NCBI GenBank assembly: GCA_025174535.1
Contig: JALBUN010000009.1
Span: forward strand, 1,302,001 to 1,366,000
Direction: 5' to 3'
Origin: Cantharellus purpuraceus
Lineage: Eukaryota; Basidiomycota; Agaricomycetes; Cantharellales; Hydnaceae
Length of the DNA stretch: 64,000 bases
Under the pieces are notes generated by a model. The model ran no database searches, was not told the origin of the DNA, and saw nothing but the letters and a program-made list of their open reading frames with translations. Below are positions 1-64,000 of this stretch, piece after piece. A program made the position numbers and the translations under genes. The stretch's first letter is position 1; each line of letters begins with the position of its first letter.

Positions 1-359
1 TTGTCAAGAAGCTAGCAACCAAGAAGTTAATGGGGCAAATCTTAGTTGATATATGAACTACTGTAACGGACAGAGAGTAGCCTGTATAAGTATATGGAGA
101 ATTGAATGCTGAAACTAAAACAATAAGACAACAAGATGGATATGGAGTACAACATGGAAAGGAGTTTGGAGTTTGAACCCAAGTCTGAACTAAACTAAAC
201 AATATAAAAGAAGGATGTTTGTTGTAACCCATAAGAAGAAACTACTTATAAGGAGAACAATAATGGAGTTTGGGGTTGATGGAGGTGGAGTTGATGGATA
301 ATAGAGGTAAAGGAGATGGAGATCCAGAGATTGGACTTGTTACAGGATGTAACAATCTA
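1..359. other. AT-rich, no gene seen
   Basis: No open reading frame, RNA gene or clear repeat boundary is visible. The stretch is AT-rich and purine-rich toward its right end. A purine-rich tract also occurs inside the related LTR-F copy (57872-58613), so the degraded LTR that follows may begin in here. Confidence 0.5.
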
Positions 360-938
360 TTCCATAAGTGAACCAACACTGGACATTTTCTTACATTTTA
401 TTTCATCATTTTTGCATCATGGACAACCCCCCAACATCATTTCTCCATCATACATTCTATCACTGGTCTAAAATATTTACAAAGGACTTTTGCATTCATG
501 AGTCCCCTTATCATGTATAAATTATGCTTGTATTGCCCTTGAACAATTCAGAGCAATTATCTCTCACCCATTCTATCTGTGTTTCTGAAAATATTTGTGT
601 CTGGAATAACTCTAGAATGAATGTGTATTTCTACAATATTTTGCATATTATAAGAATATTGTATAATTTATCTGAATCCTGAATTGTGGAGCCATACGAC
701 CACTGGCCAATTTTATATTGAGCATACACTCAAATTCAAGTTATCTGCTCCTGCTGCCTACTCAAATTATCAATATCTAGATGGGGACTTCACAGAACCC
801 TTGAAAAACTCATACGAAGATACTCCTGAAGCATATCTTCAATTCTAATACACATATATTTAGTTCCCTTTACTCCCTTGATCCCTATTCAAAGTCTACT
901 CCCCCCAGCAAGGTAAACTTCCATTATTTTTCATAACA
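360..938 (+). mobile_element. Degraded LTR-F-type (copia) LTR
   Basis: Aligns by eye along its length with the intact LTR at 57872-58613 (shared blocks around TATTTCATCATTTT, TCATCTGCTCCTG-like, AATATCTAGA and CAGCAAGG) and ends in the same way (TTTTTCATAACA versus TTTTTTCAACA). Most CpG sites of the intact copy appear here as TpG or CpA. The 5' end is not definable. It abuts a fragment of the H-element LTR (939-985), so it probably landed in that element. Confidence 0.6.
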
Positions 939-985
939 TCTATCAAGAAAAGCAACACTCCTTAAGGAAATGCTGTATATACTAA

Positions 986-1518
986 GACACTTGTTCAGAA
1001 TGATGTCATTATACATGAGAATTTCAATGATACATAAAGCCAGGGAGTTACAATTTGGATATCTTAAAAGATTTCAGATGTGTGAAATTTTCATAAATAT
1101 AAACATATATTTCATATTTTAATAAACTTTAAAAGATAAGACATTTGGTTGAGATGAACTGTTTATATGAATAACAGTAATGTATGTATTAATATAATTG
1201 GTATTATATAGGTTATTTAGATATACAAATATCAGGTAGGGATTAAAGATAGTTCAAATTATATTACAAGTATTGTATAAGAAAGAACCAATGATATTTG
1301 GATGTTCCCTCGACAGAGTTGCCACCAGTAAATGGGGAAAAAACAATTATTTTTGAGAATTATGCCAAAATATCAAAATATGTTTTTAATCTAGTATATT
1401 GTGTAAAATTTGAGAATCATGTTGAAATATGAAAATAAGTTTTAATCTAAGTGTGTTGTGTAACATTTGAGGAAAATAGGTTGTATATATATATTTGTTG
1501 TATTTCTGAACAAGTGTC
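986..1518 (-). mobile_element. MITE-1 copy 1
   Basis: Copy of a roughly 565-bp terminal-inverted-repeat element (ends GACACTTGTTCAG and GAACAAGTGTC, matching GACGCTTGTTC of the other copies with CpG lost). It sits in H-element sequence: 939-985 matches the H LTR and 1519-1600 matches the H C-terminal ORF near 42930-43010. No coding capacity. The flanking bases do not form a clean 3-bp duplication, so this copy has probably suffered a flanking deletion. Confidence 0.75.
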
Positions 1519-1610
1519 AGAGGTGATGTGACCTGCAAACACCTCTAGGAGGGCAGCACAAACAGGGGTGATGCCTTCCATTCATCTCAGCCAGAGTGCT
1601 AGCACCTAAA
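1519..1610 (-). pseudogene. Fragment of H-element C-terminal ORF
   Basis: The bases AGAGGTGATG and CAGGGGTGATGCC with their spacing match the H-element ORF end at about 42930-43000. Same relative orientation (coding on minus). A remnant only. Confidence 0.5.
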
Positions 1611-1683
1611 GATCATACATGATTTGGTGTGTGTAATGGTCTTATATGGATCAAAAATATATACAGATCTGATGTTGTCTGTA

Positions 1684-2122
1684 TACCCTGTTTGGCATTT
1701 TTGAAGAGGAGGAGGCTAGTTGAGATAATAATCAATCATGCACACCAAGTAGTTGGCCACTTTGGTCAACTAAAGATTGCAAATTATATTCAAAGGTTGT
1801 ACTGGTAGCCAGGCATGGCCATCAATGTCAAATTATTCTGCACTTTATGTGTAAAGTGCCAAATGAATAAAGACAGCACAATGAAACCCATGGGGCTTCT
1901 TCACAGTCTGCCAGTGCTAGAGTGGCCTTGGCAATCAATAGGACATTACCAAAATTGAACAACCATGACTACCTACTGGTAGTCATAGATCACTTCATGT
2001 TGCAGGTACATATAATACCTATGCAATGCTTTCAGCACCTTAAAAAGGACAGTATCTTTTCTATATGTGCCTCATACAATTCATACAAGGTTGGTCCCAT
2101 GTTCAATGTGGGATTGCAATGA
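1684..2122 (+). pseudogene. Ty3/gypsy integrase fragment (H2C2 and start of core)
   Basis: Conceptual translation over several frames gives an integrase zinc-binding domain (HAHQVVGHFGQLK, then W-P-G-M, then CTLCVKCQ: the H-H-C-C ligands) followed by the LLHSLPVLEWPWQSIG linker and the start of the catalytic core (YLLVVIDHF). This is the usual order in basidiomycete Ty3/gypsy elements. In-frame stops and frameshifts make it non-functional. The RNase H piece next door (2125-3180) lies on the other strand although both look like one family, so the element is rearranged here. Confidence 0.8.
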
Positions 2123-2124
2123 TG

Positions 2125-3180
2125 TTCTATCATCATTTGATGACATAACTTTGACATCCTCTATTTCTTTAGAGAGCTTGGAATCATCATTCAATGATTC
2201 TGCTTGAATATTAAGTGCTTCAGTTTCCAGCACTCTGTCCTCTTTTCTCTCAAGTAGTTGCCTTCAGGTGACTGCTGCTGTTCTGATCTCAATGAACTGT
2301 TCTGTAGGGAGCAGTTCCCTTTTGGTATTAAGATGTACAGCTGTTCACATAGATATAGTTGGAATGACTCTCTGTTAGAGAGTCATCAGCATAGTAGCAT
2401 AATAAACAGTCTGCTACTTTGTTTTCCACCCATCTATGCAGGGTAGTGAAGTTGAAATGGGATAGGACTTCCCACCACCTAATCTGTCTAGAAGACAGAT
2501 TCTTCTGGGTCTCAAAGTATTTGAGACCTTTGTGGTCAGTTACTAGGATGAATTTTTGTCCTGGTAGTTTATCTTCCCATTTCATTAGGGCTTCAAGCAT
2601 GGCTTGTGCTCATGAGTCTTATTGTGCTGTTGTGCAGCACTAAACTTCTTTGACAAGAATCTGGCAGGCCAACAGATCTGCCAATCTTTCCCTTGTCCAT
2701 ACATGGCTCCAACTCCAGTCTTGGAGCCAGATAGTATCAGGGTTATTGACATTAATGGGCTTCAATACTGGAGCCCTGCATGCTAGAAGTTTAATGCTTT
2801 CAAAGCATTTATCCAGCAGCAGTGTTCATAAATATGGATGATTATTACAAGCACAACCTGACAATGGAGTTGTGTATGCAGTTATATCTGGCATATAATG
2901 TGCCAGATACTGCACTAGTCCAAGGAAACATTGGACTTTGTGGCATGACCTAGGTCATCTCCACTCTCATATTTGCTGCATTTTATCAGTGTCTGCATAC
3001 ACATCTTGGTCATCTATTATATGACCAAGGCAATCCATACTTGTTGAGTATAGATCTATTTTATCTTTGCTCAGGAACATGTGTGCCTTCCTGAGCTTAG
3101 AGAACACCATCTCTAGGTGGTGTTCATGCTCTTGTATAGTATGAGAGTACATGAATATGTCATCCAAAGATCATAAAAAT
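2125..3180 (-). pseudogene. Ty3/gypsy reverse transcriptase-RNase H fragment
   Basis: Minus-strand translation starts inside the reverse transcriptase palm at DDIFMYS (the Y/L-DD catalytic box) and continues through the thumb (KDKIDLYSTSMDCLGHIID). About 300 bp of frame-shifted sequence follows, matching the RT-RNase H connection (for example FPWTSAV, PDITAYTTPLSG-like). RNase H follows at 2600-2328 (KFILVTDHKGLKYFETQ, SSRQIRWWE, NKVADCL). The N-terminal half of RT is missing: a MITE-1 copy joins directly at about 3169. Multiple frameshifts and stops; dead copy. Confidence 0.8.
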
Positions 3181-3702
3181 AGGGAGTTACAATCTGGATA
3201 TCTTTAAAGATTTCAGATATCTGAGTTTTTTTTGGATATCTTAAATTTTTATAAATATAAATATATATTTCATATTTTAATAAACTTCAAAAGATAAGAT
3301 GTTTGTTATGGATGAACATAATTATTTATATGAATATAACAGTAATATATATATTAATATTATTGGTATAATAGAGAATATTTAGATATACAAATGCCAG
3401 GTGAGGATTCAAGGTAAATTAGATATTTGACCAGGATAGTACAAGAAAGAATGAGTGAAAGAAATTAAGTATAGCAGGAGTAGAATATTCCCTTGAAGCA
3501 GTTGCCACCAGTAAATGAAAAAAAAAAGAATTGTTTTTAAGAATCATGTCAAAATATCAAAATATGTTTTAAATCTAAGTAAATTATATAAATTTGAGAA
3601 TCATGTATGAAATATCAAAATATGTTTTAATATAAGTATATTATATAAAATTTGAGGAAATGGGTTGTATATACATATTTGATGTATTTCTGAACAAGCG
3701 TC
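3169..3702 (-). mobile_element. MITE-1 copy 2, one end lost
   Basis: The right end carries GAACAAGCGTC at 3692-3702. The left end lacks the terminal repeat and about 30 bp, and runs straight into the RT fragment, so a deletion took that terminus. It is more diverged than the later copies. It separates the chromovirus LTR (3717-4209) from the RT fragment. Confidence 0.75.
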
Positions 3703-3716
3703 TTAATGGAGAGATG

Positions 3717-4209
3717 CCATTATGACTATATTCATTAATGCCCAGATCCCCATGCATATAAAATCTATACTTCATTTGGAAACCATTATATCTCCTGTAG
3801 TCCATCTGATCATCATCACAACTCTGCCCATCTATCTCCAGTTCCATTGATGCATCACCATCACCATGGGAACCAGACATCCATCCCCGCTGGACTTGGA
3901 CATATTCACATAAGGCTGTCAGCCCTGGAGATCCATCACTGGAGTAATTATTATTAGATTTCAAATATGTATTTAAGTTGTACTACTGGGGACTTCATTC
4001 CCCAGTTTGAATATTGAATCATGTCTAGCTCCTAAGTCTGATTTGAACTATCTAAGTTTTACTCCATCTCCAAAATCTCAGACACAGGTATTAGTGAGGG
4101 CGCAGCATATGAGCTGAAGCCAAGTCTGTTCCAACCCCCATGATGCACTCCAACACCAACTCCAACTCCAACCCAAGTTCCAACCTCTCATCAGACCTAG
4201 TGCATAACA
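3717..4209 (+). mobile_element. Chromovirus LTR, decayed copy
   Basis: Matches the chromovirus LTR at 56187-56712 in reverse orientation. Left edge CATTATGAC (TGTTATGAC in better copies), right edge GTGCATAACA (GTGCGTAACA in better copies). Immediately to the left, 3703-3716 reads TTAATGGAGAGATG, the same purine-rich tract that precedes the 3' LTR of the better copy (PPT-like). The rest of that element is not present to the left, where MITE-1 intervenes. Confidence 0.75.
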
Positions 4210-4225
4210 AGGTTAGACTATGGGT

Positions 4226-4445
4226 ATGTAAATAGAGAGTGACAATAGAGACAAACCTCAGTCTTGTTAATGTGAAGACTGAGGAAACTATAAAAAAAAA
4301 GTTTCTTTCCTTTTATATGAACTCATATGCCAAAATGGCACTGTCGGCCAAGTTCGGCGTTGTAGCCATTTTAAAGGTTGTGGACCGTTGTGTATCCAGC
4401 AACGCGTCCACGCGTTCCTCCAACAGAGCAAGCGGACCGAAAGGG
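4226..4445. repeat. Dispersed repeat with CTCAGT hairpin, copy 1
   Basis: Partly matches 15391-15575: a hairpin (CCTCAGTCTT ... AAGACTGAGG, 4257-4286), an A-rich spacer, then shared blocks GGACxGTxGxGTATCC and AACGC. No ORF of note. It marks the left edge of the host island; its nature is unknown. Confidence 0.45.
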
Positions 4446-7400
4446 GTGTAACTTGTGCTTTCAGTCAGTCTCACGGTTTACTTTATGAGACTAAGCACGT
4501 TGGGCAGTGAACTCATTGTTGCAAATTGGCGGAAGAGCTGGATGCAAAGCCCAGCACAGTTTCGACTCTATTGGTTTCGCCCCTCAACCCCCCCATCCTG
4601 GCTTATCTCGAGGTTTTTAAGTTAAAAATTGATTGCATTGAGATGTTGCCACGTATGGACAATCCATCCCACTTCCTCCCACGGATAACGTTTGATTATT
4701 AGCCTCAAGACATCCATGGCTCTCACCTGATTCCTTGTCACTGGATGTCATTAGTCCAAGAGTGAATCAAGTCAATCACCGACTGAAGCAGATAGCTGTT
4801 GCTGTGCCGCTTCACTTAGAGAGAATCTCACGGTGCTGCTCTGCATTTATTCTGAGTATACATGCCTCTTCTCTACTCGCTTGATGCATGTTACGACTGA
4901 CCATTATCTTTCTGTCCCCCTCCATCTGTGGTGCTTTGATAATCCAAAACTTATTCAACGTCGCTTGTGTACTCCAGCATAGTTGGTTTATTTCTCAAAT
5001 GGGTGAGCTCCTATTTCAGCCTAATTGTGTGTTGCATTACATTGATGCAAAACTACTGTTAGTAATGGTCATTCCTAGGAGTCACTCTCACATTGGGATG
5101 GCTGGCTCAATACCTCGTTATACTGGGGCAGTCAAATAAGTTTGGTAAAGGTCATTCAACAGCAACTTCTGGCCCGGGGATATGGCAATATAGTTGAAGA
5201 CCCCTCCGGCCCGGGTGTCTCTCTTGTGACCATGTCTATGGAGGCAGCAGCGCCTGGATAGAAGGGTGGTAACTTTCTTATCGATATGGTATACAAATGT
5301 TTATGTCATTCGACAGGTGATTGATTTCTTGTGAGATGTTGTGGAAGATTAGCATGTCATGTGGGTAGGGTGGTTATTAGTTATGTGTAGTTGAGTGCCG
5401 GGAGGTTGCACCTCAAGGATTTGTTGGAAATTAGTCATAGTCAGGGTGAGGTGCTGTAGGTGCCACTTTCTCAAATTGGTCAACGTTTTCCTCTCACCAG
5501 TCTCTAGATTTTCTGATAAACATTCTGTGGAAGTAAACCAATACCCATCTAGCCAGTGAGTTTATATCTCCAAGCCAAGCACTCTACCGGAAACGCCTCC
5601 CACTTGGACAAAACGACGCGCAAAGTGATTCAAGGTCGACCCTGTATAAGGGTATATAGTATTGGTAACCACGTCTATAGACGACCAACCTTCAAGCCTC
5701 ACATCATGGATGACCTCTGCCAGAAAAATCGAACACCACTTATCTCGTCGCTCACCTCACTCGCCATCCGAGTGTTCATCACTTTTTGACCCGTCGTTCC
5801 TTTGATCGCAACTGGTATGAGTCCCACAGTATCAGAGCAAGCATCTTTGTGGGGCGTGTCAACATCAACTTAAAGTTGGACGCGGCCCCCGGGTGGGGGT
5901 GATTCGGCGCAAGGAGGAACGAAAGAATGGGCCAACTATAAACTAACGATCCAGATGGATCCAAAAACACGAAGCGCTAGTCATGCCGTCGAAAGCCACA
6001 ATCAGACATAGTCCACTTTTTTCCGCACGACCTGGTATGATCTGGAACTGGGTCCTCAAGTAAAAATGGTGTTCAGCACCTAGGATGATGGACATGATCT
6101 ACGGTCAGAAGCCAACTCAAATTTTTTGATTGTCTAGCAAATCGAGCGAAACTATCCCTGTATCTGTGTCCATGTCCGTATCCGTGTCCGTATTCGCACA
6201 AGTCCGTACCCGTATCGCTTTACACTACGCCATGATTACCCGTTCTTACACGAAGTACAACGAACAGAAATCTGCCTTATCCGACCCGATAGGCTCCCCC
6301 TTTGTCGTAATTGTTACTCAATGCGTCAATCATTATATGGCGTTCCAAGTCCCGGGCATCATCCCCACCTTCCCCACAAGCTCGCTGTTCCGAGTCCGCA
6401 GGTCCCAGATACTTCAGAGTCCATGGTTATTTTGGTCTCTGTCCGCGTCAATGTCTATCCCACGGGGAGGGGCGGGTGAATGCCGGGGTGCGGGGGGCGC
6501 TCGTTTGAACTCTTGGAGTCAATGGTGATACATACCTTTGATAAAGTATGAAGGCCGTTGTGCGTAGTGACGCCGCTGTTCAATAAGGTTTTTCCGTGGC
6601 ATGGAATTGCTGTGCTCGGTTTAGTTATGTATTGTTATATGTATCCTTCCGAGTCGGATGCCGGGGATTACGATCTCCTAAATACGGGTTGGGTCGAGCC
6701 TGAGCCGGTGACAAGCCAGAAGCATGTTTGTGCTGTGGGTGAGTAAGTTGACGTACGTATATGTTCAAAGTGCATCTCGACTATCAGTAAACGTCCCAAC
6801 GCGGCCAGTATCCCTTGATTCAGGCAAAAACTGTGCCATGGTAATAGGCGACCAGTACAGCTCAGCTCGGGGCAACTGGTACGTGCAAGTACAGTGGTAT
6901 TGCTGCGGCGCACCCCATAACCCAGTTGCACGGATGATGTGCAGATTACTATAGTGTTACTACTGGGCTGCGGGCCCCATCTGATCGTGTGCATGTCATA
7001 TACGTCCAATCACCCAGGCTAGTACATACTACCTCATCGCTTGATTATAGGAGGAGAATATGGTTAGTGTTGAGTTCAATAATCATCGATGCCGAATGCC
7101 TAGTAGCTTGTGATCTCCTTAGTATTGATGATGCGTGATTAGAATTTCGGGCTCGGAGTGCGACTTAGAGGGGCACAACGTAGAAAGCAGCCATCTGGGC
7201 AAGTTGTTATGACATCAATGCATCACAATCGGTGTACTGCACCGCAAGGGGAGAGAACATCATCTCAACTATTCTCATAGTCCCATCCCCATGAATCAGC
7301 ACCATCCGAGTTCATCTCAACCTTGCCTTTGGGTCGAGATGTGACGCTGAATTCCTGAAAGGCTTCTGAATCAATGGAAATGATGGTTGGTTTCCGACAT

Positions 7401-8340
7401 AGGGTATATATTGGGGGCCAAGTTTCAATTACCTTCTAGTCTTTACCTAGGATGCGAGAGTCTTCGCATGGAAAGTATTCAAGATTATCAATTTCCTCTT
7501 GAAGCTTCGCAAATGACCTGCAACAAATTAAAACTCAATTATCCTCACACTTGCCTCGTTAATAGCCTATCCGAGTCATGAAGTATACGCGATAAGAATC
7601 CAGCTGCAGCTGACCTCTGTCAAAAAGGAATGAAGAAAGAAAGGCATAAAAGTGAGCTGGCGCTGGCACGGGACGCGGGGAAAAATGGATCAGGAGAACA
7701 CATATGTGGAACAAACCGTGCATCGCCGCGTCTCGATTGCCAAATACGCATATGGGGGGAAATAGATCCGAGGATACAGCCGCCCCAAGCGCCCCGACAT
7801 TCTCGTCGAGATCCGGGTGGATGAAGGAAGGAATACAGAATGTTTCCTGTAGATGAATTTACTCCCGTGATCTCCAACTGTCCCTTCCCTGTTGAGTATG
7901 TGCGCTGGCAATGCCAAGGGCACGCAACAGCGTTGTATTGAGCCTGGTTCCTGGTTATTGGCGGGAGCGGGCCGAGTGCACCTGTCATCTGGTTTTAAAG
8001 ATCGACTTGCAAAAGTGGTAAGTCGTGCCTCTAATACTTGCATTTTCAAAGACTAATTATGACAGAAGTCGTAGTGTTGATCATAGGTATGATAGCTTGT
8101 TTCGTGACCTAATTTAACAACGGCATATGTCACGGCCGATTTTGGAATACATTCCTAATTACGGCGCATGACCATCTATAACCATACGGCTACGGTAGCC
8201 GAATGAACACAGTCTTCGATACCCCACATGCCAGCAATTCTATGGCGCTTGATTGTGTGCCTGGGCGTATTTCCATGTATATTAAGACTCGCTCCGCAAA
8301 CCTGATGGCTCGTGTCTTCTTCCCCTCCTTCTGTCGAGAG
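4446..8340. other. Intergenic host sequence, no gene recognised
   Basis: About 3.9 kb of ordinary, non-AT-rich sequence. ORFs up to 132 codons exist (for example 6130-6528, which starts in a TCCGTG-like simple repeat) but none shows a recognisable domain or a chain of exons. 7620-8340 lies directly upstream of the sugar transporter and may hold its promoter. Confidence 0.5.
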
Positions 8341-8358
8341 TCTTTCAACGACGCAACC

Positions 8359-10521
8359 ATGGGCAAAGGAGTAAGCCTGCCATGTCCTCTTGTGTACACG
8401 GTACTTACTGCTCACCAACTTCTCTTTTCAGTACAGCGCCACCATCGCCTCGAATCCTGTGCGTTCATAGGCGTTTACTTTGTTCACAGTAGTCTATCAC
8501 GCTGATCTAGTGTTCAGTATGTTGTTGGGTCGTTTGCGTGTATAGGTGGTGGATTGTTTGGTCTAGACATTTCATCCATGTCTGGCGTGCTCGATAATCC
8601 CTCCTACCTCGCCCAATTCAACCACCCAACCGCTGGCCCACAAGGTATGCCATACACCACCTACCCACTTTTCACACAGCGGTTCATCATATTCCCATTC
8701 ACAGGCGCCATCGTCGCAGCCATGCCCGCAGGCAGCTTGGTCGGCTCCCTCGCCGTCTCTAAACTCGCCGACTCCCTCGGCCGCAAGAAAACCATTATCC
8801 TCTCAGGTTGGGTCTGGGTCGTCGGTGCTATCATCCAATGTGCCTCTGTGAACCGTGGCATGCTCGTGGCGGGGCGTGTTATCGCCGGTTTATCCGTCGG
8901 GCTCGCATCCGCCACCGTCCCGCTGTATCAGTCTGAGATCACGGCGCCTGCAATTCGTGGGCGCATGGTGTCTATGCAGCAATGGTCGATTACGTGGGGA
9001 ATGTAAGCTGGCGTGGTTTATTTTTGTGTCAACCCGGAGTGCCGCTGACATGATTTCTTCACTTTGCAAAGTATGATCCAGTACTTTATTCAATGTGAGA
9101 CGCCTCTTGATCCATCTGGATACATAACTCACCTGCTCAGTCGGATGTTCGTACATTAATGGCAAGGCATCCTTCCGAATTCCATGGGGTCTCCAATCCA
9201 TCCCTGCCATCCTCCTCTCCATCGGCATGCGTGCGTCCATCTTATCATCCCACACTTTTCTATACCCTCCTAAAACACCAACCTCTACAGTCTGGTTCCC
9301 CGAATCCCCTCGTTGGCTCATCGACAACAACCGCGATTCCGAAGCGCTCGAAATCCTCGCCGACGTGCACGCAGGCGGTGATGCTTCTAATGCCCTCGTC
9401 CAACTCGAATTTGCCGAAATCAAACAACAAGTTACTTTTGAACGCGCAGAAGGCGCCAAATCCTACATGGACCTCTTCAAGCCTGGCATCTTCCGTCGCG
9501 TGGGGCTTGGCATGTCCGTGCAGATGTGGTCGCAGCTGTCTGGGATGAACATTATGATGTATTACATTACGTATGTATTCCAGGGTGCGGGTCTTGCGGG
9601 ACGGAGAGGCAATTTGATCGCGTCTGCTGTGCAATATGTTCTCAACGTCGCGTTTACGATCCCTGCGATTTTGTACATCGACAAGTGGGGCCGCAGACCT
9701 ATGATGTTCATTGGGTTTGCGTTGATGGGCACATGGCTCTTCCTTGTTGGGGGCCTCCAGGGCGGGTTTGGACATTGGGATAGATCGGATCCTGCTAACC
9801 GCAAGCACACCTAATTTCATTTTATGGCAGGATCTCTGACAGTTGACTTGGTTTTCTCTTTGCAATAGCCGTGTGGATCATCACTGGCCACGAGGGAATC
9901 ACCAAAGCAATCATCGTCTTCTCTTACATGTTCGTTTGCAGCTTCGCCATCACAGTTGGACCCACCTCATGGACATACCCCGCCGAAATCTTCCCCATGA
10001 AGTGAGGAACTTGCTGAAAGTTTTTTTTGAAAACCCACAAAGCTAACTTGCCTACTCGTGCAGAGTCCGTGCCAAGGCCATCTCGGTATCCACTGCGGCA
10101 AACTGGACGTTTAACACCGCCCTCGCATTCGCCATCCCCCCGGGTCTCGCCAACATCGTACGAACCTCCCATATATATATATATATTTACACAATATCTG
10201 AAAGACCCTCTCTTCTCTCAGGGTTTCGTGACCTACTTCATCTTCGGCGCGTTCAACTTCTGCGCCGCGGTCCACATCCTCTTCATGTTTCCCGAAACTG
10301 CCCGGCGCACCCTCGAAGAAATCGAAGAAGTCTTCAATCAAGGCAACACCTACACCGCCTGGCGTATCAGTAGCGATGTTGGCAAGAAGACTCTGGAGCA
10401 GGTCGTGGGCAAAGAAGTGCGTGTGGCTTCCTCTCTCTTTTCCTCTTATTCGTCAACCATTCTCTGACCTTTGTTTTCCGCATTTAATTAGAAATCTGTA
10501 GACGAAAAAGACAGCGCATGA
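8359..10521 (+). CDS. MFS sugar (hexose-type) transporter
   Basis: Integral membrane sugar/H+ symporter of the major facilitator family, expected in the plasma membrane. The gene is split into about 12 exons: a 4-codon first exon (ATG GGC AAA GGA), then GGLFGLDISSMSGVL in helix 1, GRVIAGLSVG with VPLYQSE (sugar-porter signature), FPESPRWLID, DKWGRRP, WTYPAEIFPMK and, near the C-terminus, FPETARRTLEEIEEVF. The last exon ends VDEKDSA. Spliced length is about 500 residues, normal for the family. Introns are short with GT-AG ends. One junction is uncertain: after LVGGLQGG the frame meets a stop at 9812, and the best solution I see is an intron from about 9766 to 9830, an 11-base exon and another intron ending at 9868. 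The substrate cannot be read from sequence. Confidence 0.9.
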
Positions 10522-12079
10522 GTAGAATGCCGGCCGGCGTCTTCCCCATCATTAATTTCCCCCTCTCTCCCAAAGATGGGTCGGCCAGCCATATAACACG
10601 CATTCCACTCACTCCCTTGTCGTTACAGTTGCTGCGCTCTCATCGATCGTTCCTTCCTCGCGCAAATGTTTTCCTTGACACAAATTTTGAATGCCTGCTG
10701 CATATGTTGTATGTTATATATTGAACATGTGACCCCTTTTCATCTTGAGGGCCGATCGATTGGCTTCCGTCGTCCCAGGGCAATGCGCTTGTTATGAGTT
10801 TGTTACTAGGCAATGCAAAGCCACAACCTTAATGCATCCAAGCGACAGGTGCTGGCAATGGTGATGTTGCTGCGCACTGGTATGAATGGGATGCGCTCCT
10901 ATCCATCGCCAAAAATCCATGGTGGGAGTACAGACGGCGGACGCAGGGTGGCGGTTACAAAGTGAGAGCGCGTATGAGAAAGAATCAGAAGACCATAGCG
11001 GCGAGGACAACTGTGGACGTTATGCCTGTCGTCGTCAGGGCAGAATAGAATTTTTATTGATATAGTCATTCAATCATTGACATATGTTTATATACACATC
11101 CTTCATGATGAATGGTACAGACTTCAAGTTGCCGTAGGAATTCCTCGATGTGTAATATGGTGCTCTAGGCCGGGTCTAACCGTATGCAACAGGACCGCTG
11201 CTGATGGCATGCTTCTGATGAGGATCACCAAGAGCTAAAAGGGGTTGGAAAAATATATGCTAAGAGCGAAAATCGAGGCGACGCAGAGCGAACTCCTCTC
11301 CTGAGGCTGAGATCTGAGAGATTCGTTCATATGGTAAAGACTGTTTTGTAAGAGGAGCAGAGTGTAGAGACGATTACCTACTGGTCCAAAATATATGCCT
11401 ATCATTGTATGTCATAACGGCCCCATCAGTAACGTGACACATCTCACGACCTCAGGTTAGCCGAAGACTCTGTTCTCAATTGAACACCGAGGTCAAATAC
11501 AGGGGGTCATCATTTTATTTTGCAGAAAATATCTCAGATCTCAAGCTCAAAAGTTGCGATGGAGCCAGTTGCCAATACCCCTTCGAGAGGATCGACCCAC
11601 CGAGTGCCAAAAGTAATCAGTATCACCAATAGATCATCATCGACTTGTACCATAGAGTCTACGGAGGAGGAAATCGCTGATTGATATATGAGACAGTAAA
11701 GAAACCTATTTGATTGCACTCCGCGGTCTACTTCTTTACTGTAGAGTGGGAAGTTGTATAACACTTTTGCGATTGGCACGGCCTCCCACGTAAGTCAGCG
11801 GAGACGCTACCAGTGGCGGCACTGCCTGTGGATTGAAACTGGATGAAAGCTTCTTTTGTGACGATAGTCGATCGATCGGCTCCTGCTGATTCTGTATAAT
11901 GCCCTTGCTATGAGACTCTGGCATCGCTGTAAAATATGCGAAGCCACATCACAAAAGCCTTGCACATGAACAACAAACATGCTACCTATACTAGCGTACA
12001 TTTTTCCAAATAAATCAACCTTCCTTAAATGGTATATCCATCCAATCCAATCCAGTACGTGTGTGGATATAATATTTAC
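10522..12079. other. Intergenic, no gene supported
   Basis: Several short ORFs on both strands (up to 81 codons at 11534-11779) but no domain, no exon chain and no codon pattern that stands out. 10741-10850 and 11870-11970 share weak similarity (GCCGATCGAT-like start, then AAGCCACA), which may be a small decayed duplication. Confidence 0.45.
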
Positions 12080-13106
12080 TTATTCCCTTTTGCCAACACG
12101 ACCACGTTTTTCGGCCCGAGCGTTGGCATGAAGCGTGGTGCTGATGTCTTTACCAAATTTCCAGGCGATCAGGCTGGGGAAGAGGATCCAGAGACTAGGA
12201 TGGGAGAGATGACTTCAAGTCAGGGACGATGGAAGAAAAGGGAATGATGGATGGTGTATGCATGAGACCCAGAGGCAGGTACGTACCCGTTGGGAAGAAC
12301 CCAGAGAAGTAAGAGATCAGGGAGCGAGTTGTGTCCAATAGAGCACCATCCACAGTAGTATTCTTGCGTCCAATAGAGAATTGTCTGTGGCGATTAATCC
12401 ACGTAGAGGTGTCAGTGTACTAGCGCGGTGGAATACAATTTATTGTTGGTTACCTTGCTGAGTGTCATGACGATGGACGCGAATCCAATGACGGGTGCTG
12501 CAGGCGAGCCCACGATGTTGGCCAGGTATACGTAATACAACTAAGAGAACAGCTCAATACCAGTCGTCGTATCAAGATGAAGACGACGCACGTTGAAAAT
12601 CGTCTCGACGACGTTAAGGAACGCTTTCCAAAGAAACCATAGTAAGTATTTCAACAATTCTCAAGTCATAGAGCGTACACTGTGCATTTGTGAAACCATC
12701 GTTTTCCTCCAAAGCCCTTACACCATACACCTAACGACGCGTGACGCATAATAAGGCAGCCGCACAACACAAAAGACATGGTACGACGCACGTAGTCCAC
12801 CTCCTGGTACAGAGCATACGGCGACCATATCCAATGTAGATCGCCTCCTTTCATGGACCGCGGTCTGTGCGTACATCAGCGTCTTGTGATCCGCGGGTCA
12901 TGATCAAGGGCTCAAAGCCTCAAAGACCTCTAAGGAAAAAAAAAACCGCACCTCATGAAGCAATACCTACAAATCAGTGTGGATTGATCAACACTTTATC
13001 ACTCTTTCACAATGCAAACCGCGTGCGTAACGTACCCGGCGTCCCACAGAATCACGGGCGCCGTAAGAACAAACCATGCTGTTATAAGCTTGTACGCCAG
13101 AGACAT
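12080..13106 (-). CDS. EXPERA / emopamil-binding-type membrane protein
   Basis: Eight short exons on the minus strand give about 180 residues. Start ATG at 13106: MSLAYKLITAWF, TAPVILWDAG, then YCFMRPRSM, GGDLHWIWSPYALYQEVDY, VYGVRALEENDGFTNAQ, SFLNVVETIFN, LYYVYLANIVGSP, TILYWTQEYYCGWCSIGHN and a C-terminus ending RGRVGKRE before TAA at 12082-12080. All introns follow GT-AG. The order of four hydrophobic segments with the GGDLHWIW, E-T-I-F-N and QEYYCG blocks fits the EXPERA/EBP fold (sterol isomerase, TM6SF and sigma-2 receptor relatives), usually in the ER. I infer a role in sterol or lipid handling; the exact reaction is not evident. Because exons are so short, no single open frame reveals this gene. 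Confidence 0.85.
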
Positions 13107-13373
13107 TTTGTTGTTTGAAATTGGTTTTTAAGAGCGGGCGTGGGTGTGTTCAAATCTTTGTGTGGGCTGGGAAGGGCTTGATAATGCCCGGTTGATTCGG
13201 CTGCCAGTCACTACTGCGGGATGGTCACGGTGTCACATCTTGGACACGAAGGTCGCACACCTTGCGGTTGCATGCTATGAGTTAGATTTAACTGGTGTTC
13301 TTGCTATTAGAGTCTGTACAGTATGATCGTGTGGTGTCATAATACATGAGTGAACTATACTGAACAGACAGAA

Positions 13374-13408
13374 CCTCAGTCGCTATGTAGGATATATACG
13401 ACTGAGGA
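13374..13408. repeat. CTCAGT-type hairpin
   Basis: CCTCAGTCG and CGACTGAGG form a perfect 9-bp stem around a 15-17 base loop. It is one of several hairpins in the host islands sharing the CTCAGT stem. Confidence 0.6.
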
Positions 13409-13609
13409 AAAGAGAAATAACTGGCGGTCATGCTTAAGTATGTCTGCCAGTGTAGAGAATGGAAAATGGATATACCCGTGTCGACTAAATATAGTTGACA
13501 GTGGATCATGAAGTCCGCGTCATCCAAGTTTGGTTAACGCCCTGTGATATGTATGTGTATGCGTTCTACATTTCAACACTTGCCAATGTTAAGATAATCG
13601 GGCTAGACA

Positions 13610-13735
13610 AAGACTCAGTGAATAGGAAATTCACTGAGGTTAATATCCGGTAATCCTAGACAAAGACCACTATAAGCAAGCTACAATGCGAAAGGAGAAT
13701 TTTGCCCTTAGTGAATAGGAAATTCACTGAGGTAT
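13610..13735. repeat. Pair of CTCAGTGAAT hairpins
   Basis: Two copies about 90 bp apart of AGTGAAT-AGGA-AATTCACTGAGG (about 13616-13640 and 13710-13733), each able to fold on a stem of up to 10 bp with a 4-base loop. The first copy has the full CTCAGTGAAT arm. No gene is nearby on either side for several hundred bases. Confidence 0.55.
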
Positions 13736-13799
13736 CACGTAACGCGCGTATGACTGTATAGCACCAACTGGTCACGCGTTCCAGCTTGCCACTAAATCC

Positions 13800-14825
13800 C
13801 CTTAACAGTGAACTTGTATTTGTTATTTACTAATGACATCAGACAGTTACCTTCGGCATTACTGATTTCTTTTCACATTGAGCCACAGCTGTGTTGGAAG
13901 AGTAGACGTGGCAGTGTGACAAACCGTGTCACCCCGTGTCACGTATTTAAGAGAAGAGAATACAACGGTGGCAGGCAGCGCGACCGTGTACCTAGCATCT
14001 CGCAGCTTACAACACCCAAGTACGCAATTTGGTTACTGTTCAAAGCAACGCCTTTCTATTGTAAAGTTCACTGGCATCACCGTCGGGGCCCCGGAAGGCA
14101 CCACATCTACGTCAATCAATAGTAACTATTCTGGGTGAAAATCACCATAACAGGGAAGGGTATACTGAACACTGTCTGTCGTCTATGCGTGGCTGGCCAT
14201 GTGAAATTGACACGACGCGTATTCGAGAATCCGTATCTTGTTAATATCGTCATCATTCATGTCATTCATATAACGATCCGTATGGAATTTGAGGTGATTG
14301 TGGCGTCATTGCAGATACGAACGCAGGCACGTGCATCAGTTCTTTTGACAAGAGCACGTTCTTGCTCTCACTCTTTCCTCAGTAAAAAGATGCTTCCCTC
14401 CCCGCTACTCCCAAACCAAAACATCCTTTCAATGCTTGCGCGACTTCTGATGAATGGACTTATCAGAAGCTTATAGAGATCTGACTAGTATAAGTCTACG
14501 TAGTCTAATAAGTATGTGAATTTGTCGTTACAATGGATATAAACTCACCTCGGTTGTGGTTAGGGAAGCACAATACCAGCGCTAAAAGCGCCTAACTACC
14601 TCGACGGTATTCCGGCGTCTATCTCGTTAGGACGAGTCCCAACAGTGCTACTCGCATTGGGGTCACCCCACTATGGGGTCGGCATAATATATATCAAATG
14701 GTCTACGCAACTAGCATAGGCCGTCGTCACTCTTGCAGTCGCAGGATGTAAATGCAGATTACTTTTGCGCAGTAAGTACGAAGGGATAGCTAGAGTTATA
14801 AAACTACCAAAAAGCTAGATTAATA
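13800..14825. other. Intergenic, no gene supported
   Basis: ORFs of 104 and 113 codons occur (13808-14122, 14135-14476) without recognisable domains or convincing splice structure. 14560-14700 contains compact self-complementary stretches (AGCGCTAAAAGCGC; GGGGTCACCCC followed by ATGGGGTC) that could be structured RNA or a TE end; I cannot name it. Confidence 0.4.
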
Positions 14826-15359
14826 GGGCGTATATGGAACCAGCTTAAGCTGAAAACCCAGCTTTTTTGATGCTCCACCATAGTCCGAACTTGATCCGAC
14901 GCTTGTGACACCGCCAAATGCAAGCCGAACGGCATGGCATCCCATCGTAAGTGTGACTTGCGATGGACAGCCATGGCCGTGTTCATGAAGCCCTCTTCAT
15001 GCTCCTGGCCACTACTGCTGTGCCTCCTAAACCACCTCCCCAGTTGTCAGAATCTTCTGCTCTGTGCCTGAGTCTCCATTTAGGAGTTGTGAAGAGTCAC
15101 AAACAAAGACACGAGGCTGTTCAGCGGCTGGGGATGAGGGAGCTAAATAAGTATCAGGGTTATCGATCCTTTTGTCGTCCATGGTAGCTTCGCATCAGCG
15201 TGGTAGTGAGATTTGACACTCTTTTTGTACGGAGCTTCAAAGCGGCATGTGTGGAGCAACTGTGGAGCTCCACCAGAGCTTTGCGAACGCTCCACTGTAG
15301 CTTTTCCTGGGGCTATCATAGCTGGCGAAACTCGGCTTAAGTTGGTTTCATAAACGCCC
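14826..15359. mobile_element. MITE-2, 534-bp TIR element
   Basis: Ends are imperfect inverted repeats of about 27 bp: left GGGCGTATATGGAACCAG then CTTAAGC, right (reverse complement) GGGCGTTTATGAAACCAA then CTTAAGCC. TA flanks both ends (14824-14825 and 15360-15361). No transposase is encoded; the 74-codon ORF inside has no domain. The TA flank fits Tc1/mariner, and a TWA duplication (PIF/Harbinger) is an alternative because the outer flanks are TAATA and TAAT. Single copy in this window. Confidence 0.75.
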
Positions 15360-15390
15360 TAATGAGAAGAAAAGAATGCGAGTGTGGTAC

Positions 15391-15575
15391 AAACCTCAGT
15401 CTCGGGGGACGAAGACTGAGGAATGGGACATAAGAAAATTTAATCCTTTATCCCTCGCACGTCCTATTCAATCCAGTAGCGAGGCAGCACTCCAAAAATA
15501 GACACCTGTGGACTGTCGCGTATCCGGAAACGCACTCCTGCGATTCCTACAACAAGTATGAGGTAGCCCTACGAC
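15391..15575. repeat. Dispersed repeat with CTCAGT hairpin, copy 2
   Basis: Carries CCTCAGTC-TCGGGGGACGAA-GACTGAGG (15404-15431 region) in the same context (ACAAACCTCAG ... GACTGAGGAA) as 4226-4445, followed by a partly shared 150 bp (GTATCCxGxAACGC). No ORF. Confidence 0.45.
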
Positions 15576-15784
15576 AATCAAGAATGTCTCTCTGAAAGGG
15601 TATAATGTCAAAAATGTCCGGTTTCACCCTCGGCCGCCGCGGATGAGGCGCTGATATCGGTGACATATGTAGATCCGTATTCAGTCAACAGCAACTTCGG
15701 CTTTCCATAGCAAGCTGGTAAATTCGTGGTGCCGCGTTATCAGAATTTAAAACCATCACTCGCCCCTTTACCCCACGGGAACAT

Positions 15785-16124
15785 TGTTGGAGTATCGAGG
15801 CCGACGAACACGGAATCATAGTTGAGGTACCACACAGTTCAATAGGCGCAAATACATAGGCATAGCGGTCGAGTACGGCGATACTCATTTTATTTTGCCC
15901 ACCTGACTTGATAGTATATAAGTTCAATATCGTTCTATCGGACACTTCAGTTGATTGCTCCCCGCACAACTGAAGTGTACGTTCCATTTCATTCTCATAT
16001 GTCTAACTACATTAACCGTGAGCTCTGTCGTTATATATCTAGGTAGCTACTGAATCTACAGTTGATTGCTCCCCGCACAACTGAAGTTTATATATCTAGT
16101 CCCTCTTCACATCCATATCCTCCA
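15785..16124. mobile_element. Solo LTR-S, 340 bp, with AACAT target duplication
   Basis: Begins TGTTGGAGTATCGAGG and ends CATATCCTCCA; flanked on both sides by AACAT (15780-15784 and 16125-16129). TG...CA ends plus a 5-bp duplication define a solo LTR, most likely Ty1/copia. It contains two hairpins (ACACTTCAGTTG ... CAACTGAAGTGT, and CAGTTG ... CAACTG) with the loop ATTGCTCCCCGCA. A second copy of the same length lies at 22531-22870. Confidence 0.92.
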
Positions 16125-16129
16125 AACAT

Positions 16130-16682
16130 CACTGCGGAACACGGTAAGAATGTCCCGAATCTCGCCGGATTCTCCGCGAAGACTTTCGCAGATCATGGAC
16201 TAGGTAAGACGCAAAGGTGCAAAGGGTATAGGTCACGTTGGAGCTGGAATGTATTCAGGGTCCGCGTGTTTATATGACACAGGAGCCTGCTCAATAATAC
16301 TTATCCTGGGGCATGCTAAGGTGACTCGGACAAAGATTACCGTCGACAGTGCCATGCACATCAATACACTCTCCAACACGGTGTCTGCCAATGGAAGAGT
16401 AATACATTTCCCTAAGCCTGATGTCGTCAGTCCAGAGGTTACTGTACAAGTAGACATCATGTGAGTATTTTATTGCTGTGGAAAGAGTTGATCGAAATAC
16501 TCTTTCTCAAACCATGGATTCACTCCATGAATGTAATATGCATTTTACAATTCAAAGTATGCCCAAACAAAAACAAAGTAACTATGGTGAGTAGAGCAGT
16601 TGCATTGCCTTGCAATCGCCGTTGCGGATCCCAACACCTCAGGTACAAACATCCCGCGCATCCAGATGCAATTGACGTCAAG
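16130..16682 (+). other. Possible gene remnant, unassigned
   Basis: An open frame at 16249-16464 reads through VTRTKITVDSAMHINTLS and HFPKPDVVSPEVTVQVDIM, which looks protein-like, but there is no recognisable family, no flanking exon chain and no clear start. The LTR-S insertion just upstream may have broken a gene here. It could equally be noncoding sequence 3' of the UbiA gene. Confidence 0.25.
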
Positions 16683-18055
16683 TTAGTATATCCTCTGGAA
16701 GAGTTGTGTAAAGTCGTTGTGCGTGATAGTTTCGAAATGGCTTCGTCTTACTGCAGGAAGGAGATGTAATGCCGTCAACCACACCTGCAGAAACAGTACA
16801 CCACCTCTCGAGTCAGTGGGTCTAACGGCGAATCGGCAGTATACAAAGACTGACATTATAGATGAGGTAAGACATCTCATCTTCCTTGGTAGCCCTGAGG
16901 AGGCAGACTCTAACACCCGCTATCGCAGTGAGAATAAAAAACGGAAAAGATACGTAGATTTCCAGTTCCCATATCGCTGTGAGGGTTATTCCCCATGCCA
17001 TGAGGGCGATAGGGAATAGGATACGCGAGGCGCGTGGAGCCATAATGGGCACAGTAATGTTTCCTTGCAGACGATCACCGTGCTGGTCTGCGAAATCTTG
17101 GGCCCAGCCTGTAGTCAAGATGATGAGGCTACTGATGGCAGCAGCAGTATAGGAGATGTCATCTAGAGGAACAACGTTGGCTGCATGACACCAGTCACAT
17201 GAATTCGTGGCTTGACCAATAATGAAGAGGTGAAGACGAACCCATAACGGCTGCTGCACCCAATTCCAAGGACCCGTAACCTAGCGCGTTCAGGAATTGC
17301 TTCGCAACCCATGTGGAGTGCAGTCCACCTTCGTTGTAAGACCATGACAGGAGGAGGAAGAGCACACTGAACCCCAGGACACCATATATTACGGATACAG
17401 CAAAACAAATAGGGACAAGGGCCAAACTAAGCGTCCTGGCTACTGGGACGGTGATGCGTCCGGAAGGGATCGGGCGCCATGGCTTATTCAGACCTATGTG
17501 CGAACATGAACACACCGTGATCTGTGTGGATGTATATATATTCGAGCCTACCATCTTCGTGTGGGGAAAGGTACTGGTTAGGGATACAGGTCTTGAGCAG
17601 GTGGAGCCAGATCCAGAATACGACGTGGGGCAGGCGCGACAAAGAGATATACGGAGCGGCCCCAAGAGCGAAGAGCAACTGGAGAGGATAGAAACTGAGA
17701 ATTTTTGAGGGGGGGAGTCAGAGGAAATAACACTGACAACGGGAGCAACTATCGTCTTGAAATCAGATCTTGTGAACAGGTACAGGGTTTCCAAGTGAAA
17801 GTACAAGGTTGAGGCTTTCGAGGAGCGTCGATGGGCTACTCTAGGGAAGGACGGGGAAAGGGACTGACCAACGTTATACAGAAGTGCTTTCTTTGAGAAG
17901 AACATCGTGGAGGGGAGCGTCTTTGAAGAGAACATGTTGGGGGGAAGAAGGGGGAGTGGTATAGCTAGAGGAGGGGAAGTGGCATAGTATGTCTGGGTCA
18001 ATGAACTTTTAAAGCCAAGGGACGTCGCTGCGAAGGTCGCTAGATAGGTTAGCAT
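16683..18055 (-). CDS. UbiA-family prenyltransferase
   Basis: Minus-strand gene of about six exons, roughly 320 residues depending on the start (ATG at 18055; an internal ATG near 17935 is possible). Order seen: LETLYLFTRSDFKTIVAPV; an intron; LLFALGAAPYISLSRLPHVVFWIWLHLLKTC; the first polar motif PNQYLSPHEDG-LNKPWRPIPSGRI; hydrophobic helices; SWSYNEGGLHSTWVAK and FLNALGYGSLELGA; then the second Asp motif QDFADQHGDRLQG; more helices; a last exon VWLTALHLLPAV ending QLFQRIY. The family transfers prenyl groups to aromatic or other acceptors in membranes, with Mg2+ held by the two Asp-rich motifs. This subgroup is common in agaricomycetes, often with terpenoid genes; the acceptor is unknown. 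The TPK gene starts 700 bp away in the divergent direction. Confidence 0.87.
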
Positions 18056-18761
18056 GCTAATCGACCCCGATTAAAATTTACGGCACGACAAAGGAAGCCA
18101 GTGCCGCACTTGGGTGGCATGCATGTGCGTGAGGGGTAGATCCGTGTCAGATAATCAAGTGAAATGCACCTTGTGGTAGTATTTGTCGGATATGACCATG
18201 TTATCAGGAAAAACGTCGCCATAATATCCTCATAAAATCCCTAGATCACGTGTAGTACGGTGCTGTGCTAGGGCTGTTACACTCTTACGTCCTTGACAAA
18301 CCTGGTGTGCCCGCCAGTCAAGCGAGTTATTCATGCTAAGTCCGCGAGCCTGAGAAGAGGGGGCAGCGCGCCAAATTCAAACTGGTCAGGATCGATAACA
18401 GCTTGAGTTGACAAGTTCCAGGGTGCAAATTCCAGGGTACACATACAACAAAGGAGGGGAAGATGCTGAGACTTAGCAGACCTTAGATTTGTAGAATGCC
18501 CCCAAACAGCACCATGTGGAAGCCTGAGCTCTGGTGGTTTAACTTTCATCGGTCAGAGGTCGTGGCAGGCGTGCAGGAACTCGAAGCTAAGAAGAGCGCT
18601 CGTATCGTGATCGACGACGTGACCGGTGACTATTACCACATCTGGACGGTAGCCATACAACAAGCCCTCCAGGTTCTTCGCGCATAACATTAAACCCTAA
18701 CTCTAAAGTGACTTTCGTCCAAATCTGAATCACAAGCCTAAGTGTATTAAGTGTATTAATT
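18056..18761. promoter_or_regulatory. Divergent intergenic region between UbiA and TPK genes
   Basis: Holds the upstream regions of both divergent genes. A 63-codon ORF at 18496-18687 (ending IVIDDVTGDYYHIWTVAIQQALQ) is unassigned and may be a chance frame or an upstream ORF. No thiamine-pyrophosphate riboswitch was recognised by eye in this region. Confidence 0.35.
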
Positions 18762-19835
18762 ATGACTTCTCCAAAAATGTGGGACCCCACGTTTCTGTCA
18801 GCTGTCCCCAGTGGCGACAGCAAGGTGAAGATAGCTTTGATTGTGCTCAACCAACCTTTCAAAGAGGACCTTTTGCTGCGGTTGTGGTACTCTGGTACGT
18901 GTTTGTCACGAGGTCATGTGAATTATAATAAGGCGGTGCCTTCTAGCATCTTGGCGAGCATGTGCGGATGGAGGAGCTAATCGCTTATATGATCTTTTTT
19001 TCAATGAGGAGAAGCGAATCGCGTGCGTGACTATAATAGGGTATTCGTTCTCTTTCTTGATTGTAACGCGTACGTGTAGGTTCCTTCCAGACCTTATCAA
19101 GGGCGATTTTGACTCTATCCGGGAGGACGTCAAGGCATACTATTCGAGCAAGGTCCGTGATCTATCAACTCTCAATTTTCTCATTCCCGCTTAACCTATG
19201 AATGTAGGGCGTCAAGATTATTTATGTATCTGACCAAGACTCCACGGACCTGCAAAAGTGCTTATACAGTCTCTCTGAACTTGAAACGTCGTTGTGCCTT
19301 GAACAGGTATTCGTCTCAATTGTGGATTACTTGACGTCCCTTGACGGTCTCTTCTCAGTACACCGTACTTTTACTTGGTGGACTGTCTGGTCGCCTTGAT
19401 CAAACTGTCCACACCCTGTCTTTCTTGCATAAGCTTCGCAAAACTCGCGACTATATCTACGTGGTGACTGAAGAAAATGTGGGATGGGTCCTAGACGCCG
19501 TGGGTTCCTCCATTTATAAAAGATTAGCCCGTATTGAGGAGAGACAGGGCGAGCACACCATCCGTATCGATCTCGAAAGGCTGGGACCCACTTGCGGCTT
19601 GCTTCCAGTAGGCGTCAACGAAACCATTCTTTCTACGCGTGGGCTAAGATGGAACTTGAGTACGACCAGCTTTAAATTGCCTTTCAGAAGTCCTAATTGA
19701 TTTGCGACAGCCGATGCCACGTCGTCATTCGATGGTCTTATTTCGACATCAAATCATGTCGTCTCATCAGAAGTATGGGTCAAGACAAGCCACCCTATCT
19801 GGTGGTGTGTTGAGCGCCGAAGCGCACGCCAATAG
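18762..19835 (+). CDS. THI80: Thiamine pyrophosphokinase
   Basis: Makes thiamine diphosphate from thiamine and ATP; cytosolic, usually a homodimer. Seven exons with short introns give about 250 residues, normal for the fungal enzyme. ATG at 18762 opens MTSPKMWDP; then [24 protein letters not shown] (first catalytic block); [16 protein letters not shown] (Mg/nucleotide Asp residues); [34 protein letters not shown]; and the C-terminal thiamine-binding half [41 protein letters not shown] and [11 protein letters not shown]. Reading GEHTIRI next to WVLDA needs a 48-bp intron (19498-19545); read-through stays open, so an alternative longer form is possible. All core motifs are intact. Confidence 0.93.
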
Positions 19836-20814
19836 TCATGTATGTCGGAAAACCTTGTATAGCTTCCCCTTTGACCGGTTTGATGATTTCAGCTGCATAG
19901 CCGTGCCTCGCGGTCTATTGGATGGCACTAGTGACGCGCACAGAGCAGCGCCCAGCCAGATGGAGAGGTCAAGGATCGACATGATGTACGTAATAGTAGG
20001 AATAACGTACTAAAGTGACAATGACAGGTTGATGTTAAGATTAATTGCACTCGGCGCCAATGTCTATGTATTATGCCCTGTTCGTTGTATCATAATGCCT
20101 TACGCCCCTGCTGCACTCCAGCATCATCTTTGATAGGGATAGATTGATGCAAGATAACGGACACGTCAAGATCTGATCCGGGTTGAATTCCGTAGCCAGC
20201 AATGTACTTATGGTGTATGACAGTTATGACAGTTATTCATGCAATAAGCGTTTTTGAACTCGGCGAGTCGTCGAGAGAGAGAAGGCATCATTTTGCACCA
20301 GGATTTGTGGTCAAGAACGATATTTACTCATGTATGCAAGGCAATACAGACCCTGCGATGGCTTCCGGAATTTATGTGTCCGGAAACAATAGCTGGTTGA
20401 CTCATAAACTGCCACATGAATGGGCGCATTTGACCATGCAGATAATCGCTTATAATCAGCTTTTCAAATTGGTTTTCTCCATGTCAGCATTGCAACTTGC
20501 GATCTAAGTGGAGTGAGTTCCTTGATCAGTGTACCATAGAATTTGATTTCACCCCCTGGCTTAGGCCAGGCTGATTGTCAGGCGTTACACTAATTGGAGC
20601 TCGTAGAGTCGTTGCACCGGTCGTTACCCTGTAGCATTTCGACACTAACTAAAGGGAGAACAAAGGGAGGGATTTCTCAATGTTGAAGAGTCGAAGCACG
20701 ATGAAGCAAACCAAGATGGGTCGGTAACAAACTATCATGCACCGTCCTTTCCCTGCAGGGAAGAAAACCACTCTCGACCATCCTCATACAAACACCGGAA
20801 TTCCCTTCCTCCCA
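19836..20814. other. Intergenic, no gene supported
   Basis: A 101-codon ORF (20202-20507) and others lack domains. Lies between the ends of the TPK and NmrA-like genes. Confidence 0.4.
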
Positions 20815-21009
20815 TCACCGCTTTCCCCTCACCAAGTCCAGCAAGCTGACATTATTCCAATTCTTCTCTCGTGTATTCTTCCTCCCCTTCTTGCGCGCCC
20901 ATTCCTCGAATGTGAGCATCCCAGGATGGAGCGCGCGGCACTGCGCAAGACGGGACTCATAGCTCTCGTCTCCCTCCATCGCGCTCCGTACTTTGTGCAC
21001 TCGTTCCAT
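20815..21009 (-). CDS. Small hypothetical ORF, doubtful
   Basis: An ATG-started frame of 64 codons reads MERVHKVRSAMEGDESY, then RALHPGMLTFEEWARKKGRK and SLLDLVRGKR. The hydrophilic, helix-rich composition looks more protein-like than most frames nearby, and it follows the NmrA-like gene on the same strand by about 50 bp. No family recognised. It could be a 3' UTR ORF or a terminal exon of an unrecognised gene. Confidence 0.3.
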   Translation of the reverse strand: MERVHKVRSAMEGDESYESRLAQCRALHPGMLTFEEWARKKGRKNTREKNWNNVSLLDLVRGKR

Positions 21010-21060
21010 GTCTACTATGCTAAAGTGCAGGAAAAACAAAGCAATGAGGCGCTTTTGAAA

Positions 21061-22177
21061 TCAGAATTGTGGTGGAAATGCCCACAGTGCTTTTACGTGA
21101 GAGTTGATGGCTAACAGGCCCTTTGCGACGAAAGCAGGGACACCGGGTAGCGGATTGCCTGAACCGCGTTGGTAAGCTTCATTCCACCCCCGTGAGGTCA
21201 GCACATCCCCAATGACAGATATGGCGTGTGAGACATGTTGATCTGGGGCCTGGTCATACGCACAAGGCGAATGCGTAAGACAGCAATCACATTGTTATGG
21301 TGGGTAGGCCCTGAAATGCTGGGAATATGCGACGTACCTCGAAGACGGCACGTGCAATATGACCGATATCATCAGCTGCCTGAGATGAATAGAATGAGAA
21401 GGGGTGGTGTTAAGTAACAGGGGAAAATTAATGTTTACAATTAACTGCACTTTTGTTTCGGGCTTGAGACCACAGCGCAAAACTGTAGAAGTTATTGTCC
21501 CAATCGAGCCATTAAAATTCTCCATGAAGAATCCAGGCCGCAGGAACCTGAAACGTTGTATATTAGATATACATGTTTTAGCTAAGAATACGCAAGTTGA
21601 TACACGAGGGATGATGGCTTACGTCCAAGGAAGGCCCTCTAGTAAACGTATATGTCGTTCAATTTTGATCTTGGCAGCACGGGTACGGTTTAGGGTGTAC
21701 TCATCGTCAAATGATTGTCCGCCACGTTCAAAGGAGGAGAATATGAAGTGTTGAATTTTGAACTCATGGGCCAAGTCGGCGACCAACTAAGTCGGACGGC
21801 GGTGTGAAGAAGTGTGAAGAGTTGCAGTCAAGTGATAAGACATTTGGGGCAACACGCACGATGCCTTGTTTTTCCTCCCCCGTGGCGTCAGCGCCAAGGC
21901 CGGGAAATGCCAACACTAATAACACGCCCCATATTTTCCCATCACCCTGTGCTGCATCTTGAAACACCTTCCGGACTGAGTCAGGTACGTCGAGGTTTGC
22001 TTGCACAATCTGCACCCTCCCTGATAACGATGCTAGAACCTTAGCAGCTGGTGATGAGGCATTGCGCGTCAAGGCTAAGATACGAAATTCGTTATTCGCC
22101 GCGACGGCGGAGCGGATGAACGCGCTGCCTTGCTTTCCTGTTGCGCCGACAACTAATATGGTTTGTACGGTCGACAT
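21061..22177 (-). CDS. NmrA-like NAD(P)-binding protein
   Basis: Five exons on minus give about 275 residues. ATG at 22177: MSTVQTILVVGATGKQGSAF holds the Rossmann GxxGxxG with the extra KQG typical of NmrA/HSCARG relatives. Then RILALTRNASSPAAKVLA (second strand, NADP-type Arg), VQIVQANLDVPDSV, and after the first intron LVADLAHEFKIQHFIFSSFERGG, IERHIRLLEGLPW, FLRPGFFMENF (the conserved R-P-x-F-F-M-E-N-F), ADDIGHIARAVFE and ISVIGDVLTSRGWNEAY; ends WAFPPQF. The family includes redox-sensing regulators and oxidoreductases of the atypical SDR group; no strict catalytic Tyr-x3-Lys is apparent, so a sensor role is as likely as catalysis. Confidence 0.88.
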
Positions 22178-22530
22178 TTTGTGGAGCTGAGTTTCAATCT
22201 GTCGGCAGTGATCGACCGATCAGCGATGGCTGGGTGCTCTCTTAACGCCTCGAACGGGAGTGAGTGGGTAAGTCAATTCTTCAAAGTCGTTCTTCTTCCT
22301 CTAGAAATCTATGATGTTTATACTAAACTAGCTTTCCTATCTAAGGCTATGAGTAAAAATAAAGAACTAATTATAACTGTGGATAGGGAGGTGTATTTAT
22401 TGACGCATGGAGCGATAAATAGACATGTTTCAGGTTTGTGCTCAGTTGAGCGGGCACGTGATTTAGGTTTCGAGTCAGGTGATGTTTGTTCACCTTACAA
22501 CGGAGTCACGCAACAGGGGAAAGTGATATG

Positions 22531-22870
22531 TGTTGGAGTATCGAGGCCGACGAACACGGAAGCATAGTTGAGGTACCACACAGTTCAACAGGCGCAAATA
22601 CATAGGCATAGCGGTCGAGTACGGCGATACTCATTTTATTTTGCCCACCTGACTTGATAGTATATAAGTTCAATATCGTTCTATCGGACACTTCAGTTGA
22701 TTGCTCCCCGCACAACTGAAGTGTACGTTCCATTTCATTCTCATATGTCTAACTACATTAACCGTGAGCTCTGTAGTTATATATCTAGGTAGCTACTGAA
22801 TCTATAGTTGATTGCTCCCCGCACAACTGAAGTTTATATATCTAGTCCCTCTTCACATCCATATCTTCCA
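22531..22870. mobile_element. Solo LTR-S, 340 bp, with ATATG target duplication
   Basis: Same ends and length as 15785-16124, nearly identical by eye. Flanked by ATATG at 22526-22530 and 22871-22875. Lies about 350 bp upstream of the NmrA-like start, so it could affect that promoter. Confidence 0.92.
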
Positions 22871-22875
22871 ATATG

Positions 22876-23509
22876 GCGCTACGATATGACATGGCTCTCT
22901 TTTTTGATGGTCCTCATCAGTGTCCAACGCGCTCCAGCAACGTTACAGTCGCGCTCTTTTCTACCTGGCACAACGTCAGTTTCTTAGAACTCTCAGTTGA
23001 GCTTCAACAATAGGGCGTGGGACCAGCTTACAGCGGTTTGCATTATGTTATTCCAGCGCTTGTTTGAAGCGTGAGCGAGGCCTCTAACTTGCGAACGCAA
23101 TATCTCGCTCATTTCAGAATGAAATAAAATGTTCCCTAACCTACAATTCCTAATGTAGTGTTATTTTGTGATTTTTCCTCTAAAACCTCTTTAGTAAACT
23201 TCACTTTTTCTGGCAATACAAATGTTTAGGAACTGTTTTCTGCATTATTCAACATATCACTGCAGTCAGTTAGCTTTTTTGAGATTATTGAAACATAGCT
23301 AAAATAGTGTATGGAACACCCAGAAAGTCTTGTATTTCAACACACAAATTAGACTAAGTGTGGTATCTGCATTGTACCCTTCACTTCATCCTAATTATAC
23401 ATACATAGGTGAAACCATCCCCACACATGGCATGCAGTCACCATATTCAACAGCACATACAGGGAGATAAAGGTGTGCTTCCTCTGATGGTTATGGGCAG
23501 TGAAGAGAA
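22876..23509. other. Transition from host to repeat sequence, no gene seen
   Basis: The first 200 bp resemble host sequence; from about 23110 the stretch turns AT-rich with scarce CpG, like the repeats to the right. No domain or repeat boundary identified. Confidence 0.4.
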
Positions 23510-23717
23510 GGTCTTTTAGATGTAAAACTTCAGTTGTGCAGGGAGCAAACAACTGTTACATTCAGTAGTTACCTTTTAGATGTAAACTACAAGTTCTGCT
23601 CAATATAATTACATGGAGGAAATAGAACTGGTATGCATGCTTCAGTTGTGTGGGGAACAAACAACTGAAGTGCCCAATATATCAATACAAGACTTATATC
23701 TTGTGTTACACACTTGG
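23510..23717. mobile_element. Decayed LTR-S fragment, inverted
   Basis: The reverse complement of LTR-S can be followed here: CTTCAGTTGTGCAGGGAGCAAACAACTG at about 23528, then CAGTAGTTACCTTTTAGATGTA, then a second hairpin CTTCAGTTGTGTGGGGAACA with CAACTGAAG at about 23641-23671. CpGs of the intact LTR are TpG or CpA here. Truncated at both ends. Confidence 0.65.
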
Positions 23718-24212
23718 TCTGATAGGGGGTCGGAACCTGGATCAGAGTTTGGGGTTGGGGTGAGTTGTGGGGGTTGGAATGGACTTGGCTTCAGCTATGT
23801 ACTGCACCCTCACTAATGCCTGTGTCCAAGATTTTGGAGATGGAGTATGACTTAGATAGTTCAGATCAGACTTAGGAGCTAGGCATGATTCAATATTCAA
23901 ACTGGGGAATGAAGTCCCCAGTAGTACAACTCAAATACACATTTGAAATCTAATAATAATTACTCCAGTGATGGATCCCCAAGGCCACCAGCCTTATGTG
24001 AGTATGTCCAAGTCTGATGGGGATGGGTGTCTGGGTTCCTATGGTGATGGTGATGCATCAATCAGAACCAGAGGCGGATGAGTAAGATTGACAGTGACAA
24101 TTGGATGGACTGGTGGAGATGTGATGGTTTCCTAATGGAGTATAGATTTCATGTGTGTGTGGATCTGGGTGGATCAGATGGGGATCTGGCAATAATGAAT
24201 ATAGTCATAACA
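23718..24212 (-). mobile_element. Chromovirus LTR, decayed, 5'-truncated
   Basis: Matches the chromovirus LTR and ends AGTCATAACA at 24212, followed by the same GTATCTCTCCATTAAGG that abuts the better copy at 45930. Heavily CpG-depleted relative to 45525-45929. Sense of the element is minus; the antisense ORF (24213-26404) follows on plus. Confidence 0.8.
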
Positions 24213-26404
24213 GTATCTCTCCATTAAGGCCAAGCCCTTGAGGCCTCAGGTCCATGGATTGAATAGTGAGATGGTTGGGCACAGTTGGAGTTATACTGGG
24301 GGGTCTGGAGTCATAGATGCTTGTTCAGAAATACAACAAATATGTATATACAACCTATTTTCCTCAAATTTTACACAACACTTAGATTAAAACTTATTTT
24401 CATATTTCAACATGATTCTCAAATATTACACAATATACTAGATTAAAACATATTTTGATATTTTAGCATAATTCTCAAAAATAACTGTTTTTTCCCCATT
24501 TAGTGGTGGTAACTCTCTTGAAGGAACATCCAAATATCATTGATTCTTTCTTATACAATACTTGTAACATAATTTGAACCATCTTTAATCCCCACCTGGT
24601 ATTTGTATATCTAAATACCCTATATAATACCAGTTATATTAATACATTCCTATTATATCCATGTAAACAGTTATGTTCATCTCAACCAAATATCTTATCT
24701 TTTAAAGTTTATTAAAATATAGAATATATGTTTATATTTATGAAAATTTCACACATCCAAAATCTTTTAAGGAATCCAAATTGTAACTCCCTGGCTTTAT
24801 GTATCATTGAAATTCTGATGTATATCTCATATACATCAGAATATTGTATACTGACATGATTCCAAACAAGCGTCATATAAAAGGAGGGGCATGTTGAGGT
24901 CTTATCCTCAATGATGTTGAATCCTTTTGCAAATATGAGTGTGGCCAAGCTTGAGCAGTTGCTCCTGGCCCAATGGAAAGAAGAGAAAGGGGAACAGAAG
25001 CAGAAGGAGGAGGCAGAGGAGTGAAGATGGAAAGAGGAGGAGATAGAATGGAGATGAAAGGAGGAGGAGGCAGCAGAATGGAGATGGAAGGAGGAGGAGG
25101 AGATGGAACAGAGATGGAAGGAGGAGGTGGTGGTGGAATGGAGACAGAAGAAGGAGAAGGAAGCAGAGTGGAGGCAGAGGGAGGAAGAGGCAAAGGCAGA
25201 GTGAGCATGCAAGGTCAAGGAACTTGCAGCTGTGATGGAGGCCATGAGGCAGAAGGAAGTGGAGGAACAGGTGCACAAGCTAGAGGCCACCATGGAGGTA
25301 GAGGAGGAGGTGACTGGGGCAGAAATGACTAGTCAACCAGGGAGTCTGAGCATGCCAATATGGTTGTGGACCCCCAAGATCACCATTATCTAGGTCACCT
25401 AGATGGAGTTGACCCATCCAACACCTGCCCCACTGGCAGACTTGCCAGTGCATTCTCAACCATGGCCATTGTTCATGGTGGGTGTGGCTGAAGAAGATGA
25501 CATGATGGAGGTGGAGAAGGCAGAAGCAGAGGCAGATCCTGATGTGAACATGGAGCTTGATGCAAATGCAGAGCCTGCAAGGAGATGGCCTGGGTAGATG
25601 CAGTTGAAGCTCATAGATAGGTGGAGCTATATATTGCTACTACCAAGAAAAACCTTGAGGTTGCAGTCTTTGCATTGAAGGCATACCTGAGTGCTGATAC
25701 AGAGAAGTGGGAGACAGAACAGAGGGTCATATGGCATAAGGTGGAGAATTGCCTACTAGTGACTCATAAAAAGGAGTTGTGTGTTGCCAGGTCAGCAATC
25801 AAGCTCTGTAAGCACAAGATGGAGAGGGCTGCAGTGGAGTAGCAGGACAAGGAGGAGAGGGAAAACTTGGAGGCCATGTTGAAAAGGAGTGGACCACCCA
25901 AGGCTCTGGCTCCAGCAGAGCCATTTGGTGGACCCAGTGTGATATGCAACTTGTGTCATGATGTGGGTGTGGAGTGTGTGTGGCCCACTGGTCCAACCCA
26001 TCAATTTTGGTCCTGTGATCATTGTTAAGGAGGGTGCAGGATTGATGGCAAGTTTAACCCCCAAAGTCAGAGCATCAATCCCTGACCAGTGATACAAGGA
26101 GGGGTGGAGAAGGAATCAGAGAGTCATCCAGCCAAAAGGCAGCAGATGGAGGCAGGTGTTGTGGCAGCTGGAGGCAGTGGTGTCAGATCAGAGGGAGCAA
26201 TGACCAGTGCAGGTATGGGGCATGTCTCTGCACCTGGCAGTACTGTGGGCCAGCTTATCAGGCTGGTCAACATGCAGTCAGAGCATCTCTGGTGGACAGA
26301 AGGTTTGTTAGTGGACTTGGTGAAGACAATGAAATGGAAGGAGGTTCTGGAGGGGCAACAGACTGCTGAGTTGTGTCAACTGCAGAAATTCATGGCCCTC
26401 CTGG
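24213..26404 (+). pseudogene. Chromovirus antisense ORF, decayed copy
   Basis: Second copy of the ORF described at 46067-49165. After removing MITE-1 (24316-24874) the frame reads MSVAKLEQLLL-like start, an acidic/basic repeat region, KKNLEVAVFALKAYLSADTEK, THKKELCVARSAIKLCKHKME, GPPKALAPAEPFGG, then CNLCHDVGVECVW and SCDHC (cysteine cluster, last Cys arm damaged) and VGQLIRLVNMQSEHLW. Several stops. Its C-terminus is cut at FMALL by the H-element LTR at 26405. At 25776-25800 it preserves the uninterrupted site into which LTR-A jumped in the other copy (KELCVARSAI). Confidence 0.75.
24316..24874 (+). mobile_element. MITE-1 copy 3 with ATA target duplication
   Basis: Ends GATGCTTGTTCAG and CCAAACAAGCGTC; flanked by ATA at 24313-24315 and 24875-24877. 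The paralogous empty site at 46021-46040 (GTCTGGAGACATATAAAAGG) shows that only the element and one ATA were added. Confidence 0.92.
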
Positions 26405-26836
26405 TGTAAGTACCCAAGGTACTTACTTACTATAGTATATAATTATAATTAATGTATGCAGCATTCCATTAAGGAATGCTGTCTTCTTGGTAGATATATG
26501 CACCCTATGGGTGCATATGTATAGTTATTATGTAAGCCAGTGAACCCAAGTACATGTGTGGGTCCACATATAGTAGACAGACATTAGAAAACAATCACAC
26601 TGTACAGCACATTGCACAACCAATATACTTGGTTGAGTTCTGTATAACAGTGTGAACTAAGACACCCATTTACACATTTTTGAACTTCCAAAGGAAGAAT
26701 CAATTGATTCTTCCTCATTATTGAAGTTTTCTGGTCAATACTACAAAACTGGCTGTTGCTGGTGTACAGATGTATACCAACCCCCCCAGTCACTCATATA
26801 AGTGAGCAACTAGTAGACTGACTTAGTTAGTCTACA
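26405..26836 (+). mobile_element. H element 5' LTR, 432 bp
   Basis: Begins TGTAAGTACCCAAGG and ends TTAGTTAGTCTACA, inserted into the decayed antisense ORF. Homologous LTR starts at 43317 and 42590 (minus) share its first 235-285 bp. Contains short palindromes (GCAGCATTCC ... GGAATGCTG). Confidence 0.8.
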
Positions 26837-26865
26837 AAGATAGAAGAAAGAAAGGAGTCATCATA

Positions 26866-28771
26866 ATGATGACTTGCAGTAGAGTGAGTCATGCTGGCAG
26901 TGCCCAGGACATCATAAATGATGAATGGTGGCATGTAGCCAGCAGCAGAAGCTCCCATGAAGGGGAGCTAGACCCTAGAGAAGCCATAGGGACTTCTTGT
27001 AAGGAGGACTCTAGGAGAGAGTCATCATGGTTGCAAGACCACACAGATAGTTGTACAATAGATCATCTGTCAAACAGGAACCCCTCATCAAGTGGTTCTC
27101 TGATTAGAGAAGAAAGGAGGAGACAGTCATTAACTGCCTCCAACATTCCTAAAGGAAAGGAATGTGCTCAATATACAAGCACAAGTAGGAGTAGCAATAC
27201 TTCTACTAGGGAATTGTGCAGCATGGAGCAGTGTGAAACCCACAGGTCAATTGCAAGATTGACCAAACAACTCATGTGTAATCAACATGAGATGAAGAGC
27301 ATTAGCGAAGCTAGTGCTCAGGCAGCTAAGATGGCTGCCAAAGCAGGACATGCTGCCACTACTATGGGGCAGCAAATTGCAGAGCTAGGAATGATGTTAA
27401 AATCACTCCAAGAGAACTCTGAGTGACACAAGTCATGTCACTGAAGATCAGATTCTCAATGAGAATCTGAATCTGGAGAGTCTGGATCTCCCCAGGGTGA
27501 GAGGATCCAACCAAATGATTGATTGGACAGAGGAAATGAGATTCCCCCAATGGAGGGAATCAGAGACCCAATAATCCCTGTAAGACAAGGATTACCGATC
27601 CAGACTGAGGAGGAAACTCCTCAATCTATGGCAAAGGAGCTTGATCAAGAGATCAAGCTATGGAAACAACAAGAAGTTGAGGCTTCTCATAAACACAGAT
27701 TAGCCCTTGAATGGAAGGCTAAACATGCAGAGCAGGAGCTCAGCCAGCTGTTTAGAGAGCAGTGGCCCCAGCAAGAGCTCAATGTGGCTGTCAATTTAAA
27801 CTGACAGTTGCAACATGTGCTGAACAGTTATCAGCACATATGAGTGGCAGGCCTTTCAGGAGACACCCACCATGAACAATGAGATACCCAATGGGTACCT
27901 CAAGAAGATATTCCCTATAACAGGGAACAATCAGCACTATTGACTCTAGAAAGTCAAGGCATGCCAGATCAATTGAACACAATTGATCCTATTGACAGCA
28001 TTACTTGCATGGTGTGAGTAGCCATAGTTGATAATAGAGATACAGACCCAGAGAAGTCTGTACTTGCCAAGGTGGGCATTAAAGTATTGCCTCCTGAGCA
28101 ATATGCAGGAGGTGCAGATCTCAAAGAGTTTGAGATCTTTGTAGCAGGTATGCTACGATGGCTGAAGATGAATAATCTTCTAGGGCCATCAAATACAGAG
28201 TTTCAACTATTGTACTTAGGCATGTGCCTTAAAGGCAAGGCCCAGGAATGGTTCTACAGAAATGTAGAACACTGACAGGGCAGTCCAAGACTGGACCCTG
28301 GAAACTGCAATCCAAGGATTGCAGTGTAGATTCCTACACACCCTGATGCATCATCATGTGTCAAATAAATTTGACTCTGTAACACAGGGTCAAAGGACCA
28401 TTCATGAATTAATGAATGATCTAGATAAGTATGTGGGCCGCATGATAATGCCACCAGATGCATACATGTACAGGAAGAGGTTTGTAACTGCAATGCACAA
28501 ACCTCTGAGACAAGAAGTCCTCAAGAAGGGCTTCAATGCCAAGTTTAGCAGTATCAAGCAGTTGTACAAAACTGCTCAAATGATAGAGGAAGCAACACAA
28601 TATCACCACAGTATGCAACACCCAGAGAATGAGACTAATGTGTCCTCCTCAACCCATAGACAAGTAGTCAATAGAACTACTAGTATGATGAGTGCAGGGA
28701 CTTGACCCATGCCCCAGGGACATGTGTACATGGCTCCCAATACACACTCATGACAAGCGAGTGCACCAAGG
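26866..28771 (+). pseudogene. H element gag
   Basis: ATG at 26866 opens a 186-codon Ser/Thr-rich N-terminal region with a helical end (ARLTKQLMCNQHEMKSISEASAQAAK). Frames at 27523-27804 (coiled-coil-like, EEETPQSMAKELDQEIKLW) and 28072-28705 follow. The latter is a retrotransposon Gag core: PPEQYAGGADLKEFEIFV, LGMCLKGKAQEWFYRN, then FDSVTQGQRTIHELMNDL, MPPDAYMYRKRFVTAMH and EVLKKGFNAKFSSIKQLYKTAQMIEEA. Broken by several frameshifts and stops. It is interrupted at 28771 by a chromovirus LTR. Confidence 0.8.
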
Positions 28772-29288
28772 TGTTATGACTATATTCATTAACACCCAGA
28801 TCCCCATCCAATCCACTCAGATCCCCACATGTATGAAATCTATACTCCATTTGGAAACTGCCATGTCTCCATCTACCTGTCTGATTGTCATCGCTGATTC
28901 TGCCCATCCGTCTCTGGTTCCGATTGATGCATCAGCATCACCATAGGAACCTGGACATCCGTCCCCATTGGACTCAGACATACTCATGTAAGGCCGTTGG
29001 CCTCGGAGACCCATCACCGGAGTAATTATTATTAGATTTCAAAATATGTATTTAAGTTGCCCAACTGGGGACTTCATTCCCCAGTACGAATATTGAATCA
29101 CACCTAGTTCCTAAGTCTGATCCTAACTCTCTAAGTTGTACTCCATCTCTGAAATCTCAGACACCAGTATTAGTGAGGGTGCAGCACATAAGCTGAAGCC
29201 AAGTCTGTTCCGACCCCCATGATGTACTCCAACTCTGACGAAACCTCCAACCCAATCTCCGACCCCCAATCGGACCTAGTGCGTAACA
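28772..29288 (+). mobile_element. Chromovirus solo LTR inside H element
   Basis: Starts TGTTATGAC and ends GTGCGTAACA. About 517 bp, intermediate in CpG decay. Flanks CAAGG and TGGGT do not match, so either the target copies have diverged or a flanking deletion took place. Confidence 0.85.
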
Positions 29289-30871
29289 TGGGTGCAACAA
29301 GTGTGATGCATATGTGTTGCACTTAATTGAGGCCCAAAATGGAGGCCAACTATATCTTTCCACCGCTTTGGTGGAAAGGGCATTAAGAGTCACATGGCTG
29401 TGACTTATATGCAACATCAAAGATGATGTCGCAACACCTTATTGTGAAGACTACAATAAGATGTACAAGGATAACTCAGACCTATTAACTCAAAGGACTT
29501 CTTGACAATAAGAAGTCCAAAGTAACTCATCTCAGAGACAAGTTAAAAACACTGAAGGAGGCTGCTGACAGAGCACCTCCTACATTCAACACCAAGCTCA
29601 TGACAGTGCACTTGGCCCCAGTAGCATTGCTATCACATGCTATGGCAGGCAAATCATTGCCTGCCATTATGTCATCACAGCCCATGGCGTCATCATCATG
29701 GGAAATGATTGACCTCACCAAAGAGGATGATCTCCCAGGCAAATTGCCCTGGGTTGACCCTTGTGGGTTCAAAGGTCAAGATTGGGATGATACTGACCCA
29801 ATCTGGGAAGGATATGACCACAATTGTAGTCTCCTCCTGGCTAGCATCCCCAAGGGTGCTAAGCAACCAGGCAAACTCAAAGAGTTTGCCCTATCAGAAA
29901 TTGAAGCTGAGATTGATCAGCTTTGAAAGGAGTATATGGCTGGTGATACCAGCCATAGACGCTTGTTCGGAATCATGTCAGTATACAATATTCTGATGTA
30001 TAGGAGATATACATCAGAATTTCAATGATACATAAAGCCAGGGAGTTACAATTTGGATATCTTAAAAGATTTTGGATGTGTGAAATTTTCATAAATATAA
30101 ACATATATTCTATATTTTAATAAACTTTAAAAGATGAGATATTTGGTTGAGATGAACATAATCATTTACATGGATATAATAGGAATGTATGTATTAATAT
30201 AATTGGTATTATATAGGGTATTTAGATATACAAATACCAGGTGGGGATTAAAGATGGTTCAAATTATGTTACAAGTATTGTATAAGAAAGAATCAATGAT
30301 ATTTGGATGTTCCTTCAAGAGAGTTGCCACCACTAAATGGGGAAAAAACAATTATTTTTGAGAATTATGCCAAAATATCACAATATGTTTTAATCTAGTA
30401 TATTGTGTAAAATTTGAGAATCATGTTGAAATATGAAAATAAGTTTGAATTGAAGTGTATTGTATAAAATTTGAGGAAAATAGGTTGTATATACGTATTT
30501 GTTGTATTTCTGAACAAGCGTCATACTTTAAAAGACCTAGTGTTGAAGACGCTGGAGGAAGCCCAGTGTACAAATTATCACAAATGCTGGGATGATTTCA
30601 GGCATGCTTGAGAGCATGCCAATGTGGAGAAATCATTCCCCAAATGGGCACTGTGGTTCATGACTGTGGCTGACCCTCCCAGAGCAGTCACTGGCCACCT
30701 GCTGTGACCTCTGGGCAAGTCTGCCCCTATCAGGGCAGACTGGTTTGACATCTGTGATACAGACACTCCAGAGTTCATATCACTCCATAAAAAAGCATTG
30801 GCCACACCGTTCATGGAACAGACTGTACTGATGCACAGAGTCATCAAGAGAATGACTCTGCTGGCTCACGC
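29289..30871 (+). pseudogene. H element second ORF, 5' part
   Basis: After removing MITE-1 (29958-30522) the plus frame reads LRDKLKTLKEAADRAPPTFN, MTVHLAPVALLSHAMAGKS, DLTKEDDLPGKLPWVDPCG, DDTDPIWEGYDHN, KFCALSEIE-like text to KEYMAGDTSH, then LKDLVLKTLEEAQCTNYHKC, WALWFMTVADPPRAVTGHL and KKALATPFMEQTVLMHRVIKR, ending MTLLAHA at the LTR-A boundary. I do not recognise the family. No RT, RNase H or integrase motif is present. The frame continues exactly at 44108 on the minus strand (43331-44108 entry). Confidence 0.65.
29958..30522 (-). mobile_element. MITE-1 copy 4 with ATA target duplication
   Basis: Ends GACGCTTGTTCGGAATC and TTTCTGAACAAGCGTC; ATA at 29955-29957 and 30523-30525. 565 bp. 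Interrupts the H element ORF without changing the frame of the reconstructed site. Confidence 0.92.
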
Positions 30872-32294
30872 TGTCGGTTCGCTTAAGGAATAGATCCTAT
30901 AAGCCTGCGCGCAACGGTCCTAGCAAGCAGACGGTGTGTAACGCAGTTGTTCAGCACTCCAAAGATCAATCAGGGCAAGGGGTACATAACAGGGAAGTGG
31001 GATAGTGCTCTGTGGTTGGATGAGGATGGGAGCAAAAGGTCGGTCCCGATGGCTGATCGTGCTCTGTGACTGGATGACAATGCGGAGCCCGGTTGGGAGG
31101 TACGCGAAAGCTGGTTTCAGGAGAATCAACCTCTCGGTGGCGGAGGGAAATCTGATCGTTGAACCAAGGTGTTTACCTCGGTGTAGAGATGATGGATTGT
31201 GATGTAGAGCGTAGAGCGTAGACTTAGAGCGTGGACTTTGACTTTAGAGCGTTGGCTGAAAACTTGTTGATTTTCCAAAGGCGAAGACTAGCGCCCTTTT
31301 ATATACAAATCCCCAGAGCACAATGACACAATATGAGGAGCAAATGATGCGATATGATGCAAGAAATGCTGATCAAGCCAGCTGACGAAGCGTGTGAAGT
31401 TGAACTACTAAAGGGGAAATCATGGAGAAATGAAATGACAGATAGGGGTAATCTTTGTAAGAATAGGGGGCGATGAGTAATAAAAGAACCAAAAATAGAA
31501 CAAGGATGAGTAAGTCGTGTATGAATGAATTAAAAGATGAAACAGGGGTGAGTCATATAAAAGAACAATAGAAACGTCCACCAATACCATCTTCCCTACG
31601 GCTCCGAAGGTTAATTGACCCTGAGTCACATGAGGACTTCAGTCAGCTTCCACAACAAATACTCCTTATTGTCTTAGTGATCCATCTCCATATGGTATCC
31701 CGCTCCAAGAGTATTTGGTCCCTTTGTCTGACACGATGTAACCTGAGTCGGATTGAAGTGGGAGGATAGGTCGGCAATGGCGACTGAAATTCTACCTCAC
31801 GTTCGACTCTTCTATCCGTGTTACGATATAGAGGTGAAATGTTGAGGAATGTATATGGTTCAACGGAATTGTGAAAGAATATGGGATCGCCAATGGCATA
31901 AGAGAGACATGGTGGGGATCTTGGACGTTGAAAGAGTTTTGGAAGTATTTTGACACGTGGAGGTGGCTTAACATGCCCATGGAGCTCGGCGTATTTTTGA
32001 TAGTCCTCTGTGTCCAGAGACCAGTGTGACGTATTATTAGAAGTGATGTTGGAGAGGGGAATAGAATGGGAAGCCATGTGAATGATGATGAAAGGATCGG
32101 TGTGAATAGAAAGCTGATAATGATCGATGGCGATGAAACACGAGTGACAATCGATGGCTCGAATTAGAGACTGAGGTGGATAGGGAGTTGCGGCGCTATT
32201 TAAAAGTTGATACGAAAAGACACTGGCGGAGTTGGACTGTCAGAGTGGTTCGATATGCGTCCTCGATGCGTCCTCGATGCGTCCTGGCTCGTCA
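30872..32294 (-). mobile_element. LTR-A copy 1 (solo LTR, 1,423 bp)
   Basis: Plus-strand ends are TGTCGGTTCGC and CCTGGCTCGTCA; ORF and TATA box (ATATAAAAGGG near 31300) run on minus. Left flank CTCACGC, right flank GCGCAGCAC: they do not match each other, but each matches a flank of LTR-A copy 2 (44109-45520). Nearly identical to copy 2; one 11-bp extra repeat of TGCGTCCTCGA near 32270 accounts for the length difference. No internal domain of a retroelement is attached. Confidence 0.88.
31643..32077 (-). CDS. 144-aa ORF inside LTR-A copy 1
   Basis: Opens MASHSIPLSNITSNN and closes TIRSICCGS. Identical in amino-acid sequence to the ORF at 44315-44749. Pro-rich centre (KPPPRVKILPKLFQRPRSPP) and a basic C-terminal third (RLRLHRVRQRDQILLERD). 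No signal peptide, membrane segment or known domain. A TTTTAAATA box lies about 120 bp upstream of the ATG. Confidence 0.5.
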   Translation of the reverse strand: MASHSIPLSNITSNNTSHWSLDTEDYQKYAELHGHVKPPPRVKILPKLFQRPRSPPCLSYAIGDPIFFHNSVEPYTFLNISPLYRNTDRRVEREVEFQSPLPTYPPTSIRLRLHRVRQRDQILLERDTIWRWITKTIRSICCGS

Positions 32295-32403
32295 GCGCAG
32301 CACATAAGCTGAAGCCAAGTCCAGCCCGACCCCCACGACGTGCTCCGACTCCAACCCAACCTCCAACCCAAACTCCAACCCCAATCGGACCTAGTGTGTA
32401 ACA
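32295..32403 (+). mobile_element. Chromovirus LTR, 109-bp end piece
   Basis: Sense-orientation 3' end of the chromovirus LTR, ending GTGTGTAACA and followed by GACAA (32404-32408). The same GACAA (TTGTC on plus, 56713-56717) flanks the chromovirus LTR at 56187-56712. It starts at GCGC, the exact point where the rest of the LTR resumes at 45521. It is the detached end of that LTR. Confidence 0.88.
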
Positions 32404-33275
32404 GACAATTGCTTCATCCTTGCTGACAAGCCACCATGCTGCATTGCACATGCTCTAAAAACAATGGGAGGATTGTACTGTTTGATTGAAGACCCACCTG
32501 TTCAAAGGAGGATGCAAACTTTACAAACACATCATGCATTGCTGACATAAATCTACTTCACCAATGACTAGGCCACCTTGGGCATAACAACGTGAAGCAC
32601 CTGATTGCTAGAGGGGTGGCCGAAGGAGTGGAGTCAGTGGGAGGATGCATAGAGATCTGTGAAGCATGTATACATGGAAAACAACACAGGCTTCCATTTC
32701 CACTCTCTACAAAAAGTGCCAGACACAAATTGGACCTTATACATTCTGACATTTGTGGGCCATTTGCCTTCAGCCTAGGAGGAAAGTGCTATTTTGTCAC
32801 CTTTATTGACGATCACACATGCCATGTCTGGGTTTATCTTCTGCATAAAAAGGGAGATGTGCTAGTGACCTTCAAAGACTTCAAGCTGATGGTTGAGAAC
32901 CAGGTGGAAACCACTATTAAGACATTATTCTCTGATGGCAGTGGAGAATACACATCCTTTGAATTTGAGGGCTATCTAAAGGTGCATGGTATTCTACATG
33001 AAAAGATGGTGTCTTATTCTCCAGAACAGAACGGACTTGCAGAAGTTGAAAACCATATGCTTGTGGAACATGTAAGAGCAATGCTCCATGACGCAAATCT
33101 CAGCAAGGGTTTCTGGGGGGCAGCTTTATTAACTGCTGCATACCTTGCAAACAGATCACCAGTAGCATGCCTTCGAGATGTGACACCACACGAAGCTTGG
33201 ACCAGCTTCAAGCCACAGCTGAGTAACCTGTGTCCATTTGGCTGTCCAGCATATGCACATGTACCTAAACAATAG
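32404..33275 (+). pseudogene. Ty1/copia pol: protease end, GAG-pre-integrase, integrase core
   Basis: Begins in the sequence after the protease (NCFILADKPPC), then LGHLGHNNVKHLIARG and CEACIHGKQHRLPF (HHCC zinc site), then integrase: DLIHSDICGPF, FIDDHTCHVWVYLL, FSDGSGEY and SPEQNGLAEVENH (D, D and E of the DDE triad visible), VRAMLHDANLSKGFWGAAL, FGCPAYAHVPK. Stops early in the stretch. The upstream protease and gag of this same element are at 56713-59030 on minus. Cut at 33275 by LTR-G. Confidence 0.9.
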
Positions 33276-33798
33276 TGAATGAAACTGGATTTTATTATGA
33301 AATATGAGTTGGATGCCTTGCTGGGTCCAAAGTCAGTAGAGGTCAGATGGGAGGTGTATATATGCATGTTCATAAATTGTGTAAGAGTTGTATGGCCTTG
33401 TGGATGTTACCAATGGATAGATATAAATGAGAAGCAATCAGATCATTCAAGATATCGACAAAACTTGAAGAAACACAGAAGATATGATAAAAACAATGAT
33501 TTCACTTTCAGATATGGCAACCCATCAAACAGGGTTGGAGAGGCTAAAACTCTTGTTCATTTCATTACTAGCTAGGCTTATTTTATACAAGCTATACATA
33601 TATAGAGTCTGTATGAGAATTATTGAGCCGAAGGGATAAAGGGAAAATAAATGAGCATGAAAACAAATTAGGGGTGATCCCCTAACCCCTACCTCCTGAC
33701 CTCCTTACCCATTCATTTTCCTATCCCCTAACCCCTCAGCTCCTTTCCTACTTGCTCCTGGGCCTCCTATATGCCCCTGAGCTTTGCATATCCTAACA
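33276..33798 (-). mobile_element. LTR-G, copia-type LTR within copia pol
   Basis: On minus it runs TGTTAGGATATGC to GTTTCATTCA, with a purine-rich 5' tract and CTTGTATAAAATAAGCCTAG, which parallels CTTGTATAAAACACGCCTAG in LTR-F. So F and G are related LTR families. Flanks AATAG and GATTT do not match, and several integrase codons between PKQ and DFKAWKG are missing, indicating a small deletion at one edge. Confidence 0.75.
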
Positions 33799-34305
33799 GA
33801 TTTCAAAGCATGGAAAGGAACAATGATGGGATATGTACCAGGGACAAAGGACTATTGGCTCTGGGACCCTAAGCGAAGGACAATATTTGTGTCAAGAGAT
33901 GTAATCTTCAATGAACGGAAAGATCTGTCCAAGGCACCTACCCAAGAAGAATATCAATTCAATCTTTGGCAGAGTACCAAAGAATCTGGCAATGCTAAGG
34001 AAGTGCTACCAGCTGAAGGCCCAGATGTAGATGAAGAACCTGACACAGCAACATCACCAGAAACTGAAATGCACAATCAAGACAAGCTTTGGAGTAACAG
34101 GACAGATGCAGCAACTGAAGAACATACTACTTGAGACCCAGCTGCAGGACCCAGAAAATGGTGAACAGAATTGGAAATGCTCAGAAATCCACTGGAGATC
34201 CTGGGTCCACAAACATGCAGACTACCAGCAAGATACAGGCAAGATGAGACTCCAATGGTGGGGGACAAGCCAGAGGAGATGAGTGGACTGACAGAGATAG
34301 CCTAT
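33799..34305 (+). pseudogene. Copia pol: integrase C-terminus and linker
   Basis: Reads DFKAWKGTMMGYVPGTKDYW, LWDPKRRTIFVSRDVIFNE (the standard copia integrase-to-RT landmark), then an acidic linker (EGPDVDEEPDTATSPE). A frameshift precedes a MITE-1 insertion at 34306. Confidence 0.85.
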
Positions 34306-34871
34306 GACGCTTGTTCAGAAATACAACAAATATGTATATACAACCTATTTTCCTCAAATTTTATACAATACACTTCAATTCAAACTTATTTTCATATTTC
34401 AACATGACTCTCAAAATTTACACAATATACTAGATTAAAACATATTGTGATATTTTGGCATAATTCTCAAAAATAACTGTTTTTTTCCCCATTTAGTGGT
34501 GGCAACTCTCTTGAAGGAACATCCAAATATCATTGATTCTTTCTTATACAATACTTGTAACATAATTTGAACCATCTTTAATCCCCACCTGGTATTTGTA
34601 TATCTAAATACCCTATATAATACCAATTATATTAATACATACATTCCTATTATATCCATGTAAATGATTATGTTCATCTCAACCAAATATCTCATCTTTT
34701 AAAGTTTATTAAAATATAGAATATATGTTTATATTTATGAAAATTTCACACATCCAAAATCTTTTAAGATATCCAAATTGTAACTCCCTGGCTTTATGTA
34801 TCATTGAAATTCTGATGTATATCTCATATACATCAGAATATTGTATACTGACATGATTCCGAACAAGTGTC
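34306..34871 (+). mobile_element. MITE-1 copy 5 with TAT target duplication
   Basis: Ends GACGCTTGTTCAG and CCGAACAAGTGTC; TAT at 34303-34305 and 34872-34874 (TAT is ATA on the other strand). 566 bp. Confidence 0.92.
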
Positions 34872-36009
34872 TATGCAGTTCTAATAGCAGCATCTGCATC
34901 TGCAACCCATACTGACCCATGAACATTTGAAGAAGCACCTTACTGGCTCAAGGCAGTACACAAGGAACTAGGTTCACTCAAGAGGACCGGAACTTATGAG
35001 ACAATCACATGCCTGCCACCAGGAAGAAAAGCAATAGATGGAAAACTTGTCTTCAAGGTGAAACAGCTGCCAGATGGATCAATAGAATGACACAAAGTCC
35101 ATCTCATTGCGAAAGGATACTACCAAATGCTGGGAATAGACTTTGAAGAAACATTTGCACCAGTGGTCAAGCTCACCTCAGTCAGAGTGCTGTGTGCACT
35201 TGCAGTAAGACTGAATCTCCATTTCCACCACCTAGATGTAGAAACTGCATTTTTGAACAGAAACCTTGATGTGGATCTCTATCTGCATTTCTCAAAAGGC
35301 TGTGGGGACAAGACAGGTCAAGTCATTAGGCTCAAGCACTCTATTTATGGTCTGAAACAGGCCTCATGAATCTGGAAAAACCTGCTTGATGATGAGCTGG
35401 CCAAGGTTGGGTATAAGAGAATAAAAGCAGACTTCTGCATCTACATTTACCAATGTGGCCAAGCCATTTGTTTTCTTGCGGTATACATGGATGACATGGC
35501 TCTCCTAGGCAATGACCTGGATGTCATGAATACTCAGAAAAGTCTCCTTGGACGATGTTTCAAGGTAGAGGATTTGGGGCCAGTAAAACAGTTACTCAGG
35601 ATAGCAGTAGACTACAACATACATAAATGAACGTTGGCGCTAAATCAGTTGCGATACATTGAAGAAGCCCTAGAGAGACATGGAGTTAATGATGGATAGA
35701 CTCATTCCACACCTTTCAGTGCAGGGACTGACCTATCAAAGAAAGACTGCCCTACAACAGCGCCTGAAAAGGACAAAATGAAGGGCTTCCCATATCAAAG
35801 CCTGGTTGGGACTCTCATGTATGCAATGCTGGGAACTTGGCCGGACATAGCATTCACTGTGGGTGTACTTAGCAAATTCAGCTCTAATCCAGGACTGACA
35901 CATTGGAACCAAGCACTATGGGTTTTGCAATACCTAGCTGGAACCAAACATTTTGCATTGATATACCAAGGAGATGAGAGAGAGGAGTTGTCCACTATCA
36001 TACTGGGGT
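34872..36009 (+). pseudogene. Copia pol: reverse transcriptase
   Basis: Typical copia RT order: WLKAVHKELGSLKRTGTYE, KLVFKVKQLPDG, FEETFAPVVKLTSVRVLCAL, DVETAFLNRNLD, IRLKHSIYGLKQAS, then FLAVYMDDMALLG (catalytic YMDD intact), LGPVKQLLRIAVDYN, FPYQSLVGTLMYAMLGTWPD and LSKFSSNPGLTHWNQALWVL. At least four in-frame stops (mostly TGA). Cut at 36009 by LTR-D and resumes at 37467. Confidence 0.9.
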
Positions 36010-37461
36010 TGTTTTGGAACCCGCAAAATTATGGTGTTAGGGCAAACTCTAAATCACCACAATTCTGTGAATGAACAGCTGAGAAGAATATCAAATCCTA
36101 CTGCAGCACAACTCCAGAAACGATTTAACGTTTGTACTTTGGTTACAATCCGTTGTAATGGTCAATGCAGACGATACGCAGGAAGGTAATACATTTCTTA
36201 GCAGTAGGGAATGAATAAGACTTCCAGAGTCTAGAGTTCACGGACGCTTAGGGGTCCAGATATTCCAAAAAGAGGGGAATGCACTTAGAGGCTAGAGGAA
36301 GTAGGTGGATGAATCCGACCGTCCAACCAGTGACACTCTGAAGCGGGTAACAGCAATGTGTGAAGTAGTCTAGCAACTGCTTCACACGAGTTCAAGATTC
36401 TAATGCTCTGCAAAGGCAGTACACACTAGTAACTTAAACAAGAGCACTAATGGCAGGACTATCGACAGACAATCTCACCCTGTAGATTCGTAGTCACGCG
36501 AGGTAGATACTACACTCACGCCCAAAGCAGGACAATCACTACTTCGAGTGCAATCGAATACAGTTACACAACTGTAAGCGACCCTTGAACTGGACAATCA
36601 ACAGTTACTGAGATATAGAGGATGACACTGTATGTCACTCTAGTCACACTGATGTGCAAATGATGGGGTAGAAATGGTTATTTATTCAGAGGCAGAATGG
36701 GCTCCTTTTATATTGTATTTACAGGAGCTGACTAATACTACTGGAAACTTCTACCTATTAATAGATGGAAACTACTGGAAGCTAGTGGAATATGTGAGAA
36801 GGGGGTGGAAGTTTCCTAGCCAATGAGCTGCTTGATTTGCTCTGACTCATGGCATGAGTCATGGATGGAGTCATAGTGTGACTCAGAGCAGGAGTCATAG
36901 TATGAGTAATCACAGGAGTCATGGTATGAGTCATGGAAGGAGTCATAGCATGAGTCATGGCAGGAGTCATTGCATGAGTCACCATTACTCAAATAACTCG
37001 GTCAATACTTCGTTTCCCAGGCTGATTAGCACAGCTATGGGTAGGCATGGCTTCTATTGAACTCTCCACTGAAAATGGAGTCAGGAGGTGCAGTGGTTGG
37101 GAAGATATTGAGCATTTACTGGCAGTGGTGACCAGATTGAGTCGGAGATTGAAATGAGTCATGTGATCGACAATGAGTCAGTTGTCCGGGTGACTCCGGC
37201 TGACTTTGAGGCTGCTGACATCTGCGAAGGTTTGTGGGTCCATGTGGGTCCCAAAACTTTGCCCAGCAGAACAATAAGTTTGTAGACTCATTTCTGCATG
37301 GAAAATTCCCAAAAAAATATGAAAAAATAGAGAATATTTGAATGGCCCTGAATCAAGAGAAAGCAGCAGATATATGCTGATATTTTAAGGCCATCAAGCG
37401 AAATTGTACAGTTTCGGGACTTTAAACAAGATCTTTTTAAGGGAAAACCAGTTCCCATACA
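36010..37461 (+). mobile_element. LTR-D copy 1, solo, 1,452 bp, GGGGT target duplication
   Basis: TGTTTTGGAACCC to TTCCCATACA, with GGGGT at 36005-36009 and 37462-37466. No internal retroelement genes. Sits in copia pol; removing it and one GGGGT brings RT and the RNase H start (GYTDSDWAG-like) together. Confidence 0.93.
36845..36985. repeat. Minisatellite within LTR-D
   Basis: About seven degenerate tandem units of roughly 22 bp built on GGAGTCATAGTATGAGTCAT. Not present in the other LTR-D copies at the matching position, so it expanded in this copy. Confidence 0.7.
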
Positions 37462-37466
37462 GGGGT

Positions 37467-37932
37467 ACACAGACTCTGACTGGGCAGGAGAACTCGACAC
37501 TTGCCGATCGACCAGGGGCTATATCTTCAAGATGTGTGGCATGGCAATTAGCTGGAGCAGCAAATTGCAAAGCTCACCAGCACTCTCATTTACAGAAGCT
37601 GAATATGTGGCCAGCACTTGAGCATCGCAAGAAGCAATATGGTTGAGGCAGCTACTCCAAGAGCTAGGGGTCAGACAAGAATAGCCAACAACGATTCTAG
37701 GCAACAACCAGGGAGCCATTGCGCTGGCAAATAACCCTGGAGATCACCCAAGGACGAAGCACATTCAGTTGAGGTACCACTTTATATGATTTGCAATTGC
37801 GGATGGGCAAATTCAACTGGAATACATACCAACAAGTGAGATGGCAGCAGATGGTCTAACTAAAGGACTGACAAAGTCAAAACACGATTACTTCATTCAT
37901 TTATTGGGCATGGATCCTCGCCTGAGTGGGAG
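37467..37932 (+). pseudogene. Copia pol: RNase H and C-terminus
   Basis: Reads YTDSDWAGELDTCRSTRGY (RNase H first Asp), ISWSSKLQSSPALSFTEAEY (second acidic), ASQEAIWLRQLLQELG, LANNPGDHPRTKHIQLRYH and EYIPTSEMAADGLTKGL, then HLLGMDPRLSGS. Normal copia RNase H order and end. Two or three stops interrupt it. Confidence 0.9.
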
Positions 37933-38046
37933 TGAAAGAAATAACCTATTATTACGGTCTCAGACCAAGCCAAGTACAGAATGAACAGATTATGTAATAT
38001 AAAAAATATTTTTTTTACAAGAAACTGTCACGTACTAGTTCTTTCA
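37933..38046 (+). mobile_element. Copia 3' LTR (114 bp) with CTATG target copy
   Basis: TGAAAGAAATAACC to TAGTTCTTTCA, followed by CTATG (38047-38051). The first 80 bp recur on minus at 59030-58950, preceded by CTATG. That pair of short direct repeats and equal 5-bp flanks define the two ends of one copia element now split by an inversion. Confidence 0.85.
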
Positions 38047-38051
38047 CTATG

Positions 38052-39150
38052 TGCCACGTCCCCACCATGTTCACTGCATCGTACAGCGTCTAGGCCACCA
38101 CCGCCGCCCCTGCCGGCGTCACGTTCACCATCCCTCGCCCCGTGTGCTAGGATGATATTAATGCCTCAACCTTGCTCTCTCGGTTTAGCAGCATTATGCC
38201 CACGGGGGAGAGCGATACAAGTACCGGGGCTAGCGTCAGCGGCAGGTCCGTCTGCGGGGGTACCAGGAGTGTCATTTCGGCGTCTGGAACCGCGGGCGTG
38301 TGGGGCGGCAACTATAGCTGGGTCGACAAAGGCCGTAGGCGATCATGGTTGGTTTTCTGCCCCTTTATCCCACGGGCACATGCTAACGTGTTAAGGACTG
38401 GACAGGTGGCAAAGATATTGTCGAGTCTCGACGTCCGGGGAGACCCTGGCAAGGCGGATGAAATGATATGCCATACTTATAGACTTTGACGGTTGTAATA
38501 CTAAGGGATGGGATATGGAAAAGTTTGAGAACTATCTAATGCACATCCCATGTCCTTCTTTGGTCTTTCTGTGGATATCAGAGCGAAAAACAGAACTGAT
38601 AAAGCATGTCCCTATTGTCAAAGGATATAATTATGCGATTACAAAGCTTTGGTGACCGCCGCGGCGGTCGGCCATCCCCCCTTCATATTTGACAAAGGGT
38701 CCGTCAATCTCATCCGAACACCATCCAGAGATACCTTCGATCCCCGGCCAACGACCCGAAGCTGCAGGAGGCTCAGATCAGCCAGGAACCGCAAGAAGCC
38801 TAGAACTGCCCGCTCCAGAAGAGGCCGGGGGGGAGACAGCCTTTTCAGAAGAGTTGTCCTTGTATCTCTTCAAACTGCCTGCCGAGATGGTTCAAGTACA
38901 TTCAGTGCAGTCCAGCACTGTCCAGTGGATACTCGAGATACAATAGACACAGACATCATAGCCACTGTGGCGAGAATGGTACTGGAGATTGAGGGGGTGG
39001 CCGAGAATGACGCAACTGGCGTGCTAGACCGATTGATAAACTACTCAGATGCGTGCTTCGATCCTTTATGCTCTCCCAATGCAGTTTTATATATCCCAAT
39101 GATGTTGATCATGACACGTACCGAATATTTCTAGGTCAGGATTATCTTGT
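38052..39150 (+). other. Host sequence, possible unassigned coding remnants
   Basis: High-GC host-like sequence. Frames such as 38172-38489 (GTAGVWGGNYSWVDKGRR), 38649-39134 and 38689-38946 (PEIPSIPGQRPEAAGGSDQP, ETAFSEELSLYLFKLPAEMV) look partly coding, but I could not chain them with splice sites or recognise a family. They may be fragments of a broken gene. Confidence 0.3.
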
Positions 39151-39362
39151 CATTACATGTACTGTGAGTGCTACGCATGCTCACACCAGGTGCATCCCAT
39201 GTGATGAAGGTTGAACCTAAGAGTGACGATGATTCTCTGACTAGAACAATGTTTTGCCTATCTTAGTGAAGATGAGTGTCATCAAGTACGAAACATGCAG
39301 AGGGATAATCAAATATGTTACAGTTTACACATTACTTCTTTGCTTGAGCATGCAGTAAGGCA

Positions 39363-41167
39363 TCAAATAAATTGGGTCTTTTTTCGCCTTACTTGCCCGT
39401 TGCGTGAGAGAAGCATAATTGGAACACTGCAAAGGGAGATCACCTGCCAATAATATTAGATATAACGAGCGTGGGGCAGAAACGTCTAGAAACGCACACC
39501 GCTTAATATGATAGCCTTGGACCAGTGGTAGGAACTGGAAAGAAGTGCCCCAGCAATCGGAGGCCCTATAAGCCATGCAAAACCAGTTATGAGAAAGCCA
39601 ATGCCCATTCGTACACTATTTCATAGGTGCATGGGATTAGTCAGCGCATTGGTTTCGTTAATAGTGTACACTACTGACCCAACTTCAGACATGTCCTGGG
39701 CAAATGCAAGCACTGCCGGTGAAAAGAGAGACAAAACTTGTAGGAGAAATGAGGGTAAGTGAAACGAATAATTGAAGCATAGCTCTATAGTTGTACAGAC
39801 CTGATCCTGAGAAGAAACCGTAAAAAGCTGCAAATGTGGCCACACCGCCAACATTTGTGAGTCCAAACATGGCAAAGATCAGTGCCCCAGTTACAAAGGA
39901 CATCACGATGAGAGTATTTATAGCGCCCATTTTGTCTGCAAGTATGTTGGGAAGGGTCCGCCCAAATACCGATACGCCATTTTGAATGGTCAGCTACATC
40001 CAATAAAGCTTATCAGCGTTTTCCACAGGTGGAATGCACCGTACGAAGGCTCACAGTGTAGAATGAGAAATTAGTCGGAAGATTGTGGAAGTCCGAAAAG
40101 AGTTGCAGGTAGAAATCTTAGAGAACTATTGGTGAGCAACTCACTCCTTGCTATAAATGAAGGAAGTAAAATAGTGTGCTTACAAGGAAAGAAGAACCCA
40201 AGGATAATGAGACAGGCACTATTAAACAAGAGATAATTTTCAAGACAGGCACACCCCGCCTGATGAGAACTTACCCGAAAATCATGCCCATATAAGGCCA
40301 ATCTTTGAACAAGACAAGTAACTTAGCTTTAGGGAGATCTGGCCGGGTAGGCCGTTGAGCAGGCAAGCTCATCAAACAATTTGCCGCCGCAAGGAGGCCA
40401 AGCATCAAGAAAGCCTGAGCTCGTACGCCCCAGGCGAACCCAGCAGAGCCATGGAAAAGATTATTAAGCATGATCGGGAAGACTATACCACCGCAGGATG
40501 AGCCTGTTTTTAGGTTGAGTTGCGGCACAGGAGAATGTGAAATCTACTGGAGATTGAACCTGTTATGACAATACCCATGGCAAGTGCTCGACGTGTCCTC
40601 CAGTAGTACGCTTGAATAGCCATCGATGGCATATAAATGAGCCCTGCGCCTAGCCCCGCACCTATACCTTGAGCCAGAAATATTTGGTAAAAGCGATCGA
40701 GATGTGCTAAAGAGAGCATGAAATAACTGGGAATTGTTGGTCAGTCATCTATAACTATTGAATGCTTGGTTTTATGCACAAACCTAAAGACATAGAGGGT
40801 CGACCCGGTCAGGATAACAAGCTTGAAATGACCTTTATCGAGGAGCTTTCCAGCTGGGAGCCCCATACTAATGAGGAGAAAAAGCTGAACTGAGCCGATC
40901 CATGCGACATTTGACGATGTAGATGTTCCAGCTCGAACATATAGGTCTTGGTATACGCCAAAAGACGAGGCAGCACCGAAAGTTGCAAAGAGTGCCAGCC
41001 AACTGGAGGGATTGGATGGGGAATCAGCGATAGCATACAAGTACAAGGAAAACAACACACCCTCCTGCTACTGTACACCAGGCTCGAACACCGCCTTCAG
41101 CTGCTTGCACAGGAAGGATTGTCGGTATATCTTCTGGCTTGTTTTCGAGCTTAGACGTAGAGTCCAT
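39363..41167 (-). CDS. MFS transporter, monocarboxylate (MCT-like) type
   Basis: About nine exons on minus; ATG at 41167 (MDSTSKLENKPEDIPT), TGA at 39363-39365. Reads EGGVRAWCTVAGG-WLALFATFGAASSFGVYQDLYVR, NVAWIGSVQLFLLISMGLPAG, AQGIGAGLGAGLIYMPSMA, YYWRTRRALAMGIVITGSSCGG, a basic mid-loop (RPTRPDLPKAKLL), then LTIQNGVSVFGRTLPNILAD, GLTNVGGVATFAAFYGFFSG, VLSLFSPAVLAFAQDMSEVG, RMGIGFLITGFAWLIGPPIAG and a short tail. The D-G-G-x-G-W start motif of the group is EGGVRAW, and the R-R-x-x-A box is RRALAMG. About 430 residues, twelve helices expected, plasma membrane. Substrate not readable (carboxylates or related acids). It lies inside the segment inferred to be inverted. Confidence 0.88.
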
Positions 41168-41904
41168 TGTTGTAACGATGGGTAGAGTTCCTGCTCGACG
41201 CAGGGCTATGTATATGCTATGTATAAGTTCTCATTTTTAAGTGGGCTAGACTGTAGTAAGAATCAGCGTATGTCCCCTTGGACACATGTTCTTCGGGATG
41301 GTGTATACTTAGGTGTCCGAGGCTTAATAGTCAGTCGGTAATGCCATCATAGACAGGGACCGTGGCATGTTCCAAAATGTGAGCAAGCATGCAATAGCAT
41401 CGGCCGGACATCTCACCACTCGGCGGAGCTCTCCTTATTCAATTTGTTCCTAGCCGGGAGCTGCAAGGCCAGTTGTTACCGTACTTTTATATCCTTTAAG
41501 CAGGTTGCACACCGTACAGCCTCCATAGCAGCCCAACGTACCACTCCCTAGTAAGGCTTGTATACACATACGGTTTAATTTGCTGATTGTCATGGACAAC
41601 AGATGCTGTCTATTAAAGCAACTCGCTCGTGGGCGCTAGTAACGTAAGCCGACCGTATCTCTTGGACGAACGGGCCCTTTAGAGACGAAATGGCCTGGCG
41701 TGATAAAGGTTTCTCGGAAAAACTAAGAGGGTTTCCGGCCAGGGAAGCATGGTATGAGCATAGCCACTGTTCTTGGGGTCCACTACGGTCCACAAGTGTG
41801 ACTACAGACCTTCGTTGACCGAGTCGCTGATAGGGGCGTATTACAGGATTTTTGTTTCTTGTAGTTTAGTACCTCAGTCACTCATTTACAAGAGACTGAG
41901 TCTA
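41168..41904. other. Upstream region of the MCT-like gene; CTCAGT hairpin at its end
   Basis: No gene recognised. ACCTCAGTC ... GACTGAGTC at about 41871-41900 is another member of the CTCAGT hairpin series and lies at the host/repeat border. Confidence 0.5.
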
Positions 41905-42354
41905 TACTAGCTTCCACTGCCATAACCCTTTTCTAAGCCACCACTCAGATTGGTCGGGGAGCCAGCAGACAAACAGGGAGTCCCTCTTTGGCCCTGCTGC
42001 TGGAACAACCAGTTTGGTCAGCAGTGCAGGAAGACCCAGCCTTTTGCACCCAGTCCATGAACCGGTCCATGGACACCATCCACAAATCCAGCTGTGCAAA
42101 CATAGACACATACTGCATGTAGTACTCAGTGCTCCGCTCTTGATCTATACTTAGTCCTCCTTAGTGTGCCTCCATCTACAGCACACCCTTGCATATCAGC
42201 CCCCACATTTACTTGTTTACTATGAGGCACTGCTAGCTGTCCACTGTCCACACTTATTGCCTACATAACCAATGGTGCTTGGTGTAGTCCATCTTTGAAG
42301 TCCCACTGCTGAGGGTTCCTTATGTTGAAAATCTGTGCACACAAGTGCACATAT
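41905..42354. other. Unassigned repeat-like segment
   Basis: Joins the truncated H LTR at 42355. Minus-strand frame 42111-41902 is open for 69 codons without a recognisable domain. Probably part of another element or an ancient insertion. Confidence 0.35.
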
Positions 42355-42590
42355 GCACAGAACTCAACCAAGTATATTGGTTGGGCGATGTGTTGTACAG
42401 TGTGGTTTTTAGCTAAGTTCTATCTACTATAGTGGACCCACATGTGTACTGGGTCCACTGGCTTACATAATAACTATACATATGCACCCATAGGATGCAT
42501 ACATCTACCAAGAGGACAACATTCCTTAAGGGAATGCTGCATATATCAATTATACTTATATACTATATTAGGTGCTTACACCCTCCCCTT
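42355..42590 (-). mobile_element. H element LTR, partial (outer copy)
   Basis: Minus strand starts TGTAAGCACC at 42590 directly after the purine tract AAAAAGGGGAGGG (42603-42591), matches the H LTR for about 235 bp and then diverges after GTTGAGTTCTGTGC. Confidence 0.8.
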
Positions 42591-42603
42591 TTTGAATGAG
42601 ACA

Positions 42604-43033
42604 TGATCTCATTCAGTACTTCTTAATCATACAGCTCCTTATGAAGCTGCTCCAATGAGTCAGTGTCCATATGGTCATCTTATTCATATGGTTCCAGAGG
42701 GGGGATGGCTCTCAGTCATCCCTGATGTGGTTGCAGGATCCTCATCCACTTGAATGGATGAGGAGGATGCAATTGCTATGGTAGCATCCCGATTGAGTTC
42801 ATGATTAAGTTGATTGTGACCTAAATGCTCAGCAAGAGAGTGTTTAGCAGCTTTATGAGCTGCTTGGGAGACTCCCTGAGTCTCCTGCTTTTGCTTACCA
42901 ACCCTGGCAGGCTGGTTAAATGCTGCTCCAGAGGTGATGCATTCAGCAAACTCCTCTAATATAGTTGCACAATCAGGGGTGATGCCTCCCAATTGCCCAA
43001 ACCAGAGCACAAGCTCTAATTCAGTATGTTCTT
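42604..43033 (-). pseudogene. H element ORF C-terminus, tandem duplicate
   Basis: Reads MLWFGQLGGITPDCATILEE and KQKQETQGVSQAAHKAAK, then SIQVDEDPATTSGMTESHPP; a close copy of 43360-43746. Its upstream edge joins a truncated LTR at 43034-43043, so the unit [ORF end + purine tract + LTR start] is repeated in tandem with a period of about 730 bp. Confidence 0.75.
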
Positions 43034-43042
43034 TGGGTGTTA

Positions 43043-43317
43043 ATTGGGTGTCTTAGTTCACACTATTGCACAGAACTCAACCAAGTGTATTGGTTGGGCA
43101 ATGTGCTGTACAGTGTGGTAGTTACTAAGTTTTCTATCTACTATATGTGGACCCACATGTGTACTTGGGTCCACTGGCTTACATAATAACTATACATATG
43201 CACCCATAGGGTGCATATATCTATCAAGAAGACAGCATCCCTTAATGGAATGCTGCATACACTAATTATAACTATCTAGCTACATACTATAGTAAGTAAG
43301 TACCTTGGGTACTTACA
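43043..43317 (-). mobile_element. H element LTR, partial (inner copy)
   Basis: TGTAAGTACCCAAGG at 43317 on minus, next to the purine tract 43330-43318; matches the 5' LTR at 26405-26836 up to GTGTGAACTAAGACACCC, then breaks. Confidence 0.85.
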
Positions 43318-43330
43318 CCCTCCCCTTTTT

Positions 43331-44108
43331 GAATGAGGCATGATCTCATTCAGTACCTTTTAATCATACAGCTCCCTATGAAGCTGTTCCAATGAGTTGG
43401 TGTCCATATGATTATCTTGTTCATATGGCTCCAGAGGGGGATGGCTCTCAGTCATCCCTGATGTGGTTGCAGTATCCTCATCCACTTGAATGGATGAGGA
43501 GGATGTGATTGCTACTGCAGCATCCTGATCAAGTTCATGATTGAGTTGATCATGACCTAAACACTCAGCAAGAGAGCATTTAGCAGCTTTATGAGCTGCT
43601 TGGGAGACTCCCTGAGTCTCCTGCTTTTGCTTACCAACCCTAGTGGGCTGGTTAAATGCTGCTCCAGAGGCAATGCATTTAGCAAACTCCTCTAATATAG
43701 CAGCATGATCAGGGGTGATGCCCCCAAATTGTCCAAACCAGAGCACAAGCTCTAATTCAGTATGTTCTTTAGGGGAGTGATTCCCCCAATCATATGCTCC
43801 AGTGACTGAAGCGCAAAAGGTGTCACAATAGTTGATAAGAACTTTTGACCACTGGTCAATAACCCCCAGTGGCCAGGATTCTGGAACATAGTCCAGAGGT
43901 TCTTCTTAAATACAGAAGAACCCTTCTTGGGAGTGGCCTTCTGTAGCCACATCCAAATGTCCACATTGGACAAGTTCATAGTACCATCTGACTCCTGTTG
44001 GATGGCCAGGGGGACCCCCATTAGGGTTCACTTTCCACCCCTGTATAAGGGCAAGTGTGTCTACCAGTATGGCTGGTAGAGTGACAATAAAACTCATGTT
44101 ATCAGCGT
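43331..44108 (-). pseudogene. H element second ORF, 3' part
   Basis: Minus strand from 44108: ADNMSFIVTLPAILVDTLA, QGWKVNPNGGPPGHPTGVRW, YYELVQCGHLDVATEGHSQ, a frameshift, KNLWTMFQNPGHWGLL, LQSLEHMIGGITPLKNI, then (43746-43360) LWFGQFGGITPDHAAILEEF, SIQVDEDTATTSGMTES and a C-terminus LEQLHRELYD. It joins in frame with the plus-strand ORF that ends MTLLAHA at 30871 when one ACGC is removed. Family unknown. Confidence 0.7.
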
Positions 44109-45520
44109 TGACGAGCCAGGACGCATCGAGGACGCATATCGAACCACTCTGACAGTCCAACTCTGTCAGCGTCTTTTCGTATCAACTTTTAAATAGCGCC
44201 GCAACTCCCTATCCACCTCAGTCTCTAATTCGAGCCATCGATTGTCACTCGTGTTTCATCGCCATCGATCATTATCAGCTTTCTATTCACACCGATCCTT
44301 TCATCATCATTCACATGGCTTCCCATTCTATTCCCCTCTCCAACATCACTTCTAATAATACATCACACTGGTCTCTGGACACAGAGGACTATCAAAAATA
44401 CGCCGAGCTCCATGGGCATGTTAAGCCACCTCCACGTGTCAAAATACTTCCAAAACTCTTTCAACGTCCAAGATCCCCACCATGTCTCTCTTATGCCATT
44501 GGCGATCCCATATTCTTTCACAATTCCGTTGAACCATATACATTCCTCAACATTTCACCTCTATATCGTAACACGGATAGAAGAGTCGAACGTGAGGTAG
44601 AATTTCAGTCGCCATTGCCGACCTATCCTCCCACTTCAATCCGACTCAGGTTACATCGTGTCAGACAAAGGGACCAAATACTCTTGGAGCGGGATACCAT
44701 ATGGAGATGGATCACTAAGACAATAAGGAGTATTTGTTGTGGAAGCTGACTGAAGTCCTCATGTGACTCAGGGTCAATTAACCTTCGGAGCCGTAGGGAA
44801 GATGGTATTGGTGGACGTTTCTATTGTTCTTTTATATGACTCACCCCTGTTTCATCTTTTAATTCATTCATACACGACTTACTCATCCTTGTTCTATTTT
44901 TGGTTCTTTTATTACTCATCGCCCCCTATTCTTACAAAGATTACCCCTATCTGTCATTTCATTTCTCCATGATTTCCCCTTTAGTAGTTCAACTTCACAC
45001 GCTTCGTCAGCTGGCTTGATCAGCATTTCTTGCATCATATCGCATCATTTGCTCCTCATATTGTGTCATTGTGCTCTGGGGATTTGTATATAAAAGGGCG
45101 CTAGTCTTCGCCTTTGGAAAATCAACAAGTTTTCAGCCAACACTCTAAAGTCAAAGTCCACGCTCTAAGTCTACGCTCTACGCTCTACATCACAATCCAT
45201 CATCTCTACACCGAGGTAAACACCTTGGTTCAACGATCAGATTTCCCTCCGCCACCGAGAGGTTGATTCTCCTGAAACCAGCTTTCGCGTACCTCCCAAC
45301 CGGGCTCCGCATTGTCATCCAGTCACAGAGCACGATCAGCCATCGGGACCGACCTTTTGCTCCCATCCTCATCCAACCACAGAGCACTATCCCACTTCCC
45401 TGTTATGTACCCCTTGCCCTGATTGATCTTTGGAGTGCTGAACAACTGCGTTACACACCGTCTGCTTGCTAGGACCGTTGCGCGCAGGCTTATAGGATCT
45501 ATTCCTTAAGCGAACCGACA
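44109..45520 (+). mobile_element. LTR-A copy 2 (solo LTR, 1,412 bp)
   Basis: TGACGAGCCAGG to GAACCGACA. TATATAAAA box at 45087-45095 and TTTTAAATA at 44187-44195. Left flank ATCAGCGT (reverse complement starts ACGC), right flank GCGCCCTCAC. Inverted relative to copy 1 and almost identical to it; the two bound the inferred inversion. Confidence 0.9.
44315..44749 (+). CDS. 144-aa ORF inside LTR-A copy 2
   Basis: Same protein as at 31643-32077 (MASHSIPLSNITSNN start). Open from ATG to TGA. Lies in what would be U3, upstream of the stronger TATA box at 45087. Function unknown; whether it is translated is not shown by sequence. Confidence 0.5.
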   Translation: MASHSIPLSNITSNNTSHWSLDTEDYQKYAELHGHVKPPPRVKILPKLFQRPRSPPCLSYAIGDPIFFHNSVEPYTFLNISPLYRNTDRRVEREVEFQSPLPTYPPTSIRLRLHRVRQRDQILLERDTIWRWITKTIRSICCGS

Positions 45521-45524
45521 GCGC

Positions 45525-45929
45525 CCTCACTAATACCGGTGTCCGAGATTTCAGAGACGGAGTACGACTTACAGAGTTAGGATCGGACTTAGGAGCTAGG
45601 CGTGATTTGATATTCGAACTGGGGAATGGAGTCCCCAGTCGGCAACTTAAATACATATTTGAAATCTAATAATAATTACTCTGGTGATGGGTCTCCGAGG
45701 CCGACGGCCTTACATGAGTATGTCTGAGTCCGATGGGGACAGATGTCCGGGTTCCTATGGTGATGCTGATGCATCAATCGGAACCAGAGACGGATGGGCG
45801 GAATCAGCGGTGACAATCGGACAGGAAAATGGAGACGTAGCAGTTTCCAAATGGAGTATAGATTTCATATGCGCGGGGATCTGAGGGGATCAGATGGGGA
45901 TCTGGGCGTTAATGAATATAGTCATAACA
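45525..45929 (-). mobile_element. Chromovirus 3' LTR, main part
   Basis: With the 109-bp piece at 32295-32403 it forms a 514-bp LTR interrupted by LTR-A copy 2 (GCGC duplicated). Compared with the other LTR (56187-56712) I count 16 differences over 405 positions, every one a CpG to TpG/CpA change. The other LTR also has one extra 12-bp GAGGTTGGGTTG repeat. The minus-sense upstream sequence AAATGGAGAGATAC (45943-45930) is a plausible polypurine tract. Confidence 0.88.
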
Positions 45930-46031
45930 GTATCTCTCCATTTAAGGCCGAGCCCCTGAGGCCTCATGTCCGTGGATTGAATAGGTGAGACGATTGGGTG
46001 CAGTCAGAGTTATACTAGGGGTCTGGAGACA

Positions 46032-46038
46032 TATAAAA
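46032..46038 (+). promoter_or_regulatory. TATA box for the antisense ORF
   Basis: TATAAAA within CATATAAAAGGAGGGG, 29 bp upstream of the ATG at 46067 and on the strand opposite to gag-pol. The same box occurs next to MITE-1 at about 24876-24882 in the other copy. Confidence 0.5.
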
Positions 46039-46929
46039 GGAGGGGCATGAGGTCTTATCCTCAACAATGTTGAACCCTTTGGCAAGCATGAGTGTGGCCG
46101 AGCTGGAGCAGTTGCTCTTGGCCCGACGGAAGGAAGAGGAAGAGGAGTGGAAACGGAAAGAGGAGGAGGAAGCAGAACGGAGACGGAAGGAGGAGGAGGA
46201 GGTGGAACGGAGGCGGAAGGAGGAGGAGGAGGAACAACGGAAAGAAGCGGTGGAAACAGAACAGAGAAGGAAAGAGGAGGAAGCGAAGGCAGAGAGGGCC
46301 CGCAAGGTGAAGGAACTTGCAGCAGCGATGGAGGCCACGAGACTGAAGGAAGTGGAGGAGCAGGCCACGAGTTAGAGGCAGCCATGGAGGTAGAGGAGGA
46401 GGTGACCGGGGCAGGGAAGACCAGCCACCCAGGAAGTCTGAGCATGCCCATATGGCCAGGGACCCCAGAAGTCGCCATCATCTCCATTACATGGATGGAG
46501 GCGACTCGTTCGAGGAAGGTCACTGTGGAGGACTCGCCGTTACGTCCGCGGGCACGGCCCTTATTTGAGTCGGGGGCAGCTGAGGAAGACAATGCGGTGG
46601 AGGTGGAGAGGGTGGAGGTGGAAGCGGATCCCGATGCCAATATGGAGCGCAAATGCGGAGCCCGATGCGGGCGTGGATGTTGGGACAGATGCGGAGCCAG
46701 ATCCTACTTCAAATTCTTACGAGGAGATGGCTTGGGTAGCTGTGGTTGAGGCTTGCAAAAGAGTGGAGCTCTATGCCACTACCACCAAGAAGAACCTCAA
46801 CATCGCGATCTTTTCACTGAAGGCCTACCCGAGTGCTGATACAGAGAAGCGGGAGGTGGACCAGAGGGTCATATGGTGCAAGGCAGAGAGTCACGTGTTG
46901 GCGACCCATAAGAAGGAGCTGCGTGTCGC

Positions 46930-48413
46930 TGTCGGTTCGCTTAAGGAATAGATCCTATAAGCCTGCGTGCAATGGTCCTAGCAAACAGACGGTGTGTAAT
47001 GCAGTTGTTCAGCACTCCAAAGATCAATCAGGGCGAGGGGTAAGTAACAGGGAAGTGGGATAGTGCTCTGTGGTTGGATGGGGATGGGAGCTAAAGGTTG
47101 GTCCCGATGGCTGATCATGCTCTGTGACTGGATGACAATGTGGAGCCCGGTTGGGAGGTACGCGAAAGCTGGTTTCAGGAGAATCAACCTCTCGGTGGCG
47201 GAGGGAAATCTGATTGTTGAACCAAGGTGTTTTACCTTAGTGTAGAGATGATGGATTGTGATGTAGAGCATAGAGCGTAGACTTAGAGCTTGGACTTTGA
47301 CTTTAGAGCGTTAGCTGAAAACTTGTTGATTGATTCCAAAGGCGAAAACTAGCACCCTTTTATATACAAATCCCCAGGGCACAACGACACAATATGAGGA
47401 GCAAATGATGCAATATGATGCAAGAAATGCTGATCAAGCCAGCTGATGAAGTGTGTGAAGTTGAACTACTAATGGGGAAATCATGGAGAAATGAAGCCAC
47501 AGATAGGGGTAATCTTTGTAAGAATAGGGGGTGATGAGTAATAAAAGAACCAAAAATAGAACAAGGATGAGTAAGTTGTGTATGAATGAATTAAAAAATG
47601 AAACAGGGGTGAGTCATATAAAAGAACAATAGAAACGTCCACCAATACCATCTTCCCTACGGCTCCGAAGGTTAATTGACCCTGAGTCACATGAGGACTT
47701 CAGTCAGCTTCCACAACAAATACTCCTTATTGTCTTAGTGATCTGTCTCCATATGGTATCCCATTCCAAGAGTATTTGGTCCCTTTGCCTGACACAATGT
47801 AACCTGAGTCGGATTGAAGTGGGAGGATAGGTCAGCGATGGCGACTGAAATTCTACCTCACGTTCGACTCTTCTATCCGTGTTATGATATAGAGGTGAAA
47901 TGTTGAGGAATGTATATGGTTCAACGGAATTGTGAAAGAATATGGGATCGCCAATGGCATCAGAGAGACATGGTGGGGATCTTGGACGTTGAAAGAGTTT
48001 TGGAAGTATTTTGACACGTGGAGGTGGCTTAACATGCCTGTGGAGCTCAGCATATTTTTGATAGTCCTCTGTGTCCAGAGACCAGTGTGATGTATTATTA
48101 GAAGTGATGTTGGAGAGAGGAATAGAATGGGAAGCCATGTGAATGATGATGAAAGGATCGGTGTGAATAGAAGGCTGATAATGATTGATGGCAATGAAAC
48201 ACGAGTGACGATCGATGGCTAGAATTAGAGACTGAGGTGGAGAGGGAGTTGCGGCGCTATTTAAAAGTTGATACGAAAAGATGCTGGTGGAGTTGGACTG
48301 TCAGAGTGGTTTGATATGCGTCCTCAATGCATCCTGGCTCGTTGAAAAGATGCTGGCGGAGTTGGACTGTCAGAGTGGTTTGATATGTGTCCTCGATGCG
48401 TCCTGGCTCGTCA
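46930..48413 (-). mobile_element. LTR-A copy 3 (solo LTR, 1,484 bp)
   Basis: Ends TGTCGGTTCGC and CCTGGCTCGTCA. Flanks TCGC (46926-46929) and TTGT (48414-48417). With one copy removed the interrupted ORF reads KELRVARSVI, matching the uninterrupted paralog KELCVARSAI, so TTGT is TCGC with both CpG cytosines changed to T. A roughly 66-bp tandem duplication (GTTGGACTGTCAGAGTGG units near 48289 and 48361) explains the extra length. Confidence 0.88.
47704..48138 (-). CDS. 144-aa ORF inside LTR-A copy 3
   Basis: Same length and frame as copies 1 and 2. Differs at about ten residues, mostly changes expected from CpG decay (R to H, C, W or Q), plus Y to D in PPCLSDAIG. Still fully open. Confidence 0.45.
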   Translation of the reverse strand: MASHSIPLSNITSNNTSHWSLDTEDYQKYAELHRHVKPPPRVKILPKLFQRPRSPPCLSDAIGDPIFFHNSVEPYTFLNISPLYHNTDRRVEREVEFQSPSLTYPPTSIRLRLHCVRQRDQILLEWDTIWRQITKTIRSICCGS

Positions 48414-49234
48414 TTGTGAGGTCGGTGATCCAGCTTCACAAGCGCGAGATGGAGAAGGTGGCAGCAGAACAGCAGGACAAGGAGGAGGAGAGGGAATGCT
48501 TGGAGGCCACAGCGAGGAGGGGTGGACCACCCAAGGCTCTGGCTGCAACGGAGCCATTTGGCGGACCTGGCGTAACTTGCGACTTATGTCGTGATGCAGG
48601 TGTGGAGTGCGTGTGGCCTACCGGCCCAACTCGCCGCCTTCGGTCCTGCGATTGTTGTTGGGGTCGGAAAGGAGGGTGTAGGGTCGATGGAAAGTTCAAT
48701 CCCCAGAGTCGGAGCGTCAAGCCCTGACTAGTGGTACAAGGAGGGGCAGAGAAGGAATTGGAGGGTCATCCGACCAAAAAGAGGTGGACTGAGACGGGTG
48801 CTGTAGCAGCTGGGGGTAGCGGCGTCGGGTCAGAAGGGGCAACAACCAGTGCAGGTACAGGGCGCGTCTCTGCGCCCAATAGCACCGTGGGCCAGCTTAT
48901 CAGGCTGGTTAACCTGCAGTCAGAGCACCTTTGGCGGACGGAGGGGTTGTTAGTAGACTTGGTGAGGACGATGAAATGGAAGGAGGTTCTGGAGGGTTGT
49001 CGGACAGCTGAGTTACGTCGGTTGCGGAAGTTCATGGCCCCATTGGATGAGGATTCAGACATGGGAGATGAGAAGGATTGGGTGTCGGATGTAGAGAGTG
49101 ATGAGGAGTCGGAGACGGAGCCTGAGGTAGATAAGGAAAAGGGGAAAAGGAAACGTGATGTATAAGATAAGGATGAAAATGATTATAAATTTCGGAACGG
49201 AGAAAGAATGAGGCGGAGTGATATTCCTTCGGAG

Positions 49235-49255
49235 TTTTTTTTTTTTTTTTTTTTG
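49235..49255. repeat. Poly(T) tract between convergent ORFs
   Basis: About 20 T on plus (poly A on minus), between the end of the antisense ORF (49165) and the pol stop (49331). It may be part of the 3' processing region of gag-pol or a simple expansion; not a LINE tail, because chromovirus and antisense ORF abut it directly. Confidence 0.5.
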
Positions 49256-49330
49256 AGCAGGCTGGTAATTTCCCTTGACTTGTAATAAAGTGGTGATGCA
49301 AAATAATAGAATTAGCATTAGTAATTGAAC

Positions 49331-49579
49331 TTAAAGATTCATAAGAGGGCCAGGTTTGTCTGGATAAGCGGAGTGAAAATCAGAGATGGATTCGGATGCA
49401 TGATCAAGTTTGGATGTGGAGATCCATGAAGACTCTTCATCAGTGCCTTCATATCCAGTCCATTTGACTAAGTACTGGAGCTTGCACTTGTATCGACGGT
49501 TGATCTTCGAGTCCAGGATCTCCAAGATCTCATATTCATTGTCTCCTTCGATGATGATCAGGGGAGGTGGGGGTTGCAT
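49331..49579 (-). pseudogene. Chromovirus pol: chromodomain
   Basis: C-terminal end of pol: EYEILEILDSKINRRYKCK, LQYLVKWTGYEGTDEESSW and LDHASESISDFHSAYPDKPG. Y/L, W-x-G and the E-x-S-W aromatic cage positions of a chromodomain are present. Chromodomains of this Ty3/gypsy branch direct integration toward modified chromatin. Confidence 0.92.
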
Positions 49580-50750
49580 GCGACCGGAGATCTCATTTGT
49601 AGTAGCAGGTTTGAGATTGATATATGGAAGACCGGATGAACTGCTCGGAAGTGGTCTGGGAGGCAGAGGGTGAAAGACCTGCTGCCCATGCGAGCAATGA
49701 CCTCATAAGGACCTAAGTATTTCTCAGAGAGTTTCCTTGATGGACGGGTGGTCTGGAAGTGTTCGGCCTTAATGAATACTTTGTCTCCGATTTGCAGGTC
49801 CGGAGCCGGAATGCGGCATCGGTCTGTGGAGATTTGATATTGTTTCTGAGCATCGGAGATGGTTTCTCGGAGATGTTGGTGTAGTTGATTGAGGTCGGTT
49901 ACGAATTGGCGGGCTTTGGTGGAGGCAAGTTCCTTCTCAGGGTGGACAGAGATGTTCGGATGGTAGCCTTTATTAGCAAAGAACGGAGAGATGCTGGTAG
50001 TCACATTTGGAGCATTGTTGTAGGCAAACTCTGCGATTGGAAGTAGATCAGCCCAGTTGTCTTGTTGATAGTTACAATAGATTCGGAGATATTGTTCCAG
50101 GGACTGATTCATTTGTTCCGTTTGTCCGTCTCCTTCAGGGTGGTATCCAGAGGTAAAATGGAGCTTCATGTCGAGAGCCTTTCCTAATGTGCAGAAGAAG
50201 GAGGACATGAACTCCGAACCCCGATCGGACGTGACATGCGACAGGACTCCGTGTTTAGAGAATACGTGGAGAACAAACAATTTAGCTAGTGAGGCGGAGG
50301 TGATGGTGTCATGCGTTGGAATGAATAGGGACTGTTTGGTGAACCTGTTGACAATCACGAGTATGGTGTCATATCTGAGCGATGGGGGGAGCTTCTCTAT
50401 GAAATCCATGGAGATGGAGTTCCATGGTTGCTCCGGGATCGGAAGTTGTTTGAGCATTCCGTAGGGTTTGTGCCTTTGTGATTTTGAGTGCATACACGTG
50501 GTGCAGGAGTTACAGTAGTGTTGAATGTATTCCCGCATTTTTGGCCATATGTAGTCTCATTGGATTAATCCTTGTGTGCGATTTTGCCTGAAGTGGCCGG
50601 AGATCGGGTGATCATGATAATACTGCAAAATTTGGAGTCGGAGGCCGTTGGCGTCGGGGACGTATATCCGGTCATTGTGTCGGAGGTGTCCTTCGGGGTC
50701 AAGTGACCATTTCAGATCGGAAGGGTTGTCCAAGTGTTTAACCACAACAG
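49558..50750 (-). pseudogene. Chromovirus pol: integrase
   Basis: HDHPISGHFRQNRT and CNSCTTCMHSK give the HHCC zinc domain (one TGA stop between them, likely from CGA). The core has SMDFIEKLPPS (D), VTSDRGSEFMSSFF (D) and GDGQTEQMNQSLEQYLR (E), followed by NNAPNVTTSISPFFANKGYHP and the GPY/F module DLQIGDKVFIKAEHF and SEKYLGPYEVIARMG. All three catalytic acids are intact. The last residues overlap the chromodomain frame at 49558-49579. Confidence 0.92.
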
Positions 50751-50950
50751 GATCAGATCAGAGTGATGAGCAGATGTCGGAGCAGAGTTGGTCGATGTCC
50801 ATAATGGTGACAGCTTGGAGGGTGGGAGTCATGAGGGTGGATGCTCATAGGGACGATGCCAGCTGCTTGTTAGTAAACACAGGACGAAAGTTGTGGGGGT
50901 TTACAGTGGCATAGTCGCTATTTCCCTCTTTAGGGTAGACGTCCCATCAT

Positions 50951-52312
50951 CTAGTTAACGCGTCGGGCTTTGCTCCGAGTTGACCAGGATGGAAATGGAT
51001 AATGAGGTTGAACTGAGATAGGTACTTGGACCTGTCTCTGGGTGAGCAGTTTCATTGTGGAGAAGTATTCCAAGTTCTTGTGGTCTGTTATGACGTCTAC
51101 CGGATTGGAGGGACCCTCAAGGTAGTGTCTCCATATCCGGAAGGCTTCATATATGGCAAGGAGCTCTTTGTCATGGACGTCATAGTTCAGTTTGGGGGGC
51201 ATGAATGTATGCGAGTGAAAAGCAATCAGGTGGACTTGTCCGTCGTCCAGGGAGATGATGGACAGGATCGTGGCAAGTGCAAAGTCGGAGGCGTTGGTCT
51301 CTAATAGGATGGGAACGTCTGGAATCCAATGAGTCAGTATCGGAGCGGAAGTAAAGGCCTTTTTCAAGGTCTCAAAACTCTGTCTACATTTGTCAGTGAA
51401 ATTCCATTGGATACCCTTCCTAGTGAGTTGGGTGAGCGGAACAATGATATCGGAGTAGCTGTGAATAAAGCGGCGGTAGAAGTTGGCGAACCCGAGGAAG
51501 GACTGTACATCCTTGACTTTCCGAGGTTCTGGCCATTCCTGTATGGCTCTGATTTTGTCATCGGACATTGTTAACCCTGCTGGGGAGAGGATATAGCCTA
51601 GGTATTCAACCGAGTTGGAGTGAAATTCGCATTTGTCAGCGCGGGCGAAGAGGCCATGCTTTTGGAGACGTAGGAGTACCTCTCGGACATGTGTCTGATG
51701 TTCTTCTTTGTTGTCTGAATATACCAGAATGTCGTCTAAGTAAACAAGGACAGTCACATCGAGAAGGTCGGTGAAGGTATCATTCATGAACCTCTGGAAG
51801 GTGGCCGGAGCATTGGTTAGACCGAAGGGCATGATGCACCACTTGAAAGATCCATATTGTGTGCGGAAGGTCGTTTTCCATTCGTTGCCTTCTCGGATAC
51901 GGACTAGATGGTAGGCATGTTGGAGATCTATTTTGGAGTAGATCTTAGCCTTTCGAGGACTCTCAAGTAGGTCCGCAGTGCGGGGTATCGGGTATCGGTC
52001 TTTCTTGGTGATTTTGTTGAGTCCACGGAAGTCGACGCATAGACAGAGTGATCCATCCTTTTTGCAGACAATTAGGACCGGAGCTCCATGAGGAGATAGG
52101 GATGGGCGGATGAAGCCTGTGGCCAAGTTCTTGTCTATGAATGTTTGGAGGGCCAATAGCTCTTTTTGTGATAGTGAGTAGATATGGCCAAGCAGAGGGG
52201 TGGAGTTGTCGTCCAGTTCGATCTTGAGATCGTATGGTTGGTGTTCCGCTAGGGAGTCAGCTTTAGACTTGCTGAACACGTCGGCGAACTCATGATACTC
52301 CTTGGGAACCAT
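50951..52312 (-). pseudogene. Chromovirus pol: reverse transcriptase and RNase H
   Basis: 453 codons open. RT: LSQKELLALQTFIDKNLATG, SPHGAPVLIVCKKDGSL, VDFRGLNKITKKDRYPIP, YSKIDLQHAYHLVRI, MPFGLTNAPATFQRFMND, VLVYLDDILVYS (catalytic YLDD), FLGFANFYRRFI. RNase H: ILLETNASDFALATILS, where the usual first catalytic Asp (T-D-A-S) is Asn; then YDVHDKELLAIYEAFRIWRHYL and VITDHKNLEYFSTMK. A frameshift follows at LTQRQV (the SKYLSQFNL text continues in another frame), and a TGA occurs at the ALTR*W position. Not functional as it stands. Confidence 0.92.
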
Positions 52313-52333
52313 AGAGAGGTCCGGTGGAGTGGA

Positions 52334-53001
52334 TCAGGTGGAATGAGCAGCGAGGAATATTGGATCGGAGAGGTGAACCTGGAATGTGTGAGAACCGTCC
52401 AGTTTGCTTAGTCTGGCGAAGATCATAGTGTCCACCATCGATATGAACGGAGGGGTAGACGGAGTATCTATCGGAGCGGAGTCAGCGGAGGCGGAAGATA
52501 ATTTTGCACCTAAAGTTGCTGGTGACGTCGGGGATGACACAGCCTGTACTGGAGAACAGAATGTGATATGACCCAATGCCCAGTCAATCAACGGATTGTA
52601 GCAGGTGAGCCAGTTATGTCCGAGAACCACAGAACAGCTGGAGTCAAGCGGAGTAACATAGAATGTAAGGTTCTGGATTTCTCCGACAGAAAAACGGATA
52701 GACAAATTTATAGCTCATGAAATAACAGCATTAGTAGTGCTGTCAAATAATCGGAGTGGTATCGGAGTTATGGTGTATGTATGGAGTTTATGTAAATCGG
52801 AAAAAGAGGAATCGAGGAAACAATGAGTAGAACCAGAGTCAATTAATGCTTGAATAGCGGTATCGGGAATGGAGTCGGAGTGGACGAGGAGGGTAAGGGA
52901 GTTGGAGTGGGAAAGAGCAGATGTGTTCAGGCGGACCTTGTTTGCTGTACGGGGAGTACCAATGCAGCCCTCAGCCCATACGGAGGCTATAGGACTGCTT
53001 A
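52334..53001 (-). pseudogene. Chromovirus protease
   Basis: Upstream sequence gives ALIDSGSTHCFLDSSF (retropepsin D-S-G), then LRLFDSTTNAVIS, a TGA, then [20 protein letters not shown] and [11 protein letters not shown] (the hydrophobic-L-G-x-x-W-L landmark before RT). The stop is again TGA where CGA is expected. Confidence 0.85.
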
Positions 53002-53330
53002 CTATTTTTTTTGCTCCATTGCTTTAGTGTCGGACTTGTCCGTCATGGCATTGGCGGCGCGGCCCTTTGCCTTTGCTGCAGACGAGGTTGCCTTGTTGCA
53101 ATCCTTGGCTTGGTGACCAGGCTTTCCGCAGAACAGACAGAGGTTGTTGTCCATGCGGCACTGGCGTTCCTGCTGGGTAAGTTTTCCGTCCTTTCCCAGC
53201 TTGGTGGAGAGGTCTGGAGTATTCTTGCAAGCTCCGGAGTTATTGCTGGTGCCGGAGTTGTTCTGACCGGAACCGGAAGTGGCAGCATTACCAGTGTTTG
53301 ATTTCTGGCCTGAATTGGCGGTGGCCTGCT
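53002..53330 (-). pseudogene. Chromovirus gag: C-terminal zinc knuckle
   Basis: Reads ATANSGQKSNTGN, GKLTQQERQCRMDNN and the CCHC knuckle CLFCGKPGHQAKDC, then a basic Ala/Lys-rich end. Continues the gag frame from 55336 once LTR-D copy 2 and one target copy are removed. Confidence 0.92.
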
Positions 53331-55335
53331 TGTATGGGAACCACCTTTTCCCTATCAAATTCCATTTATGCAGCACCAATGTGCTATTCTTTGCTTTTCC
53401 ATTCCATTCCTAAATATCAGCATATATTTGATGCTTGTACCTGGAATGGACTTATTCAAATATTCTCTATTTTTCCATATTTTTTTGGGAATATTCCATG
53501 CAGAACTCGGCTCAGAATCATTTATTTCTGCTGTGCTACAGTTGTGGACCCATAGGCGCCCACAAACCTTTGCGCAGCCGGCTCTCCCCTTTTGGACCAG
53601 GCATTTGGCCTCAATTCAAGCTCAGATGTCTCTGATCAATAAATATTCTGTAACTTGACAACCACAGCCTCTCAGGGCACTATTTTCCATGGAGATCATC
53701 ACCTGAGATGTGGCTATCCATGGCTGTCCAAACCAGTGCAGAAAACAGGGTGGACACCCTTCTTTTTGCCTGATCAGTGCCTAGTTCAGGGATCAGATCA
53801 GCTGATGGGTGATCAAATCAGGTGATTGCCTTGGAATATTCTACCCCTTTCCATAACATTCTAGCTGTTTCCCTCTATTATTAGATAGAACTTTCCAGAA
53901 CCATTATTCAGCTCCTGATCAGTGTTAGTGCTGTGATCAGATCCTGTGATTGGCTTGGAATATTCCACCCCTTTCTTCCACCTTCCACAACCTTCCAGTA
54001 GTTTCCATCTATTAATAGGTAGAATATTCCAGAAGCATTAGTCAGCCCCTGTAAATACAATATATAAGGAGGCCATTCTGCCTCTGAAAGAATAACATAT
54101 CATCATATTCTACCCATCTTCTGCACACCAGTGTGACTAGAGTGACATACAGTGTCATCCTCTATCTCAGTAACTGTTGATTACCAGTTCAAGGATCTTT
54201 TACAGTTGTGTAACTGTACTTGATTGCACTCAAAGTAGTGATATTCCTGCTTTGGGCGTGAGTGTAGTATCTGCCTCACGTGACTACGAATCTACAGGGT
54301 GAGATTGTCTGTCAATAGTCCTGCCATTAGTGCTCTTGTTTAAGTTACTAGTGTGTACTGCCTTTGCAGAGCATTAGAAGCTTGAACTTGTGTGAAGCAG
54401 TTGCTAGACTACTTCACACATCGCTGTTACCCGCTTCTGAGTGCCACTGGTTGGACGGTTGGATTCATCCACCTACTTCCTTTAGCCTCTAAGTGCATTC
54501 CCATCTTTTTGGAATATCTGGACCCCTAAGCGTCCGTGAACTCTAGACTCTGGAAGTCTTATTCATTTCTTGCTGCTAAGAAACGTATTACCTTTCTGCG
54601 TATAGACGCTTGTTCAGAAATACAACAAATACGTATATACAACCTATTTTCCTCAAATTTTATACAATACACTTCAATTCAAACTTATTTTCATATTTCA
54701 ACATGATTCTCAAATTTTACACAATATACTAGATTAAAACATATTGTGATATTTTGGCATAATTCTCAAAAATAATTGTTTTTTCCCCATTTAGTGGTGG
54801 CAACTCTCTTGAAGGAACATCCAAATATCATTGATTCTTTCTTATACAATACTTGTAACATAATTTGAACTATCTTTAATCCCCACCTGGTATTTGTATA
54901 TCTAAATACCCTATATAATACCAATTATATTAATACAGACATTCCTATTATATCCATGTAAATGATTATGTTCATCTCAACCAAATATCTCATCTTTTAA
55001 AGTTTATTAAAATATAGAATATATGTTTATATTTATGAAAATTTCACACATCCAAAATCTTTTAAGATATCCAAATTGTAACTCCCTGGCTTTATGTATC
55101 ATTGAAATCCTGATGTATATCTCCTATACATCAGAATATTGTATACTGACATGATTCCGAACAAGCGTCATAGTCTGCATTGACCAATACAAAGGATTGT
55201 AACCAAAGTACAAATGTTAAATCGTTTCTGGAGTTGTGCTGCAGCAGGGTTTGATATTCTTCTCAGCTGTTCATTCACGGAATTGTGGTGATTTAGAGTT
55301 TGCCCTAACACCATAATTTTGTGGGTTCCAAAACA
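53331..55335 (-). mobile_element. LTR-D copy 2, solo, with MITE-1 inside
   Basis: Plus-strand ends TGTATGGGAACC and GGGTTCCAAAACA. Flanks CTGCT (53326-53330) and CCGCT (55336-55340) are a 5-bp duplication with one CpG transition. Net length about 1,440 bp without MITE-1. Contains internal direct repeats around GATTGCCTTGGAATATTC / GATTGGCTTGGAATATTC. Splits the chromovirus gag. Confidence 0.9.
54605..55169 (+). mobile_element. MITE-1 copy 6 with ATA target duplication
   Basis: Ends GACGCTTGTTCAG and CCGAACAAGCGTC; ATA at 54602-54604 and 55170-55172. Empty paralogous sites lie at 36165-36190 (reverse) and 62745-62765 in other LTR-D copies. Confidence 0.93.
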
Positions 55336-56154
55336 CCGCTTATCGGACCCTTTGTTGGACTTTGGGGTCTTGTCTGATGATTTGTCCGATTTGTTGTTGG
55401 CCAAATTTTCATGGGAGACCTCAGATTGACATTCCCAATAATGGGCGTCGATGGATTGGGTGAGCTTGCGGAGGGTAGCCAAAGTATCCGGCTTACCGAC
55501 GCGTGATATCTCGTCCTTGATATGGGATGGGAGTCCAACATAAAATTGGTGTTGGAGTGCGGCGTTGCCCCATTGGACTTTTGGAGCTAGCTGCTGGAAA
55601 CTCACAATGTATTTTGCGATTTTGTGATTTTCCTTCATCCGAAGTCGATCGAGTTCATTCTCGGCATCGGCCTTGGGGTTGTAAGGACCGAAATTGGTCC
55701 GAAGTTCGGAGATGAAGTCGGAGTAGTCCTCTGACCATATCAGGTCATCAGAGTCATCCATGAGTGCTGGCTCGAAGTAGTCCAGTGCGGTGCCCTTGAG
55801 ATAGGACATGGCGAAGGTCACCTTCACCTGATCGGATGTGAATGTGTCGGGGCAATCGCGGAAATTCAACCGGCATTGCACCAAGAACGGCTGGAGTTTG
55901 CGTGGATTGGAGCCATTGAATGGGTCAGGTTCTCGGACCTTGGTCCAGGACTTAGGGGCTTGTGGGTTATGGATGCTGCTAGTGAGCAGGGAGATGGCTT
56001 GCGCCAGATTTGGAGAGGGTGGGGTGTCATCTTCTTCATTGATGGCCTCTATGTGGTCCGTCGGTTCTTCGACGACCTCGGGGATGGTGTCGATGCTGGG
56101 GGCAGGTCCCTTGACGATTCGTGCACATTCAGAATTGGCGGTGGATCGTGGCAT
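55336..56154 (-). pseudogene. Chromovirus gag: N-terminus and core
   Basis: ATG at 56154 opens MPRSTANSECARIVKGPAPS; then an acidic stretch (PEVVEEPTDHIEAINEEDD), and the retrotransposon Gag core: KVREPDPFNGSNPRKLQPFL, VQCRLNFRDCPDTFTSDQVK, FAMSYLKGTALDYFEPAL, DFISELRTNFGPYNPKADAE, LRMKENHKIAKYIVSFQQLA and HQFYVGLPSHIKDEISRVGK, ending DKTPKSNKGSDKR where LTR-D copy 2 is inserted. Only about 32 bp separate the ATG from the LTR. Confidence 0.92.
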
Positions 56155-56186
56155 TGGTAGGAGTGAGTATGGCAGTTCGAATATAC

Positions 56187-56712
56187 TGTTACGCACTAGG
56201 TCCGATTGGGGTTGGAGTTTGGGTTGGAGGTTGGGTTGGAGGTTGGGTTGGAGTCAGAGCATGTCGTGGGGGTCGGAACGGACTTGGCTTCAGCTTATGT
56301 GCTGCGCCCTCACTAATACCAGTGTCCGAGATTTCAGAGACGGAGTACGACTTACAGAGTTAGGATCGGACTTAGGAGCTAGGCGTGATTTGATATTCGA
56401 ACTGGGGAATGGAGTCCCCAGTTGGCAACTTAAATACATATTTGAAATCTAATAATAATTACTCTGGTGATGGGTCTCCGAGGCCGACGGCCTTACATGA
56501 GTATGTCCGAGTCTGATGGGGATGGATGTCTGGGTTCCTATGGTGATGCTGATGCATCAATCGGAACCAGAGATGGATGGGCAGAATCGGCAGTGACAAT
56601 CGGACAGGAAAATGGAGATGTAGCGGTTTCCAAATGGAGTATAGATTTCATATGCGTGGGGATCTGAGGGGATCGGACGGGGATCTGGGCGTTAATGAAT
56701 ATAGTCATAACA
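56187..56712 (-). mobile_element. Chromovirus 5' LTR, 526 bp, GACAA target copy
   Basis: Minus strand TGTTATGACTATATTC to GTGCGTAACA; plus strand continues TTGTC at 56713-56717 (GACAA on minus). The partner GACAA is at 32404-32408. Directly precedes gag. Confidence 0.9.
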
Positions 56713-57107
56713 TTGTCACCCTTAAAGTGGAGTTCATGTTTCCTGCTGGTGAGGTGAGAGACTGACAGCAGAGTTGCTGCTAGTGCTGGTACACATCACA
56801 TGTTGGGAATTGCAGCTAGAATAATAGCATGGGGGGTCTCCATAAGGTATTGCAGCATTCCAACCCCCTCTGCTTTGATAACAGAGGTGTCTCTGAGATG
56901 GATGGAGATTGGACTATCTAGGGTTTTGAAAGTTTTGTTGCAGAACCACTCCCAGCATGGGCTCAAGCGTTGTGAACATCCCAAATCAATGAGGGTTTCT
57001 TCTCATGATGTTTTAGCTAACAGGGCCAGCATTTGCATCAAGTGCATCAGTAAATCAGATTCTCATGCTAAGAAAACATGGTAGAATCCATCCTCATCCT
57101 TGAGTGT
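56713..57107 (-). pseudogene. Copia protease region
   Basis: Reads LIDLGCSQRLSPCWEWFCNK (copia protease D-S/L-G region, catalytic context degraded), SISIHLRDTSVIKAEGVGML, then ALAATLLSVSHLTSRKHELHFKGD. It ends in the GACAA target. Joined to 32404 the text continues NCFILADKPPC, the normal copia sequence. Confidence 0.8.
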
Positions 57108-57871
57108 TCAGCTGGATGGAAACTCCACAAGGATGGAGGCTAGTGCTGCAGAGGCAGTTTTGTAGCCTGGGTTTGAAACAGCTGGATTAGGGGACACTGT
57201 TGCTGCATTTGCCTTTGCTGTTTTTGTAGCCACTGGTGCATTCTTCCCCTCATTGCTCCCACTGGTTTCCTGCACCTTCTTCTTCCTGCAGTCCTCTTCC
57301 ATGTGTTCCACATACTTGCAGAATTTGCAGCGTGCTTGTTTCGTAGGATCTTTATCAATCATCTTCTTCAGGCATGCGGTGCCTGCGAGTGCTGCATTGC
57401 CATCTGATCCCTCGCTGAGTCACTGATGCTGGACTATGCACCACACCATAACATCAGCTGTCTTGAGTGGATTAGATTCCATTGTAGACTGTAGGAGAGA
57501 GATGATCAGTGATTCCCAAGTCACTGAATCCCATGGAAGTGACATGAGCATTATCTGAGCCAAAAATTCATTGTCATAGGCCTTCTTTCCAAGCTTTCTA
57601 TTCTCCATTGCAAGGAATGATAGGTGCATGTGTATGTCATCCCCTTTGTTGAAGTGTTTCTCAAGCATTCATATTTTGATCCAAAAGGCAGAAAGTCCAG
57701 TGTGCATGAGTTCATGCTTAGCTTTAAGTGCATCCCATACCTCTTTTGCTCTCATGAGTCCATCAATGTATTCAAATTGATTTGGTTCAACAAGCAGCAA
57801 GATGGTGCCAATAGCTTTGTCACTTTGACATATGTAGTCATTGTAATGTAGGACATCCTCCTTGTATTCCT
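57108..57871 (-). pseudogene. Copia gag: UBN2-type core and zinc knuckle
   Basis: From right to left on minus: DKAIGTILLLVEPNQFEYID, RAKEVWDALKAKHELM, LEKHFNKGDDIHMHLSFLAM, FLAQIMLMSLPWDSVTWESL, then CKFCKYVEHMEEDCRKK (C-x2-C-x4-H-x4-C) and a Thr/Ala-rich tail. Frameshifts present. Its N-terminal part lies beyond LTR-F at 58619-58960. Confidence 0.87.
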
Positions 57872-58613
57872 TGTTATTTGGAAGACCGGACTTCTAGGGG
57901 AGAGGGGAACAGAGGGGGAACAGAGGGGATAGGAGGAATAGGAGCACATAGGAGGCTCAGGAGGTTGAGGGGGAGGTAGGAAAGCGAAGGGAAATGGTTA
58001 GGAGGGAAGAGGAGAAGCCCCTGTAAGCTCCACAGACATCAGAACATTCTCCTATATTTCTTTTATATTTTATTTCGTCATTTTTTCCCTATTGGCTCCA
58101 CCCCCCCATTTCATTTTTATCACAGGTTTCTTTCCCATGTTTCAAATGACACAGAACCTTTATCACGAGTTATTAGCATGCATATCTTGTATAAAACACG
58201 CCTAGATAGATATGCAATGGACTAGAGAATTTCCTCTCACCTGTTTCTGTCTGTGTGTCTGAATCTATTCGTATCTGGAATATCTCCAGAACGAACGCGT
58301 ATTTCTATTAGCTTTTGCATATTCTATTAGAATATTGCATATCCAACTAGAATCTCGAATTACGAAGCCATACAATAACTGACTATTTTTCTATTAAGCA
58401 TTTACTCTCGTTCGAGTCATCTGCTCCTGATCCCTGCTTAAATTGTCGATATCTAGACGAAGATCACACCAAATCCCATCAAACTTCGTAGGAAGATACT
58501 ACTCAAGTATATCTTCAATTCGACTACGCATACATCCAGCTCCCATCACTCCCTCTGTCTCTATTCGAAATCTACTCTCCACACACTCCCAGCAAGGCAA
58601 AATTTTTTCAACA
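57872..58613 (+). mobile_element. LTR-F, solo, 742 bp, TTCCT target duplication
   Basis: TGTTATTTGGAAGACC to TTTTTTCAACA, flanked by TTCCT at 57867-57871 and 58614-58618. A 130-bp purine-rich tract follows the 5' end; TATAAAACACG at about 58193 is a TATA candidate. CpG content is high, so this is a young insertion. A decayed relative is at 360-938. Confidence 0.92.
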
Positions 58614-58618
58614 TTCCT

Positions 58619-58949
58619 TGGGTGACTGCTGGTATTCAGCTTGTGCCTATGCCATGATTCTAGTTCAGACTTCAGTGCCAGTCTGAGTGACTGATGGGAC
58701 AAGTGGTGTGGGCTCTAATGGGCGAGGGAGTGTTATCTCTTCTCCTGTACAGAGTGGCCAGACTCCCAGTTTCATCAGTTCTCCACATGCTTGAGGTTCC
58801 CAGGCATAGTAATTTCCATGGGTGAGTTTCTCAAATTGATGGAGTTCTGTGGTTGTTATCAGTCTGCAGCGGTCATCTTGTGGAATGTGCACAGATGGCA
58901 TATATAGGCAGTGGGTGTGTGGTTCACAGGGTGTTCCTAGATGCCATTT
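58619..58949 (-). pseudogene. Copia gag N-terminus
   Basis: Reads ITTTELHQFEKLTHGNYYAW, EPQACGELMKLGVWPLCTGE and ITLPRPLEPTP, the usual start of copia gag (x-L-x-G-x-N-Y-x-x-W). Continues at 57866 after LTR-F is removed. Confidence 0.82.
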
Positions 58950-59030
58950 TGTCTGTTTTTTTATATTACATAATCTGTTCATTCTGTACTTGGCTTGGTC
59001 TGAGACCATAATAATAGGTTATTTCTTTCA
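58950..59030 (-). mobile_element. Copia 5' LTR, truncated, CTATG target copy
   Basis: TGAAAGAAATAACC at 59030 on minus, matching the 3' LTR (37933-38046) for about 80 bp, then replaced after a run of A by leader sequence, so the last 34 bp and the primer-binding site are missing. Preceded by CTATG (CATAG at 59031-59035). Confidence 0.82.
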
Positions 59031-59151
59031 CATAGCAAACTCCTCCTGGGTCTCTTCTTTGCTGGGGGGCATCAATGTGCCAAAGGAGTAGTCAGTAGCA
59101 GGGAGGGTACCCAGACCAGGGGTAGGGATGGGGTGTGGAGGGAAGGGACAT
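59031..59151. other. Short remnant of host flank
   Basis: Sequence to the right of the copia target site. In the ancestral order it is continuous with the host sequence at 38047 (reverse orientation). No gene seen. Ends where LTR-D copy 3 begins abruptly at 59152. Confidence 0.5.
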
Positions 59152-60423
59152 TTGTACTTTGGTTACAATCCTTTGTATTGGTCAATGCAGATGATATGCA
59201 GAAAAGTAATACGTTTCTTAGCAGCAAGAAATGAAATAAGACTTCCAGAGTCTAGAGTTCATAGATGCTTAGGGGTCCAGATATTCCAAAATGAGGGGAA
59301 TGCACTTGAAGGCTAAAGGAAGTAGGTGGATGAATCCAACCATCCAACCAGTGGCACTCTGAAGCAGGTAACAGCAATGTGTGAAGTAGTCTAGCAACTG
59401 CTTCACATGAGTTCAAGCTTCTAATGCTCTGCAAAGGCAGTACACACTAGTAACTTAAACAAGAGCACTAATGGCAGGACTATTGACAGACAATCTCACC
59501 CTGTAGATTTTACACTCACACCCAAAGCAGGAATATCACTACTTTGAGTGCAATCAAGTACAGTTACACAACTGTAAAAGATCCTTGAACTGGTAATCAA
59601 CAGTTACTGAGATATAGAGGATGACACTGTATGTCACTCTAGTCACACTGGTGTGCAGAAGATGGGTAGAAGTGGTAGAATATGTTATTATTTCAGAGGC
59701 AGAATGACCTCCTTATATTTTGTATTTACAGGAGCTGAGTAATGCTTCTGGAATATTCCTATTAATAGATGGAAACTACTGGAAGGTTGTGAAAGGTGGA
59801 AGAAAGGGGTAGAATATTCCAAGCCAATCACAGGTTCTGATCACTGCATTAACACTGATCAGGAGCTGAATAATGGTTCTGGAAAGTTCTATCTAATAAT
59901 AGAAGGAAACAGCTAGAATGTTATGGAAAGGGGTAGAATATTCCAAGGCAATCACCTGATCTGATCCCTGAACTAGGCACTGATCAGGCAAAAAGAAGGG
60001 TGTCCACCCTGTTTTCTGCACTGGTTTGGACAGCCATGGATAGCCACATCTCAGGTGATGATCTCCATGGAAAATAGTGCCCTGAGAGGCTGTGGTTGTC
60101 AAGTTACAGAATATTTATTGATCAGAGACATCTGAGCTTGAATTCAGGCTGAATGCCTGGTCCAAAGGGGGAGAGCTGGCTGTGTGAAGGTTTATGGGTG
60201 CCTATGGGTCCACAACTGTAGCACAGCAGAAATAAATTATTCTGGGCTGAGTTCTGCATGGAATATTCCTGAAAAAAAATATAAAAAATTAGAGAATATT
60301 TGAATAAGTCCATTCCAGGTATAAGTATCAAATATATGCTGATATTTAGGAATGGAAAAGCAAAGTATAGCATATTAGTGCTGCATAAATAGGATTTGAT
60401 AGGGAAAAGGTGGTTCCCATACA
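59152..60423 (+). mobile_element. LTR-D copy 3, 5'-truncated; left arm of a large palindrome
   Basis: Lacks about the first 150 bp; its 3' end TTCCCATACA at 60423 is followed by GCTAC. 59152-60033 is the reverse complement of 61915-62797, identical wherever I compared. Both arms share a deletion (TAGATTTTACACTC) absent from LTR-D copies 1 and 2. Confidence 0.88.
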
Positions 60424-60641
60424 GCTACCAAGAATAAAGATAGCTCCTAGTGGGATGTGACAAAGAGCTACCATCAATGACAGTAGCTCAATGAGAGGAG
60501 GAGGAACTACCCGGAGGAACTACCCAATTAAGGGTAGTTCCTAGATGAGGATAGAGCTGCCATAACAATAGGCAGCTCAATGGCAGTAAAAACTGCCCCC
60601 ATAGGGAGCAGTGCACTGTTGTGCTACTCGTAGTAGCACGA
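60424..60641. mobile_element. LTR fragment of right-edge gypsy element E
   Basis: Starts GCTACCAAGAATAAAG, the partner of GTAGC at 62917-62921, and is rich in GGTAGTTCC/GGAACTACC-type short inverted repeats. Taken with 62917-63140 it is probably the E LTR into which LTR-D inserted. Confidence 0.55.
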
Positions 60642-61914
60642 TGTTGGTTCACTTATGGAATAGATCCTATAAGCCTGCACGCAACAGTCCTAGCAAACAG
60701 ACAGTGTGTAATGCAGTTGTTCAGCATGCCAAAGAACAGTCAGACTGAGGGATAGCACTGAGTATGGGTAAGTGTAATAGTGCTCTGTGTCTGGTGAGGG
60801 TGAATGAAGAGGGTGCTGTTGAGCCAATTTATAGTGCTCTGGGACTGGAGGATGATGGGGAGTGAAAAGGACAGTCAAAATGGTAGATCATGCTCTGGGA
60901 CTTTCTGGCAAGATGGTTGATCGTGCTCTGTGACTGGAGGATGATGGGGGGCCTGGTTGAGAGGTATGTGAAAGCTGGTTTCAGGAGATGCGACCTCTTG
61001 GTGATGGAGGGAAATCTGATCATTGAACCAAGATGCTTTACCTCAGTGTAGAGCTGATGGATTGTGATGTAGAGACTTAGAGTGTGGACTTTGACTTTAG
61101 AGTGTTGGCTGAAAACTTGTTGATTTATCCAAAAGGTGAAAACTAGCACCCTTTTATATACAAATCCCCAGGGCACAATGACACAATATGAGGAGCAAAT
61201 GATGCGATATGCAAGAAATGCTGATCAAGCCAGCTGATGAAGTGTGTGAAGTTGAACTACTAATGGGGAAATCATGGAGAAATGAAGCCACAGATAGGGG
61301 TAATCATTGTAAGAATAGGAGGTGATGAGTAATAAAAGAACCAAAAATAGAACAAGGATGAGTAAGTCATGTATGAATGAATTGAAAGATGAAACAGGGG
61401 TGAGTCATATTAAAGAACAATAGAAATGTCCACCAATACCATCTTCCCCATGGCTCCAAATATAAATTGACCCTGAGTCACATGAGGACTTCAGTCAGCA
61501 TCCACAACAAATACTCCTTATTGTCTTGGTGGTCCGTCTCCATATGGTATCCTGTTCCAAGGGTATTTGGTCCCTTTGCTTGACACAATGTAACCTGAGT
61601 CGGATTGAAGTGGGAGGATAGGTTAGCAATGGTGACTGAAACTGTACCTTATGTTCAACTCTTCTATCTGTGTTATGATATAGAGGTGAAATGCTGAGGA
61701 ATGTATATGGTTCAACAGAATTGTGAAAGAATATGGGATTGCCAATGGCATAAGAGAGACATGGTGGGGATCTTGGACATTGAAAGAGTTTTGGAAGTAT
61801 TTTGACATGTGGAGGTGACTTAACATGCCCATGGAGCTCAGCGTATTTTTGATAGTCCTCTGTGTCCAGAGGCCAGTGTGACGTATTATCAGAAGAGATG
61901 TTGGAGAGAGGAAT
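60642..61914 (-). mobile_element. LTR-A copy 4, truncated and CpG-decayed
   Basis: Begins TGTTGGTTCACTTATGG (TGTCGGTTCGCTTAAGG in copies 1-3), runs to the first codons of the 144-aa ORF and stops abruptly at 61914, at the palindrome junction. CpGs are largely TpG/CpA and the ORF is broken (no 144-codon frame). Confidence 0.85.
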
Positions 61915-62916
61915 CTGTCCAAACCAGTGCAGAAAACAGGGTGGACACCCTTCTTTTTGCCTGATCAGTGCCTAGTTCAGGGATCAGATCAGGTGATTGC
62001 CTTGGAATATTCTACCCCTTTCCATAACATTCTAGCTGTTTCCTTCTATTATTAGATAGAACTTTCCAGAACCATTATTCAGCTCCTGATCAGTGTTAAT
62101 GCAGTGATCAGAACCTGTGATTGGCTTGGAATATTCTACCCCTTTCTTCCACCTTTCACAACCTTCCAGTAGTTTCCATCTATTAATAGGAATATTCCAG
62201 AAGCATTACTCAGCTCCTGTAAATACAAAATATAAGGAGGTCATTCTGCCTCTGAAATAATAACATATTCTACCACTTCTACCCATCTTCTGCACACCAG
62301 TGTGACTAGAGTGACATACAGTGTCATCCTCTATATCTCAGTAACTGTTGATTACCAGTTCAAGGATCTTTTACAGTTGTGTAACTGTACTTGATTGCAC
62401 TCAAAGTAGTGATATTCCTGCTTTGGGTGTGAGTGTAAAATCTACAGGGTGAGATTGTCTGTCAATAGTCCTGCCATTAGTGCTCTTGTTTAAGTTACTA
62501 GTGTGTACTGCCTTTGCAGAGCATTAGAAGCTTGAACTCATGTGAAGCAGTTGCTAGACTACTTCACACATTGCTGTTACCTGCTTCAGAGTGCCACTGG
62601 TTGGATGGTTGGATTCATCCACCTACTTCCTTTAGCCTTCAAGTGCATTCCCCTCATTTTGGAATATCTGGACCCCTAAGCATCTATGAACTCTAGACTC
62701 TGGAAGTCTTATTTCATTTCTTGCTGCTAAGAAACGTATTACTTTTCTGCATATCATCTGCATTGACCAATACAAAGGATTGTAACCAAAGTACAAACGT
62801 TAAATCATTTCTGGAGTTGTGCTGCAGCAGGGTTATATTCTTCTCAGCTGTTCATTCATGGAATTGTGGTGATTTAGAGTTTGCCCTAACACCATAATTT
62901 TGTGGGTTCCAAAACA
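61915..62916 (-). mobile_element. LTR-D copy 4, 5' two-thirds; right arm of palindrome
   Basis: 5' end CCAAAACA at 62916 (minus start TGTTTTGG), preceded on minus by GCTAC, the same five bases that follow the 3' end of copy 3 at 60423. So copies 3 and 4 derive from one LTR-D insertion. Breaks at 61915 (GGTTTGGACAG) into LTR-A. Confidence 0.88.
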
Positions 62917-63141
62917 GTAGCTCCACTTCTCCCCCTTGAGCCCCATTAGATCTTTGTGGCTCCATCTCTCTGAGAACTACCATCTATGAGGTAGTTCTCA
63001 TGCTGTGAGGGCGATGCTGATGACGAGGCCACAACAACAAGATACTCAATAGATGAGAGCCAATAAGAGATAATGCCAGCTGGTACAGCGGATATCCTCA
63101 GAGATCAAGCTGAGGGGATCACACTGCACCAAGGCAAGTCT
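62917..63141 (-). mobile_element. LTR and 3' untranslated part of element E
   Basis: Non-coding sequence between the integrase end (63142) and LTR-D copy 4, ending GGAGCTAC on minus. Contains inverted short repeats (GGTAGTTCTC / GAGAACTACC). Exact LTR start not fixed. Confidence 0.5.
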
Positions 63142-64000
63142 TTATACTAAATGATGGAGATGGATAAGAGAACCAAGATAGGGGAATAATAGGGAGGAAA
63201 GATAGGGGAAGTGATAGGGGCAATGAAATAGGGGAGATGCACCCTGACAGGCTGTGCTGTTAGGGGCATCAAGAGAAAATACTAAAACTAGAATATGACT
63301 CATTTGAACCCTGACACATGCTTGAGTCACCCCACAAAGCTCTAAATAATCGTCTAGAGCTTCTAGGTCCTTACACAACATGTAAGGTTCCCAGGTGATG
63401 TCTCCCAACGTCCATGGAACTTGAAATTCAAGTTCTTTATTGCTTATCCATCGATGAGCAATGATTTCATGCCACTCTTGCTTGTCATCATTCCCAAAGT
63501 TGTAAAATGACTTTGCTTCCCATTTTGGGAATCTCATCCCATCATTCAGCACATACAGTCAAATGAGACTGACGTGGAACATAGGTGTAATGCGCCTACT
63601 AGTCAGTTCTGGTGGCAGTTCTAGTGTCACTGTTGAAGCTTTATTATGGGCTTCAATTATTTTATAGGGCCCAATATACCTGGGGACTAGTTTGCCGGTT
63701 CTACCCTTAGGTAGAGTCAAGTTCTTCATTGAGAGGTAGACTTTGTCACCTCTCTGGAAGGTTGGACCTTCCCAACATTTCTTATTGGCATGAAACATCT
63801 GAACAACGTGACTTTCTATAATCGCATTGTGCGCCACTAGCAGATTTGTTTGGGCCTGCTGTGCAAATCATTTGACACCCTTGAACTTGGTGTCATTGTT
63901 AATGGGCATGCCTATTCTAGGCATATACCTGTGGTTAAGTTCAAATGTAGTAAACCCCGTTGTTGAGCTTATGTTGGAGTTTAGCGCAAACTCCACCATT
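63142..64000 (-). pseudogene. Ty3/gypsy element E: integrase C-terminal region, runs off the window
   Basis: From the window edge leftward: VEFALNSNINSTTGFTTFEL, MPINNDTKFKGVK, a stop, then HVVQMFHANKKCWEGPTFQR, GDKVYLSMKNLTLPKGRTGK, LVPRYIGPYKIIEAHNKAST (GPY/F module), ELTSRRITPMFHVSL; a frameshift; then HEIIAHRWISNKELEFQVPW, TLGDITWEPYMLCKDLEALDD (chromo-like C-terminal fold of basidiomycete gypsy elements). The rest of pol lies outside. Confidence 0.87.

Follow-up and report, generated by a model that had tools for sequence, protein, structure and literature searches.

An 11,814-bp segment in the window (the whole 64,000-nucleotide stretch of DNA analysed here) appears to have been inverted between two solo LTRs of one retrotransposon family, LTR-A. 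We propose that ectopic (non-allelic) homologous recombination between the inverted LTR-A copies led to this intrachromosomal inversion of 11.8 kb, and we give this reading a probability of about 0.88. The mechanism is already known; the instance is new.

Structure of the segment and its boundaries

LTR-A copies 1 and 2 lie in opposite orientation and face each other, one at each end of the segment. A preliminary description of this DNA had reported two near-identical facing solo LTRs here, and its coordinates were exact. In the following list, displaced parts are named according to the proposed inversion.

30530-30871, plus strand: H-element part beside its LTR-A insertion, outside the proposed inverted segment; contiguous with 43760-44108 (minus) in paralogues
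30868-30871, plus strand: outer target-site duplication (TSD), ACGC, of the LTR-A copy inserted in the H-element; partner at 44105-44108
30872-32294, minus strand: LTR-A copy 1, solo LTR of 1423 bp with TG...CA ends; left end of the segment
32295-44108: proposed inverted segment, 11,814 bp, judged from exchanged TSDs and paralogous empty sites
32295-32298, minus strand: TSD GCGC, displaced partner of 45521-45524
32295-32403, plus strand: displaced 109-bp end of the left chromovirus LTR; contiguous with 45521 onward in paralogues
32404-38046, plus strand: displaced 3' part of a copia element (integrase domain, later remnants, LTR), followed by TSD CTATG at 38047-38051
41167 to about 39363, minus strand: host MFS transporter gene (monocarboxylate / MCH5 type), nine exons fitted by eye
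43760-44108, minus strand: displaced H-element part inside the segment
44105-44108, minus strand: TSD GCGT, read as ACGC on the minus strand; the displaced counterpart of 30868-30871
44109-45520, plus strand: LTR-A copy 2, solo LTR of 1412 bp; right end of the segment
45521-45524, plus strand: outer TSD, GCGC, of the LTR-A copy inserted in the chromovirus LTR
45521-45929, plus strand: remainder of the left chromovirus LTR; its identity to 56304-56712 in the right LTR is 96.1%
49331-56186, minus strand: chromovirus coding pieces (gag, RT/RNase H, integrase, chromodomain)
56187-56712, plus strand: right chromovirus LTR, followed by TSD TTGTC at 56713-56717
56713-59030, minus strand: copia part remaining in place, ending at TSD CATAG at 59031-59035

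The two LTR-A copies are about 99.6% identical, differing by an 11-bp tandem-repeat unit and by seven substitutions in 1412 aligned columns, two of which adjoin the 11-bp indel. They are the closest pair among 21 aligned LTR-A copies, with nine substitutions in the runner-up pair. Copies 1 and 2 also share four private alleles, where any other of 190 pairs shares at most one. Descent from a common source element could be an alternative origin of these alleles.

The chromovirus gave Pfam matches to Ty3_capsid, Retrotrans_gag, RVT_1, RT_RNaseH, SH3_Tf2-1 and Chromo, with a weaker match to rve, and another repeat sits inside it at 54600-55169. The copia 3' part at 32404-38046 matches rve; its matches to SH3_retrovirus and gag_pre-integrs fall short of the respective cut-offs, and other repeats are inserted within this part.

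Exchanged target-site duplications

On the plus strand, copy 1 is now flanked by ACGC and GCGC, and copy 2 by GCGT and GCGC. Swapping the inner flanks gives ACGC on both sides of copy 1 and GCGC on both sides of copy 2, so that the sequence agrees with the earlier claim that both copies regain matching flanks once 32295-44108 is turned. The same single turn mends the outer TSDs of the two larger elements, as had also been proposed. The GACAA at 32404-32408 becomes TTGTC when turned and matches the TTGTC of the chromovirus at 56713-56717, while the CTATG at 38047-38051 becomes CATAG and matches the CATAG of the copia element at 59031-59035. The frames of the H-element and of the copia element are in phase across the turned joins, as judged from a few codons read by eye beside the TSD copies. 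The preliminary description places the copia break in the protease, which is a putative assignment. The six repairs that it counted are not independent of one another, since the continuity of the two frames is a consequence of two joins already counted.

The target sites of LTR-A are biased to NCGN, which was found in 23 of 24 exact TSDs. Because of this bias, the odds of a chance 4-bp match between LTR-A flanks are about 1 in 8 to 1 in 11 instead of 1 in 256. The paralogous empty sites described below more than make up for this discount.

Ancestral joins in paralogues

Paralogues of the interrupted elements contain the joins expected before the inversion. The two H-element halves were contiguous, always with an overlap of 4 bp, in 19 of 19 places with both halves among the matches listed. 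These matches were the best 40 of 121 and the best 40 of 138 candidates, leaving out the self match and two fragments (of 42 rows) in one list and the self match (of 40 rows) in the other. In each list, 20 of 39 rows had no partner in the other, which is neutral, as the lists cover the best 40 of 121 and of 138. The halves of the chromovirus LTR were contiguous in 28 of 28 fetched loci, again with a 4-bp overlap (query 32295-32404). These loci (L053-L080) belong to the 41 non-self rows for the chromovirus LTR-end query, and the self match, C20:327496 and two fragments were left out of that list of 42 rows. The self match and three fragments were left out of a further list of 43 rows used in the adjacency comparison. 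For the copia element, one paralogue (L082) joins 32404-32625 (minus) to 56712-57772 (1/1). In no instance among the matches listed did the sequences that are neighbours at present come within 600 bp of one another. The ancestral site made contiguous by the inner-flank swap is seen in paralogues of the elements and not at the orthologous locus.

The LTR-A family

LTR-A is a true LTR, with TG...CA ends, short TSDs and a two-LTR relative that carries RT. In this relative (C34:1203060-1212111), an LTR-A pair in direct orientation has GCGG on both sides and a purine tract before the 3' LTR. A 448-residue open frame with a CCHC motif follows the 5' LTR, and RVT_1 lies between the LTRs. A protein search with part of an open frame within LTR-A itself returned seven candidates, none at E <= 0.001, and Pfam gave no match for this frame at E <= 0.001. 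Our guess is a Ty3-type element, judging by the 4-bp TSD and by the appearance of the RT in the one 1.5-kb internal stretch read.

We surveyed the TSDs of 39 LTR-A copies, taken from 48 rows outside the window after leaving out nine fragments; the source was the best 40 of 702 candidates, those nearest copy 1. Thirty-three were solo LTRs, four were LTRs of elements with internal sequence and two formed a tandem pair. The solo copies are nearly equal in length, with 97-99% identity. Exact TSDs flank 24 of the 33, seven are one transition off and two are unmatched (C48:53271, ACGG/GCGC; C45:154182, CAGA/TCGC). Unmatched flanks are therefore not unique to copies 1 and 2. The two unmatched copies were considered as a second reciprocal pair and rejected, as their TSDs do not make them each other's partners among the LTR-A copies examined.

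The transporter gene

The nine exons of the transporter gene fitted by eye stay open, and the last exon is uncertain. Among the 120 of 922 matches listed, the best was a metagenome protein (65%), and the best named matches were from Piloderma croceum (62%) and Gautieria (61-62%), both of which we take to be Agaricomycetes. More than 1 kb separates the gene from the copia end at 38046, and the distance to the other end of the segment is about 3 kb. It had been described as changed in both orientation and neighbours. It lies inside the segment and would have changed orientation, but its neighbours changed only at a distance, because the adjacent sequence turned too. As the gene was turned along with its own surroundings, the biological effect is probably small.

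Proposed origin and alternative explanations

In the proposed sequence of events, a copia element would have come first and then received a chromovirus upstream of its integrase domain. An LTR-A element would next have entered the left LTR of the chromovirus (TSD GCGC), and another the H-element across the transporter gene from the chromovirus (TSD ACGC). Both LTR-A elements would have shrunk to solo LTRs, before or after the crossover. A crossover between the two LTRs would turn 11.8 kb and swap one TSD partner between the copies. Such recombination predicts exchanged TSDs, contiguous ancestral joins and possibly LTR sequence sharing, and all three were found. The exchanged TSDs, the joins in paralogues and the four shared private alleles support recombination between inverted LTR-A copies, as suggested in the preliminary description. 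In a variant of the same explanation, full-length LTR-A elements recombined and the solo LTRs formed later, with the same end product. A two-LTR element persists at C34:1203060-1212111, so both insertions were presumably once full-length. This order of events is possible but somewhat unlikely, since it requires two deletions after the inversion and is less simple, and both copies are bare LTRs between their flanks.

The crossover between inverted LTR-A copies has to be weighed against a flip by the assembler, in which the genome itself is uninverted. A 1.4-kb, 99.6% identical inverted repeat is the kind that a short-read assembly may turn. However, the assembly consists of 50 contigs for 40.15 Mb, and neither the 64-kb window nor 299,503 bases fetched from mostly repeat-rich sequence contain an N, which would fit long reads. 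TSDs match at 31 of the 33 other solo LTR-A copies (seven by one transition), and the assembly therefore usually joins this repeat correctly. The argument is indirect; taken together, these points make an assembly flip improbable, and we infer that the organism has this arrangement. Another possibility is a standing flip site, at which the 11.8 kb would be recurrently reversed, both orders would occur among nuclei or isolates and exchange would homogenise the LTRs. It would suit the few differences and the four private alleles in common, which hint at exchange between the two LTRs. We regard this as a slim prospect, as the assembly has one order only and a single old event suffices. A search of the assembly for a second haplotype with the other order found none: apart from itself, the copia part has a single match, a 90% paralogue, the next best match of the transporter gene is 84%, and the non-gene sequence at 38101-38686 has matches up to 87%, with only short pieces higher. 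Two unrelated insertions might also have unmatched flanks that look exchanged by chance, and C48:53271 and C45:154182 are solo LTR-A copies that have unmatched flanks too. The reciprocal TSD match has a probability of about 0.01 given the target bias, and the joins in paralogues exclude coincidence. The chance reading, already dismissed in the preliminary description, is refuted by these empty sites and can be given almost no weight.

Comparison with known systems and significance

A close parallel is the inversion 2z3 of Drosophila buzzatii, generated by Galileo, for which ectopic recombination was inferred (PMC2775673). Both cases have copies in opposite orientation at the breakpoints and exchanged TSDs, but Galileo belongs to the DNA transposons and has TSDs of 7 bp, whereas the present case involves LTRs, 4-bp TSDs and 11.8 kb (PMC2775673). 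The natural inversion 2z3 was documented with sequenced uninverted chromosomes and chimeric copies; here there is no uninverted chromosome for comparison (PMC2775673). In Saccharomyces cerevisiae, the LTR retrotransposon Ty1 is a recombination substrate, as proposed here for LTR-A, and the products include inversions (PMC3102749). The Ty1 cases are laboratory-selected gross rearrangements, and the available account notes no case of TSD exchange (PMC3102749). In Mycosphaerella fijiensis, 125 elements have unmatched insertion sites, with target sites of 4-6 bp (PMC3562529). There too, differing flanks of one fungal element were read as ectopic recombination, but in the account available no partners were matched and no inversion was resolved (PMC3562529). 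The mushroom Marasmius oreades has a transposon-related inversion as well as recombination between element copies, an element-linked inversion in a mushroom-forming fungus as here (PMC9674265). Of two hAT copies, one took part in that inversion and the intervening sequence was lost, and the account as available to us describes no LTRs or exchanged TSDs (PMC9674265).

The present case is unusually clean, and most likely about 12,000 bases with one transporter gene were turned by LTR recombination. The inversion, which seems to be natural, is well resolved: it is the size of a single gene, lies between two retrotransposon LTRs of a mushroom-type fungus, and has a nested insertion history that is legible through the TSDs. 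Matching the orphan TSDs that flank solo LTRs, together with a check of the joins in paralogues, can detect and count such inversions in one genome, without a second strain.

The facing LTR-A copies and the probable inversion

The preliminary description recognized two nearly identical LTRs that face each other, and our alignment confirms them. The window was placed at C9:1302001-1366000 (C, contig) in a genome of 40.15 Mb in 50 contigs. The main features are as follows.

30872-32294, minus: LTR-A copy 1, facing copy 2
44109-45520, plus: LTR-A copy 2, facing copy 1
46930-48413: LTR-A copy 3, between the left LTR of the chromovirus and its coding pieces
Minus strand: chromovirus coding pieces (gag, RT, integrase, chromodomain)
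41167 to ~39363, minus: host MFS transporter gene, monocarboxylate/MCH5 type

Copies 1 and 2 are separated by 11,814 bp and differ by one 11-bp unit and, in 1412 aligned columns, by seven substitutions, two of which adjoin this indel. As they stand, neither has matching flanks, and their target-site duplications (TSDs) are exchanged. Read along each LTR, copy 1 is preceded by GCGC and followed by GCGT, and copy 2 is preceded by GCGT and followed by GCGC. They are the sole reciprocal pair among the LTR-A copies examined. Given the target bias of LTR-A, the probability of a chance match between two TSDs is ~0.09-0.125, and the reciprocal match by itself is therefore worth about 1 in 100. Turning the segment round also repairs the TSDs of two nested elements, with TTGTC regained on both sides of the chromovirus and CATAG on both sides of the copia element.

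Over 409 bp, the two LTRs of the chromovirus share 96.1% identity. Copy 3 matches copies 1 and 2 at ~95.5% identity, carries a ~70-bp tandem duplication at one end (48275-48342, 48344-48411) and has the flanks TCGC/TTGT, which would agree only with two C-to-T changes allowed for. A ~570-bp repeat (29956-30525, 34303-34875, 54600-55169, and 24315-24878; 95-99% identical) sits within several nested elements; its 40 best genome places were scored.

Ancestral joins and mechanism

Other copies of the broken elements preserve the joins that the inversion would have separated. Among the matches listed, 30530-30871 of the H-element adjoins 43760-44108, read backwards, in all 19 places containing both, with an overlap of exactly 4 bp, equal to the TSD, each time. 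The sequences 32295-32404 and 45521 onward are back-to-back neighbours with a 4-bp overlap in 28/28 fetched loci, and also in 4/4 places paired by coordinates among the matches listed. In a copia paralogue (L082), 32404-32625, read backwards, is directly continuous with 56712-57772. The sequences that are neighbours in the present arrangement lay within 600 bp of one another at no place among the matches compared in the own genome. Together with the exchanged TSDs, these joins support the proposed recombination between inverted LTRs. A single crossover between copies 1 and 2, whether the LTRs were solo or not yet solo, would explain all joins in one step.

Copies 1 and 2 are the closest pair among 21 aligned LTR-A copies and have four common alleles absent from the other 18 copies compared; any other of the 190 pairs (20 copies compared) shares at most one private allele. 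One of the four also occurs in the more diverged copy 3, which is outside the 20. The shared alleles fit exchange or gene conversion between the two copies; descent from a common source would also account for them.

As read from the assembly sequence, the balance is in favour of an inversion that would be real in the organism, because there are no N, the contigs are few (50), and TSDs match at 31 of 33 other solo LTR-A copies examined (7 of these with one transition). The count of N was zero both in the 64-kb window and in 299,503 fetched bases. No second arrangement of the segment was found in the assembly.

Nature and target preference of LTR-A

LTR-A is a real LTR: at C34:1203060-1212111, a same-orientation pair is bounded on each outer side by GCGG, with a purine tract ahead of the 3' LTR, a 448-residue open frame with a CCHC motif after the 5' LTR, and a reverse transcriptase between the LTRs (RVT_1, E 7e-11). 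The family is probably of the Ty3 type.

Ends were read in 39 non-window copies from among those closest to copy 1 (the best 40 of 702 candidates, scored against it). The TSDs were exact 4-bp repeats in 24 copies, differed by one transition in 7 and were unmatched in 2; the others were four LTRs with internal sequence and two forming a tandem pair. Among these close copies, 23/24 exact 4-bp TSDs read NCGN, so that LTR-A shows a target preference that is sharp by the standards of LTR retrotransposons. Six of the seven single mismatches fall within the CG, as would be expected from CG decay.

The direct tandem (C15:794855-797735), whose second copy is without the first 12 bp, has GCGT on both outer sides and may have arisen by unequal exchange or from a form with two LTRs. 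The unmatched copies, C48:53271-54675 (ACGG/GCGC) and C45:154182-155587 (CAGA/TCGC), do not pair with each other and are candidates for other rearrangements. At C3:647-3187, C23:3829204-3831909, and C48:2145528-2148352, LTR-A copies abut opposite-orientation LTR-A pieces, as if LTR-A had inserted into its own copies.

The transporter gene and comparison with known inversions

The transporter gene was fitted by eye with nine GT...AG introns, its last exon being uncertain. Its relatives carry PF07690 among the matches listed; the named ones belong to the Agaricomycetes. A paralogue (84%) lies on the same contig at C9:1290711-1292641, ~9 kb beyond the left edge of the window, and runs on the opposite strand from the transporter gene as it now stands. 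The two would have been co-oriented before the inversion, a weak further hint of it.

In the parts of the literature covered, inversion ends with exchanged TSDs were shown for Galileo in Drosophila (PMC2775673), resembling copies 1 and 2, and such exchange is an established mark of ectopic recombination. For Ty1 of yeast, inversions mediated by the retrotransposon are named (PMC3102749), unmatched insertion sites were counted in a fungus (PMC3562529), and the mushroom Marasmius oreades has a reported transposon-related inversion (PMC9674265). Within that coverage, no resolved basidiomycete inversion was found that had a solo LTR at each end. Judged against these sources, the mechanism is already known, and the inversion between copies 1 and 2 would be a new instance of it.
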